64,000 nucleotides of DNA from Tribonema minus. Its lineage: Eukaryota; Sar; Xanthophyceae; Tribonematales; Tribonemataceae. Positions within the stretch are counted from its first letter, which is position 1. Every line of letters begins with the position of its first letter. This document shows positions 1 to 64,000 of this stretch, one piece after another. The position numbers and the translations under genes are program-made. A model generated the notes under the pieces. That model saw only the letters and a program-made list of their open reading frames with translations, was not told the origin of the DNA and made no database searches. The stretch covers positions 124,001-188,000 of the forward strand of contig JAFCMP010000551.1 in assembly GCA_017506865.1 (NCBI GenBank). Reading direction: 5' to 3'.

Positions 1-2940
1 TGCCGTATCGAAATGCATAAATACCTTATACTCTCGGCACAACCCTAGCTGTAAGCGACACAATTGCTAACATGATGTCATAACTCCTGGGTGGCTCGTG
101 CGTTTGGTCATTGCTAGTGCTGGTCACTGGCTTGATTTGCTGCATGCTGCCAAGTTGTCGTCAACTGTCCAGGTCCCTACCTCATGTGCACCTGGTCACC
201 ACAGTGTTGCATCATTTTGCTGCTGTCGTGTGAGTGCGTTTGAACCTTGTTTCTGAGCTTGTGTGTTGCGTAGCATCATGTGGCTGCTGGCACATTGGGG
301 CCTGCTTTTCTGCCTGCTGCTGGCTTGCACGTTCCATTACAGCTCTCCTCTGCGAATGCCTTGGGCCTTGAGTGCTGGTGTGTGTTTCTTGTTTCAACCA
401 GAGTCATTGAGGTTCGTGTGCTGTTGCTTGCAAGCTCTTGTTGCACATACACTTAAATTGCTCATTCATGCCTGCCTGCTCCTTTCGCCTCTTGCCTTGT
501 CCGTCTTCTCCTCAGGTGCTGCACAAGCCGGAGCTGGCGCTGGCAGTGACGCTGGTGGTGCCGCGGCTGCAGGTGATATGGGCGTTGTATGCGTTGCATT
601 CATTCTTCTGTTTCCCTGCGGAGGTTGCACATGCGCAGTGACAATCACTCGTGCCCTCGGAGGTCTCGAGATTCTTACTCTGACCTTTAGGCGGTACAGA
701 CACAATGGCAAGCAGGTGAGGAGGGCTGCTACCACTGCGTGCCCCATAGGTGCATCCCATTTCAGCAGCAGTTCGAAGCTGTTACACTCTGGCTGTTGAG
801 AAATGCTGATGGTCTTGGACTTTAATGGGCGCGCCGGACGTGCGCAGGAGCATTCAGTGGGCACTGGCTTTCTCGGCGGGCACGCGCTGCCTTCTGCTCC
901 TGGTGCCCATGTGCTCTCAGCATGCGCGCTCTGATCGAATTAATGCTGCTCAAGTGATTTCTCAAAAGGAGTATTTGGGGATCACATAAGTAGGGGAGAG
1001 TAGGGTGTTGGAAAAGCTGCAGGACGAGCAGGGTCGCTTGCAGGGCATCACCTCCCAGCAGGCACAGGCACAATCACATGCACAGTAGCATTAGTATGAG
1101 TGTTCGCCGTTGCCGCACAGCTTGCACATGCAGTGCACATTTTTTGCACCCTGTGTAACCATCATCCGGAGCGACTCTGCCTCATATCACAGCCACCCTT
1201 TTGATTGTGCCATGCCAATGTGTGCTCTGTGGCATCGTGCGCCAATGCCGTTTGTTTCAAATATGCCGCTCCCGGCACGTTGTCAAGTATTAATATATTT
1301 TGTCATTGAGTGTGGTGCGCCATCTGAGGGCGGCGTTTGCGTTGCATATGTTTGACTCGAGGCGTCCTGCAGCCGTTGGTGCTGTTCAGCTCACGTATCA
1401 TTAAAGCCTCTGCGCCTTCCCCCTTGTCCCTATTTCCTCTTAGTGGCTGGTGCTGGTGACAGAGCAGGCATAGGTGATATCACTGTTGCAAGCATTGCAT
1501 GCCTCTTGTGTTTGGCTGCAGAAGTTGCATGCGGTGCAGTGCGTCAACGTCACCCAGCGCCTGATGGCGTGTTATGTAGCTAGTAGTACTGGCACAGTGC
1601 ACAGCAGGGTAGCCATGTTCGTTCATGCTGTCCGACTTGCACTTAGCTTACAGGCAGTATGCATGTGCCCATCGCTCACTTCATGTAGGTAGTCTGCCAA
1701 CCTCGCTGGTGTGGTGTGTCACATTTGTTGTGGATTGCTGAGGTCAATATCAAGAACAGTTACCTCAAGTTGCAGCGCATGACTTCCACTGTCAGGCACA
1801 GCTGACGTACACACATTCGCTTTTGGTGCTGTTGCCCGCCCTTTTGCCCTGTGCATTTCTGCATGCGCACTTGATACCATGGCACTATTTTGGGTCAATC
1901 ATGGTAGGTATAACCATGTGACCTGTGCCGGAAGTGCCCGTAAAATACGAGCATCGCACTTTTAAGATTTTTGGTGTGCTGTCGGACGCTTGTGCTGCAC
2001 GCCCTTGGCTCAGGGCTGCTTTCGCAGCAGCAGCCTATCCTCTTGTCAACAATTGTGCGAAAGCTATTCTCTGTCTTCTCATTGTGCCTTTGCACCTTTT
2101 GTTTTATGCTCCCACGGCCTCTTCAGTCGGCCTTGACGCTGGTGCTGGTGCACACTTCACAGGTAAGCTTGAATCACACGGGTGGCAGGCACTTGTGTTT
2201 GCAATGGACAAGGGTGAGCAATCAGTAATCCATGTATGGTTTGTTCGTCAGCAAAAGTGCGTTGTTTTGACTACTGTCATTGGTCGTGCTTTATTCAAGT
2301 CTTGCATATGAATAGCAGCGATGCGCAGGCTTACTGCCTGTGATGCAAAGCCCAACTACAATCTGTCACTTGTTCACTTCCATGTTGTAGCTGTTGCTGC
2401 TTGATTTCCAATCCCTCTGTCTACATCAATAGCCATAACATCTTGAACACTGCCCGAACCAGCTGATCATTGGGCATCGATGGTCATTGTAGGCCTTTAA
2501 TTGCCTTATTGTTACATGTGGTACCTTCTCTACAATTGCGCTACAACGGCAATGCAAATCAGTAACTTTCCGATCTTCTGTGCCTGTGCCAACGGTTCCC
2601 TGTACCATCATGGATATCCTACTTACCTATATTCGAAATGGGCTAGTACAGTAATTGCCTTTTTAGCACATCAATCCACATGGCACACGAGCAAAACGCC
2701 TGAGTGTCGGGCTCAATTATGCGCAACATTATCATGAACGCAGGCAACGAGGCATACCGTTCATCCTGAGTGGCTTTCTTATCAACATGATTGTGCCCGC
2801 ATGTTCATCGATGGAGGCGTCGACAGGGTTTCGTTTTTATTGTCACTATCACATCTGGCGGATGCCTGTATTACCAAACCAGGCTTTCTCTGTTCAGTCA
2901 TGCCTACATGATCGTGATGCCCTGTTGCTGTGTGTCAGAG
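1..2940. other. Stretch without a supported gene
   Basis: Several open frames of 60-180 codons exist on both strands, but none shows a recognisable domain, and they overlap each other in competing frames. Short GCTGGTGCTGG-like pieces recur near 520, 1447 and 2140. A donor-like CAG/GTAAG occurs near 2161 and another CAG/GTGAGG near 716, so upstream exons of the 2941-4602 gene could lie here, but no phase-consistent chain could be built. Confidence 0.4.
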
Positions 2941-4602
2941 ATGAAAGAGATGCTTCGCCAGCTGCTGGACAACAAGACTGGCTCCAAATGGAAGACCATC
3001 TCCGACGCAAACACAGAAGTTTGGAACATAATGAAGCGGAAAACAGGTGAGCAGGCCACAAGTGCGCCTGCTTGTTTTCATATGCGTTCCATCAATGCAT
3101 GCAGTGTACACATTGCATTATCAACTCAACCTGTCCGCTAAAGCTGCCCATGTGCTATCATTGCAATATCTACTTACATGCAGGCCTAGAGGTGATGCTA
3201 TACACAGCCCCGTTGGCTGTTGAACCGCGCCGTGCTACCATTGAGCCGTTCGGATGGGATGACAGGGTGGAGAAAGCACAGGCAGATCGCTACATGCCTT
3301 ACTTGAAAGCACTCATCGGCCCCCAAGACAGGTATGTCCATGCAGCAGAGCATTGTAGTGCCATTCTTTCAGCCATCCCACAAGCACTGGCAGCGCTTGA
3401 AGTTAATATTCATACCACATGCCGCTGAGCCCAGAGAGGTATGTTTTGCAGCTGAACATAGTGGTGCAACCTATCCGGATTCATATTGGCTATGGAGTGT
3501 GCTCAACTACTGTTCAGAAAGAAGTCATCCGCAGATGCTAACGCCTGACTGGCCCTCTAAAATTAGCCATTGACTGTTCTATTTGTTGAAATTGACAGGT
3601 CCTTTGAGCTTTTGGATGGCAATCAGCACTGCTCTCTTAATGTGGATGGAGTTGCGGACATCCTGGGCTATGACTTCCATGGGAAACCCGATGCGGTGCT
3701 CATACTCCGCGGAAGCCGGCTTTCCCCTCAGGTACAACCATCATGTGCCTGCAGCATACATGCTGCAAACGAGGTAAAGATTGCATCACCATTCCCATCC
3801 ACACATCCTACCGACCAAACGTCACTACAGCACAGCCATCACTCATTGTACCTACAGTACAGCCATCACTCATACCTATATTGCACTTCTTCTCCTCGTC
3901 CACCTCTCTCAGACTGCCCTACGTGTGGTCTTCGAGCTCAAGAAAGAGCTTAATGCCGCTGCACATTACCAAGCAATGGTGACTCTGGTGCTGGCCAACT
4001 ACCACTCTTCTAGGTACGATAACTTCTTAACCATCCTGGCAGCCATGCACGCCATATGTGTCTTGTTGCACCTGCTTCTTCGTCATACAATCTGTCCGAT
4101 AAATGACTGTGGGATGTTGTTGCACATGCTGCGGTGTAAGACTTGAATCTGTCACCTGCCAAAGTCCTACTACGCCTTATTGGCTGATTACATTGCTCTC
4201 CCTTTTTGACTCAGGCTGAAGCCCATCGTCATACTCACGGACCTAAGAGGCGACTACGCGTTTTACTGGTTGGACGGCCGCACACTGCACTACATCGAAC
4301 TTGACCGCGACTCGGCAACGCTTGCCTGGGGCTTTTTTGATGCCATCCTGCAAAGCGAGCGCACAGACCTAGCAGCTGGTGTGGTGCCACGTGAGGGCTT
4401 GGAGGCTCCCCCCCCAGTCAAGAGGCAGCGTTTGGTGTTTGAATCGTCAGATACGCAGGATGTCGCAAATGTGGATGATTTGACGGGCTTGTTGGAGCCC
4501 TCTGAGCTGCGAGCATATACACTGGCACAGTTCATCCAAAGCCTACATGGTAGACCGGCTGTTGCAGCTGCATGCAACGCCTATGCATCCATGTACGTAT
4601 AG
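2941..4602 (+). CDS. Five-exon gene, putative PD-(D/E)XK nuclease end (Crinkler-like)
   Basis: Exons are 2941-3046, 3184-3331, 3599-3731, 3913-4013 and 4215-4602. All introns are GT-AG, every junction keeps frame (phases 1, 2, 0, 2) and the sum is 292 codons with stop TAG, so the model is internally well supported. The start at 2941 is the first ATG after a possible acceptor at about 2936; an upstream exon cannot be excluded. The middle of the protein has a GKPDAVLIL stretch, then VVFELKKEL followed by HYQA, an order (D, E-x-K, Q) typical of restriction-endonuclease folds such as the C-terminal domains of Crinkler-type proteins. The last exon reads LKPIVILTDLRGDYAFYW, fitting a beta strand after the nuclease core, then a KRQR basic patch. 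Nuclease assignment is inference from the motif pattern; the gene structure is seen directly. Confidence 0.6.
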
Positions 4603-7600
4603 GCCATGAGTACACCCAACCATGCATGCCTCTCTTACACAATGCAAGATTGTACCGTGTCTGCACCATTTACTACGCAATTGGTTGCTTCGCTTCGGTG
4701 GCGGTGACATCACTTGATGTGTGATGCAGTCTTTATCAATTCGCAACCTCCATCTGATGCTCAAGCTTTGCTTGCAGTGCAGCTCTCTCATCTGGTCAGT
4801 CAGACAGACCCCTGCAGTGTGCTCAAGCTTGCAGCTGCTCGGTGACTGTCTTGGGGGCTAAACTTGCCTTTCGGGGCTTGTTGACTCACAGGCAACTGCC
4901 AGAGATGCATGCTTCGCTGGTCTGTACACATATCGGCTGTCACTTACTCAATGGCATATTGGCCGAAGTTGACGCTCGAGGTGCCACTGCATGCCGCCGT
5001 TGCTCTCGCACCTGTTAGGTGTCGCGGCGCTATTCTGAAGAAATTTTATCGTGTGCCTTGTTTTTCAAGATGCTGCAAGATGAGATGCGACTGTAGCACT
5101 ACGATGAGCAGGGCTTTGTCACAAAATCAATTCATCAACACTTCAATGAAGGTACTTTCACGTCCAAAATAAACCACGTCTTTAGAGAGATGCACGATCT
5201 CAAACAGGAAAATTTAACCTTCCTGCACGCAAGCCTGACAGTCAAGTGCAGTAGCTTGCTGCCGCCACACGGGCATCCAACCAAGCGATGGTTAAATGGT
5301 CTAGTAATTCAGAGTACACAATGATGCATGTCGGTCTGAAAGCCAGAGAGGTTGTGCCTGTACGTGACATTAGAAAGGGCCGCGGAAGCCAGTTGCCTTT
5401 GTGTGACAAAATCGAAATCTGTGGACGGCGCCGCCCAAGCGCCTTGTTCGCAGCGAAGCAACCCTGCTCCCCGCGTGTACAAGTAGCACGTCATCAACCC
5501 TGATCTTGTGTGCCGCTATTTGTCATCTTGTTTTGTGTAGTAGTCTATGTGGCGGAGCTCCTGAAGTGGGTTTGGGGACGGCGGCAAAGGAGGCACTAGT
5601 ATGCGCCCACCTGTGTCAACGACCAACGTCCCTAAACGGCGCAGCAGCTAACCTATCTGATAGGGTGGCATGATGCCGAGTGGTTAACTTGAATGCCTGT
5701 TGTGGGAAGCTGCCCATATATTGGTCCCGTTTTGGGCCACTTTTGGCCTTGCGTAACTGTCTCTTTGACTCTCATTGGCCACACACAAACTGCTGTTAGC
5801 ACAGCAACTGAGTGCTTACACAAGTTACTGACAGCCTACAGTTACATTAATCCATGCTCTACTTTACATAATCGACATCACCTCTACCTGCTACATGTGC
5901 CGTGTGCCAGCTTCCTGGTTCTACTCTGCCTGGCCAACTGTTGCGCACTGCACCGTTGCTGCGCAAAATGAGGGTCACTGATGTCTGGGCAGTGCACACA
6001 AACCTCTCTTACCTGCACGACGTTAATACATGCACTTGTAACTGCTCATGCCTCAGTGATGGATGCCTTACAATATAAGCCTGCAACCTTCCCGGCGCCA
6101 GTGGTCAGTGGCTTCAAGCTCAATAAACGTTCGACATGAATTGCTGCTGCAATGCTTCATCGAGGATTTTTCAACGATAACAGAAAGAATGGCTGGCTGC
6201 AGCCGCCTCATAAAACCTGCTGCCCACTATGGCCATACCTAACTGTTACAGTGTGGAGATATGCTACTTAAGGCTCCATTCACTGGGTGTGTTAAGGCCA
6301 GACCAGCAATAGGTCAGCCCACACTCAGCAGGAAGTAGCAGGCCACAATGTTGACTTCAGTGCCATGCTAAAGTAGCACTGCTACTCCATGCTTTTCAGT
6401 GATTGCACAATCTTCACAGAACATTCGTTTGTCATCTCCAGTGCACTGAGCGCAACCATGTCAGCAGTGTGACATACAACTGTGCAATCACAACACCAAG
6501 GAGAACCAAGCAGGTTACACCGACACACTGAGCATTGCTGTTTTTGTCAATGGCACTGCTATTTGATGAAGTGGTGCGGGGCGGTGCACGTGTGGTTGTG
6601 GCCTGTGTGAAGCTCGCAGCGGCTTCATGAAACGCATGGACGTGTTGGGCACGCCTGTACACATCAGGCAGCGGGCATCGATCGACTGCATTGTGGTGAT
6701 GGCACATCTTGCCACAATGTGCATGCACACCTCTCTGTGCAACTTCATGGCCCAATTTGTCCCACTGCATATGCTGACTAATGTGCCTAGCTAAGCCTGC
6801 CACAACTGCGCCTGCGAGAGCGCTCCACTTAATTGCTTCGCTGTTCTCCGCAAACGTTCAGCGATGCAAGTGCAACTCTTCGCGCTGCGGCTGCGCCGCA
6901 GTGCGCGTGTGCACTCCGCCTCCTCCATGTGCTCTTGCATTGCAAAGACTGTCACGAATTCTTTCTGATACAATATTGCGTACAAAGAGAAAGACCACAA
7001 CTCACAAGCGAAAGGTGTCTCAACATGCGAAAATCGTATTGGAAGCTTCCAACCCTGCTGGCAGTGCCGGCGGCAGAGGGGGGGGGGGGGCGATGTTGGC
7101 GGTGCAGCATCATGGAATCGAGGCTTGAGCCGACAGGAGCCATCATGCCCAATCCTGAGATTGGCACGCCTGCAGACACAGAGGTGGACAGCCAGCACGC
7201 AAAACACCCCTTACAGTGAGAGCGTGTAGCACAAAACGGACCTCGTGCTCAGCAAGCAATGGGTTGATGCGTACCTGGCAGCAGGTGGCCAAGCGCGCAA
7301 GTGGACATGACTGCGAAGGGCGATGTAACTTGATTTTTGTTCGTTGGTGGTTAATGAATAGTACATGTAGTTGTCATAGATACATCTCAGAATAATGACC
7401 TGTCAGGAGTCTGCCAATCTCTCCTTGCTCCTTTGCCACAAGTTTTGGCACAAATCTCGCTAGACTATCCGCAAGTACTAGCAAGCGTTGCAGGAGTATC
7501 AGATATGCTGTTTGGTGTCATGTCTTCGTTGAAGAGTTGAAGACTTTTTGCATGTACGTTCATTAACTTGAACTTCGGTCCACGGCTGTTCAATTCAAGC

Positions 7601-7604
7601 TTTG
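4603..7604. other. Stretch without a supported gene
   Basis: Only short competing frames are present. One frame ending at 7219 (about 65 residues from 7025) has a protein-like composition but overlaps two other open frames and shows no family signature. A short G run lies near 7079-7090. Nothing else can be supported. Confidence 0.35.
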
Positions 7605-7707
7605 ATGCACCAAGCTTGGTCTCTGACCACCACATAACATGTGCAGGCACGCCCTGTGCGACGAACACCGACACAGCTGAAATCTGGCTATAAGATCTAC
7701 AACCCGT
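7605..7707. repeat. Dispersed repeat X, copy 1
   Basis: This shares an ordered series of words (cttggtctct, then gcgacgaa-type, cagctgaaa, agatctacaacc) with 12412-12522, which lies just 3' of an RLE retrotransposon ORF. It is therefore probably a fragment of that element's 3' untranslated region in the same (minus) orientation. Confidence 0.5.
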
Positions 7708-7740
7708 CCGAATCATAAACTTTCGTTACTTTGAGCCTAG

Positions 7741-7812
7741 ATGCACAAATTCTTGGTCTCTGACCAACAAACTGCAAGCGCAGGCAGGCTCTGTACGACG
7801 AACATGACTCTG
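7741..7812. repeat. Dispersed repeat X, copy 2 (partial)
   Basis: It is a second partial copy of the preceding repeat, sharing gatgcac, cttggtctctgacca and gtacgacgaaca. It lies about 130 bases downstream of copy 1, so the two form a short tandem pair or two nested insertions. Confidence 0.45.
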
Positions 7813-10800
7813 GGCTGGTAGAAGCGGTGCTGAAGGGTGGAGCGGTAGCTAGAATTAGGGCTATGCTTTCGACTGCGCTGCAGATGTGCTTATCGCAGCG
7901 TGTCATGGCATTCTTGGCTGCGTCTCACACTGCATACGGACAGAGCGGGGCCAGGTTGTAGGTGTAGGCTCTGAGGGGGACGAAGTCCTCCTGGAAGCTC
8001 ATCTGTAGCTAATGTAGGGAGACCTGGTGCATAGAGCCTGCACATATAGCGGGACAGCTGAGCATCTTTGACAGCACAGCATAGCACCAGCAGTGCCCAA
8101 GCACTGCATAGGAGTTGCATACATTGCATGTTTTGTAGCATCATAGGGTTGTCGCGCCTCGAACAGAAGTCAATGAAGTACATTCTGTTGTGAGTGCATC
8201 CTCTACTGTACAGCCAACTACAATCTGGGGTGCTCAAGAGCCTATCTGGCGGTGCGGAACATCTTGCTGATGGCACTTGCGTACACATTGGCACTGGTGC
8301 CTTAAGGTTGTCATGGGTGGTGCACAATTCGGGCGGCCATACACCCCACAGATGAATGGGCTAACAATGGGCCGGCCGCATCGGAGGCCACAGTCTCCCG
8401 CGCTGGAGGTTTGCAATGAGTTGCTAGCATTATCCAATTTGATAGTGAGAGTAATCTCATTTAGCCACTTTGCTCAACATGAATGCAACAACCTGGTGAG
8501 GTTTAAGCAGGCAGCAGGCGCACAGATGACACAAAGAGACGGACGCAATATTCAGTTTTCTCGTACACCAGGGTTGAAGCTTCTCTTAGCATTGCTTACC
8601 ACAAGTCTTTTACGATATGAACACGTACAAGAAGTACGAGAAGCTTTCAGTATCTCTTGCACAAGCGTCTTACCATCGCTGTATGTGAGTAGAAGACGCT
8701 CAAAGTGGCGAGTTTTTTGCTCATGATGTGAGGTTGCCTGGTAACGCTCAGGTCGCCTGCTCCACAGCGCACAGCAAACTATTGTCGTTATGGCGCCTTT
8801 CCATGATCCACACATGGTCGGCAGGCAGCAAATCCACATATGTGTGTGGCGCAGGCACAACCCATAGGTGACCAAAACTTTACGCACACCAGGTGCACGG
8901 CAAAATGTAGCTAGTGCATGTCTCACCTGCCGTTGCAGCAGCATATGCGTGCAGCCTCTAGGTGTACAGCAAATAGTTGGCAGGTATCAGATCGGCGCCT
9001 GTGCGTGCGTGCCATGCATACTTGACTTTGCCAAGTTGAACAGCCCTCTCCACCGCGTCGAATCTGCTGCTCATGAGGGTCAGCTTCGGATTAAACAAGC
9101 GCAGCGATGCCAGCAGTCGCATGTCATTGACTATAGCCTCGCGCCACGCAATGCGCCCGGCCACTGCCGCTGCTGCCGCTGGCCCAGCCACCATGTGCTG
9201 CCAATGCACATGCAGATAACGAGAACACAACACGACGAGGCTGCTGCGTGGTGTAGGTTGGGCCTGCTAAATAGAACTTATAGGTACCCTGCGGCAATTT
9301 GCGGCAGCAGTAATGTGACAACAGCGTGCGCCACGCAACGCCCAGCCCCTGCCGCAGTTGCTACTGCCCCACTCGCCATGTGCTTGCCATGCAGACATAG
9401 AAGATAAGAAGTACAAAATTATAATGTTTGCAGCCAAAGCCTGCATTTTGCTATTAGAATTTGACCTAAACTTCGGCAGCGGAGCGTATGGCACCAGCCT
9501 GTTGCCGACCTCCAGCAGCTGCACCTTGGCCTCGCTGCCGGCGTGCAAGGCGAGATGGCGGCTGCTGCGAGCTATAGGGCTCGACAAAGTGCACCGTAGC
9601 TTATTCTCTCACAAGCGTGTAGGCTTCGTCTCACCTTCGCTAAATACTATTATGTCCATGTCTATGTCAGGACATCCGCGCCATTGTCCAGCGCTGGTCG
9701 CCACATCGCATTGCCTGCACGTACACGTCAAGAGGAAGATTGCATGCTTATGGATGAGACAGTTGAGAGCCTCAAGTACCAGTTGTACGCTTCTATATAT
9801 GCATTTGTAGACTTTGCTTGATGTGCTCACTTGCACAGTATGCCGAGGCTCTTCTCAGATAATTCATGGCGGTTACGCAAGGAAAATTGTCAGAAGTAAT
9901 GATTTACTGGACCAGGTGCTGCTGCGTGACGTATGTGGCCAGGTATCCATGGCAGCTGTCATCGAGTCATGTCATCGAACCTGGGCACAGACAAGCAGCC
10001 ATACGTACAATCAAAGCCAGTCAGGTGAGGGCTAGCAAGGTCCCCAAGTCACCGGGCAGCCGATATGCGACTGCTGCGGAAGTGAGGAAGCACCTCATCT
10101 CAGTCCTTGTGGCCTTAACCTAGTGGGCCACACAGTGAGCTAGTGCATGTGAACAACATGCCTAGCAGTCACAATTGGGTTACCATCATGCCCAACTAAG
10201 AAGTTTGAGAGTGACATTGACATCTGAGTTCCTGAGCATTTCATCAGATGCCATGCAGGCTGTAGATGCTGAGGTGAGATGGCAAGAGATCTGGAAAACC
10301 ACAAACGGCAGCTTTGGTACTACTGACCAGCACATCGCCACTGGTTGCGCCGCCGCTCATCGTATACAACGTTGTACATGTAGTTGGTGCTGGCACTACA
10401 CGCTCAGCACTGTGTGGGGAGGCCCCGGCCCTTGGTGTAGGTGGTGTATCCATGAGCTTTGTTACACGCTGTTTCAAAAAGCTCTGCCCACATGCACCGA
10501 AGAGGTGGATTGCCACAAAGCGTTCAGAAAGCTATTAGTGGGCAGCTACACGAGCAGGCAGAATGCAAAGCAGCTAGGAAGTCGCCATGCAACGATTGCT
10601 TGCAATGGTGGACACTGCTGGCGCAGCTTGCCAATGGTAGAAGTAGCAGAGTCCCGCGGCGGTCATTCAGGGCTTTCGATGGTGCTTGGTCTCTTAACGC
10701 TTCAGTTCAAGCGGTCGGAACCGCAACTCCATGTTTACCTTGGACTGCACATTTGCAATCGGTTGGCATGGTCACCCTAGAGCACCGCCCATATTGTCCT

Positions 10801-11060
10801 CCACTACAACTCTGCTCAACACCCTCATTGTCCCCCCAGCCAGGAATGCCGCCGCCGGTTGCCAGCTCGCATTGCTACTTATGCCCTCACCCTTCCGCAT
10901 ATCGCAATCTGCGAGTCTACAATATTTGCACCGCTTCCAAGCAAGCCAGGCAACTTCAGTAGCGCTGCAGCTCAGCAGCTGTCCTCTGTCGACACGCACT
11001 TCATGAGCAGCACCAGCACGGCTCACATTATGTTGGGTTGAGTGTACTGGACAGCAATAA
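7813..11060. other. Stretch without a supported gene
   Basis: There are many short frames in all directions. A frame of about 200 codons at 10175-10780 lies just upstream of the integrase but has no recognisable domain, and overlapping frames of similar length compete with it. No gag, reverse transcriptase or capsid signature was found here that would give the integrase a larger element. Confidence 0.35.
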
Positions 11061-12257
11061 ATGGCGGATGCAATTGTGGCGAGAGCTCGTGAGCTGAGCG
11101 CTGACAAGCCATGCACCGATGTCAGCCAAATCCTCAAAGACTACACACTTGCTAGGTTCAAGTTCAGGAGCCATGAAGACATCATCCAGCGGTTTCCGTT
11201 TGAAGGCCTTGAGGTCGCAGATGGAATTGTCATGTACAAAAATAGAGTGATTGTTCAGCAGCCACTGGTGTTCGAAGTGTTGGAAGCAGAGTTCGAGGAC
11301 TTGCCCAAATCGCTCGGAATTCGCCGGCTTCTCTCCTTTCTGCGCTCTAAGTATTGGGGTATCAGCGCATCACAAGTTGCATGCTATTTGGCCACCCACA
11401 AGATACACCAGGAGTACAGGCACAGAAAGTGATCTCAAAGAGTAAAGCCATCAGTTGCAAGCGCACCCTACAAAGTTTTTGTATGTGATATTACTCAGAT
11501 CAACCGCGCAGGACAGGCCAAGTACTTACTAGTGGTAGCAGACATGTTCACAAAAACGATTTATGCGAAGGTGCTGACAAGAAAGTCGGGGCCCATGGTG
11601 GCAGCTGCAATGAGTTCAATACTCGCTGCATTGCCGGCAGGGGTGCGAGTGGGGTCCATTCGATCCGATAATGGCCGCGAGTTCACTGGAAAAGACTTTA
11701 CAGCAGTGCGAGAAAGGCATGGAAGTATGAAGCAGGTGCTTTCCACTGCAGCGAATCCTCTAAGCAATGGGCTTGCAGAAGTTTCCAACAAAACAGTACT
11801 GACCATGCTTATTTCAATTCTTGACAACAAGCACACGTCTGTGCAACAGGCCTTGGATACTGTCTTACAAGTATACAACTCGAGCGTGCACAGCGCTACG
11901 GGCTACCGGCCACGAGACCTGATGGACCCTGAGTGCCCTCCATCGATTCTTGAGTCCGTACAAAAGCAGCTCAAGGGTTTGGGCACTAAAAGAGGTGTGA
12001 ATGAGAAGTTCAACCCCAAGCTGCAGCCTGGTGACTGCGTTCGCATCGACCGGGTGGCACTATATCATGACAAGAAGGCTCTCAAAAAGCTTGGCCAATT
12101 CAAATCAAGCCACGAAGCTGTATTCTCCAGAGAAACATACACTGTCAAGCTTGAGCATGCGGACCGCATGGTAGAAGTAACCCAGTTTCCCAAGAGGCTA
12201 TGGCTCCGAGGTGACTTGCTGAAGGTGAAGCTTGTAGAAGACTGCAAACTTTTGTGA
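11061..12257 (+). pseudogene. DDE integrase (rve), interrupted by one in-frame TGA
   Basis: A single reading frame of 399 codons runs through this interval, broken only by TGA at 11430-11432. The upstream 123 codons are helical and end in a zinc-finger-like or linker region (YLATHKIHQEYRH). Downstream lies the catalytic core: VCDITQI with the first Asp near 11493, IRSDNGREF with the second Asp, and NGLAEVSNKT with the Glu, 36 residues after the second Asp. A C-terminal PGDCVRI segment followed by SRETYTVKLE resembles the small beta-barrel tail of Polinton/Ginger-type integrases. No reverse transcriptase, gag or capsid is adjacent, which argues against an LTR retrotransposon and for a cut-and-paste or Polinton-like source. 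The stop suggests decay; readthrough is not excluded. Family rve is firm, the element class is inference. Confidence 0.75.
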
Positions 12258-12411
12258 CAGAGTGGCAGAGTGAACACGAGTGGGTCAAGAAAGTAGCGAG
12301 CAGGAAGGCAGTGCAGAGCGCCTAGCGGAGCACACACAACACCTCTAGGAAACGTGTGTGGTGTGTATTGTGGTAGCTGTGTATCGCAATTCACATGAGC
12401 CTCAGTCCATT

Positions 12412-12522
12412 ACTTGGAGTCCTTGGTCTCTAAGCAGCAAACTACATGCGCAAATAGGCCTGTGCATCAAGCATCATCGCAGCTGAAACCTCGCTTTGAT
12501 ATCTACAAGATCTACAACCTAT
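12412..12522. repeat. Dispersed repeat X, copy 3
   Basis: It contains cttggtctct, gcgcaaatagg, cagctgaaacc and agatctacaacct in the same order as the copy at 7605-7707. It abuts the 3' end of the minus-strand ORF at 12532-13158, so it is best read as the 3' untranslated part of that retrotransposon. Confidence 0.5.
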
Positions 12523-12531
12523 AGGGTTACA

Positions 12532-13158
12532 TCAATCAAGCTCCTCAACCCCTCCGGCAACCTCCCCAACAGTCTCCGTAGCCCCCGCCTGCCGCGTTGC
12601 AGCCATGTGGTCAATCACATGAGCAAAAAACGCCATCTGCAGTGAGTCTGACAACACAGCTCTGACGCGCGACGTCCAGTGGCCCTTCAGCGTACATGGA
12701 GGCGCTGACCCCTGCGCTGCCTCCCTCGCGGACCACTCCTCCGCCATCGCACCCAGCAGCTTTCGCCCCTCACCCAGCAGCTTTCGCCCCTCATCATCAA
12801 GGTTGCCGAACGGCCCAATTGCCATAGAGGCAAGTTTGTAGCGCGTTCGGTCGACATAGCAAAAATAGTGGGCGACCTCCTGGTCCTTGCAGCCTTGTGA
12901 TAGGTAGAGCTTGGTTTTGCGTGTGTTGGACATGCTTTGCCCCTCAAAGCACGCAACGTCTACCACAAGTGGAAGCTGACGTGCAGGGCCGTTGTAGCCT
13001 GTGAGTGGGAAGGCATGGGCATACAGCGCTATGTCCATTCGCAGGTGCGGTTGCGCCGATGCGACAACGGGAGTACGGTCCTCGTCTTCAACTCGCACCC
13101 TTAGGTACTGGTGGAGCACGCGCTGCCGTAGTGCTGCTGATGCCGCCACGGTATTCAT
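12532..13158 (-). pseudogene. RLE-type non-LTR retrotransposon, C-terminal fragment (family 2)
   Basis: This 208-codon open frame encodes a segment with RMDIALYAHAF, LVVDVACFEG and YKLASMAIGPFGNL. It resembles the part of RLE retrotransposon proteins in which RxD and D-V residues form a PD-(D/E)XK nuclease, followed by a conserved GxxG and MAEEWSARE helix. No reverse transcriptase lies upstream, so the insertion is 5'-truncated or its 5' part has been lost. A 21-base direct duplication near 12757-12800 repeats GEGRKLL. It is clearly distinct from the element at 17174-21833. A decayed relative lies at 49195-49400. The retrotransposon origin is inferred from motif order. Confidence 0.55.
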
Positions 13159-14974
13159 TAACAGTTAGTCATGCCTAGTCACTCACGCACTTGCTGCACA
13201 CAAAGCTCAGGGAACTTCACGGCATGCATGCGCAAGCACTGCAGCACAGTGCGGCGGCAGCACGCACCTCCCAAAAACGAGCCCACATCAGCTTTTGGGC
13301 CTGTCGTAGGGCTGCCAGAGTCGCTGCATTCGGTTACTGCTGGTACAGCTAATCGACTCTAGCCATGCTGACGAGTCCTGCAGCTGCTTCACAACATGAA
13401 TGCACATCTGAAACACCGCAATTCACAGCGCAATGCCGCCATTTGAAGCGCAACACTGTGATAGGACACATCACACACGAACCACCCCACATCAACATCC
13501 GCTGCCACCGCAGCACCGTTGATGCCGGTGCGCTCTGTTCCACCTAGTTATGGCCATTTATAGACGCACGTGCTATACCACTCATGAAGTTTTATGACAC
13601 GCATACGCGATGTGTCAGCATGCTGATGTTTGAAGTCGTTGCTACTGTACCCACCACGGCCTCCGCACGTACAGGGCGTGCAGCTTGCTGCGGCCGTGTC
13701 TTCTGATAGGGCGCCGCTGCTTCATCTGTTAGAACCTTCATACCCTTCACATTCCTGCAACGCAATTAAACACGACCTAGAATCAGGGCGAAGTGAGATA
13801 GTGATGTGAGGTGCTGCTGCCATAGCTGGTACGATGAGAGAGGGCATAATGTGCTTGTCTGCATGCCGATTGATGCAGTGCTGCTGCTGCAGGAAGCAGC
13901 AGAGACCAGGAGACAAACTGTTGACACCTGCAAAGGAGAGTTTGGCAGCACATATGTCAATGTGCGTTGTGTCTGCCGTACACCTCATTGCTGTAGTTCA
14001 CAAACCCTTGCAGCAGCATGCTTACTCGCTGGAGCCTACAGTGAGCAAGATTAACTGCTGAGGGGCTCATGAAAGTGTTTTGCTAGGATCAATGTTATTC
14101 TGGCAATACAGTCCACCCTCAGGCTGGTGTTGCTGAAATGAAGACCAGGCAGTGCTGGGACCGCGGACATTACAGGATGAGCGATGGAAGTCTCAGTCAA
14201 GGCAAGGGGAGCGGCCCCTGGTGATTACTACAACGCACTATACAAGGCGCAAAAGGAAGCTGATACTCCTGCATGATACTTCTGCACAACTCACACGGCT
14301 ATAAACGCAATGCTGCTCTGAGCTGCAGGTCAATATGTGCCGGCGCACAAGGTCTTGCAGACCAGGCTGTGTACCAGCACTGTGCCTCAGCTGGCAAAGC
14401 AATAATCCAACTCCTTCATGTCACCAGCCTCGTTCCTGTGCACCACCAATACCCTACGCCGATGTCTTGCCATTTGCCAACAAAAATAACACCTTTGGGT
14501 GGACATTGCTCCAGCCGCTAACCTACAAAAGCTGATGCAAACCTCGCCTCAGCTCTTGTCGTGTGGAAACCGTCAACAGAACACCTTGACTTTGATTCAA
14601 CTTCTTTGGTTCCTCAATCGCTGACCAGCCAAACTCAAGAGATGATAAACTTGCTGCCGTCGTTAGTTATAGGTGAAGATGAACTGTGAATGTATCGTTG
14701 TGTGGCGCAACTGACAGGTGATCGTCACGTGATGAATGCGAAATGACCGCTTTTAGAAATGGTGCACAGCACGGGCAATCACAATCAGATGAATTATACA
14801 CTTGCAGCACGTCTTACTATGTGTGTTGTGCCCATGGACGTGAGTGCACATGGTCATATCCATGTCCCGTGCAAGAGAGCAGACTGCCAGTTGTTGGTGC
14901 TCTCAATCACCACAGGATTAGTGTCTACCATGTCCCCAACGATGCGCTGGAGCACAAATACCGATGTGCTCAGT
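13159..14974. other. Stretch without a supported gene
   Basis: Only short overlapping frames occur here, none with a recognisable domain. The DNA is of moderate GC content, unlike the GC-rich coding exons further right. Confidence 0.35.
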
Positions 14975-14982
14975 ACATGTAC
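14975..14982. repeat. Target-site duplication ACATGTAC, left
   Basis: ACATGTAC directly precedes the 3' end of the truncated retrotransposon copy and recurs at 15858-15865 directly after its truncated 5' end, as expected of a target-site duplication made during target-primed reverse transcription. Confidence 0.6.
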
Positions 14983-15857
14983 GATGGGACTTGTATTTAT
15001 AAAGGCCCAAGGGAGGCCGGGTTGCCTATGCAATCGAAAAGATTGCGTCAACGCAGCAGCCTAGTCTGCGCTGTGCCCCAGGAGCTTGGATACCGGCGCT
15101 GAAACACAGCCCAGCATTCGCGCTCCGCGTGTGTACGCCATGACGCGCTCCGCCACCTCCCGCGCCAGCGATATGCTCAGCTCAATGAGGATCTGACGCT
15201 TAGCTAACCCGGCCTTGCGTAACACATCTGCCTTCCCCCCCCCTGAGCACAGTGCTGAGTGCATTGCCAGCTGCTTAACAAAAAGGCTTGTCTGCTTGCC
15301 CAGCCGTCCGTACGACTCTTGCACGAATGGCACAGAAGCCCAAGATGACGTCAAGGTGCCGGTGTGGTGCTTGACCTTCCGGTCCTCCCCCACCCCAGCA
15401 GCATAGCCGTCCGTGTTCGAGGCATTTGTTTTGCCTGTCAGGTACGAGCTCGCTGTGGGCGCGCGCACACTTGTGTCTAGCACTATTCCCTTGTTACGGT
15501 ATGCACTGCTAAAGTGCAGACACCCTGGGTCAATGACTGTGTCCGCCCGATACCCCGGTACCTTGAAGACGCTAGCGTCCTCATTGCGGACAATAGAGAC
15601 ATGGTGCTGTCTCAAGATGCGCTGCAGGCACCGCTTTTGGGCAGTGTGTGTCGCGTTGTGCCCCCGTATGTGCTGGCTGGGGCAGCTGATCGCATGCGTG
15701 GAGGTGGGGCTCACGTCACTGCACCGCCATGGGCACACCTCGCCCTGTATGCCCCACCCGTCTATGAAGATCGCAACCAAAATCATCGTGGCTGCTGCCA
15801 TACTGGACATGGGCGCCGCACCCGGGCGGTCATTGGCAGCGCATGGCACGCTCATCC
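14983..15857 (-). mobile_element. 5'-truncated RLE retrotransposon copy (family 1)
   Basis: About 875 bases match 17174-18050 almost base for base, including the short 3' tail that starts cttgtatttataaaggccc on the plus strand. Homology stops abruptly at about 15860, where the long copy continues into the reverse transcriptase. The copy is bounded by ACATGTAC on both sides. The low divergence from the long copy and the uninterrupted frame suggest a recent insertion. There is no poly(A) tail; the 3' end is a fixed sequence, as in RLE elements whose reverse transcriptase recognises a 3' structure. Confidence 0.8.
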
Positions 15858-15867
15858 ACATGTACAC
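15061..15867 (-). CDS. RLE (restriction-like endonuclease) domain ORF in truncated copy
   Basis: This is an open frame of 268 codons, the endonuclease half of the family-1 protein without its reverse transcriptase. It contains a C-x3-C-x8-H-x3-C zinc knuckle (CPWRC then HAISC), an HNATHTAQK helix, a conserved NED, YRADTVIDPG and LDTSVRAPT, followed by FVQESYGRLG. The RAD and D-T-S-V positions fit the PD-(D/E)XK order of CRE/NeSL/R2-type endonucleases. The first codons (plus-strand 15858-15867) come from the target site. Expression from this truncated copy is doubtful because no promoter is evident. Confidence 0.6.
   Translation of the reverse strand: MYMWMSVPCAANDRPGAAPMSSMAAATMILVAIFIDGWGIQGEVCPWRCSDVSPTSTHAISCPSQHIRGHNATHTAQKRCLQRILRQHHVSIVRNEDASVFKVPGYRADTVIDPGCLHFSSAYRNKGIVLDTSVRAPTASSYLTGKTNASNTDGYAAGVGEDRKVKHHTGTLTSSWASVPFVQESYGRLGKQTSLFVKQLAMHSALCSGGGKADVLRKAGLAKRQILIELSISLAREVAERVMAYTRGARMLGCVSAPVSKLLGHSAD
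15858..15865. repeat. Target-site duplication ACATGTAC, right
   Basis: This is the partner of 14975-14982. Because the long copy reads CCAC at the same place, the exact element/target border is uncertain by two to four bases. Confidence 0.6.
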
Positions 15868-15977
15868 TCTTAATTGCTGAAAGCCTCAATGCAGTAGCTG
15901 TACACCATCGCAGGATCAGAGCTGCAACTAACCATTATGAATGCTTGAGACCAATGGAGACATCCCATTATCAACAG

Positions 15978-16125
15978 AAGCAGCAGCCATCATGCAGCTA
16001 CAGCAGCAGCTACACAGCAGCAGCAGGCAGCAGCAGCAAGTGCAGTAGGCGAGTGCAACATTAAGTTAGGGGCGCGCAAGCAGGGCTTACATGATGTCCT
16101 GCTTGCAGCAGCAGCAGCAGCAGTG
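15978..16125. repeat. CAG-rich simple repeats
   Basis: Interrupted CAG runs occur at about 15978-16040 and again at about 16098-16123. They are non-coding here as far as can be seen; no open frame with a domain crosses them. Confidence 0.7.
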
Positions 16126-16221
16126 GGACAGTGGGTAGGCATCGACTCACTTGATATGGTTGTGAAGGCTGCTGCTAGAACTGGCGTCCATGCGCAACTG
16201 CTGCTACTACCTGCCCGGCTG

Positions 16222-16399
16222 TCTGTGCGTTGGACAGTGTTGAGCTTCAGTGTGGAGCTTCAGTGTTGAGATAAGGAACGACGGCGAGCGTCAGTTCAGT
16301 TGGGTACTGTTCTGTGCGTTGGACAGTGTTGAGCTTCAGTGTTGAGCTTCAGTGTTGAGATAAGGAACGACGGCGAGCGTCAGCTCAGTTGGGTACTGT
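16222..16399. repeat. Two tandem copies of an 89-bp unit
   Basis: The unit starting tctgtgcgttggacagtgtt at 16222 starts again at 16311. The two copies differ at a few positions (for example gtgtgg against gtgttg). No function is evident. Confidence 0.85.
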
Positions 16400-17160
16400 T
16401 GCTTAAGTGGCATAGGATTGCATACCTGCAGTGGCCTACCAACCGTTCTTTGCACCCGCAGTAGGGCTCTGCGGCTGCTGTAGTGGCAGGGCTACTGTGC
16501 TTGTGTACTGTACGCTACATAACGAGTGCCATGGCAGCAGGCGCAATGCGCTGCTCGCCGCATCCTTCAGGGTTCACCGGGACACTGCACGGCTACATGC
16601 TCCAGGCAGCATTACTGCTTCTCTTGGCTCTTTCAGAATGACACAGCTCGCAAAACCTCCCATCCATCATTAACGAGGAACAAGACATTCACACTCACCA
16701 GTAGAGTGCTCGACCACCGCAAAAGTCAACAAAATCCCAGCGTAGCGTGCAATGTCACCGAGGCTGTACCACTTGACAGCCCATGAGAACATGTCATGAC
16801 CATTGCTGCCAATGTGGCCTCCTCACCCTTTGAGAGCACTTGTCATGGAGTTGGCTGCGTCACAGATGCGGCAGTACGTGTGGCTGTCCATGATAGTTTG
16901 TTGCCATGCAGGGACAAGAAGGCAATGGGTTCGCAATAGGATGGGGAAAATGTTACTGCAAAAGCAGGTGCACTTACCTTTGATGACAAGGTTGATATGA
17001 CCTGTACGTGATGTGTGTCACGGGCAAACAAAACGCCACTGCAGTATGTATGGCCAGTCCGGATGGTCTGTTGCAAGGCGAAGAAGGGCGCCAGTAAGAG
17101 GGCGAGGACCAAGTGCACTTGGAAGAATGCGGCATGGTGAGCTTGTGATCAACATGGTCA

Positions 17161-17173
17161 TCACCTCATGTAC
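17161..17173. repeat. 13-bp target-site duplication, left
   Basis: TCACCTCATGTAC lies just outside the 3' end of the long retrotransposon and is repeated exactly at 21834-21846. A further CATGGT lies a few bases outside on both sides, so the similarity may extend to about 20 bases with small differences. Confidence 0.85.
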
Positions 17174-17251
17174 GTATGGACTTGTATTTATAAAGGCCCA
17201 AGGGAGGCCGGGTTGCCTATGCAATCGAAAAGCTTGCGTCAACGCAGCAGC

Positions 17252-19918
17252 CTAGTCTGCGCTGTGCCCTAGGAGTTTGGATACCGGCGCCGCAACACAG
17301 CCCAGCATTCGCGCTCCACGTGTGTATGCCATGACGCGCTGCGCCAACTCCCGCGCCAGCGATATGCTCAGCTCAATGTGGATCTGACGCTTAGCTAACC
17401 CGGCCTTGCGTAACACATCTGCCTTCCCCCCCCCTGAGCACAGTGCTGAGTGCATTGCCAACTCCTTAACAAAAAGGCTTGTCTGCTTGCCCAGCCGTCC
17501 GTACGACTCCTGCACGAATGGCACAAAAGCCCAAGATGACGTCAAGGTGCCGGTGTGGTGCTTGACCTTCGCGTCCTCCCCCACCCCAGCAGCATAGCCG
17601 TCCGTGTTCGAGGCATTTGTTTTGCCTGTCAGGTACGAGCTCGCTGTGGGCGCGCGCACACTTGTGTCTAGCGCTATTCCCTTGTTACGGTATGCACTGC
17701 TAAAGTGCAGACACCCTGGGTCAATGACTGTGTCCGCCCGATACCCCGGTACCTTGAAGACGCTAGCGTCCTCATTGCGGACAATAGAGACACGGTGCTG
17801 TCTCAAGATGCGCTGTAGGCACCGCTTTTGGGCAGTGTGTGTCGCGTTGTGCCCCCGTATGTGCTGGCTGGGGCAGCTGATCGCATGCGTGGAGGTGGGG
17901 CTCACGTCACTGCACCGCCATGGGCACACCTCGCCCTGTATGCACCACCCGTCTATAAAGATCGCAACCAAAATCATCGTGGCTGCTGCCATACTGGACA
18001 TGGTCGCCGCACCCGGGCGGTCATTGGCAGCGGGTGGCACGCTCATCCACGCCATTGCCCCGGACGCACGCTGGCTGCGCAGCTGCGCCAGGACCCGCGC
18101 GCTAGCCTGTTGGCGGCGGCGGCTGGTGTCACGCGAGTCACCAATAAGTGTAGCCTGCGTCGGCTTGCCCACGGCACCAGCCGAGGCAGCCTCTAGGTCC
18201 TCCACCAGGCAGTCCTCATATTGACGTCGAAGAACATTTGAAAGGCCGGCTTGTAGTCCGTGTGTGAAGTGACCGCGCCGGCGGCGGGGCACTAACTTCC
18301 TACAGATCTCGTCAGCATAGGCCTCCCAGTCGTCGTCGTCGTCCTCCTGCCCGCCGCTGCAGCTGCTTTCTTCCGCGATAGTTTGTGTTTTAGCGGGCGT
18401 GGAAGAGGCAGCCGCGGCAGCGGCTTGAGGGCCAGGTACGGTCGCCGCCACAGCGGCCGCCTCGGCGCCAGGCACAATGCCGTGGGTGTGTGGGGCTGGC
18501 TCAGTGGTCCCCGTCTCCGTGACGGCAGTTGCGGCGAAGATCGCTTGCACCGCAGTGGGGAGCGTCGACGCTGCGGCCGTCGTATCTGCTGCCCACCGTA
18601 GCAACGATGCTGGGAGCTGCTCGGCCACAGCTGTGCGTGATTTTTCGCCGCCATCAGCTGTCAGCGCTCGCGTAGAGCGTCGCACGGCCTCGATGATTGG
18701 CGGCAGTCCCTGGTCCTCGCGTATTGCGCATGAGTGCTGCGCGAACCAGGTGACTGCGCCGTGTTCGTCAGTGCCGAGCCTCAGGGCCCCTGCTGCCACA
18801 GTGGCATGAATTATTGCAGGCCGCAGTGTTGTGCATGCCTGGGCCGTGTATGCGGCTGGTGCCAGTAGCCCCAAAAGCGGCATGCCCAGACCGCCTCGTC
18901 GCTCCGGCAACCGTGACGCCCGCAGTGGCACTGCAATGTCCGTGAGTTCTGGCGGGCCCAAGCGCGGCAATACCAGCACGCTGCCACTGCTGGCTACCTC
19001 ATTGTCACCAGCAGTGCAGGCGGCCAGCAGGTGTGACTTCATGACTGCCGCGGTAGCGCAGCCGTGCAGGTGCAGCATGCGTTCAAGCGTCCATGCACAG
19101 AACCCGTCAAATGCGTGCAGCCATGTCTCACTCAAAGCCGTGTCAACGACCCGAGCTAAGAAGCCCATGCGCTTCGTCAGTGACCTGCGCAGAATGAACT
19201 GTGCTGCCTGTAGGTGATGCCGCGCCATTCCAGCTAGCTGCCACGACAATCGCCATGTCCCTGCGTCAACAAGATGCTTGCTCATGGCAGCATGCACATA
19301 GGCTGGGTGCCCTACCGGTACCCCGACCGACGTAAAGCCCTGACTGGATTCTGGCATGGTGGCGTCCACAAACGGTATGTCAAGGGCGCGCAGGCGTGCT
19401 CTGGCCGCTTCATCAAGCACTGTGCCGCGCATGGCGATGGCCAGCGACTTGTCTGGTCGAACGCGTAGGCCTCCTGCCGCAAGCCGACGGATCACCTCTG
19501 CCACCCCAGCGGCCGCTGCATCGTCGAAGTAGGCAGCTTGCAGCACGTTGAGGTCATCCAGGAAAGCGCAGTGCGGGGCTGGCGGTTCCGCTGTGCTGTG
19601 GCCGTAGGCCGGCATACTGCCTGGCGTCGCATTCACTCCATCAGGGTAGAAGAGTAGGAAGGCCGCTGCCACTGCAAAGTACAGCGGCCCTAGAGGGTCC
19701 CCTTGCTGGCACCCTAGGTGGGAGCAGATAATGCGAGCTTCACCGTTCACCTCCACTCGCATCTCTGGGGCAGTGTCACCACAGTATACGGACTCAAAGT
19801 GCGGGAGCAGCTCCGGACAGAAGAGCATAAGTCCCTGCACAATGGCGGCGCGATCCACACTGTTAAATGCGTTCTCACAGTCCAGCTTCATTGTGGTGCC
19901 ATACAGCTCGTGCCACAC
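17252..19918 (-). CDS. Reverse transcriptase core plus RLE, 888-codon frame
   Basis: This is the longest open frame in the window. Motif A is KLDCENAFNSVDR (Asp at about residue 13), motif B is GCQQGDPLGPLYFA (about 69-82) and motif C is FLDD (Asp at about 121-122), so the polymerase triad is intact. The thumb follows, then a low-complexity Ala/Thr and acidic linker (about 470-540), and from about residue 660 a C-x3-C-x8-H-x3-C knuckle with YRADTVIDPG and LDTSVRAPT of the endonuclease. The true N-terminus lies in another frame upstream; the first listed codon is only where this frame opens after the GC-dinucleotide run at 19919-19932. The last residues and the stop at 17252 match the truncated copy. 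Confidence 0.85.
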   Translation of the reverse strand: MWHELYGTTMKLDCENAFNSVDRAAIVQGLMLFCPELLPHFESVYCGDTAPEMRVEVNGEARIICSHLGCQQGDPLGPLYFAVAAAFLLFYPDGVNATPGSMPAYGHSTAEPPAPHCAFLDDLNVLQAAYFDDAAAAGVAEVIRRLAAGGLRVRPDKSLAIAMRGTVLDEAARARLRALDIPFVDATMPESSQGFTSVGVPVGHPAYVHAAMSKHLVDAGTWRLSWQLAGMARHHLQAAQFILRRSLTKRMGFLARVVDTALSETWLHAFDGFCAWTLERMLHLHGCATAAVMKSHLLAACTAGDNEVASSGSVLVLPRLGPPELTDIAVPLRASRLPERRGGLGMPLLGLLAPAAYTAQACTTLRPAIIHATVAAGALRLGTDEHGAVTWFAQHSCAIREDQGLPPIIEAVRRSTRALTADGGEKSRTAVAEQLPASLLRWAADTTAAASTLPTAVQAIFAATAVTETGTTEPAPHTHGIVPGAEAAAVAATVPGPQAAAAAASSTPAKTQTIAEESSCSGGQEDDDDDWEAYADEICRKLVPRRRRGHFTHGLQAGLSNVLRRQYEDCLVEDLEAASAGAVGKPTQATLIGDSRDTSRRRQQASARVLAQLRSQRASGAMAWMSVPPAANDRPGAATMSSMAAATMILVAIFIDGWCIQGEVCPWRCSDVSPTSTHAISCPSQHIRGHNATHTAQKRCLQRILRQHRVSIVRNEDASVFKVPGYRADTVIDPGCLHFSSAYRNKGIALDTSVRAPTASSYLTGKTNASNTDGYAAGVGEDAKVKHHTGTLTSSWAFVPFVQESYGRLGKQTSLFVKELAMHSALCSGGGKADVLRKAGLAKRQIHIELSISLARELAQRVMAYTRGARMLGCVAAPVSKLLGHSAD

Positions 19919-19924
19919 GCGCGC

Positions 19925-20937
19925 GCGCGCGCTGCCACATGCTCGACGCCAGACCGGTATCCTACGCCAAACTGCGACATGGAGGCCAGCAGCCCCGATA
20001 TTTTGCCCTTGACACTCCGTGCCGCTGTGGACCCGAGGAGTCTGCGCCAGACACTGGAGCAGGCGATCGGACGCCGCTTCTGTCCTATGCCTGAGAGGGC
20101 CGCGGCGCGGAGAAGCCGTTGCGATTGCTCCGGCAGCAGTTCGGGCTCAACAAGCAGCGTCGTGAACACCTTGGCCAGGTGATGGGCGAATGCCGGTTCC
20201 ATCACATCCGATTCTGAATCACCAGCTAGTCCTGGCGAGGCACTGCCCACGGGGCGGGTGGCTGCTTTCACTGGTGCACCAGGCCCAGCGGCCATCAAGA
20301 GGTGTTCATAGCGTAGGCCGTCCAGCCCTCCTGCCTTCCCCGCCCCTGCTGCGGACAAGGTCGACAGTATGTCTGTCGCCTCCACCTCGAGGCGCCGTCC
20401 GGCTGCGCTGGCAGCATCCTCAGGCCTATCGCTGCGATCATGCGCCTGACCCGATTCGAAGACGGGACTGCCGCTGCCAGCGGGCCCGGCGGTCGTTGCC
20501 ACCCCTGCGCCGTGCAAGCAGTGCCGCCGGGCGTCGCGTACCAGGCCGCGCACTTGCTTCATTGGCGTATCGACTACCCCGGGCCGGGTCACCGTGCCAG
20601 TTTCAGGGTGCTTTGCTGCCAGCACCTGTGCCGTGACCTCGTCTGCTGGGGCGCATGCTTCACGCGCCTCTAGTCGTGCGGCAGCCAGGCCTACCCCCCG
20701 TCGCTTGCCTGAGAGGGCAGCGCATGCTGTTTGCTGCCTGGAGTCAGCCTCCGTCCAGTCGGCATCGAAGTTCGTTTGTGCCGACGCCGTAGCTGCGTTG
20801 TTTGGTTTGGGGGCCCGCAGCGCCGCTGCTGCTGACAGCGTCTTTCTCAGTAGCTCCGCAAAGTCGCCAGACAGCAACGCTGCCAGCCGGGCCGCAGGCG
20901 GCATACCGGTTCCCTCCGGTTGCCTACCAAAGGCCAT
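19925..20937 (-). pseudogene. Reverse transcriptase N-terminal part, separate frame
   Basis: This frame carries the fingers of the polymerase: AGGLDGLRYEHL, then GIGQKRRPIACSSVWRRLL and SQFGVGYRSGVEHVA, which are the usual blocks before motif A. It runs into an alternating GC run (about 19919-19932) and then off frame, while the polymerase continues in the neighbouring frame. A one- or two-base slip in the dinucleotide run explains this. The open frame formally extends to 19888 in the wrong phase. Confidence 0.7.
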
Positions 20938-21342
20938 TCAATTTGCTGCTAGCAGGTGCAGCAGCCTGTAGGCTAAGCCGCGCTGCACTAGAGTCTGAGA
21001 AACCTGATGAGCAAACGCCCCGGCACCATGGTGGAGGCGCACCCGTGCCGCCTCACGTGCACTGTCTGTGGCGTCCGCCAGTAGTCGTGTGGCGTGCTCC
21101 ACTAGCCGTGCCCACTGGGTGCACTGCAGCTGAGTGCGGAAGGGGCTGGCAGTTGTGGTGAACCGTAGCAGCAGTAGATGCGCCTCATTGGTCTGGTCAA
21201 GTGCGTGGACGACCGAGGGCGTCGAGAGGTCCCAAGCCAGGGACGCTCGTGCCTGGGGCTTTGAGGGCCTGCCACTGGTGGTGGTGGTCGGGGGGGCGGT
21301 GACGCGGCATCGTCCGGCGGGTCCAAGTCCATGTCCGCCCAT
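20938..21342 (-). pseudogene. Retrotransposon upstream coding part ending at in-frame TGA
   Basis: This is in the same frame as 19925-20937 and is separated from it only by TGA at 20938-20940. It encodes a helical region (VHALDQTNEAHLLLLRFT and WARLVEHATRLLADATDSA). The early part overlaps the N-terminal frame, with a C7 run at about 21291-21297 (G7 on the plus strand) as the likely slip site. Confidence 0.55.
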
Positions 21343-21818
21343 CCCACGGCCGTCCCGTGGGGGGGGCTGCTGTCCTGCAGCCTTAGGCTGTTAGACTGAG
21401 TGCGGCTGCCGGCGCTGCCAGGCGGTGCCGCAGCAGCTGCCGTTCGGCGCCGGCGTTGCGCGCCGGTTGCCGTGGCCGCCGGGCGTTTCTTGCTGGACTT
21501 TGAGTTGGCGGCGCCACTAGCCGGCACCGCCGGTGGCTTTGGAGGTGTCGCTGCGGCAGCCCCTGCCGCCGCGGCCGCGCCGTCGCCACCCGCACCCCCG
21601 CCCTCGGACTGGCCCGGGGGTACTGCCGGGCGTGCGCGCGTGGGGGCGCTTCCATTCCGTCGACACGTGTGGCATGGCGAGGTCAGCGCGCATTGCCTCT
21701 GCCCCGCGCTGGCTGACATATGGACCAGACCGCAGGCACCTGTGCATGCACTCAGCTTCCTTACCGCCCGTAGGAAGTCTTCTGCCGTGCAACCATACAT
21801 GGTGCTCATCTCCTGCAC
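21288..21818 (-). CDS. Retrotransposon N-terminal low-complexity region
   Basis: This frame opens about 15 bases inside the element's 5' end. It begins with a Cys-containing segment (YGCTAEDFLRAVRKLSACTG, then CHTCRRNG), which may be a nucleic-acid-binding zinc knuckle, and continues with Gly/Ala/Pro-rich sequence and a KSSKKRP basic patch. The frame formally continues to 21102, but its composition there is that of a shadow of the next frame. Confidence 0.5.
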
Positions 21819-21833
21819 ACGCTTGGCATGGTG

Positions 21834-21846
21834 TCACCTCATGTAC
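21834..21846. repeat. 13-bp target-site duplication, right
   Basis: This is the exact partner of 17161-17173 (TCACCTCATGTAC). It defines the 5' border of the long retrotransposon. Confidence 0.85.
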
Positions 21847-24800
21847 AAGTGATACAATGGTAATCGGCCACTAGGATATTTCAATGCTTGCACGGTTTCA
21901 AAGCATGCTCCCCTGTGGCAGAGAAGGCCACATCAATATGCATGTACAACATAATGTGACAATGATTGCACCCTCATCCACATGTCCTTTCCATGACACT
22001 TGAAGCGTGCACGCAGTGTTGAACATCAGATGGCTCCAAGTCGTGCAGCTTTCAAGATTGTTCACATTAGTCATGGCACCTGGTAGGCGCACGCGCGCCA
22101 GTGCAGAGACCTCTACCTCAGTGCGGCAATGTCGTTTGAACCCCCAAATGCTTCACAATCATTTGTAACTTTCATTCTTAAATTCAGTGCCTACACACGC
22201 GCATTGCATAGGTATCTGCATCAGCGCAGCACGAGTGGATCGACAGGTATCATTGATACTGAAAACCGCTTGCAACTTCAGCTGTACTACCACTGGCGAT
22301 GTGGAAGGCAAGTCATAGAAGTTGGCCCATGTCCAACTTCCGGAAGTCGGCCCATGTCTAACTTCCAGTGGTGCTCACAATGCAGGCCACAATGCCGCAC
22401 CATAACACAACGGGTGGCACCTCTGGTACAGCAATTGGCAGAGTCGCAGACAGCAGCTCCTAGTGACTTGCGCTGCAACTGCCGACATCAGGTGGGGCTC
22501 TCCTCACAAAGCAAGTGCAATCAATGCATAGACACTAAGGCACTGTAAGCCTTTTTTACTGGGTGCTATACAATGGTTGCAGGTGTTTGAAGCGATGCCG
22601 CACCTCATTCTGCTTGTGCTTCCTGATGCTTTACCTGCGCATGCGCGTGTTGCTCGGCAGCCAAGATGTGCTTGCAATCTCGTGGTGCTCCTGCCACAGG
22701 CGCTTGGTCACCTGCAGCCAAGACAGGGCAAGTAAGAGAGAGCTAAGGGCAGGCGCGCTGAGCTGAAGGTAGGCATGCAACAGGGGGTCAGCACAGGCTG
22801 CCACATGACAAAACACATCTGCATCTTGCGCTGCAAGTGACTTAGTCTGGTATCATGAGAGTGCCCCAGTAAACAAAAGAAAGTGGGAAACTCAGCAAGA
22901 AGGTTGTGTGCCTAAATGACGAGCACCCCAGATTTGCGGCGAGCAGTAAAACACAAATGCACACTCATGTAACGTCCAGTAAAGGTACACATGAAAGCTG
23001 TGAGCCAACTCACTGATCATGCAGTGCATTGACACATTATGGCTGGTGAGCACAGCAATGCAGGGTCACAGGTGGTGCAAGGGCTAGTATAGTTTGCCTG
23101 GATCCAATATGGAAAGACTCACGACTAGCGACGATTGCAAGCTTGCATGACGCAGGGGCAGGTAAGAACATACTACTATGCCACAAGAAGCAGATCTGAA
23201 AATGGTAAGATTGCCTTGATTTCATCTTGCTCTCATGTGCGGGTCACTTTGAACGTTTGTGAAAGTGGGGATGAGCAGTGCATTTTGGAACATCTATGGC
23301 TACGCAAACACCCCCCAAAGAAGCGCTGCGAAGAGAACAAGAACAAGCGCAGCTGCCTGGGCCCCACATTCGTCAACCAGAGCGCAATGCGAGGATGAGC
23401 ACCCCCCGCACCTGTACACGAACAGGCGACCTGCACGGGGCGCCTTGCCTCCTGCGCCGCCAAACTCTGATGGGAAAACCTCTTGACGAGACGTTACCTA
23501 GCAAGCAGCTCTTCTGCGGGGGGGTGATTTCACACAATGAGCTTATGGACGACTTACACGTGAATGAAAGCATGTGCTTTGTACAATTAAATTTTGCAGG
23601 TCAAGGCGAGTTATTCGATGGCGTGCACCTTTCAGACCCTCACCTGTCCGAAACAACTACCTGAGCAATGTGTAGATGATACTGCAATGTGTGCACATGG
23701 TGCGCTTGCAAGGCACATGCCCACTCGTTATTATCAATGAAGCTTATTTTCTTATATGACATGTGGAGGGACCTAAGAGAAACCGACCCATGCACGGCAC
23801 CGTGAGGTGTTGACAGGCTGAGCATAAAGCGCCTCACACTGATAGTTAGCCAGTACAGGTGGCAGGGCAGCAACCTGTGATGTGTACACATGCAAAGCCA
23901 GGGACTGAGCTGCCCGAAAACCTCACACGTGCGATTTAGCGAGCTGGTGCGCTGGCACTGGTGCTGCTGCAGACACAAGCAAACTGCATGAGAATCAATG
24001 ACTTGAGTGCTGCTGGCAGATCTGAGCTTCTCACATTTAACCTCAAAGAGTACTGTGGCGATCTTCAGGTCGCTCTGTAGCACTCTAGCACATCCCCGCT
24101 GCCTCTGAAAGCTGCGGCGATTCTCATGCAAGCTGTGCTGATGGCTGCACATCACAGTTGCATTGGTAACCGCGTTGGTGCACATGCTCGCCATCCTCCA
24201 GCCCGCTTTCCCTTAACACGAATAGAGACATGCCGTTGTCAACAGCAGCAGCAGCCATCACAAGGCTACAGCTATCAGCCACAGGCTACAGCAGCAGCAG
24301 CAGCAGTGTCCCGCCAATTTGAAATTGACTCCAAACCACTAAGGATGTGGCCGCTGACCAGAGCGCCATAGCTCAGCATGCGCTGACCAGAACAGAGGCT
24401 GGTGAGGGCACTGAACAACCCACAACTGCATGCAGTACAAGGTGCCCAATGATGCACAATCGCGGCTCTCTGTCATTGACAAGACGGCTGATGAATCGCG
24501 TGTTTACATTCAGCACCTCGAAGGTGTCAACGTTTGCTGCGTAAACGGCCAGCGAAATACTGCAGCTCCAATAACAGGGCCAGCTCAGCGGGATGTGACC
24601 ATTACCATGGGCAATACTCGCAAGCGCCCTGCCTGGAAGCACGCCCATGGCAGCTGGAGGAAGCTGAGTAGGCTGATGTGCTGGTGCGTTCAGCGATGAT
24701 GCGCTGGACGCTTCCGCAGCACAGGTGAGCCAGCGATTTCAGCAGTACACCCGCAGCAGCAGCACCATCTGCGGCTTTCTGTTTTCATAGTACAAGCTGA

Positions 24801-25759
24801 ACAATGAAAGTACAAGCGTGAATTAGGTCATCACCAGTGGTTCTGACAGGGTCAACATGGCTTGCATTCAGCTGCCACTAGTAATACTTACAGCATGGTA
24901 CCCTACTGGTGTTAAATATCTCCTCTTTCTGCTTCTGGATTGTTGGAGCTCATGACACTGAGTGCTTGCGCATGTTCAGGTGATCCCATACTCGGTGTTC
25001 GGAGTGTAGTGGTATCTCCACTCCTGACCTGCAGAGGGAGATCAGTGTCTTTGCAGTAGGGATCGCGTTGTGATGTGTTCATGTTACGACCATGACTACA
25101 TGGTAAATACAATTAGGAGACTGTTCAAAGCACCAGACGCCAGTGCTCCAGCTCTCGACCCTCTGTAATGACAGCAGCACACCTTCGACGACTCCTGATG
25201 TTCGGCGCCTGCTAGCCCCTGGACCTCACTGCACGCCACTGCTCCAGCGCTACAACCTCCGTACGACAGCAGCAGCAGCAGCAGCACACCGCTCCAGCAG
25301 TTCGCGTCCAGCTCCAGGCATCACACGCCTATCGCCTATCGCCTATCGCCTAGCGCCTAGGCGCGCCTGCCATCCCCTTTGACTTTCTCGCAAGAGTTTT
25401 TCCCCCTTGTACGAGATAGTATGTCGTGATTCAAAACGTGTTCTTGTTGCTGTTGAACAAGAACAGTCAGCCAATATCCTAGGGTCTAGGCGCCTAGGCG
25501 CAAGGCGTAGGCGTCGGGTGACTGGTACGCAGCAGGTCTGCACTTCATTTCTTCCACAAGCTCCATGCACTATAACAGCTGATGCTGCTGCTGCTGCTGC
25601 TGCTACTGCGTGGTGACTAGCGATTGATGTACGTGCCATTTTGGTCTGGCGCAAAAACTTGCGCTCAAACAAACGCTTTGTTTTTGTCATACCGCGCCTA
25701 GACCCCTAGCCGTCCATTAAGGCCGTAGGCGGCCTTGAACGCAGCAACACACATACACC
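21847..25759. other. Stretch with few supported features
   Basis: No gene with a recognisable domain was found. Near 22315-22365 a short GGCCCATGTCYAACTTCC unit is repeated twice. CAG runs occur at 24240-24310 and 25268-25290, and a GCTGCT run at 25580-25605. Plus and minus frames at 24373-24699 both have plausible composition, so neither is called. Confidence 0.35.
23278..23664 (+). CDS. Possible ORF, 128 codons, unrecognised
   Basis: This open frame has a mixed, protein-like composition. Its middle is rich in Arg, Pro and Cys, and from about residue 65 it reads MGKPLDETLPSKQLFCGG and VISHNELMDDLHVNES with an acidic end. No family is recognised and no splice partners were found. It could be a decayed exon of an element or a chance frame. 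Confidence 0.2.
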   Translation: MHFGTSMATQTPPKEALRREQEQAQLPGPHIRQPERNARMSTPRTCTRTGDLHGAPCLLRRQTLMGKPLDETLPSKQLFCGGVISHNELMDDLHVNESMCFVQLNFAGQGELFDGVHLSDPHLSETTT

Positions 25760-26400
25760 ATGGAGGAAGGCAGGAACAGAACCATCTACTACAAGCTGGG
25801 CTACGACCTGAGTGGTCCTGCTCCTGCTCCTGATGCCCAGCCCCAGGTGCTGGCTGCCGCCCTCCTTGTGGACAACACAGATTTTGCGACGGCGGGTGAT
25901 CATCAAGCTCAAGCTACAGCGGAGCTATAAGACCCACTTTGAACTGATGAAACAGGCACTGTCTACCATGGGCGCCACGTCAATCCACTGCACCACGGCC
26001 ACCCCGATGCCTGCGCCGCAGCCGAATCACGCTGTTTCAGCACCTACATCACTGTGACACTGGATTCCACAGCGATCGTGCCAGCGGCAGCAGCTCAGGG
26101 GCAGTCGACCCTCTACGTAGACCAAGAGATCGCGTCGGCGTCCTTGTCCGGGAAGTTCAACCCAATAACTTCGGTACTCCATGAGCGATTCACGGCATCG
26201 ACTACCTCAACGTCATTACCGGCACGGCAAGCGACCACAAGAGGATGACGGAGTCGAACGCCCGGTTTGAGGCCCAGCAAACCCGCATCAGGGCCGAGAA
26301 TGGTCACATTGAGGACGATCAAGTCTCAACAAGACTGAGCCAGATTGGATCTACGGAGGCGATGAGGAGGCTATCAGAGGCCCGCACAATCCGCTGTGGC
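25760..26400 (+). pseudogene. Decayed coding region, unrecognised
   Basis: The segment reads as coherent protein only when frames are changed. The frame at 25760 begins MEEGRNRTIYYKLGYDL; another frame at about 26050-26160 reads LDSTAIVPAAAAQGQSTLY and VDQEIASASLSGKFNP; a third at 26245-26390 reads NARFEAQQTRIRAENGHIED, likely a coiled coil. At least two frame changes and a stop lie between them. The product is not recognised. Base composition is more even than in the neighbouring GC-rich exons, which may point to a foreign or viral source, but this is only a guess. Confidence 0.4.
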
Positions 26401-26633
26401 GCGCATTCACAGCAGCAGCGCTCGGCCGCGTGCGGCGCGCACCCGCCGCGGCGGCGGCGCGGATGAGCTCCAGCGAGCTGCACACGACGCGACTGCAGGA
26501 GCTCACACCGGACGCGAGGCCTCCCTCAGGGCCTCAATACCTCAAGTACATGCAATACACACTATTCCGTGAGTGCACATTCAAGGCACACGCCGTCGCA
26601 GCACCAGCGGCGCTCGGCTGCTGCGGCGCGCAC

Positions 26634-27398
26634 CTGCCTTGGCGGCGGCGCGGACGAGCTCCAGCGAGCGGCTCGCGCCGACGACGCGGCACGCGCACTG
26701 GCCGTCGAGCACTGACACGGGCAGGCCGCGCTTGCGCGCCAGCTGGAACGTTCCCAACGACTGCGCTGCGGCGTAGATGGACGTCTTGAAGAGCCACTTC
26801 GCGTCCCAGGTGCCCTGCGCGAGCGTCTCCATGTACATTGCGCGTACGGTGCGGCTCACGGGCCAGAGGTACAGCCAGAACCCCCTGCGGACGAAGTTGA
26901 AGGGAGGGGGAGGATTGTAAGACTTGAAGCTAAGACCGGAAGAAGGTCAGCGCTGCAGCGGTATATACGGCCTAGACTCAGGGGTGGGGTTCGGGCTAGG
27001 ATTAGGGTTAGAGGCCCTGCAGCAGGAACATGAAGTCGCGGTAATGATTGAAGTCAAGACTTGAAAACTTAGGACCAGCTGCCGAGAGTGCACCATGGCG
27101 TTGCTGCTGCGCCGGCCACTGATGGCCATGCAGAGTCATTTCCAATCCATTCTCACATGCCGACGCGGTCCTGGCACGCATAGGCAGAATTAGGGTAAGG
27201 GGTAGGGTCAGGGTGTCCGACTGCGTTCTCACCTGCCGACAAGCCCCAGTATCGCCTTGCAAAGATGAGCGTTGCTGAAGACGCTGGCGACGGCGGAGGA
27301 GGCAGCGGCAGCGCAGGCCGTGACGCACGCGCGCTGCGGCGGCCGGCCGCGCCCGCTGCCGCCGCTGCTGCCACAGCCGCTCTGCACGTCTACTGAGC

Positions 27399-27433
<35 letters not shown>

Positions 27434-27695
27434 GCCCACGGGCCCTGCCGCTGCTGCTGCTGCTGCTGCTGCGCGCACAGGCGCTGCTGCCGCTGCTGCG
27501 CCCACAGGCGCCGCTGCTGCCGCTGCCGCTGCTGCTGCCGCTGTGCGCACAGGTGCTCCACGAGCTGCAGCCTGTTGTCGAGCAGCACGACGGCCGTCGC
27601 GAGGGCGCCGGCGCCGCGGCAGCCGTGGAGCGCGACGCTGCGCCCGCGCACCTCCGCCTGCGCGACCTCCAGCTGCGCCGCCTCCGCGCCAGGAT
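26634..27695 (-). CDS. Unidentified spliced gene with polyglutamine exon (partial)
   Basis: Two exons join cleanly: 27695-27234 and 26884-26634, GT-AG, phase 2. The first encodes an Ala/Glu-rich helix, a hydrophobic stretch (GALATAVVLLDNRLQLVEHL), a Gln-rich region coded by CAG runs, and VFSNAHLCKAILGLVG. The second starts GFWLYLWPVSRTVRAMYMET and continues with AKWLFKTSIYAAAQSLGTFQ to a GTGCGC donor. An upstream exon may lie at about 28070-27960 (RLRPDAPFYERNLARVRVLL). Further 3' exons were not found. A degenerate copy of the second exon's last 40 or so bases lies in the intron at about 26400-26490. The product is not recognised; hydrophobic patches could suit a membrane-associated protein. 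Confidence 0.5.
27396..27545. repeat. CTG/CAG microsatellite coding polyglutamine
   Basis: Uninterrupted CTG runs of about 12 units (27398-27433) and 7 units, separated by Arg, Pro and Trp codons, are read on the minus strand as glutamine runs of up to 11 residues. Slippage-prone DNA is therefore part of an exon. Confidence 0.85.
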
Positions 27696-27761
27696 CTGCG
27701 GCGGCAGCATGCGCGCAGACAACGGCGCGATGGGGTTTGGATGCAGGGGGGGTGTAGTGAT

Positions 27762-27865
27762 GTACTTCTTGTCAATTCTCGTTCAGGGCGCGAAAGAGTC
27801 CAGATGAATGGCATCTAAATTGAAGCTTGCTGCATGGAACTACATGTCGTGTGACAGTCTGAAAG
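27762..27865. repeat. Dispersed ~103-bp repeat Y, copy 1
   Basis: It matches 46938-47041 over its whole length with few differences (tacttyttrtcarttctcg to cagtctgaaag) and 48883-48985 more weakly. It lies in a non-coding part next to the polyQ gene. Confidence 0.85.
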
Positions 27866-28099
27866 TGTCTCAACGACAACCACTCAAACGCCGCCGCCGC
27901 CAAATGGCGTCTCGGGATCCTCCCCCACTGATGCACTTCTCTACTTGATGTGTCAGAAGCACGCGCACACGCGCGAGGTTGCGCTCGTAGAACGGCGCGT
28001 CCGGCCGTAGACGCCGCCGCGCTTCGGCGTTGCGCGCGCGGGCAGAGAGGCAGCGGGGGGTCAGTGCCAAGAGGCATGTAGGTTCTTCAAATACTAGTG

Positions 28100-30460
28100 C
28101 ACCTGTGAAAAGTGTAGTTCGGCATCAGAAGCGCCCCTGCGTGCTGTGGCACATGGACGCACGGTTTCAGCGACAGGGTCTTCAAGCCCAAGGCACTACT
28201 GAACACAGCGGGGCTGCGCGCAGAGCGATGCTGTGATGCGTTGCACCGCTGTCACGCGCGTGCGCTGGCGGCGGTTTCACGACGAGCGCCTTTGTGCCGC
28301 TGCCTTCTGATCATGCTGCACTTTTGTAGTATACGTACATATTCACAACATAATTGCATTTTTTTGATATTTATGACATCATGCAACGGTCAACATTCCA
28401 ACACGTACCTAAGCCAACTGCTGTTGACTCAAAACAGCTGCGGGGAACGCACTGCGAGGACTGCGCCTGTGGTGTTGAAGAAGCAGCACCTGCCACGCTA
28501 ACCCTAGACCTAAGCCGTGGTGACCCAGCCATGCTGCTGCACATTCGGCTGCACCTCTTCTAATAACAAGCTGAACACCCCCCTCCCCCTTCCTTCGATG
28601 CATTGTGCTGCGATCCGCCCGTAGAAGATGCTCGTGCAAGGACGTCAGTTGCGCATCGTGATGCTACCTCGGCAGCGCAACTCTGCTTGCGCAATGTGTT
28701 GTGCGCTACGCTAGCGAATCAACACTGCCCGTGCGCATCAACAAAAAACCAGTTAAGTGAAGGCAAATGTTAAAAGATAGGAGAGCATGGCACGATGACA
28801 GCACGGGGCTACGTATCGATGCTGTCTGCACGCACCATCAACGGGTAGCGATGGTTTACTATGAAGGTAAAAGTTGAAGTTGACATGAGTATGGCATCCT
28901 GCCACGTGCATGATGCAAGTGCACCAGCGGCAGGGCCTCTCAACTCCATGCGGCTTGTGCTATCTTTATGCTACATGAGGATGACCCCCCCCCCCTCCCC
29001 CCATCTATCAAGGGGGATTATCGAGTAAAAATCGTATTTGATTCATACTATGACTGAATTACTGAATGCATCACGTTGGTGACAAAGGGCACGAGATACA
29101 GATCTGTATTGCGGAGAATGGGCAGCTGCAGAGACTCATGCGTTCCATATCAGGCTGCACGCAAGCGTGATCTTCAACTTGTCACCCCAAAACTAAAATG
29201 AGCTCACTTGCTAGCGGTGCCGTCGTCAGCGTCCTCAGCGGAATCGCCGTCCATGGTGATTGTAAAAGCCGACCCAGTTGGGCCTCCAAGGCCTCAAACT
29301 GGTGCTCCACAACCTTGCTATCCGTCCACTCCGAGGCCATCGCGGATGCTGATTTGCGTCGAGCGCTAGAGCTGTCGTGATGATCGCCGACGCGGAAGTC
29401 CAGCTGCGCCGTTTTCGCACCACTCTTCTAGGTAACAGACGGCGTTCACGACGTACGTACTACGTTTGGCAAGGAATGAACATCTGAGGAGAACAAACTT
29501 CTATCAGAAACCTCAACTCTCCACTTTCTACTCAAAGAAGAGAGAGTTGCCAACTGTCTTTTCCACAGCCACAAGTGGAATATAATAAAAGCACATGTCT
29601 GTTGAGAAATCCAATCCGGTGCATTGAAAAATTCCAAGCGTATCTGCGATATGCACAACCAATGATACGTGCGTACTGGAGTCATGCCTGTTGCTACAGT
29701 ACAAGGAATTGTCACATTTGTACATCAATTGTTTACATAGCATATGCTGCATACATACAGCATACATTGACCATCCATTAAACGCACCATGCAGATATGT
29801 GCCAATGCTGCAATGTGCGCACAAGCTGCCAAAATGGGAAAGGCCAGCAAAGATTATCATGGTCCACTCAAACCAGCAGCAAAGGCGCTGCGTACCAGTA
29901 GAACATCACAAGCAATGAGCAGTTGAGGCGGGTCTATAGCAGTGCTGTAGTCTATATTTCCCAGGTCACCCCCGCTGTGAACGTACTCTCCCTTCACACC
30001 TGTTTTTTTCTCTGAATTTTGCTCTATGATTTTGACTCCGCCGTGCGACAGCCCAGCAAAGACAAAGCGTCGGACAAACGGTATGCACACACCAATACTC
30101 CGCCCCCAGCCCCCGCAAACACACAAAGGCCTCGTCTCTCCGAACAGCCTCTTTCTCAAAAACCAAAACTGCCGGGCGCGGTCTTCGCTTTTATCCACTC
30201 TCTCCCCCCAACCGGCGCGCCAGCTGTTCTCCCGGTAAAGCTCAAAAACACATGCCAACCCCCGATTGCCCCCCTTCCCCGCCCCCTGTTCCAACACCCC
30301 ACTGCCCCACTTTGTATGAGTGTGTCATGTCAGCAAAATTCCGCGCCTGTTCTTGGCATGATCCCCCCAGCAGCAGCCCCCCCTGCCCGCCCTCCCTGTC
30401 CCCCAACATGCGACAGTGCTCCGCAGCAGGCGCCAGGACCGTCACCCCCTCTCCCCGAGC
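28100..30460. other. Intergenic stretch, C-rich near FadE 3' side
   Basis: No supported gene was found. A C run lies at about 28987-28999. Around 29198-29430 a minus-strand frame ends in acidic MDGDSAEDADDGTASK and stop, possibly a last exon, but no partner exon was found. The 30090-30450 part is rich in CCCC tracts, downstream of the FadE stop codon. Confidence 0.35.
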
Positions 30461-33400
30461 CTAGGCCGCCTGCGCCTTGGGCTTGCTCGCGCTGCGCGTG
30501 TTGTAGATGTCGTCGAGGGCGGGGCGCGCCGACTGGTCAAAGCCCGCCGCACGCTCCTGCCCGAGGCCCTTGAAGGAGTCGACCTGGATGATGATCTCGC
30601 GCGCGGCCTCGACCTCGTCGATGAGCGCCTGCTCCGCGGGCGTCGCGTCGCGCTTCTCGCGGCGCAGCGTCTGCAAGTTCAAGTTCGACAGCGGCGAACG
30701 AGGTGTTGAGGTTGGCGATCGACATGCTGTGATAGTGAGCGCGCTGTGCAGATAGAGGCCAGGTCTGCAAAGAACCAACAGGCATGAACACGCACCCTCA
30801 TGAATGCCATGTGCGGAGTGCAGCCTCACCTTGAGCACCTCGTCGGCGCGCACCGCCTTGAGCGGCGGCGCGTGTATGAGCGCGATGCGGTCGCTGGGGT
30901 CATTTTGGTGAAATGTTTGTTACTTCAAGTTGTGAATGTTTCTATCAACAAGCTGCTACTTCAAATCGCGAACATCGCCGCCCAGTCTCGCCTTGAGCAC
31001 CTCGTCCGCGCGCACCGCCTTGGGCAGCGTCGCGTGAATCAGCGCGACGCGGTCGCTCAGGTCTTACTGTTGTTTACCAAACGTCTACTTCAAATTGTAA
31101 CAACTGCCAACCTCAAAGATGCAACGCCGAGCGAGCGCAGTTCCTCTCACCCTGGGCACCTCGTCAACGCGCACCGCCTTCGGCAGCGTCGCGTGAATCA
31201 GCGCGACGCAGTCGCCCAATATCACTTTCTTGGAAACAAACTGCTAGTCTAGATGCTTAGTCGTGAAGTTTCCACTTCAAAGATGAAACGCCGAGCGAGC
31301 GCAGTTCCTCTCACCTTGAGCACCTCGCCGGCGCGCACCGCCTTGGGCAGCGTCACGTGGAGGAGCGCGGTGCAGTCGCTGGGGTCCTTTTAAAAAAAAT
31401 AATACTTCAAGTCGTTGCTACTTCACGTCGTGAATATTTCTATAAATAAACTGCTACTTCAATAGTACACATTGCCACGCAGTCTCACCTTGAGCACCTC
31501 GTCCGCGCGCACCGCCTTGGGCAGCGTCGCGTGGATGAGCGCGACGCGGTCGCTCGGGTCCGCCGACACGAACGTGTGGCTCACAAACAGGTCGCGCACG
31601 GCGCTGTCCGTGGAGACGAGGCGCGAGACCTCCTTGGCCAGGTCGTCGCTGGGGCGGCGGTACGTGCGGCCCGTGGGGAAGGCCATGCCGCGCATGGCCC
31701 ACGCCAGCGGGCGCGTGGGGAAGTTGTCAAAGATGCCGTAGAAGGCGTCCTCCGTCTCCGCCAGCAGGCCCTGGGGGGCGGGGGGGGAGGGGGGCGGTCA
31801 ATGAACGATATTAGTTGCAGTTGCATGTCTGATGTGTGCTTTTGAGCCAGCAAAGGCTGTTTGAAAAATGCGATTCTGACATGATCTTCTGATGAGCATG
31901 TTTGCAAGTTTGCATGAGAATTGCCGTAGAAGCCATCTTTTCATTGCAGCCCAAGCCCTTGGCGCCATTAATAGCCGTTGAGGTGATCTTCGAAACAAGC
32001 GGAATATTTGAAACAAGCGGAATACAATAAGTGAGCGTAGCTTCAGTAATTAGATGAAACACCGCCCTTGATGACTCGTGAATCCTGGGTCTTCGTCAAC
32101 CGTTGCTGCTTCAAATTCACAGCACTTCTTGTTTTGCAAAAGGTGCATATGACTGTATCATGTGCACCCCCATAGTGTGACCTCATGCATGCTAGGCTCT
32201 CCTCAACGTGCACGCAACGACGGCATTGGAGTTGTTGAAACAGCTATGCAAATGTATTGTGATGGTTTATTGTGGTGACTTGAACGTCAAAAAATGATTA
32301 TGACTGCTGAAATATGCCGCTCTGAAGCTCTCACATAGCTAGCTAGCTGGGATGATCGCAAGCATGTGCGCCAGTGACCCATGTAGGTCCACACCAATCC
32401 AGTAAGAGGCATGGGTGCACTGCGCATACATGTAGATTATGCGGGTTCCAGCACAAGTGTTTACAAAATAACGGCCCACAAAAACTACTGCAGCACAGAC
32501 ACCTGCTTCTGACACAAAGGTGCACACAAATTTGACAAGTCTTGCTATCTGCATCAGCTGCACCATGTGCAGACATCATGCTCTCGCACAGCATTGGCGC
32601 GGTCGCATATGCCTGTGTGCACGCTTACGTTACACAGTGTCACTACATACTGCTTAGGCAACGCAAATTCTGGCAAAAATAAAGCTGTAAGACATGATTA
32701 GCTTCGGGTATTTTCGTTTCAACAGGAGCTTGGAGACGTCATGTCATACCTTCAGAGCAGCTGCTAAATAAATTGATACTCCCATGATGTGCACAACCTG
32801 GGAACATCACTGCTGAAGCAGCGCTTATCAGCATGGCAGTCACTTTTCAATTTAGATGACACCATACTTTTGGTGGTAAAAACCGACATTCCAGCTACAC
32901 GTTTTTTATCATCAACGACGCGGTGGATTAGAATTGAAACAGTGATACAGCCGTAATTTTTTTTTTTTCACAGGATACAATAGAGCAGCGGCGCTCACCT
33001 GTATGGCGTAGTCACCCACGGCGTCGATGCCCTTGACAAAAAAATTGAATTTACTAACAGCATCTGAAAAATCTCATTAATCAACATCAAATTTATTGGT
33101 GGAAGGCACTTGCGGCTAACCGCTTTTTGTCACCTAGAGCTCTACGATCTTTGAATTCGTTTCCAGCAAAACAAGGAATTCACGTCGTATCAATGACGCT
33201 GCAGCGGCGCTCACCTGCATGGCGTAGTCGCGCACGACGTCGATGCCCTTGACACAAGGAAAAACAATTTATTTTACTTCTTTTCGAAGTCAAAATGAAG
33301 AATGAAGAACGACATCGTAAATCCGCAACGGCGCGCTCACCTGCATGGCGTAGTCGCGCACGGCGTCGATGCCCTTGACGTCCGCGTGCTGGCTCGTGTA

Positions 33401-35706
33401 CCACAGCGTCGCGTAGCCGAGGACGAGGTTCGAGAGCACGTCCGCGTAGCGCCCCGACAGCATCTCCGCAAACTTGATCTTGCCGCCCATGGTGAGCGAG
33501 ACGTCCGCGCAGAACGCAAACGCCGACGTGAGCCTGTCGAGCTGCGACTCGTAGTACGCCTCGCCGCCGCTGAGGGCGCGCTTGCGCAGCAGCGCTCGGC
33601 CCGTCGCGGCCGCCGCGTTGCGCACGCCGTGGCGCACCATCGCGCCGAGCGCCTTGTTGAAGCCCGCCTGGTCGTTGCCCGCCTGGATCGCGCGGATGAT
33701 GTCGAGCAGGTGCGGGTGCGAGCGCGTGAGGCCCTGGCCGAAGATGATGAGCGAGCGCGTGAGCGTGTTGGCGCCCTCCACGGTGATCGCGATCGGCACG
33801 CTCATGTACCCTGCGGCGAGGAAGTTGGCGGGGCCGTTGCAGATGCCCGCGCCGCCGAGGACGTCCATGCCGTCCGTCACCGTCGTGCGCATGCGCGTCG
33901 TGAGCTGCTGCTTCATGACGGCGCTGAGCACGGCGGGCTGCTCGTGCTGGTTGAGCATCGCGTTAATGAGGGCCTGCGAGGACTGCGCAATGAGCGTGTT
34001 GGCGCCGACGCGCGCGAGGTGCTCCTGCACGCCCTCGAGCTCCGCGAGCGGGACCTTGAACTGCTTGCGGATGCGCGCGTACGCGCCCACGGTGCCCGCG
34101 ACCATCTTGCTCGCCGCGACCGACATCGCCGGCAGTGACACGCCGCGCCCCTCCGCGAGGCAGTCCATGAGCATGTTCCAGCCGAAGCCCGCGCGCGCCT
34201 GGCCGCCGATGATCTGGTCGAGCGGGATGAAGACGTTCTCGCCCTCGACCGTGCCGTTCATGAAGGCGCTCGCGAGGGGGTCGTGCCTGTCGCCGATGCG
34301 CAGCCCCGGGTGGCCGCGCTCGAGGAGCACGACGCTGATGCCCTCGGCGCCAACGCCGCCGAGGAGGCGCGAGGGGTCGCGCAGGTTGAAGGCGAGGCCG
34401 ACCACGCCCGCGATGGGCGCGAGCGTGATGTAGCGCTTCTTGAAGTTGGCGCGCACGCCGAGGACGCCGTTCTCGCGCACAACGGTGCCCGTGTCGCGCA
34501 TGCTCGCCGCGTCGGAGCCGCTCGCGGCGGCGGTGAGGCCGAAGCACGGTATGAGCTCGCCGCGCGCGAGGCGCGGGAGGTAGTAGTCCTTCTGCGCATC
34601 CGTCCCGTAGCGCATGAGGAGCTCGCCGGGGCCGAGCGAGTTGGGCACCATGACGCTCACGGCGGCGCTGCCGCTGCGGCACGACAGCTTCTGGACGACC
34701 TGCGAGTGGCCGTGCGCGGTGAAGCCGAGGCCACCGTACTTGGTGGGGATGCACATGCCCAGGAACTTGTTCTGGCGGATGAAGTCCCAGACGGGCTTGG
34801 AGAGGTCGCGCCTGATGCCGATCTCGTAGTCGTCGATCATCTCACACAGCTGCGTGACCTCCTTGTCCATGAAGGACTGCTCCGCGGGGGAGAGCTTCGG
34901 CACGGAGTACTGGCTCTTGAGGTGCTTGAGGGAGGCCTCGCCCGCGAAGATGTCGCGGTCGAAGCCCACGGTGCCCGCCTCGAGGGCTGCTGCCTCCGTC
35001 GCTGAGATGTTGGGAGTGACCTGAAGCGGCAGCACAGAACGAGGGGGGTGGTGAGCGAGCCGCAAGGACGGAGAGGGCCAGAGATCGATAGCAGGTTGAT
35101 GTTGAGAGGCACGGGTGGTTGTGCAGGCGCACGGCACAGGTGCAAGCGACAGTACTGCAGTGCAAAGACGCCCATTGACATTGTTGACAGCACAGACGCC
35201 ATCCGAGACTGCACGCCGGCGAGGCGCAGCACACACCTACTTCAACGTGCATCTCGTGACAGCTGGGATAACTGGTGAAATACAACAGGATCGGAGAGAT
35301 GACAGGCGTTGAGATTGTGAGGGCCGATTGATCCCATTGCAATGCTCTCCTACAGCTAGCCATCAACGCAGGCACCCTGCTTGTCCTTGCTGCCGGTCAT
35401 CCCAATGTTGTTCAACGCGTTCGGCGTGACCACAAAGTCACAAAAGGGTCAAACCAAAGTCAGGCGCTGCACAGCACAGCTAGACCGCGTAGCCTCTGCC
35501 TCTGCAAAAAGCATGCAGGCCACCTACAGCACCTGCTGCACAGCGTTCGTGCGGTTGGATGTCTCCCCCCTCTTTACCTTCTTGGCGAGCCTGTAAGCGG
35601 GCCCGATGAAGGATCTCCTCTGCAGAGCCAGCTGCTGGTGCTGCTGCCTGGCGCTGGCCTGCGCAGCGGCCTTCGCTGCCCGGGTCACGATCATTCCCCG
35701 CTTCAT
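30461..35706 (-). CDS. fadE-like: FadE-type acyl-CoA dehydrogenase (DUF1974 C-terminus)
   Basis: It catalyses the first step of fatty-acid beta-oxidation, FAD-dependent desaturation of acyl-CoA. Exons: 35706-35578, 35020-33341, 31770-31489 and 30670-30461, all GT-AG and all phase 0, summing to 766 residues (bacterial FadE is about 814). Exon 1 gives a basic, hydroxyl-poor N-terminus (about 43 residues) that could be an organelle targeting sequence. Exon 2 begins VTPNISATEAAALEAGTV, then IPTKYGGLGFTAHGHSQVVQ, VMVPNSLGPGELLMRYGT, the dehydrogenase core, and YMSVPIAITVEGANTLTRS. Exon 3 has FDNFPTRPLAWAMRG and RTYRRPSDDLAKEV, typical of the FadE C-terminal domain; exon 4 closes with QALIDEVEAAREIIIQVDSF. 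The protein ends QAA, so no PTS1 is seen. Introns 2 and 3 contain tandem copies of the preceding exon's 3' end. Confidence 0.93.
30830..31378 (-). repeat. Four intronic copies of FadE exon 3's 3' end
   Basis: The last 60-70 bases of exon 3 (coding DPSDRVALIHATLPKAV and RADEVLK) followed by its donor recur in the intron with exon-like ends at about 31315, 31151, 30991 and 30830, a period of about 160-175. The flanks tacttcaagt and tttctatmaa also repeat. Donors are GTGAG except the copy at about 30990 (GCGAG). Three copies keep an AG just before CGAC. The copies are about 64 bases, so single inclusion would shift frame. Confidence 0.85.
32999..33247 (-). repeat. Two intronic 33-bp copies of FadE exon 2's end
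   Basis: Segments 33247-33215 and 33031-32999 copy the last 33 bases of exon 2. Each is preceded by AAG (usable acceptor) and followed by GTGAGCG (usable donor), and each is 11 codons in phase 0: GIDVVRDYAMQ and GIDAVGDYAIQ. They could be spliced in without breaking frame, but homologous FadE proteins do not have the insertion at this place. Confidence 0.85.
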
Positions 35707-37330
35707 TATGCCTGATTGTGTTTGTGGCTTGCTGTGTGACTGCTTGCTGCTTTTTTCTGAGTCCAAAAAGGTCAAGTTGAAGCACACAAAGCCAGTGAGA
35801 CCAGGAACTTCTGAGTAAGCATCTCCAGCAGCTGGTACCTTGCGTTTTGCCAGTCTTGATATGACTACACAGAGCCCATATTGACATCGTCGGGTGGCCC
35901 GTATCAGACACCGTGTGCGAGACGCATGACTGCAGGCAAGGAGAATCAAATTACAGCGACGTTGGCGTTCGCACCAACGATTCTTATGATGCCTCAGGCT
36001 TGACATGAAGATGGCAGCAGAGCAGAAGAGTAATGATTCATTTTGAGCACAATACCTGTACAGAGGCCTCCAAGGCCGCTATGATTGCCCAAGCATGTCA
36101 ACGCGCGGTGCAAACAATCTGACATGGTGTGCTCTTGGACGCGAAGATGTCACAACCTTGCCTTCCATGTATGATGTGATGAACATATTGCTGGCAATGA
36201 CAGATGGGAGACTTAGCTGGATTGACTGGTGGTTAATACACATCATACGACCATGTATTGTAGTGTTGACAGCAATGCATCAACAAAAGTCGCAGTGAAG
36301 TGAAGTGCAGCTGTCATTAACGAACAAGGATAAGCCTGGCGGCATGCCAGTGCTGTGCAGGCAATGCAATCAGCTGCAAATGTGGTCATGTCTAGATCAA
36401 CATCCGCATTACCACTTGGGATGCAGAAAGAGGGTTGAATATGAAACCATCAGGCGAGGGCTTCTGCTGAGCAGGCGCCAGTAGGTATCGCACAATACGC
36501 ACACACAGAAGTTGTGCATGCATCACATGACGACAAAGGCGCTTGTAAGCCAAATATAAACATGCATGCGGATGCCCCGCGAGTCAAGAGCTGTGGACCA
36601 CAAAAAGCAGGGCAAAGATGCAGCAGGAGCATCTGACTGGTTTGCTGCCTTGTGCATTCATCGAGCATAACTTACAACAGACCTCGCGGACTGTGCAAGC
36701 CCTAAGCCACTACTTGCCAGCCCTCTCGGCGACGAGTCCGAGCCCACTATGACAACTTGAATAACAAGCGCAGTCTCTGACCTTGTTGACCGCTCACAAG
36801 CAAGTTCACACAATACTTGCTGCGTGCGCCGGAATGGATGGGCCTGCTGTGTCCGCCTGTGTGCAAGCGGGACCCACATACACGTGCGGAATGGATTGTA
36901 CCGTTACCGACAACGTTCACAAAAATCATCGCTAAAGTGCACACGCAAATCTTGCCTCTGGACTCTCCGAGCAGCAGCAGCGGTGCTCTCCAGCAGCACT
37001 CCATTTCTCGCCGAAGGCTGCCCTTGTCTTGTTCATCCCTTGTGCAGCCACGTCTATGCTGGGCGCTCTGCAATCCGCGTGACGAGCAGCGGCTCTCATT
37101 CGCTGGCACGTTACTCTTTTGTCTTCCTGGCGAAAGTGCGCCACACGCTTCTGGGTCATCAGCGGCGCCAGAGTCAAAGCTGCTGCTGTCAAGGTGCTGT
37201 TGCCTAACGCTGGCCACGCCTCACAGCTACCCACCGGTGTCGTTGGTCGAGAGTTCCGGCTGGGCTGCGCTGCCTGTTGCTGCTGACGATGATGGCAGTC
37301 GGCTGTTTCTACGACCTGCCTTGTTGCTGC
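35707..37330. other. Intergenic stretch
   Basis: No supported gene. Competing frames of 150-200 codons on both strands at 36750-37460 have no domain signature. The stretch upstream of 35706 should contain the FadE promoter, but no clear core element was seen. Confidence 0.35.
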
Positions 37331-37681
37331 TCACGACACACGAGCAGGCGCCACCAGCTCCACTTCTCTGGTGTCAGCCATCCTGGCATCCTCTGAGCTG
37401 CTGCGCTTCGAAGACGGTGCTGTGTCGCAGCTCTTGCTCCCTGCTTCAGCAGCATCTATAGCCGCAGATGCAACACCTGGATCGACTTGGCTAGGGCGCG
37501 GCCGGTTCTTCATGAGCTTTCTGTTGAAGCCCGGCCAGCACTTCTTGTAGAAGGCTCCGCAGGCGCAGCCGCAGCAGCACGCGCAGAAGAGGATCAGGCT
37601 CAGCAATGCGATCACCGTGCTGAAGAACAGGTACCAGAAATCGTCGAGGGCCAACTCAGATGTGTCGGCCATCTTTGCCAA
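37331..37681 (-). CDS. Small single-pass membrane protein, cysteine-rich
   Basis: This open frame of 116 residues begins MAKMADTSELALDDFW; the second Met three codons later is an alternative start. A strong transmembrane segment (residues about 16-34, YLFFSTVIALLSLILF) is followed at once by a cysteine cluster (CACCCGCACGAFYKKC) that could be palmitoylated. A basic stretch (NRKLMKNRPRPSQ) and a Ser/Ala/Glu-rich tail likely facing the cytosol come next. No introns are needed. No family is recognised; the layout is that of many small algal membrane adaptor proteins. The minus-strand frame is preferred because the reverse frame lacks these features. Confidence 0.55.
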   Translation of the reverse strand: MAKMADTSELALDDFWYLFFSTVIALLSLILFCACCCGCACGAFYKKCWPGFNRKLMKNRPRPSQVDPGVASAAIDAAEAGSKSCDTAPSSKRSSSEDARMADTREVELVAPARVS

Positions 37682-38668
37682 TCGGCCCTCGCATCAGTGC
37701 AGCATGGTATTGCTCATAGGCCTACAAAAAAAGGCTGGCTTCGATTTTGGCGTTTCTGACTGAAGAAGGCCTTGTTATGACGCGGCATATTTGAAGTTGG
37801 TGCGGTTGATGAAAGCGACTCAGAGGCCAGCACTGAGCATTGTGCCATCTCTAACACTTCAAATCATGCAGTCACTCGCTTGATGAGCCACTGAGATTGC
37901 CATGCATACTGGTCTATAGAAGACCGGCATGTACCGTGCAATCATCTACACACAAATTCATCTCGATTTGCTAACACATGCACAAAGGCTGCTGTTCGCT
38001 GCTGCGCACGCCCTACACGCCCACCAGTGTGGTATATGATGACTGGTGTAGGTTCTGGCTCGATGCAGATGTGCTTGACCTATATATGTTGCACACCCAA
38101 ACATGGGGTGATTTTTTCACCATGTGCACATGCCCACAAGCCAAAAAGCAACATGGCAATCAGTAAGACAACCTCCGCCATTGATCAGCGCAGACGTGCA
38201 CGTGTTCACATTGTAGCAAGCTCTAGCTCTGGGGAGAGAAAAACATGTCAGCACATGTAAATACACAGATGTACAGGCGCCGAGGCGCGGCACACTTCGA
38301 GTTGAAGTGTGATCCCCAAAGCGCGTGCGCGCGCTGCTCAACAGCTCCGCAGTGCGCAACCAATCTGACACAGAAGGCAAAGCTACTACTACACAGCGAG
38401 TGACTTGGCGTGAGCAGGAGTGCCCGCACGCAAACACCGCTGCCATCCCTTGGAAATGACTGTACAAACTGTAGCGGCGCTGCGCGCGAGCTGCCGCCGG
38501 CCCCTTGCAGACCGACTTGAACTCTCACCCCCTAAAAGTTGAGCGGAGCGCTGTGGCTGCAGGGTCCCCCAATGCGTGCGCGTAAATCGAGCAAGTGCGT
38601 TCCGCCCAAGCAGCAGCGGCCCCTGTGGGCCGCAGCGCACAGATGCGCGCCAGCGCTAGCAGCGCGCC

Positions 38669-40733
38669 CTACACGACGGGCGCGTGCAGCAGCGGCGTCG
38701 CCACGGACGCCGCCGACTGCGTCGACAGCGTGCGCACGAGCGAGCTCTGCATGCCGCCGCGGCGGTGCGCAAAGTGCGTGAGGAACGCGCCCAGCGCCGC
38801 GCTCGCGAGCGGCATGGCGATCTCGGGCGCGCCGGGCAGCAGCGCCGCTGCCGCCGGCGGCGCCATCGCCGCCGCCGCCGCCGCTGTCGCCTTGCTGAGC
38901 GCTGGCGCAGCAGCGTCGCTGGCGGCGCCGCCGCCGGCAGCAGCAGCGCTCTGGTGGCGCAGCAGCGCCAGGACGCCCTCCGCGAGCTTGGCCTGCGCGT
39001 CGCCGGGCAGCGCGCTGAGCGACTGCGCGAGATCCGCTGCCTGCTCCGCCGCCTCCGCCACCGCCGCGGCCGGCGCGCTGGTGTCCGCAGCCGCCGGCGC
39101 CGGAGCCGCGCTTTCCTCCGCCGCCGCCGCTGCCGCCACCGCTGCTGGGGTCGTTGCGCCGTCGCCGAGTTCCCAGGCTGGAGCAGGGTGCGTGGTAGAC
39201 GCGCTGAGGAGCGTCGCCGCTGCCTCCTGTTGAGCGCTGCCGCCTGCGGCGACCATCCCATCGAACGCGGCGCTGACGGGCGGCATGCTCTCATCCACGG
39301 CGTCAAAGTCCATGAACTCGAGCCCGCCTGCGCCGCCGCTGCCGTCGGCCAGGCCGAACGAGTCAAAGAGGTCCGGATCGAAGAAGCTCGCGTTCGTGTC
39401 GACGCTCGCCAGGCTCATCGTCCGCAACAGCTCCGCCTCGTCGGCGACCGGCTCCTGCGCGACAACATCAAACAGGAGCTCCGGCTTCACGCCCGGGGTC
39501 TGCGGCAGCGGCGGCAGCATCGCGTCCATCGCGCCGCCGCCGCCGCCGAACGCCGCCGCCATCTCCTCCGCCGCCGCCGTCGCGGAGGCGTCCCCGTCGA
39601 CCCTGCGCCGCTTGCTGGGCACCGCAGCAGCGGGCGCGGCGGCAACAGCGGCGGCAGCGGCGGCGGACGGCTGCGCGCGCAGCTCGTCCACGAGCGCCGA
39701 GAGCGCCGCGATGCGCGCGTCCATAGCGAGCATGCGCTCGGTGAGCGTCGTGACCTCCGTGCGCAGCGCGTCGACCTCCGCCTCCGGCGGCGCGACGTAG
39801 TGCGTCGCGCGCTTGATCTCGGCGATGAGGTGCGGCGTCGCGCGCGTGAAGAGGTCATGCTTGAACTCCCACCAGCCCGCGGCGGCGGCGGCGTCGCGGC
39901 CGTCGAGCGCCTTGACCTTGCGGAAGCCGTAGAAGTTGAGCCTGGCGCGCGCGTCGACGGGTGGTGAGGTTGCGGAAATTGAGGCATGTCAGCCGTGAAA
40001 GGGGTGTGCTGCGGTGAGTGTGTACGTGTGCGCGCGCGCGCGCGTGTGTGTTTGTGTGTGTATAGATGTGCGTGTGTGTGTGTGTGTGTGTGTGTTGGGA
40101 GGCTGCTGTCAGCGCACACACAGACTGCTGAGCAAATGTGGAGGCAAATTGCGACAGCGAGGTTGATTTCAATCACTGCACCATGAAATGGTTTTGATGA
40201 AGGGGTGGCGCACGGCGCTGGTGTGCCTGCTGCAGAGCATCTTAAAGTGTACAACAAGCGGATCGGACCATGACCCTCCAGCACAACCACAGCCACAGAC
40301 AGCAGCAATAAATCAACACTGCTAGTGAGTTTAAACTGCTGCGCCCAGGCAGTGACACCAGACACGCACAGGACGCTCACAACAGCGCTGAAGTGAACAT
40401 CAACGAGAGAGGCCCTAGATGCGGTCATGAACTCGTCTACTTCTGCAGCTGAGGCGATGGCAGGGCATGAGCCAGTACAAATACTCACTGTCTGACGAAG
40501 CTGGAGAACTTGCTGTGCTTGAAGAATGTCGGTATGACCTCCGCAGCGAACCGGTCCGGATCCTTGATCACGAAGGTGTCCCCCTTGGCGGACCATCCCG
40601 CGAGGGTCTGGTCGCAGGAGTTGATCATGTCGTAGGTTTTGCGTAAGAAGACTGGCTCATCTCCCCTGCTGGCGGACTCCTTCCTCCGCCGGGGCTGCGC
40701 CCTCATAGTGTACTCGCCCGATGCTGTGGGCAT
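38669..40733 (-). CDS. HSF: Heat-shock transcription factor (HSF)
   Basis: Exon 1 is 40733-40489 and exon 2 is 39941-38669, GT-AG, phase 2, giving 505 residues. The HSF DNA-binding domain spans the intron: PVFLRKTYDMINSC, then FFKHSKFSSFVRQ, and after the intron LNFYGFRKV, in the same winged-helix order as all HSFs. The wing and linker are followed by a coiled-coil heptad region (EAEVDALRTEVTTLTERML) for trimerisation. A KRRRVDGD patch is a likely nuclear localisation signal, and acidic-aromatic FDPDLFDSFGL may be an activation motif. The rest is Ala-rich. Start at 40733 gives a short 25-residue leader; an ATG at 40880 in frame would lengthen it. The protein binds nGAAn heat-shock elements in the nucleus; no such element was confirmed upstream. 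Confidence 0.93.
40018..40097. repeat. TG/CG microsatellite in HSF intron
   Basis: Alternating purine-pyrimidine runs (gtgcgcgcgcgcgcg, then gtgtgtgtgtgtgtg) lie within the HSF intron. Such DNA is prone to Z-form and slippage. Confidence 0.85.
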
Positions 40734-41819
40734 GTTCGATGCTGCTGATGTGCCTCTCTGAGGATGGCGGGGGTCGAACGACGATTGTGTGAGCGGCGTG
40801 GCGGCGGCAGAAAGTCTAACGTGGTGTACTGAGCCACGCTCTAGACCAATTGTGTGTGCGACACTCGCTGCTAATACCACAGTGATGCAGACCCCTGACT
40901 GTTGCAGTCTTCCGCCCGGCCAGATGACCTTGTCACGGAGGGGCTGACAGCGATGGCGCTCTACACATGCAAACTGCTGCTACTAAGAAGATGTGAACAG
41001 CCTTAACAATGCTTGCCAAGCAGGTGCCAGCCGCCTACTCTCAGGCAGGAACAGCGGGTGTGACGAGTGTTTTCAGTTCGTCCGACAAGCTCTCAAAACG
41101 ACTCAAATAGCAGTATCCCGCCACGCAAAGCTAGCAGTCAAGGATTTCAAACCTGAAATTGCGACGCACCTGCACCACTGTCGCCTGGAAGAGTGCCGCC
41201 AACCTCGAGCTCCACGTAGTTTTCGCCCCAGACCAAGTTTCGATCGAATACGATCGAACTCGGACAAACCTGCAACGTGTAACGATTTTGTTCTGCAAAG
41301 GGTTGATGCACGAATGCGATTGGTTCGCTGTTACCCATTCGTTGTGCCCTGTCCCACCATGCTATCGCTGAATGTCCACCAACATGGCTTGCGCCACTGC
41401 TCTCTGCGCGCGACAGAGCGATGTTCAGCGTCTCGCGAGGCAGATCACTCGCTCATGACCTCGGCGATGACTTCTGCCTGAGAAGCAGAAGAGTTGTTGC
41501 TGCGCGGATTGACAGGGGCTGCCGGACGCATACAGTGACATGCAGCCTGGCAACGCGCTTGTACAGGTGGAGCACGGATGTGGGCCACGCGCTCTGCTTT
41601 GTTGCTCGCGGCTGACTTTCGGGTATTTGACGCTGGTCTTGTTTTTCTCTGCTGTCGCTGTCGATCGCCTAGCAGGTTCCATGCGACTGCTGCCGCGGCG
41701 TTCGCAATACCTGGTGCCGTGCCACCAGAGTCTGCTGCTGCGCAGCCGGCCATAGCTACTTATACGAAATGTGCGCCAATTGTGTCACCTCATGTCACTG
41801 GGCCGGCAGTACTCACCAC

Positions 41820-42042
41820 AGCAGCTGTCTTGGACATTGTTCAACGTCACTGGGTAGACTGGCTGGCGCTGTCCAAAGAGCTCGCGTGTGCTGCAGTCTG
41901 GGAGGATGTCAGCGCGGGAGGAGGCGCCGTATTGTGGGAAGTGCTACTTCAAGCGTATGACAACGTCAACAGGCGAGGAGCGGATGGCCGCCCTCCCGGA
42001 TGGCGCGCATTGGCGAAGTGGACCGTGCAGATAATTATGCAG
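41820..42042 (+). CDS. Possible exon, unrecognised (upstream of PEX16-like loci)
   Basis: Between an acceptor-like GGCAG at 41819 and a CAG/GTGAAA donor at 42042 lies a frame reading VLDIVQRHWVDWLALSKELA and ALWEVLLQAYDNVNRR-like sequence. The amphipathic helices could suit the N-terminal part of the gene that follows at 43318, but no intermediate exon confirms the link. Confidence 0.35.
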
Positions 42043-43317
42043 GTGAAAATCAGATTGCCGCAAAGCAAGCTGGCAGACATTTCAAAACACCGTAAGGTTG
42101 TCACAGGTCGTTGTTGATGCTCCCGGCTGGCACTGGTTAGGGTTACGGGAATGGCTGCCAGTAGCTGAGAGCTGCGCTCTGATGTGCTCCCCCCAAACTG
42201 TATATAACATGTATACCCTTTTCTGGCCTGTCAGACACACACTGAAATGCGGTAGACCAAGGCACTGCCGGCCACACATGTAGGTTCGGCTGCAAGTTGA
42301 GCAGCAGCAGCGGATGAAAGGCATACATCGCTTTGACAAGTGCACTAGTGTAACGCCATCGATAGCGCCTCGTATTTCCCCAGTGCCATCCAATTGGGGC
42401 CTAGAAAGCACTGAGCACTGCCATGCGTTGGAGAGGCCCTCCTTGTCAGCACATACACTCATGCGGCGCTTGCTGGGCACTTGAAGACACATGGCCCAAC
42501 TAGCAATGCCTATTACTGTTTGAAATTGGGGGTATGATTTCTGGAAGTACCTGATTCACTTTCGCCGCTTGACGGGTGGAACCCTATAAAAACTTTGAAG
42601 TACTTGCATGTGATGTACTTGCGTGTTCTAGGCCACTTTCCAGCTGGCCTGGCCAAGTGTGGTTAGTGTTTGCTTTCAGCTGCGCTTGCAGATGCGCTAT
42701 GAGCACACGCAGTGCACAAGTACAAGACCTGCGTATCTTGCATTTGTCACACTTCTCTATTCCCCGCCCCTCGAGCGGAAGTGAGCCAAGAACTTGCGCT
42801 GCAAGTCAAGAATTTGCAAGTATTCTCTTGCATGGCAGCAGCAGCTGAACGCTGCTGGTCAACGGTGCAGACACCTGCGCCGGCGGCAGCGGCCGCAGCA
42901 CAAACTGCTGGAGGCAGGCACCAATTTGCTCACGAGTACACGTAGTGATGGCCTGCGTCTACATACATTGCCCAATTTCAGGTGTGGATGAGTGGTGCCA
43001 TGCGTAAGAGTCTGTCGAGAAATCGACCACATGAGCCGGAATGATGCCACTTGACAGGGAGCAGACAGCGAGTCATCGACACAGCAGTTGTCATTGTCTC
43101 CTTGCTGGCTGGTGGCCAGTGTATACCGTCGCGCCTGCTTGGACGTGGCCGTCGCTGTTACAAATTGCAGCCGCACGCCCTGTCTGCGCACCGTGTATCG
43201 CACTCGCGCACTGATCGGCGAACCGCAGTGCTCAACATAGACGCTTTGCGGTCAGGCAGCAACCCCTGGATCATGCGCCTAACCTTACCCTAACGTTCAC
43301 CCTAACCCAACCTGTAG

Positions 43318-44950
43318 ATTCGCGCCGCGCTCACCACCTCCCTGTGTGTGCTGCACGCACAGAACGCATTTCGTGCGGGAGCTGCGCTGGCGCTGCAGCA
43401 CGTGATGCTTGCGCGGCTGGAGTTTACAGAGATCCCCCCTTCTGTGTATGTGCTCTGGGGGGTGCGGGTGCCGCAGCGCGTGGCGAGCGCCTCCCTGGTC
43501 AAGGTATGCATGTACGCAGTGGTGCGGTGCTCACCAGAGGGTGTTCGCTTGAACACGTTCAAGTAGCTAGTGTCTGACGTTTTCCTGCATGGTGTCTACA
43601 GATCGAGCGGGTCCTCAGCGCCCTGTTGGCATGTGTGTGTGGGGCGGGAAACGCGCGCAGGCGGAGCGCGCTGGGCCCGTTGCCAAGGGAATGTGCACTA
43701 GTGCACTCATACCATGGGGAGCGATCACACTGAGTCACACAATAAGAGTATGAGTGACGTCCCTTCCCAAGACAAGCCAAATGCTGCGTTGAAATGCATA
43801 CTGGCATGAGGCAACTGCTTGAGTAATTGCTGCCTTCAGGGTGGTGCCCTGTCGCCTTTCGACGCGGCGACATGCCACCTCTACGTAAGTATGCATTGGC
43901 GCGCGGGCTTAGAAGTAGCTGGTGTGACCGCTTGTGATCTGCACGCTGGCAGACTCTGCGGTGCAAGCCTAGGCTGATGCTCACGCGATGTCACGTTGAA
44001 CTTAGATGAGCATACCGAATCACGCGCTGACGCCCCGTGGCTTGCTGGAGGAATGCCATTGAGCGCTGTGCACGGGGTGCTCATTTGCTGCCGCGGTCAC
44101 TGGCAGCATGCGTCAGCGCACTTGCAATTTGCAGTGGAGGCGAAGATAGACTGGCAGGCAAAAAACAAGCGTGAGCAAAGTGTAAAGCGCAGTCGGCAAA
44201 CGGACGGTGCCAGCCCTGCAAAGAGTCAGCTGTTGTTGTATCTGAAGCTACTGTAGTTGCAACCAAGGGGGCTGGCCCGGGTTGGGCTGAGAGCCCGTTG
44301 TGACGGTAGCCACATAAGCACGGCAGAGGCATGTGCACTGCGTAGATCCTTGATCAAAATTTTGAATACACATAGCGAAATGCCTTCAGGGTGCGCAGGT
44401 TGGCGTTGGTGCAAAGGCACCCGCAAAGTGGGACACATCGCACAGGCGCGGGGGGGGGGTCCCCACCTCCAGCTCCCACACGTGCGACCGTTGCGCAGCT
44501 GCGACGGGCTTCTCGGCGCAACCCCTGCACCACATGCGCCGATTTACCTCCCGCTTTCCGTCCGCATCGCCGCACCACAGGCATGTCTGTCCAGCCTGCG
44601 CGGCCTCTGCACCAAGCACGCCAGCCTCTTTCTCGTGGACGCCGCAGCGCTGCTACTGCGCTGCGCTGCATCGCTCCGGCAGCAGCGCGCCGCGCGCGGC
44701 AGCAGCAGCGACAGCAGCAATAACATCACCGTCGCAGCGCTGCCGCGGCGGCTGAGCGCGCTGGCAGCGGCGCGCGTCTGCACGCTCCTCCGCGCCAGCG
44801 CCTGGCGGGCGGCCGTAGAGTGGCCGCTGCTGCAGCGCTGCGCGGAGAACGTCAAGTGGCGGAGTGTCAACCTCAACTGCAGCGGCGCCGCGGCCGGCGG
44901 CGGCGGCCTCCTGCGCCTGGTGCGCGCGCATTCGGGGAACCGCGCCGTGT
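43318..44950 (+). CDS. PEX16-like locus 1 (tentative, partial model)
   Basis: Exon 43318-43503 (62 codons, phase 0, acceptor CTGTAG, donor GTATGC) is followed by an exon opening at 43602 in the same phase (IERVLSALLACVCG). A third exon opens at 44581 after CACCACAG and reads to about 44950: ACLSSLRGLC, then KHASLFLVDAAALLLR and a second hydrophobic helix. Its first 26 residues line up without gaps with exon 47708-48009 of the next locus (FLVDxxALLL shared), so the two loci are paralogous. The P-x4-(F/L)-x-V-D-x5-LL pattern and the two-helix layout recall the C-terminal part of the peroxisomal membrane protein PEX16. That identification is inference. The exon between 43602 and 44581 and the 3' end are unresolved. 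Confidence 0.4.
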
Positions 44951-45772
44951 ACTTGTACCAGGGCTGCCGCGAGCGCTGCTGCCTGAGCGCTGCTGCCTCC
45001 GGTGCTGCGCGCGCGCCGCGCTGGGAGGCGGCCCTCTCTTGCAGCTCTTGCTGGCTTTGGCCAGTCACAGTGTTGATGTTCCAAAGTTGGGCACGATGTC
45101 GCGTTACTTGTGTACGGCAGTGGGGTCCGCGCGCTGCCGTGGGTGGAGCGCTGCTGCGTCATGTTGAGATTGATGACGTGTGCTGCGCCACGTGGCGGCA
45201 ATAGCCCGAGGTCGCTTTGCGTGCTGCTTACGAAGTTCGGCCTGCGGCACCGCAGAGAGCGCAGCTGTCGCTCAGCTTTCAAGTTCAAGTTGAAGTTTGT
45301 GTACATGTGGTGTCACTGCCACGCTGACCCGGACGATGCCTGTAAAAGTGTTAATTTTTACGTTGTGGATGGGCGTGAAAATAGCAGTTGTGTTGGCACA
45401 ATAGACGGCCCCAGAGAAGCCATCATTCAACACAACGCTGTTGCTGTGCTTGTGTTGATGCAACTGCATCGTACTGGCGGCTGTACCCCGAGTGCGGTGG
45501 CCACTTGTAGGAACAGCCATTGAGTGCCATGATCCTTCCCCCCACTTCATGCTCATCCATCATCCACCCCTTTGGAACTCTGCCATGTGTGCACATGTGT
45601 CATCATACATGCAAAGAGTACGCTATGTGGAGCGCTACCGAGAGAGCTGAGCATCTGGGCTACCTTTTCAAGTCCCATCCATGTAACGATCCCCTCTTAC
45701 TGTAGCATAGTGTGTGTCTCTCTCTCGTCTCCCTCTCGAACATTGCCGGTGTGTCGATTGGTTCACCTTTAG

Positions 45773-48422
45773 CCAATCAAACACTGAAAAACTTCAAGCG
45801 GAAGTGTTGAGTGGTAGTGCGTGTGCTGTGGCTGTGTGCGCAGCAAAGCATATTGTTTTGCTCGAGACAGCCATAATGCTTGCCACTGCCCGCATGCACC
45901 CACTCGCCTCCGGCAAGCTGTTGCTTGACGAGACTTGGTGCGGCGATTTTGAAAGGGAAGCGTGGTTTGCGCATGGACACGCTCCGCTGAGGCGCGCACT
46001 GGGGCGCACACTATCCCACAGCTCTGCTGCGTCTGCAGCATGCAGGTAAGGTCCCCACCGTTGTGCCTGTCCCGCGTGTTTGTGCACTCCCCACTGGCTT
46101 GCAATACATTGGCGATGTCGTTGAGTGTGATGAGCATCGAGGCTTCGTTGCAAGGTGTGTGTAGAGCCTGGTAGCAGCAGCAAGCTTGACTCTTGAAGTG
46201 ATCTTGGCTTTTCCGCGCTCAAGTCAGAATGGACGCACAGCGCGCTGACTTCCTGAGAGTGTCCTGACCCACTGCAAGTGCCACGAATACATTCATGTGC
46301 AGGCCACCCTTCCGTGGCATCCCTGATGGCGCGGGCACACCCGATGGCGCCAGGTTGCGGCTGGTGCTGGAGCTCACCTGCTGCGAGCTGGCAGAATCCC
46401 GCAACACCGGCCAAACGCAGGACTGGATGAGGCAGGCAGGAGTGGCGGCAGCCAGGGTGAGCATGTTACTCGAGGCTGTGGGGGGAACCTTTAAATGCGC
46501 CTCGTGCTGTTGGTGCATACATATGTAACAGCAATGGCGGGAAAGCTTCGGGCCCCACGATCGCTGCCCATATTTTGGTGCTCCGCTACCCTAGCCACAA
46601 GGCCGTTCACTTCAAGCTGCACGTGTTGTTGACATGGACGCTAGGGGCTTCTCTGGGCTTAAGCTGCGCTTGTACATACCGCGATGCAGTTGCCGATACA
46701 TAGTTTCATCATTAAGCCTGGTAGATAAGGCGTGTGCAAGCTCATGAGTTCTCTGCAGTAGTGCCACAGAGTACACGAACGGGTCGTCATGTGTGGCAAC
46801 TCACTGCTACCATGCGTTCCCCATGAGGTTGGTATTTCCCCCCGCTGCACCTGTGCACTGCCTGGCATTGCATGTTCATCAGCATGGCATGTCCAGCACT
46901 ATCCCTGTGCGTCAGGCAGGCTAGTTCAGTAAATGGTACTTTTTATCAGTTCTCGCTCAAGGGCGCGAAAAAGCCCAGATGAATGGCATCCAACTTGAAG
47001 CTTGCTGTACGGAATCTACGTGTCGTGTGACAGTCTGAAAGGTACTTTGCTTACAGCTCTTTTGTGCCCCCTCCCCCCCCCCCCCCCCCCCCCCCGCAAC
47101 ACATGCGCCACGCAGAGCACGCTCCGCGCGACGGCAGCAACGGCCTTTGCAGAAGCGCTCAAGTTGCAGTTTGGCGCGTGCCACACCCTGCAGTCACTGA
47201 GCACTGTGGAACTTCGTGTATCGTGGTCGCCACCAGCATGGCTGCCGAGCATTTGGCAGCGGGTTCTCGGAGTAATTTTTGTACAGGTACCAACTTGCAT
47301 GCGACGGCGCACGCAAAACCCAACCCTAGTCCTAATGAAAAACAACCCTAGTCCTAAAAATATTAATGCTCCGAGTCATTGTAGAATGATCTTAAGGGTG
47401 CAGTGCTACTTGCAGCATGATGTTGTAGACATGCACCAAGCTCGCATGCTTTGAAGCATGAAGCAGAAGAGCACAACCAACACACCGTCACACCAACTTC
47501 AAGTTGAAGAAGCGTGGCAACACTCCATGGCTACCCATATGTGCGCGTCGTGGCAACAGCCATACTCAAAGGCCGTCGCCGCCGCCGCTGCCGCGCCGCA
47601 TATTGCACCCCTGCCCACACGAAGTGCCTCTACCAACATGCACTGAATACCACGCCCCACAACTGCAAACTCTCTTTTTGATGGCTGCCGCCGCCGCGCC
47701 ACCGCAGGGGCTCGCACGCCAGCTCAAAGCCCATGCCCTACCCTACTTGGGCGTGTTCCTCGTGGACACCGGAGCGCTGCTGCTGCCGCACGCCTTGCGG
47801 CGCTCTCACGCCCGCCGCCGCCGCCGCAGCGCCGCTTTGCGCGCACACAGCGCGACGCCGCCGCCGCCGCCGCCGCTGCCGCCACCGTCGCGGCTGCTGC
47901 GCGGCGTCGCGGCGCTGGGGCTGCGCACGCTGCTGCGCTTTGCGTGCGTCAGCGCGTTCGAGGCCGCACGGCTCCTGAGCGGCGGCAGGGCGGACTCTGA
48001 TCCAGACTTGTAAGTATGATTTTTGTTGGCTCGGTGCTCAGCGGGCTGTGCTACGCTGATCAGCAGCAGCAGCGCGGACTCTGACCCGGGATTGTGAGTA
48101 TTGGGCGATCTCAGTCTCTCTCGTGGGCTGGGCGATGCGCTGTGAGCTGCCGGTTTTTGCTGACTCAGTGCTCAGCGGCTGTGCTCCGTTGATCAGCGGT
48201 GTCAGCGTAGACTCTGACCCAGACTTCTGAGTATGAGGGCAAGTCCCATGGGGGCTTGACGCGCTCTGAGCGCTGCCGTATGTGTCAACTCAGTGCTTAA
48301 CGGCTGTGCCCCACTGGTAATCAGAGGCGCCTGTCATGTCGTTGATGTGTTTTGTATGCAGATGGCAGCTGAGAACTGCTGCTGCCGCTGCGCCCCCGCT
48401 TCCCACGAGCTGCCCTTGGTAG
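45773..48422 (+). CDS. PEX16-like locus 2 (tentative)
   Basis: Exons 45773-46045, 46303-46456, 47116-47286, 47708-48009 and 48362-48422 (stop TAG) join with consistent phases (2, 0, 0, 2). The first exon's beginning is uncertain and upstream exons are likely. Features in order: HIVLLETAIMLATARM helix; RLRLVLELTCCELAES; RATAATAFAEALKLQFG; then HALPYLGVFLVDTGALLLP with an Arg-rich loop, a Pro run and RLLRGVAALGLRTLLRFACV. The PYLGVFLVDTGALLL segment resembles the PW-x3-L-x-VDT-x4-LL region of plant PEX16, which recruits peroxisomal membrane proteins. The ORF seems to end in TAA at 48011, but this is a GTAAGT donor. Two further donor-region copies follow at about 48076 and 48205. Confidence 0.45.
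46938..47041. repeat. Dispersed ~103-bp repeat Y, copy 2
   Basis: It lies in the intron before exon 47116 of the PEX16-like locus 2. It matches 27762-27865 closely. Flanking bases differ, so the repeat has sharp ends. Confidence 0.85.
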
Positions 48423-48882
48423 AGGGCGCCGGGAGCAGACTCGATGTCAGCGCATTGTGACGATGACTTTAGCAAGTTTTTGGTAGTTACCTTTTGCTCC
48501 GTTGCAATATACACGTGTGGTTGAAGCTGTTGTTGTTGTCCAGAGATGCACGTACTGATGGAACGGGCACGCTTGAGTGAAGGCATACGACGATATCGAT
48601 CAACTCCACAAGGCGTGCGTGCCACAAATACAATGAAATTTGGTTATTTCATGCTGGAATCTGTTTCTTACTTCTCTTCTATTCATAGTCTATGTTGCCG
48701 CCTGCCCTGCCCGGTTTACATACATGACGCAATTGTACACTGATTTTTCAGCGCGCATATCGCAGTAGATGCACTGCGTCACCTTTGAACGTAGCACCTA
48801 CACACCCACGCACCCAGCGTCAGCCGTTTGTGTGCGACAAGTTGCCGACGACAGCTTCTGGGGCTTCTCCGAGAAGATGCGC

Positions 48883-48985
48883 GTACTTGTTGCAATACTC
48901 GCTGAGGGCGCCAACAGCCCAGATGTGAGATGATGTCCAGCTTACCAGTGCCAGAATCTACATGTTTCTCTGTGAAAATTGAAAG
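48883..48985. repeat. Dispersed ~103-bp repeat Y, copy 3 (diverged)
   Basis: It shares tactt, ctcgctgagggcgc, agcccagatg, gaatcta/catgt and the gaaag end in the same order and spacing as the two other copies, but with many substitutions. Confidence 0.6.
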
Positions 48986-49194
48986 TTTCTCGATACGCTT
49001 TGAGTCACCTCAAAACGACATTGCCAAGTGCCCCCCCCTCCCCCACCACCACCACCACCACGTCCTTGCACATCTGCCCCCCTCTCTTGGACTCCGCCAT
49101 GTGTGTCATAACACGCAGAGAGTACGCCATGTGAAGCGCTGACGACAGAGCTCAGTGTATACTATGTGCCAGTGCTATGCATTATCAGAGCTAG

Positions 49195-49400
49195 ATGACA
49201 GCTGCTCTGGGCACCGACATCCTGCTCCAGCAGCTTCCGCCCATGTGCCCTAATGCTGCCAAATGGCCCCATTGCCAGTGTAGCAAGTTTGTAACCATTC
49301 TGATCATAGTGACCAGAATAGTGGGTCTGTGGCGGCCTCTTGCCTGCGGCAGTCTTTGCCGCGACTACGCCTGTGCCTTGCCTCAAAACGCATTAACAAA
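49195..49400 (-). pseudogene. Decayed fragment of RLE retrotransposon family 2
   Basis: The minus-strand frame reads GYKLATLAMGPFGSI then HGRKLLEQD, matching YKLASMAIGPFGNL and EGRKLL of the ORF at 12532-13158. At DNA level, ggccccattgccagtgtagc and gcaagtttgtaac line up with the same region. Upstream and downstream coding parts are missing. Confidence 0.6.
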
Positions 49401-50113
49401 CGGCGTTGAGGGCCACGTGTGACGTTGTTGGATTCATCAAGTGTGCATGCAGCCCATCACCACATGCGCAGAAGCTTCAAGAAGTCTGACTACAAAAGCG
49501 CAGTCTTGCAGAGACAGTGTGCGTCCCTTGCACCTCGACTCCTTGCAAGACTCAATGCAAGACTCCTGAATTATTGCACCAACTCCTGAGTCGTTGACTT
49601 CTCGCACTCAACACTCTCGCTTCGCTGCACAACAAACACAGTATCTGCTGTTACTTTTGCGAAGCACTGACGCAGAACGTGTGCGCCCAGCTCATACTTC
49701 ATTACTTTCGCTTGGGCGCTTCCGCATTCTGCAAGGTCTGTAAAAAATGCACACTACTGAGCAGTCCGGCAGCGCACGCCGCCCAAATGCGCCCTCCAGA
49801 TGCGTGGCGGCATCATGCTCGTCCCTGACTCCAAGCGGTGCATGCGAGCAAGACAGGGCAAGGCACGACGAGGAAACGGCGCCAGCTCTTGCTTGGATGC
49901 GTGTGCTTTGATGTTCATGCTTCTTGTTATAATACATACATGCACAGCGCGCAACAGCCGTCGTTGCCGTCGCCTACTGCTGCGCAGCTGCCATCGACTG
50001 CTGCCGCTGGATTGTTGGTACCGCCGCCGCCGCAGCAGCGCAACTGCTCCGCCGTTGACACTGCCACCACTACCGCTGCCGCTGCCGCCGCCATTGCCGC
50101 TGTCGCCATCGCC

Positions 50114-50145
<32 letters not shown>

Positions 50146-50162
50146 CGCCGTCGCCGCCGCCG

Positions 50163-53100
50163 TCACCGCAGGATCTCGCGCGCCTTGTCGGAGAAGTTGC
50201 CGATGGCGCGGTCCGAGATCTGGCCGAGCTCTGACGCGAAGCTCCCGAGCTCCGCGGCGAAGCGCTCCTTGAAGCCGCCGAGCTTGATCTCGCGCGCCTC
50301 TGGTGGCAGCGCGGCGGCGGCGTCGTCGGCGCCGAAGAGCTCGCGCGCCCACGCCGCGCGCGCGCCGCCGCCGGGCCCCGCCGGCGCGTAGTCCGCGCGC
50401 TGCCGCACGTAGGCGAGGAGGTCGCCGCGCGGCATGGCGGCGAGGCGCCCCGTCTCCATGAGCGCGCCGAGGTTCGCGGGCGGGACGAGGAAGAGGTTGG
50501 CGACCTCGCGCAGGTCCTCGAGCGCGGCGTCGACGCGCGGCGCGCCGACCGCGCCGAGCGCGCGGCGCAGCGCGTTCACGTCGTTGGCGAGGACGAACGC
50601 GCCCGCGACGGTCACGCGCGCGCGCTTGAGGTGGTCGCAGAAGAGCGTCAGCGCGCACAGCCCGACGGCCTGCGGGCGGAGGGTTGGGGGGAGGGGGGGG
50701 GGGGGGGACGCGAGTTGTGTGGGGGGGGTTATTGGGGAAAGGCTGGGGGGGGGGGGGGGGCGAGGGGAGAGGGGGTTGGGATGCGAGGTTGGGGGGGGGG
50801 GGGGGGGGCTGCAATGCCGCTGGTGCACATGTGGCTGGCTGCCGAGCGCGGCGCGCAGAGCCGACGGCCTGCACGGGGGAGGGGGGGGAGGAGGGGGGGA
50901 GGGGGGGAAGCAGGCATGCCAGTGAAAGTGCTTGGGGCACATCAGCGCCAAGCTGCCATGGCCTAGCTTGAGGTTCTGTAAGCACCTGCTACGCCCACCT
51001 TCTGCGGCGGTTGTGCATGGCACGCTTCGGCACTCAAATAAGGGCCGCCGTTGCACATGGGGCTGGCCCCCCAACGCGGTGCCGGCGCGACCTAACCCTA
51101 ACCCTAACCCTAATCCTAAGGCGCATGTAGCATCTAAAAGCAGGCACAGAGGTAAGGTTCAACAAGACAAGTGTCACTGCGCAGAGGCTTGCTGAAAGGT
51201 TTGATGGTAGCGAGCGTGGACAAGAATTCCATGCTGCGCTCGCAGTTCACGGCAACGAGTGTTCTGTGTTGTGATAAACACGCTGAACGTTTTCCACTGA
51301 TCGAGTTGTGCAACTAACATACATCATTCTCGTCACTGAAGTATGACCCGTCATGCCGTCACCGGCCTTGCAGCAGCGCTGGCCCTAGCAACTAGGATTC
51401 GATGAACTTCACATCAGCTCCAACGACTTCAAGTTCAATTTGCCTGCAGGCAGTGCGTCGCGAGCGCATTCTGGTCGTGCGGCAGCGTAAACCCTAATCA
51501 TAGGGCTAATCGTCAACCCTATGAGTCATAGGTTTGACGATTCGCCCATGGTCAACCTTCAACTCTTGAAATTCATGTCTTCAACTTTAACTTCTTCAAC
51601 TTGAACGCACCTGCCATGTCCATGCCCAGCAGCTTCGCGTTGTGGGAGCGTACTGTGATACTGCGGCAACGCTAGCCCGGGTTACAAACCTTAACTTCAT
51701 GTCAAACCTACTAATGTTCAACCTCAACTTCACGTCGAACGCACCTGCCACAGCGCTGTCATGTCCGTGCCCGGCAGGCAGTGCGTTGCGAGCGCGTACT
51801 GGTCCTGCAGCAGCGCTAGCCCTAATTCTCGGATTAACAATGGTCAACTTCAAGTTCACATCTCAAACTTCAAGTTCAAGTTGGTCGCACCTGCCATAGC
51901 GCTGTCATGTCCGTGCCCGGAAGGCAGTGCGTCGCGAGCGCGTACTGGTCCTGCAGCAGCGCGCACAGCGCCTTGACGGTTCGTGAGGCATCCATGGCGG
52001 CGGCGGAGTCGTCGCGCAGCGCGTAGTCGTCCTGTTTTGTGCGCGGGGTAAGCGAAGGGGGAGGGGCGAAGGGGGGGGGGGGGTGAGCAACAGGCCGCGC
52101 AGCTTCAATGACGAGTAATTTTGAAGTAGTGAATCAATAGCTGGACTGCAGCAGCGCGCACAGCGCCTTGACGGTGCGCGACGCGTTCATGGCGGCGGCG
52201 GCGGCGTCGCGCAGCGTGTAGTCGTCCTGTGCGTGTGCGAGTTTGCAGGGGGGGGGCAGATGCCATATCAGAACGGTTGCACGCAGAAAACGCAGCGCAC
52301 CTTCGTTGTCGAAAGTGGTTTCGAGATGAGTTCGACAGCGACTGCTTCAGTTGAGCTCAGGAGCAGCTACAAGGAGGCGTGCTTGACCAAAATGTCACCG
52401 TTGTTTTGTGCCTTTCACTGCAGTGCAGTGCCTTTGCCTTGCAGGTGGCCAGGATGCGCTGGGTGCCGTCGCTCTATACATACACATCCAGGTATCCACA
52501 TACTTCAAAATGCATACTTCCACGACCTACAGGCAGGGCAGCACTCCCCTGTGCCTTGCGGCTGGCCAGGATGCTCTAGGTGCTGTGTACACACACAGAT
52601 GCCCACCCTGTTTTCCCAAATGCAAGATGCATGCACTTGGAGGTATGTACACATATACCTATTGTATACCCACATACGACAGGGGGCAGCGCTCACCTTT
52701 GCCTTGCGGTTAGTCAGGATGCGCTTCATGACGTGATGCGCCCTCTTTGCACGTGCACAGAGATTTGCGTGTGTGTATGTGTGTGTACCTGTTGAGACAC
52801 AAAGGCACCCAGACCTATAATACACTTCGCGAAATCCATACACTTTGAAGATCACTCCAAGCAAGAATTGCACATCCAAACTTACACCAGCAGGGCAGCG
52901 CTCACCTTTGCCTTGCGGTTGGCCAGGATGCGCTCCGTGCCAGCAGCGACCATTTCCAGCGCCTTCTGCAGCACTCTGCCGGCCGCGCCCTCCACCTGGC
53001 AGCAGCGGCGCGCATGAGCGGACAGTTGAGCACTGCGGTCCGCACAGTGATCACTACTTAAAAAGGACAGTTCAAAATATTTGAGAAGTGTCTGAGCTGT

Positions 53101-56100
53101 GCCGGCGGCGCCCCCCGCCCCCCATCGGTGCGCATGTGCGGTCAGTTGAGCACTGCAGTCCACACATCGACCGTAGAGTGCGCAAGGTAAGAAGACACCA
53201 GCTGAGCTGTACCATATGTCACTGTGACAGCGGCGCCCCCCACCCGCCAACGGTGCGCATGAGGCGGTCAGTAGAGCACTGGAGTCCACAGTGTGATCAT
53301 TACTTCAAGCAACAAAATGTAACTTAATTGGGCGCGCCACATTTGCATCGTAGTACAGCGTCACCGCCCGCGGATGAAGGGCACCAAACTGCTGTGTGGC
53401 TGCAGCGCGTCTCCAGCCGACGTTGCGCCATCGGCGTGCCCTCCTTGCATAACTAGGGTTGCACTTAGGTGCGTCACACTTGTCTTGAAGTGATGCACCT
53501 GCTGCACATGGCTGCGGCGCGCCTCCAGCGCGATGGTGCGCACCGCCGGCGTGCCCTCCACGCGCAACTACAGTCGGGCTACAGTCAGGTGTGTCACACT
53601 TGAAGTAATCACCTCTTGAAGTGACGCACCCGCTGCACGTGGCTGCGGCGCATCTCCAGCGCGATGATGCGCACCGTGGCTTGATTTTCATGCACATCTA
53701 GGGCTACAATGTGGTGTGTCACACTTGAAGTAACAGCTGTTGAGGTGACGCACCTGCTGCACGTGGCTGCGGCGCGTCTCCAGCGCGATGGTGCGCACCG
53801 TGGCTTGATTTTCATGCACATCTTGGGCTACAATGTGGTGTGTCACACTTGAAGTAACAGCTGTTGAGGTGACGCACCTGCTGCACGTGGCTGCGGCGCG
53901 TCTCCAGCGCGATGGTGCGCACCGTTGGCGTCCCCTCCATGCCCGTGGACACGACGTCGCGATGGTGTTCTTGCAGCGCGCGCGACGCGCCCGTGCATGC
54001 CGCCACGACCTCGTACAGCTGGCGCGGCGGCAGCGGCGGCGGCGCGTCGCCGAGGATGTCCTGCGAAGCGCCGCGGCACAAGGGTAGGTAGGGTATGGAA
54101 TTGACCGATCATACCCCATACCCACTACATGGCATGACATTTAATCGGGTAGTGTGGCGGTGGCGGCGCGTCGCCGAGGATGTCCTGCGCGGCGCCGGCG
54201 CGAGGGTAGGTAGGGTATGACTTTGACTGATCATACACATACCCCACTACACATGACATGCTATAGCGTGTGCATAGTGAGTGTGCAGCGGGAACTGAGG
54301 AGCTGCGAGGTGGGGGGCGGCGTGACAGTAAGTGGGGTTGAAAACTCACTGATCATACCCCATACACCACTCTACAGTGGTCTGACATGCGGTGAGGTGT
54401 GTACGTGATCAGTATGCGACAGGGGATGAGGACTGCAGCAGCTGCGAGGGGGAGGGGTGGCGCGAGTGGTGGTGATGCTCATCCGCAGCACGGCTCAACT
54501 GCAGGGCCAACGCCGTGCAAAAACTGCACACAAACATGTTTGCCCGCTGCACATAAGCGTATGAGTTCAGCAGGCCTTGGCCAATGCGCCGCTGCCGCGG
54601 CGGCAGCAGCGACGGCGCATGCAGCGGCGACGCGGAGTCCTAACCCTGATCCTAACCCTAACCTAATGCCCCGCAGGACGCGAATGTGGGCGCCATTGCA
54701 CAGAGAGCATTTGGACGTGAGGGTGCGTACTGAATGCTTTTGCTTAAACTGAGGTCAGGGTTGGGGTAGAGGTTAACTTAAGAGCAAGACGACCTCGCTA
54801 ATTCGATTTTGTGTGCAGGTGTGCTGCGCGGGTGCGCACAAACGCCGTGAGCACATTTGCGATGCTGCATGCACGCCGGCGCCATCAAATTTCAGCTGAT
54901 TGCTACTGCGGGGCCATGCTGTCAACCAGAAGCGTGGGCGTGCCAAGCCCTAACCCTAACCCTAGCCGTAACCCTAGCCCTAGCGCCGCAGCACGTGAGT
55001 GGTTGCGCTTGGCGTTGATTTCGAAGACAAAAGTCTGTGTCGCGGCCAATGCGGTTGTGGGATAGGGGACAGACCCTCCAGCTGGGGGTTGGCATTATTT
55101 GTTGCTCTAGCCCCTGGTCGAGCATTCCTTGTTGGCCGAATTATTGAGGATTAGGGTTTGGCAGTGCTCGCCTTGAGCGTCGGACATCATTAATGGCAGC
55201 GCTGGCCCTGGGCTCATGTCAGAGAGATAGGTCAGCTTCAGGGTTATGTATGTAGGCTGCTTGCCTTGAGCATGCGGGTTCAAACTCAGGGCTAGGGTTT
55301 GTCACCTGGGCCCGTCCCCTCCCCCTTTCTAGTCCGTTTAGGGGGGGGTGTAGAGGGGGAGTCCCTGGGGACAAGGCCAGGGTTAGAGTTGGGGTTGTAA
55401 TGCTAGATCTGGGGTTTGGCAGTGCTCGCTCTGGTTCAAGCTTACGGCCAGGATTGGGGTTTGGGTTGCTACGACAGGGTTGGGGTAAGGGCTGCAACGT
55501 TACACCTAGGGTTTGGCTCCCCTTTTGCGGACCACGCTGACACGGCTTTGCCTGTGCTCGCTGTGGCTTATGGCCAGGGTTGGGGCTTGAGTGGCTACAA
55601 CAGGCTTGTGTTAGGGCTGCAAAAGCACAACTAGGGTCTGGCACTGCGTTGAGCGTCGCGGACGACGCCGTGACGGAGTTGACAGCACTCGCTCTGGCTT
55701 TCGGCCAGGGTAAGGGCTTGGGTTGCTACAGAGATTAGGGTTAGGGCTAGGGCTGCATCACAACTAGGGTTTGGCTCACCTTGAGCGTCGCGGACGACGC
55801 CGTCACGGGATTGGGCAGCAGCTGGCTCGCCGCGCGCAGCGCAGGGATCACCAGGTGGCCTACCATGAACTTGCACACGAGCGTCCAGATGGCGCCGACG
55901 CGCTGCTCCCGCGCCTCCTCATCATGCACGATGCTCCGGCACCTGGCGTTGGAATTAGGGCTAGGGTTAACACATGAGGGTCAGGGTAGGGTTTAGCTTA
56001 GGGTTGGGTTCCAGATGGCGTGGGCGGGTAGGGTTAGGTAGGGTTAGCGTCCAGATGGCGCCCACGCGTTGCTGGCGTGCCTCCTCGTCGTGCACGATGC

Positions 56101-59100
56101 TCCGGCACCAACCATCGGAATACGTATGTGCAAGGCTAGCGTTAGCACATGAGGAATAGGGTAAGGGTTAGGGTTGGGGCCCAGATGGCGTGGGCGGGTG
56201 GGGTTAGGGTCCAAATGGCACCCACGCGTTGCTCGCGCGCCTCCTCGTCGTGCACAATGCTCCGCCACCTGGCGTTGAAATTAGGGCTAGGGTTAGTTAG
56301 TACATGAGGTTACCTGGCATCGGGGTTAGGGCTAGGGTTAGGACATGAGGGTCAGGGGTAGGGCGAGGGTTTAGGTCCTGGCATTGGAATTAGGGGCTAT
56401 GAGTAGCACATTAGGGCTAGGGTCAGGGTTGGGGTCCATATGGCAGCCACTTGCGCTGCTCGCGCGCCTCCTCGTCGTGCATGATGCTCCGGCACCTGGC
56501 ATTGGGGCCAGGGTTAGGTCAGCACATGAGGTCAGGGTAGAGTTAGGGTTAGGGTTAGGGTCCAGATTGCGTGGGCGGGTAGGGTGAGGTAGGGTTAGGG
56601 TCCAGATGGCGCCCACGCGCTGCCCGCGCGCCTCCTCGTCGTGCACGATGCTCCGGCACCTGACATAGGGGTGTAGGGCTACAGTTAGCACATGAGGGTT
56701 AGAATAGGGTTAGGGTTGGGGTTAGGGTCCAGATGGCGCCCACGCGCTGCCCGCGCGCCTCCTCGTCGTGCACGATGCTCCGGCACCTGACATAGGGGTG
56801 TAGGGCTACAGTTAGCACATGAGGGTTAGAATAGGGTTAGGGTTGGGGTTAGGGTCCAGATGGCGCCCACGCGCTGCCCGCGCGCCTCCTCGTCGTGCAC
56901 GATGCTCCGGCACCTGACATAGGGGTGTAGGGCTACAGTTAGCACAAGAGGGTTAGAATAGGGTTAGGGTTGGGGTTAGGGTCCAGATGGCGCCCACGCG
57001 CTGCCCGCGCGCCTCCTCGTCGTGCACGATGCTCCGGCACCTGACATAGGGGTGTAGGGCTACAGTTAGCACATGAGGGTTAGAATAAGGTTAGGGTTGG
57101 GGTTAGGGTCCAGACAGCGCCCACATGCTGCTCACGCGCCTCCTCGTCGTGCACAATGCTCCGGCACCTGGCGATAGGGTTAGGGTTAGGTTTAGCACAT
57201 CAGGTTGGGGTAGGTTGGGGTAGGGTCGGGGTTAGGGTGAGGGTTAGGGTCCAGATGGCGCCGCACGCGCTGCTCACACGCCCCTTCGACGTGCACGATG
57301 CTCGGCACCTGGTGTTGAGGTGAGGACTAGGGTTAGCACATGAGGGTTAGGGTAGGGTTCGGGTAGGGTCGAGATGGCGCCCACGTACGCTTGCTGGCGC
57401 GCCTCCTCATCGTGCACGGTGCTCCGGCTCCTGGCATTACACAACGGTTGTGCACTTGCGGTGAACCGTGAACTCATCGTGTACTGTTGAAGTGTACTCG
57501 CCTATGAACGGCGTCTGTCGACAGCTCGCACACCTGGCGCATCGCGCCTGCCAGCAACTGATCGAGACTCATGAGTAATGACTCACCTCCATGCATGCTG
57601 CAATGAATGAGTCAAGCGCTGCTTCGCCGCTGCGCTTGGAGCCTGCGCTGCAGCGCGCGGCTTCGGTCGCGGTTGCTCTGAGGGCACCGCACTCATTGCG
57701 ATGCCGTCCGCGCCGCTGCCTGCACACCCTATCTGCACTCGTGCTGTACCGTGAACTCTAGCAGTGTACCGTTGAAGTGCACTCGCCTGTGCACGGCGTC
57801 TGTCGACAGCTCGAACACCTGACGCAGCGCGCCCGCGCGCAGCGGCCCCGCCAGCAGCTGATCGAAACTCGTGACTCGTTCCAGGTACACGGCGGGGAAC
57901 GAGTCGAGCGCTGCCATGGCGGCCTTCTTGACGGCGCGAAGTTCAAGCGCGCCCGCCCAGCAGCCCTCGAGCAGGCGCAGCAGGCTCGCCAGGAGGTGCG
58001 CCGTCTCCTTCTCGGCGTACTTCTCGCGGTGCTCATAGAACATATGCTTGGCCTGCGCAGCGCAGTGCACGTGAACAGTCAGATACAGTGTGCAGTTTTC
58101 TTGTATGTTGAAGTGTACAACTTCAAGTATGTAAACAGTTCATGAGTGAGCGCAAATTGCGCGTAATGATGGTGTGATGTTAGACGCCGCCTCCGTCTTG
58201 GCGTACTTCTCGCGGTGCTCGTAGAACATGTGCTTGGCCTGCGGAGCATGCAGAGGTTGATTTCATGCGTGAAATCGCTCATAGAAATGTAGTGTACATA
58301 CGTCAGAGCGTATGCGGTATAGAGTTCGTATATGCGCGCCTGCCCAGCAGCCCTACAGTCGTCTCCTCCTCCACGTACTTTTCGCGGTGCTCGTAGAACA
58401 TGTGCTTGGCCTGCGGCGCAGCGCACATGAAGGGTCAGCTACAAACAAACGCAGTACAAGATATCTTGTATGTTGAAGTGTACATGATTCTAGTGTGTGC
58501 ACAGCTCATGTAGGAGCTTACGTTGCACGCAATGATGGCGTGATATTGGACGCCGTCTCCTTCTCGGCGTACTTCTTGCGTTGCTCGTAGAACATGTGCT
58601 TGGCCTGCGGAGCTCACATCGAAGGTCATTGTTATACACACACACTGTTGGCTCTCATGTCAGCATTTCCCAGTGTGTGTACGGTTCATGTATGCGCGCC
58701 TGCCCTGTAGGCGCAGCAGGCTCGTACAACATGTGCTTGGCACGCAGAGGTCAGTCTGGTGCGTGAAATCACACATTAGTGTATATACGTCAAAGCTTAT
58801 GAAGATAAAGTTCAAGTATGCGCGTCCGCCCAGCAGCACTACAGCCGTTTCTTCTCCGCGTACTTCTTGCGCTGCTCGTAGAACATGTGTTTGGCCTGCA
58901 GAGCACGCAGAGGCTGATTTCATGCGTGATATCATACATGAAAATGTAATGTAGATACATTAATTCATGTCATTAAAGCTTGTGAAGTATAGAGTTCATG
59001 TATGCGCGCCCGCCCTCTAGCAGGTTCGTGTGCTGTAGGTGTTGACACACTCTGAAGTATGCATACAGATCATGTGTGAGCGCGAGTCCTACACGGTGAT

Positions 59101-59806
59101 GGCGTGATATTAGACTTCTCAGCGCACTGCTCGCGGCGCTCGTAGAACGTGTGCTTGGCCTGCGGCGTGCGCAAACGTCATATAAACCATTATTTACTCT
59201 CATGTATGTACTTTCTGCTTGACACTTTCATGTATGTACCTGCAGACGATACATACCAATACTGAACACCCATGCCTCGAACGCTAAAAGCTCGCACACA
59301 GAAGTCTTTTCGGCTAATGTGGATATGGTGGCACTGTTGGACTCGTGGCCAATGACTGCAGCAGCGGCGACCACGGTGATTGGTGGCAGGCACTTGCGGC
59401 TAACTATCCCTTGTCACCTAGAGCTCTGCAATCTTTTGCTTCATTTTCACATACCCATATAACATACCTGCTCATCCAAATACTTCATCAGGCTGGTCGC
59501 CTGCTGCTGCCGCGACGCGGCGGAGCTCGGGTCGCGCTCCGCCCACGACTTGCCCCCCCCCCCGTCCCCCTCCCCCTCCTCCCCCTCGCCCCCCTCCCCC
59601 CCCTCTCCCCCCGCCAGCAGCCCCGCCTGCACCTTGAGCAGGTCGAATAGCGCGCACGTCTGCTGCTCCACCATGGCGAGGCAGTCCAGATAGTCGGCAA
59701 CTGGCAGCGGTTCCAGCGGCGGCGGCGGGCTCAGAACCTTCTCCACGCGCGCCTGGGAGGGGGGGGGGGGGGGAGAAGATTATAAATCTTTAGCTGGTTG
59801 GCCTTG

Positions 59807-59845
<39 letters not shown>

Positions 59846-62800
59846 AAGATTATCTAGTTTAAGGTTGGCCTTTTGTAGGGTTTTCCCCATGGTGGCACAG
59901 AAGGTCGTCCTCCCGCAGTCCGACCTTCTCCTCCTGAATCAAGTTGCAGCTTTTTGTTCTGTATGCTGTAGAAAGCCTAAGTACAGATGGATTCTGTTCT
60001 ACTAAAGGTGTCACTCGTTGAAGATGATGCAGCATGTGTCTATTTGCGGAGCGGAGCGACAGGGCGCGCGAGGCATGGCGCAGAGTCAAGCCTCGCAGGC
60101 GGAGCAGGGAGCCGTTGGCGAAAGTTGCAATGTCGGCAGCAAGCGGGACTTCAGGATGGGGGGTAGAGGGGGCTCAGGACCTCTTTTGCGTGGCGTGTGT
60201 GTGTATTTTGCAGGTTCGGCGCGGAACGTCAGCTTTTGACGCTTCTGCCAAGGGCATGCAAGCCGCGCATGCTGCGAAGTTCACGTCGGCGGATGGGCAC
60301 GTCACACAGGCAGCCACTTGCGATCTCACACTGCCTGTCGGCGCACAAATTGGGAGGGCATGGTGTGATGGGCAGTGCAGGCGTTGTGGCACTAACCCTC
60401 ACCTTAACGCTAACCCTAACCTAACCCTGGATCACGCCATTGCCGAGCGCTGCACAGCGCCCGCACGTCGCAGGCGCGACCGCTGCTGAGGCGTGCTGTG
60501 CCTGCGCGCGTGGAGCATACGCACGCGACGACTGCGCGGCACATACCAGCGAAACTGCTGGGATGCGGCGGCTGCGGCAGTTTCAAACCCGTAGCCGACA
60601 GCGCACGCACGCCCGCAGACAGGATTGCTGGGCGTGCTCCGCAGCAGCAGGCGCGCAGCGTTTGCGGCCTGTGACCGACAGCACGTGCACACGTGCGGTA
60701 GACGCAGTCGCTGCGCATGCGCTGCAGTAGCAGCAGACATGCGTGCAGCGTTCGCACCAGTTTCAATCGTGTAACTGCCACACGTGCTCTCTCTCACCTG
60801 TATGCCGTAGACGGGGTTGCTGAGTGTGCGCTACACCAGCAGGCGTGCAGCATGAGTAACAGTTTCCAATTGCGTAATTGCCACGCGCGCACCTGTATGC
60901 CGTATATTGTATATTGGGTTGCTCAGCATGCGCAGCAGCAGCAGGCCGCTGCAGCGTTTGCGACAGTTTCAATCACGTAACTGCCACACGTGCTCACTCT
61001 CACCTGTATGCCGTAGACAGCGTCGCTGAGCATGTGCTGCAGTAACAGGCGCATGCAGCGTTTGCGGCACTTTCAGTGCACATGCCGTAGCCGCAGTGGT
61101 TGAGTGGCGCTGCGGCAGCAGGCCGTTTGCAGCAGTTTCAGCCACGTGCAGCAATTGCATTTTCAGTTCCAGTAACCAACTGCCCCCGCGCGCACCTGTA
61201 TGCCGTAGACGGGGTCGCTGAGTATGCGCTGCAGCAGCAGGCGCATCACCTTGAGTAACAGTTGCCAATTGCGTAACTGCCACGCGCGCGCACCTGAATG
61301 CCGTAGACGGGGTCGCTGAGTATGCGCTGCAGCAGCAGGCGCGTCACCTTGGGCGCGAGCAGCGGCGGAAACACAGCGACGATGAGCGGGAACTCGGTGT
61401 GCGCGACGTCGATGACCTTGCCAAACAGGCCGCTCAGCGAGTCCTGCGGGGAGGGGGGGGGGGGGGGCAAGGTGAGGGGTGGCATCACCAACACAATTTG
61501 TGTGTGTTCTCATATGTGCTGTGGCTTCGCGAATGCACAGTGCTTCAACTTGTAGTCGGAGAGTCGCCACAGAAGAGGACTCTCGGCAAGTCCTACGCGA
61601 TCGAGGAGAGGTAAATGCATTCAATTGTGAAAGTACGCAGTCGAACACTTCAACTCCAGAAGTTTGCGAAGTCACGCGCACTTGAAAAAAATTAGTGCTT
61701 GTGCGCACCTGGGTCCGCGAGGACTCTCGGCAAGTCCTACGCGATTGAGGAGAGGTAAATGCATTCAATTGTGAAAGTACGCAGTCGAACACTTCAACTC
61801 CAGAAGTTTGCGAAGTCACGCGCACTTGAAAAAAATTAGTGCTTGTGCGCACCTGGTCCGCGCCGCCGCCCGCCGCGCCGAGCCCGCCCTCCCCGACGGC
61901 GGCGCCGCGCGAGGTGCCGACTGCAAACTCTTTTGGTGACACAAACGAATTTCAAATTTTGCAACTTCACTTAGAACTTCAACTTCAAAAGCACATCAAC
62001 GCGAGCATCATCCGCACCTGGTCCGCGCCTCCCCCCCGCCGCGCCGAGCCCGCCCTCCGCGACGGCGGCGCCGCCGTGCGCGAGGCGCCAACCAAAACAC
62101 TCCACGAGCAACACGCACAGATTCGCCTTCGGAAGTACGCAACCTCAAACTTCAACTTCAGCTGTGCGCACCTGGTCCGCGCCGCCGGCCGCCGCGCCGA
62201 GCCCGCCCTCCGCGACGGCGGCGCCGCCGTGCGCGAGGCGCCGATCATAACATTTTGACAAGTGACAGCAGCAACCCGGAGTTCAGAAGGTACACGCAAT
62301 ACAACCTCAAGCTTCAACTTCACAAGTACACATTGTCGCGCGCGGCGCACAGGTACCTGGTCCGCGCCGCCGCCAGCCGCGCCGAGCCCGCCCTCCGCGA
62401 CGGCGGCGCCGCCGCGCGCGAGGTGACGACCGAAACGGTCCGAGCGCCACACACAATTGCACCTTTGGAAGTACGCAGCCTCAAACTTCAGATTCAGCAG
62501 TGCGCACCTGGTCCGCGCCGCCGCCCGCCGCGCCAAGCCCGCCCTCCGCCACCGCAGCGCCGCCGTGCGCGAGGCGGCGGCTCACCACGCCGTACACGTA
62601 GCGCCCCTGCAGGTGGTCGCCCTCGTTGAGCGCGTACAGAATGTCGGCGCACTCGCGCATGAACTCGGCCTCGGGCGGCGCGCGCCCCGCGGCGCGCTCA
62701 AAGAGGTCGAGCAGCTCCGCCTCGAGAAAGTCGGCGTATGCGCGCATGTTGCCGGCGGCGCGCCCGAGCCCCGGCGCGTCGAGCTCGAAGGAGATGGCGC

Positions 62801-62936
62801 GCAGGCGCGAGAGCACGCGCGCCGCCTCCATGCGCCGGTCCTCGTCCGCGAAGACCGCGGGGAGGCGCGCACGCGCCGCCGCCGCGAGCGCCGCGCCGCC
62901 GCCGTCTGCGAACCCCTCGGGGAGCTCGTCGAAGAC
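50163..62936 (-). CDS. SEC10: SEC10 / EXOC5, exocyst complex subunit (N-terminus not found)
   Basis: The exocyst tethers secretory vesicles to the plasma membrane. Nine exons: 62936-62508, 61443-61294, 59752-59468, 58052-57787, 55942-55780, 54060-53878, 52995-52906, 52031-51891, 50669-50163 (stop TGA). All junctions keep frame; all are phase 0 except the phase-2 junction after 57787, whose donor is GC. The 737 residues cover most of the family length. The first exon has RMEAARVLSRLRAISFE, NMRAYADFLEAELLDLFERA and ECADILYALNEGD, close to plant SEC10. Exon 2 has FPLIVAVFPPLLAPKV and LLLQRILSD. The last exon has the terminal signature VDAALEDLREVANLFLVPPANL and LLAYVRQRADY. An inserted Gly/Glu-rich stretch lies in exon 59752-59468. 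The N-terminal 100-170 residues should lie above 62936 or beyond the window. Confidence 0.92.
50860..50885 (-). repeat. Copy of SEC10 last exon's acceptor side
   Basis: CCCCCGTGCAG followed by GCCGTCGG-CTCTGCGCGCCG repeats the acceptor and first codons (AVGLCA) of exon 50669-50163, about 200 bases upstream of the true acceptor. Long G runs (C runs on the coding strand) lie between them at 50690-50812. Confidence 0.65.
51091..51120. repeat. Telomere-like CCCTAA tract in intron
   Basis: CCTAACCCTAACCCTAACCC followed by TAATCCTAAGG lies in the last SEC10 intron. It is too short and internal to be a chromosome end. Confidence 0.85.
51425..51800 (-). repeat. Intronic copies of SEC10 exon 52031-51891 donor side
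   Basis: Segments at about 51730-51800, 51600-51640 and 51445-51480 repeat the end of the exon (coding QDQYALATHCLPGTDMTALWQ-type sequence) with decreasing fidelity, together with an intron flank rich in cttcaagttcaag. Confidence 0.75.
52145..52231 (-). repeat. Copy of SEC10 exon 52031 acceptor side
   Basis: CACAG followed by GACGACTACACGCTGCGCGAC through GCGCTGCTGCAG repeats the first 80 or so bases of exon 52031-51891 with frame kept. It could act as an alternative acceptor about 200 bases upstream. Confidence 0.8.
52430..52720 (-). repeat. Three intronic copies of SEC10 exon 52995-52906 donor side
   Basis: Copies of CGCATCCTGGCCAACCGCAA with GGCAAAG and a donor-like flank occur at about 52696-52730, 52548-52580 and 52432-52465. 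The nearest copy keeps GTGAGCGCTG; the others have a changed donor. Flanks with TACACACACA-like words also recur. Confidence 0.8.
53385..53810 (-). repeat. Four intronic copies of SEC10 exon 54060-53878 donor side
   Basis: The last 50-60 bases of the exon (coding VRTIALETRRSHVQQ) plus donor and about 70 bases of intron recur at about 53750-53810, 53625-53685, 53500-53560 and 53385-53445. The nearest copy and the exon share acttgaagtaacagctgttg in the flank, so this pair is young. Confidence 0.85.
54140..54186 (-). repeat. Copy of SEC10 exon 54060 acceptor side
   Basis: GCGCAG followed by GACATCCTCGGCGACGCGCC repeats the first 20-25 bases of exon 54060-53878 about 125 bases upstream of the true acceptor, with a similar flank (ggtaggtagggtatg). 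Confidence 0.75.
54940..54985. repeat. Telomere-like CCCTAA tract in intron
   Basis: CCCTAACCCTAACCCTAGCC with variant units follows an open-looking segment. Similar shorter tracts lie at 54640-54665, 55736-55765 and 60390-60428, all within SEC10 introns. Confidence 0.8.
55995..57440 (-). repeat. Exon-derived satellite with telomere-like spacer (127-bp core)
   Basis: About ten copies of the acceptor and first 50-60 bases of SEC10 exon 55942-55780 (GTGCCGGAGCATCGTGCA through GCGCCATCTGGAC) alternate with spacers made of TTAGGG-type words. Four consecutive units between about 56590 and 57110 repeat with a period of exactly 127 (CACC at 56657, 56784, 56911, 57038). Units nearer the true exon are more variable in spacing. 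Confidence 0.92.
57487..57572 (-). repeat. Intronic copy of SEC10 exon 58052-57787 donor side
   Basis: The segment repeats the exon's end (coding FDQLLAG through ELSTDAV-type residues), and ends in AG/GCGAGT, the same non-canonical GC donor as the exon itself. Confidence 0.75.
58190..59165 (-). repeat. Six intronic copies of SEC10 exon 58052 acceptor side
   Basis: CAG followed by GCCAAGCACATGTTCTACGA and CGCGAGAAGTACGCC recurs at about 58190-58243, 58375-58416, 58555-58610, 58712-58745, 58845-58903 and 59118-59165. Flanks share gtgtacatacgtcaa and ttcatgtatgcgcgcc words. Fidelity is high in the exon-like part, lower in the flank. Confidence 0.88.
59759..59843. repeat. Long G runs, one of 34 G
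   Basis: An uninterrupted G run spans 59810-59843 and a shorter one 59759-59773, separated by a segment (acaagattat, ttggcctt) that is also present after the second run. On the coding strand these are C tracts just upstream of a SEC10 exon acceptor, and they may serve as polypyrimidine tracts. Confidence 0.9.
60780..61245 (-). repeat. Intronic copies of SEC10 exon 61443-61294 donor side
   Basis: Copies of the exon's end (GACCCCGTCTACGGCAT-type, then CAG/GTG) occur at about 61190-61250, 61000-61045, 60893-60935 and 60797-60840; more diverged pieces (tgcgctgcagcagcaggcg) extend to about 60600. Only the closest copy keeps the sequence almost exactly. Confidence 0.8.
61575..61862. repeat. Two near-identical tandem 144-bp units in SEC10 intron
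   Basis: The unit starting gaggactctcggcaagtcc at 61575 restarts at 61719 and differs at very few positions. It includes the donor-like GTGCGCAC next to the copied exon end, so the duplication arose within the exon-edge array and is recent. Confidence 0.9.
61846..62440 (-). repeat. Four intronic copies of SEC10 exon 62936-62508 donor side
   Basis: The end of the exon (coding AVAEGGLGAAGGGADQ) with CAG/GTGCGC recurs at about 62353-62440, 62170-62250, 62022-62095 and 61853-61920, a period of about 160-180. Each is followed on the intron side by cttcaacttcaa-type words. The exon parts stay mostly open in frame. Confidence 0.88.
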
Positions 62937-63074
62937 CTGGAGGTGTGGCGTCGCGTGTCGATGGGGGGGGGGCGGTGGGGGGGCAAGGGGAGCGTCACTG
63001 AGCTGGCACCGGGGGCAGGGGAGAGGGGGGGGGGGGGGCTGCACCAGGCTGGCACGTGTGTGTGAGCACGACGG

Positions 63075-63122
63075 TAGGTGCGTATTCTTGTCCACAAATC
63101 CCTCCGGGAACTCGTCTAACAC
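63075..63122 (-). repeat. Copy of first recovered SEC10 exon's acceptor side
   Basis: The minus strand reads VLDEFPEGFVDKN, parallel to VFDELPEGFADGG at the start of exon 62936-62508. It is either a copied exon edge or part of the true upstream exon; the first is more likely because the following bases do not continue as coding. Confidence 0.65.
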
Positions 63123-64000
63123 CAGCGCTGCAGCACGTGCGTTGCGTGTGCGTGGGCGGGGGCGGCTGTCATCGGATGAGGGTGGGTGAACGAGGGAGTG
63201 TTGAGCTGACCCTGTTACCCTAACGCTGGCACGTTCGTCTGAGCGCGGCGGCGGGTGCGTTGGCGGGCTCAGCGGGGATGAGCGCGTGAAAACGGCGACG
63301 GCGGCAGCGGCGGCGGTGCTGTCTAGGGAGCTCTCTGGGGGTGTGAAGGGCGTCAGAGAAAGTGTTCAAATGGGATTGAATGGCACCGTGGCTTGAGTCC
63401 ATGCAGCGCTGGAGCTGCGTGCTGCTGCCACAATGTCTCTTGTCACGGAGGCAGCGAGCAGATGCGCGCACAGCGGCGGCAGCGGCGGCGGCAGCAGCAG
63501 CGGCAGCATTGACGGCCGTGCCGTGTGTGCTGTCAGCAGACACCTCAGGCAGCTAGCTCGTCACAGGCCTGCACTGCCACGGTGTGCGCGCATTGGATGC
63601 ATGCAGCGCCGCTGAGCAGCGCTGCGCACCCATGTGGGACCGCTGCCACAGCGATTCACTGTCTCCCTTGGACACCCAGTCACCTACGTTCGACCTCACC
63701 TGCAGGCATGTGCGCTTTAAGCGTAAGCGTCTGTGCAACAATTGTGGCGTTCCTTCTGCACTGCAACGCAGCGTGCTTGAGGTTATATGAAGAATGAGGC
63801 GGTGCGGTCTAGCCCGACAGGACCCACCGTCCACCTACCGAAGCTGTCATCCGCGTTTCACTGCGCACACAGTATGTGTATGACCACGTTTCCCCACATG
63901 GTCAAAAAACCTGAGTGAGAAGTAAAGAGGACGTATGCAGAAAGGTTGCGAGTCGCGCGCGCACTGCAGCTCCACTGCATCAATCACCACCTTTTCTGAC
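63123..64000. other. Unresolved stretch upstream of SEC10 exon
   Basis: The SEC10 N-terminal exons should lie here or beyond the window on the minus strand, but no segment with the expected helical sequence and matching phase was found. GGC/GCA-rich simple sequence occurs at 63295-63320 and 63465-63510. Confidence 0.35.

What the first reader, a model, noticed from the sequence alone, without database searches (positions are those of the whole stretch)
50163..63122. Exon-edge reiteration: SEC10 introns are filled with tandem copies of their own exon borders
In at least eight SEC10 introns the first or last 30-90 bases of a neighbouring exon, with its splice site and part of the intron flank, is repeated one to ten times. 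Donor-side copies follow 62508, 61294, 57787, 53878, 52906 and 51891; acceptor-side copies precede 62936, 58052, 55942, 54060, 52031 and 50669. Fidelity often falls with distance from the real exon. Random segmental duplication would not centre on splice borders so consistently. A process acting at splice junctions, for example repeated copying of intermediates or replication slippage anchored at AG/GT, is suggested.
Basis: partly seen in the sequence, partly recalled or inferred. Interest (0 to 1): 0.88.

Follow-up and report, generated by a model that had tools for sequence, protein, structure and literature searches.

The report
Introns littered with exon-edge copies
In this alga's genome, about a quarter of the sampled splice borders have extra, non-coding copies of the neighbouring exon's edge (with its splice site) lying inside the intron, most likely left by small local DNA duplications, which raises the question of how the cell picks the real splice site.

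Summary
SEC10 lies on the minus strand; my nine-exon model aligns to ochrophyte homologues. In SEC10, 12 of 16 borders have an intronic, same-strand copy of the exon edge (13 of 16 by BLAST). In chaperonin and myosin genes chosen without regard to the finding, 24 of 104 do. Controls: 0 of 120 in a random other-gene intron, 0 of 120 antisense, 3 of at most 120 for exon interior. Copies lie about 150 bp apart. Changes seen in one copy only are spread evenly over codon positions (55/57/57), so copies are not translated; all 11 sites where the copies agree against the real exon are third positions. Some copies appear to predate a myosin paralogue split. Best reading: recurrent local tandem duplication across exon borders, neutral because one intact border remains, with the exon-derived part decaying more slowly than intron flank. 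Part of the border-centring is geometry and longer visibility. Not explained: exon overlap is short (median 58 nt; over 85 nt in 4 of 36 borders, 47% expected), and border arrays seem several-fold too many. A splice-anchored copying process is possible, not shown.

The parts
62508..62936 (-). SEC10 exon 1 of the modelled nine (5' exons not modelled)
   Evidence: phase-consistent join, AG/GTGCGC; aligned to homologues
61294..61443 (-). SEC10 exon 2
59468..59752 (-). SEC10 exon 3
57787..58052 (-). SEC10 exon 4 (GC donor, GCGAGT)
55780..55942 (-). SEC10 exon 5
53878..54060 (-). SEC10 exon 6
52906..52995 (-). SEC10 exon 7
51891..52031 (-). SEC10 exon 8
50163..50669 (-). SEC10 exon 9, ends in stop codon
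61853..62401 (-). intron 1: four copies of the 62508 donor edge (62357-62401, 62172-62216, 62019-62063, 61853-61897)
60689..61240 (-). intron 2: six copies of the 61294 donor edge
58194..59159 (-). intron 3: five copies of the 58052 acceptor edge above threshold (a further partial one seen in the alignment)
57502..57546 (-). intron 4: one copy of the 57787 donor edge
56064..57430 (-). intron 4: ten copies of the 55942 acceptor edge
55647..55691 (-). intron 5: copy of the 55780 donor edge
54140..54633 (-). intron 5: copies of the 54060 acceptor edge (54140-54184; weak 54589-54633, score 41)
53386..53798 (-). intron 6: four copies of the 53878 donor edge, unit about 124 bp
53097..53290 (-). intron 6: diverged repeats reaching 22-24 nt into the 52995 acceptor edge
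   Evidence: BLAST only; below the score-38 edge test
52432..52741 (-). intron 7: three copies of the 52906 donor edge
52182..52226 (-). intron 7: copy of the 52031 acceptor edge
51745..51789 (-). intron 8: copy of the 51891 donor edge
50824..50868 (-). intron 8: copy of the 50669 acceptor edge (score 38, at threshold)
63097..63123 (-). weak copy of the 62936 acceptor edge (27 nt, score 29)
30825..31359 (-). second gene (acyl-CoA-dehydrogenase-like, named from its translation by recall): four copies of the donor edge of the exon ending at 31489 (scores 97, 87, 80, 77)
32993..33253 (-). same gene: two copies of the donor edge of the exon ending at 33341 (scores 85, 75)
26437..26481 (-). copy of the donor edge of a predicted exon ending near 26634 (score 65)
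48062..48232 (+). two copies of the donor edge of a predicted plus-strand exon ending near 48009, both just under the threshold (score 36)

Best explanation
Introns of this ochrophyte grow in part by repeated local, head-to-tail duplication of segments of roughly 100-200 bp that straddle an exon-intron border. The intact outermost copy keeps serving as the exon; the extra exon-edge-plus-splice-site copies are presumed to be removed with the intron, carry no coding constraint, and decay. The GC-rich exon-derived part takes substitutions and above all indels more slowly than intron sequence, and is compared with a constrained real exon, so old arrays stay visible through their exon edges after the linkers have become hard to recognise. 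Occasional gene conversion with the real exon probably refreshes some copies. Shown: presence, locality, orientation, spacing, lack of coding constraint. Strongly suggested: that some copies predate a paralogue split. Inferred: tandem duplication as the step, removal by splicing, conversion.
For: Copies lie in the adjacent intron: against other introns grouped with the same gene 1 of 788, and that one (score 39) pairs two different myosin genes; antisense 0 of 120; 85 copies at median spacing 148, IQR 122-179. Some arrays are full-length tandem repeats, e.g. 124 bp x 3.5 at 89%, and the nine copy-copy pairs with exon edge >=97% also have flanks at 0.95. Changes seen in one copy only: 55/57/57 by codon position; real-exon-only changes 11 of 11 at position 3. 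Introns with copies are longer, median 885 (n=27) v 465 bp (n=33). Matching copies in two myosin paralogues: exon part 12 differences in 155 (2 gap positions), linkers 31 in 187 (39 gap positions), fourfold sites 39 of 294, two copy-free introns 22.5% and 45%. In one intron, at three sites each paralogue's copy matches its own exon.
Against: Even where the exon edge is >=93% identical (28 real-copy pairs) the intron flank is only 0.78-0.83 identical, against a null of 0.75; in the gapless profile similarity drops sharply at the splice site. Exon overlap is far from uniform over the unit length (KS p = 3e-5). Arrays detected without exon-derived sequence and not near copies are no commoner in introns (5 in 44.9 kb) than in other non-coding window DNA (3 in 33.6 kb), a background that predicts fewer border arrays than seen (my estimate). 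Conversion is not general: 11 real-exon changes were not passed on.
Confidence: 0.6

Rival explanations
1. A process tied to splice junctions or transcription (copying from RNA or R-loop intermediates, or template switching at the exon border) places exon-edge copies in the intron.
For: Exon overlap short, >85 nt in 4 of 36 borders v 47% expected under random breakpoints; sharp loss of similarity at the splice site; outside SEC10, three of the seven local direct-repeat families in window 1-50 kb hold copies of an exon donor edge above threshold and a fourth just under it; stop-codon ends of coding regions 0 of 7.
Against: Copies include the splice site itself and, in some arrays, long stretches of homologous intron; antisense 0 of 120 and no dispersal to other introns of the gene was seen; the inner end of the exon part varies between borders.
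Confidence: 0.2
2. Selection keeps the copies as auxiliary or decoy splice sites that influence splicing of long introns.
For: AG kept in 33 of 35 acceptor copies, and in acceptor copies similarity is highest at the AG and falls with distance into the exon; GT/GC kept exactly in 39 of 47 donor copies; +3..+6 donor score 3.19 v real 3.38 v background 1.88; pyrimidine content 0.67 v 0.69 v 0.49; exon part evolves about half as fast as linkers.
Against: GT and AG are not clearly better kept than the neighbouring exon bases (donor GT 0.74 v 0.79, acceptor AG 0.96 v 0.93); changes fall evenly on codon positions; in the myosin pair the copies' divergence is not clearly below that of fourfold sites (12 of 155 v 39 of 294), so strong constraint is not required; using acceptor copies would add intron sequence to the mRNA (inference).
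Confidence: 0.13
3. Chance similarity, low complexity or misassembly.
For: Copies were first noticed by eye in one gene; one cross-gene match at score 39 in 788 tests shows the test has a small background.
Against: 0 of 120 controls against 36 of 120; found in SEC10, chaperonin and myosin genes; mean exon-edge identity of copies to the real edge is 0.90, which duplicated assembly would not give; matching copies in two paralogues.
Confidence: 0.02

Closest known systems
[quoted passage not shown] potato RdRp case, PMC4974935, passages incl. part of the abstract read)
   Same: Tandem duplication inside a gene that carries splice signals; the potato case duplicates an intron-exon structure and also mentions a separate 83 bp tandem duplication inside an intron.
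   Different: Here existing introns are lengthened, no new intron or exon is apparent, and copies of the upstream exon end lie on the donor side rather than ending at the acceptor; it recurs at about a quarter of sampled borders.
[quoted passage not shown] seen only as a citation, content recalled)
   Same: Small duplications within genes reaching across exon-intron structure.
   Different: Here only an exon edge is copied, often several times.
Introner elements (PMC9860276, search listing with start of abstract only)
   Same: Repeated sequence associated with introns in many genes.
   Different: No shared element between introns was seen: each array derives from its own exon.
Stwintrons (PMC8469720, search listing with start of abstract only) and recursive splice sites (recalled)
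   Same: Extra splice sites inside an intron.
   Different: Copies carry mostly 30-85 nt of exon; no nested-intron structure was shown.

Membership tests
Rogers-type tandem-duplication intron gain | Intron is bounded by two copies of one exonic AGGT segment, so the upstream exon end recurs at the acceptor | tested here: not met
   No donor-edge copy ends at the acceptor and no acceptor-edge copy starts at the donor among the 85 copies listed
Introner elements | One sequence family shared by introns of many genes | tested here: not met
   Edges v one random other-gene intron each: 0 of 72 and 0 of 48. Only exon-edge segments were tested, not linkers
Introner elements | Target-site duplications or terminal inverted repeats | not tested
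   Inverted repeats were rare (at most one in 6 of 36 introns); TSDs not examined
Tandem exon duplication (alternative exons) | Copy is a whole exon with both splice sites and an open frame | tested here: not met
   Maximal exon overlap median 58 nt, next to one border; single-copy changes even over codon positions
Recursive splice sites | AG|GT junction used as successive 3' and 5' sites | not testable with these tools
   No RNA data; AG|GT is present in many donor copies, as expected because most of these exons end in AG
Local tandem repeat / minisatellite array | Head-to-tail copies of one unit, flanks included | tested here: inconclusive
   Met in some arrays; flank similarity near the null in many

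The most novel reading that the evidence does not exclude
A duplication process biased to splice borders (splicing- or transcription-coupled) has continually seeded introns of this alga with exon edges of about 30-85 nt plus their splice sites, so introns are partly built from their own exons.
Probability: 0.2. Interest if true: 0.82.

Novelty: new variant of a known kind. Interest (0 to 1): 0.58.

Why it matters
It is a natural experiment in splice-site choice: many introns hold several close copies of the true splice site with its exon context, some only about 100-150 nt from the real one. If the copies are ignored, the cue that picks the real site must lie outside the border itself. It also points to a route of intron lengthening from the gene's own exons; my seven paper searches listed no report of this pattern.

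Tried and rejected
Rogers-type intron gain, introners, and whole-exon duplication were considered and do not fit (see membership test). Coding use of the copies was rejected on codon positions and a 1-nt insertion in a paralogue copy. My first reading, that copy conservation demands purifying selection, was weakened by the fourfold-site and indel comparison. Continuous conversion from the exon is not general: 11 sites show real-exon changes not passed to the copies, and the second myosin intron shows no own-exon pattern. The gapless profile understates similarity where indels occur; redid it with gaps. Rubisco gave only fragments. Paper searches led nowhere useful.

Rows dropped: 8 of 10 chaperonin gene regions were fetched. 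Junctions were chosen by me as the top candidate; five hits that overlapped a longer hit in HMM positions were set aside as extra copies, pairs 25 or more HMM positions apart and one low-scoring pair were left out, and gene L044 gave no complete intron. Of 26 myosin pairs with held sequence, 24 passed the score and margin cut-off. Introns longer than the held flanks could not enter, so long introns are under-sampled. The exon-interior control window (90-141 nt from the border) can leave a short exon, as in the 90-nt SEC10 exon. In one search the grouping by gene lumped the myosins on contigs with three-digit numbers, so the 788 tests mix same-gene and cross-gene pairs. In one search, 2 of 49 donor copies did not align at the exon end. 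In one search, 47 of 49 donor and 35 of 36 acceptor copies were used.
Full report
WHAT IS THERE. The window is G000:C548:124001-188000 of a 158 Mb genome in 554 contigs. Two stretches match Pfam Sec10_HB on the minus strand. I joined nine exons (window 62936-62508, 61443-61294, 59752-59468, 58052-57787, 55942-55780, 54060-53878, 52995-52906, 52031-51891, 50669-50163); the eight introns begin with GT (seven) or GC (one) and end with AG, and the frame is open to the stop. A protein search gave 7 hits; I aligned three of them: Chrysoparadoxa australica (50% identity over 96% of the query), an unnamed EukProt protein (47%) and an MMETSP transcript (59%, over 59%). The product aligns from its first residue to near its end with the first two, so the borders are supported by homology, not by RNA. 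Introns are 874-1844 bp.

THE REPEATS. Self-comparison of each intron with its exons finds direct repeats that reach into an exon at 13 of 16 borders: donors of introns 1, 2, 4, 5, 6, 7, 8 and acceptors of introns 3 to 8. With a fixed test (45 exon nt plus the splice site, local score at least 38) it is 12 of 16.

BEYOND SEC10. Borders with a copy: 16 of 56 and 8 of 48. The same edges against one random intron of another gene: 0 of 72 (SEC10 and chaperonin) and 0 of 48 (myosin). Segments 90-141 nt from the border against the own intron: 2 of 72 and 1 of at most 48. Antisense: 0 of 120. Other introns grouped with the same gene: 1 of 788, at score 39, and that pair joins two different myosins (the grouping lumped several), so it is a background match. 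Elsewhere in the window (1-50 kb) I count seven local direct-repeat families. In three of them the edge test finds copies of an exon donor: exon ends 31489 (four copies), 33341 (two) and 26634 (one); a fourth, beside an exon end near 48009, has two copies at score 36, just under the threshold; three families I could not assign. Exon ends there come from codon scores and reading by eye, not homology.

ANATOMY OF COPIES. 85 copies, 49 donor-side at 22 of 60 donors and 36 acceptor-side at 14 of 60 acceptors; spacing median 148, IQR 122-179, no multiple-of-three bias. Maximal exon overlap per border has median 58 nt, 10-90% range 32-86; it exceeds 85 nt in 4 of 36 where random breakpoints would give 47% (at most 150 nt of exon was scanned, and decay shortens the measured overlap). 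In two arrays (SEC10 intron 3, L048 4715-5997) the alignments suggest that the original copy reached about 110 nt into the exon and later lost its distal part. Splice sites are largely kept: AG in 33 of 35 acceptor copies, GT or GC exactly in 39 of 47 donor copies.

DO COPIES CODE? No. Changes seen in one copy only (borders with two or more copies) fall 55, 57 and 57 on codon positions 1, 2, 3; the 11 sites where all copies agree and the real exon differs are all third positions. So copies drift freely while the real exon drifts at third positions.

AGE. Two myosin genes on contig C79 (one on each strand) share copies at matching intron places, so those copies appear to predate the gene duplication. 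Exon part of the copies: 5 of 81 and 7 of 74 sites differ, with 0 and 2 gap positions; linkers 20 of 117 and 11 of 70, with 16 and 23 gap positions; fourfold sites 39 of 294; two introns without copies 22.5% and 45%. The exon-derived part thus differs no more than fourfold sites and about half as much as the linkers, with far fewer indels. In one intron three neighbouring differences between the real exons are mirrored in each gene's own copy, which points to conversion between exon and copy; in the other intron no such pattern is seen.

WHY AT BORDERS? A duplication wholly inside an exon damages the protein; one across a border leaves a working border on the outside; one inside the intron is free. 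With units near 150 bp and introns of a few hundred bp, many duplications will straddle a border by geometry. Exon-derived sequence also stays recognisable longer. Against this being all: with exon-derived parts of the copies masked, 20 arrays remain in 44.9 kb of intron, 15 within 150 nt of an exon-edge copy (9 of them in SEC10) and 5 elsewhere; 33.6 kb of other non-coding window DNA has 3. At that background (about 0.1 per kb) roughly 11 kb of border-straddling opportunity outside SEC10 would give about one array, perhaps 3-9 after allowing for longer visibility, against 24 borders seen. This is my rough estimate, not a fitted model. The flank result (exon edge >=93% identical in 28 real-copy pairs, flank 0.78-0.83 v null 0.75; but 0.95 in the nine copy-copy pairs at >=97%) and the short exon overlap are also not fully explained. 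Stop-codon ends of coding regions show copies in 0 of 7 cases, too few to decide.

WHAT IS KNOWN. Tandem duplication within genes as a source of introns is an established model; the potato RdRp paper (PMC4974935, passages read) describes one duplicated intron-exon structure and an 83 bp duplication in another intron. The review PMC3488318 (passages read) cites related work. My seven searches listed no paper on recurrent exon-edge copies in introns; most subscription papers are not in that library.

VERDICT. The plainest account is recurrent border-straddling tandem duplication with neutral decay; a bias of the process to splice borders is possible and testable.

Noticed in passing
window 54946-57438 (SEC10 introns 4-5): Linkers are rich in degenerate CCCTAA/TTAGGG telomere-like repeats.
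   Followed up: no
window 57786: GC donor (GCGAGT) in SEC10 intron 4; the other seven modelled donors are GT, mostly GTGCGN or GTGAGC.
   Followed up: partly
window 16222-16400: A 97% identical 89 bp tandem duplication not tied to any exon I could recognise.
   Followed up: no
window 7598-7804 and 9128-9418: Two diverged local direct repeats (79% and 75%) not tied to a recognised exon.
   Followed up: no
G000 contig C79, 611-616 kb (minus) and 689-695 kb (plus): Two close myosin paralogues in opposite orientation with shared exon structure, useful for dating intron changes.
   Followed up: partly
window 38672-39958: Long coding-like minus-strand segments whose translation resembles a heat-shock-factor DNA-binding domain; named from recall, not searched.
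   Followed up: no
G000 C334:714136-714324 and C112:516888-517037: Only two fragments of Rubisco large subunit were found, each with a stop; possibly plastid DNA in the nucleus.
   Followed up: no
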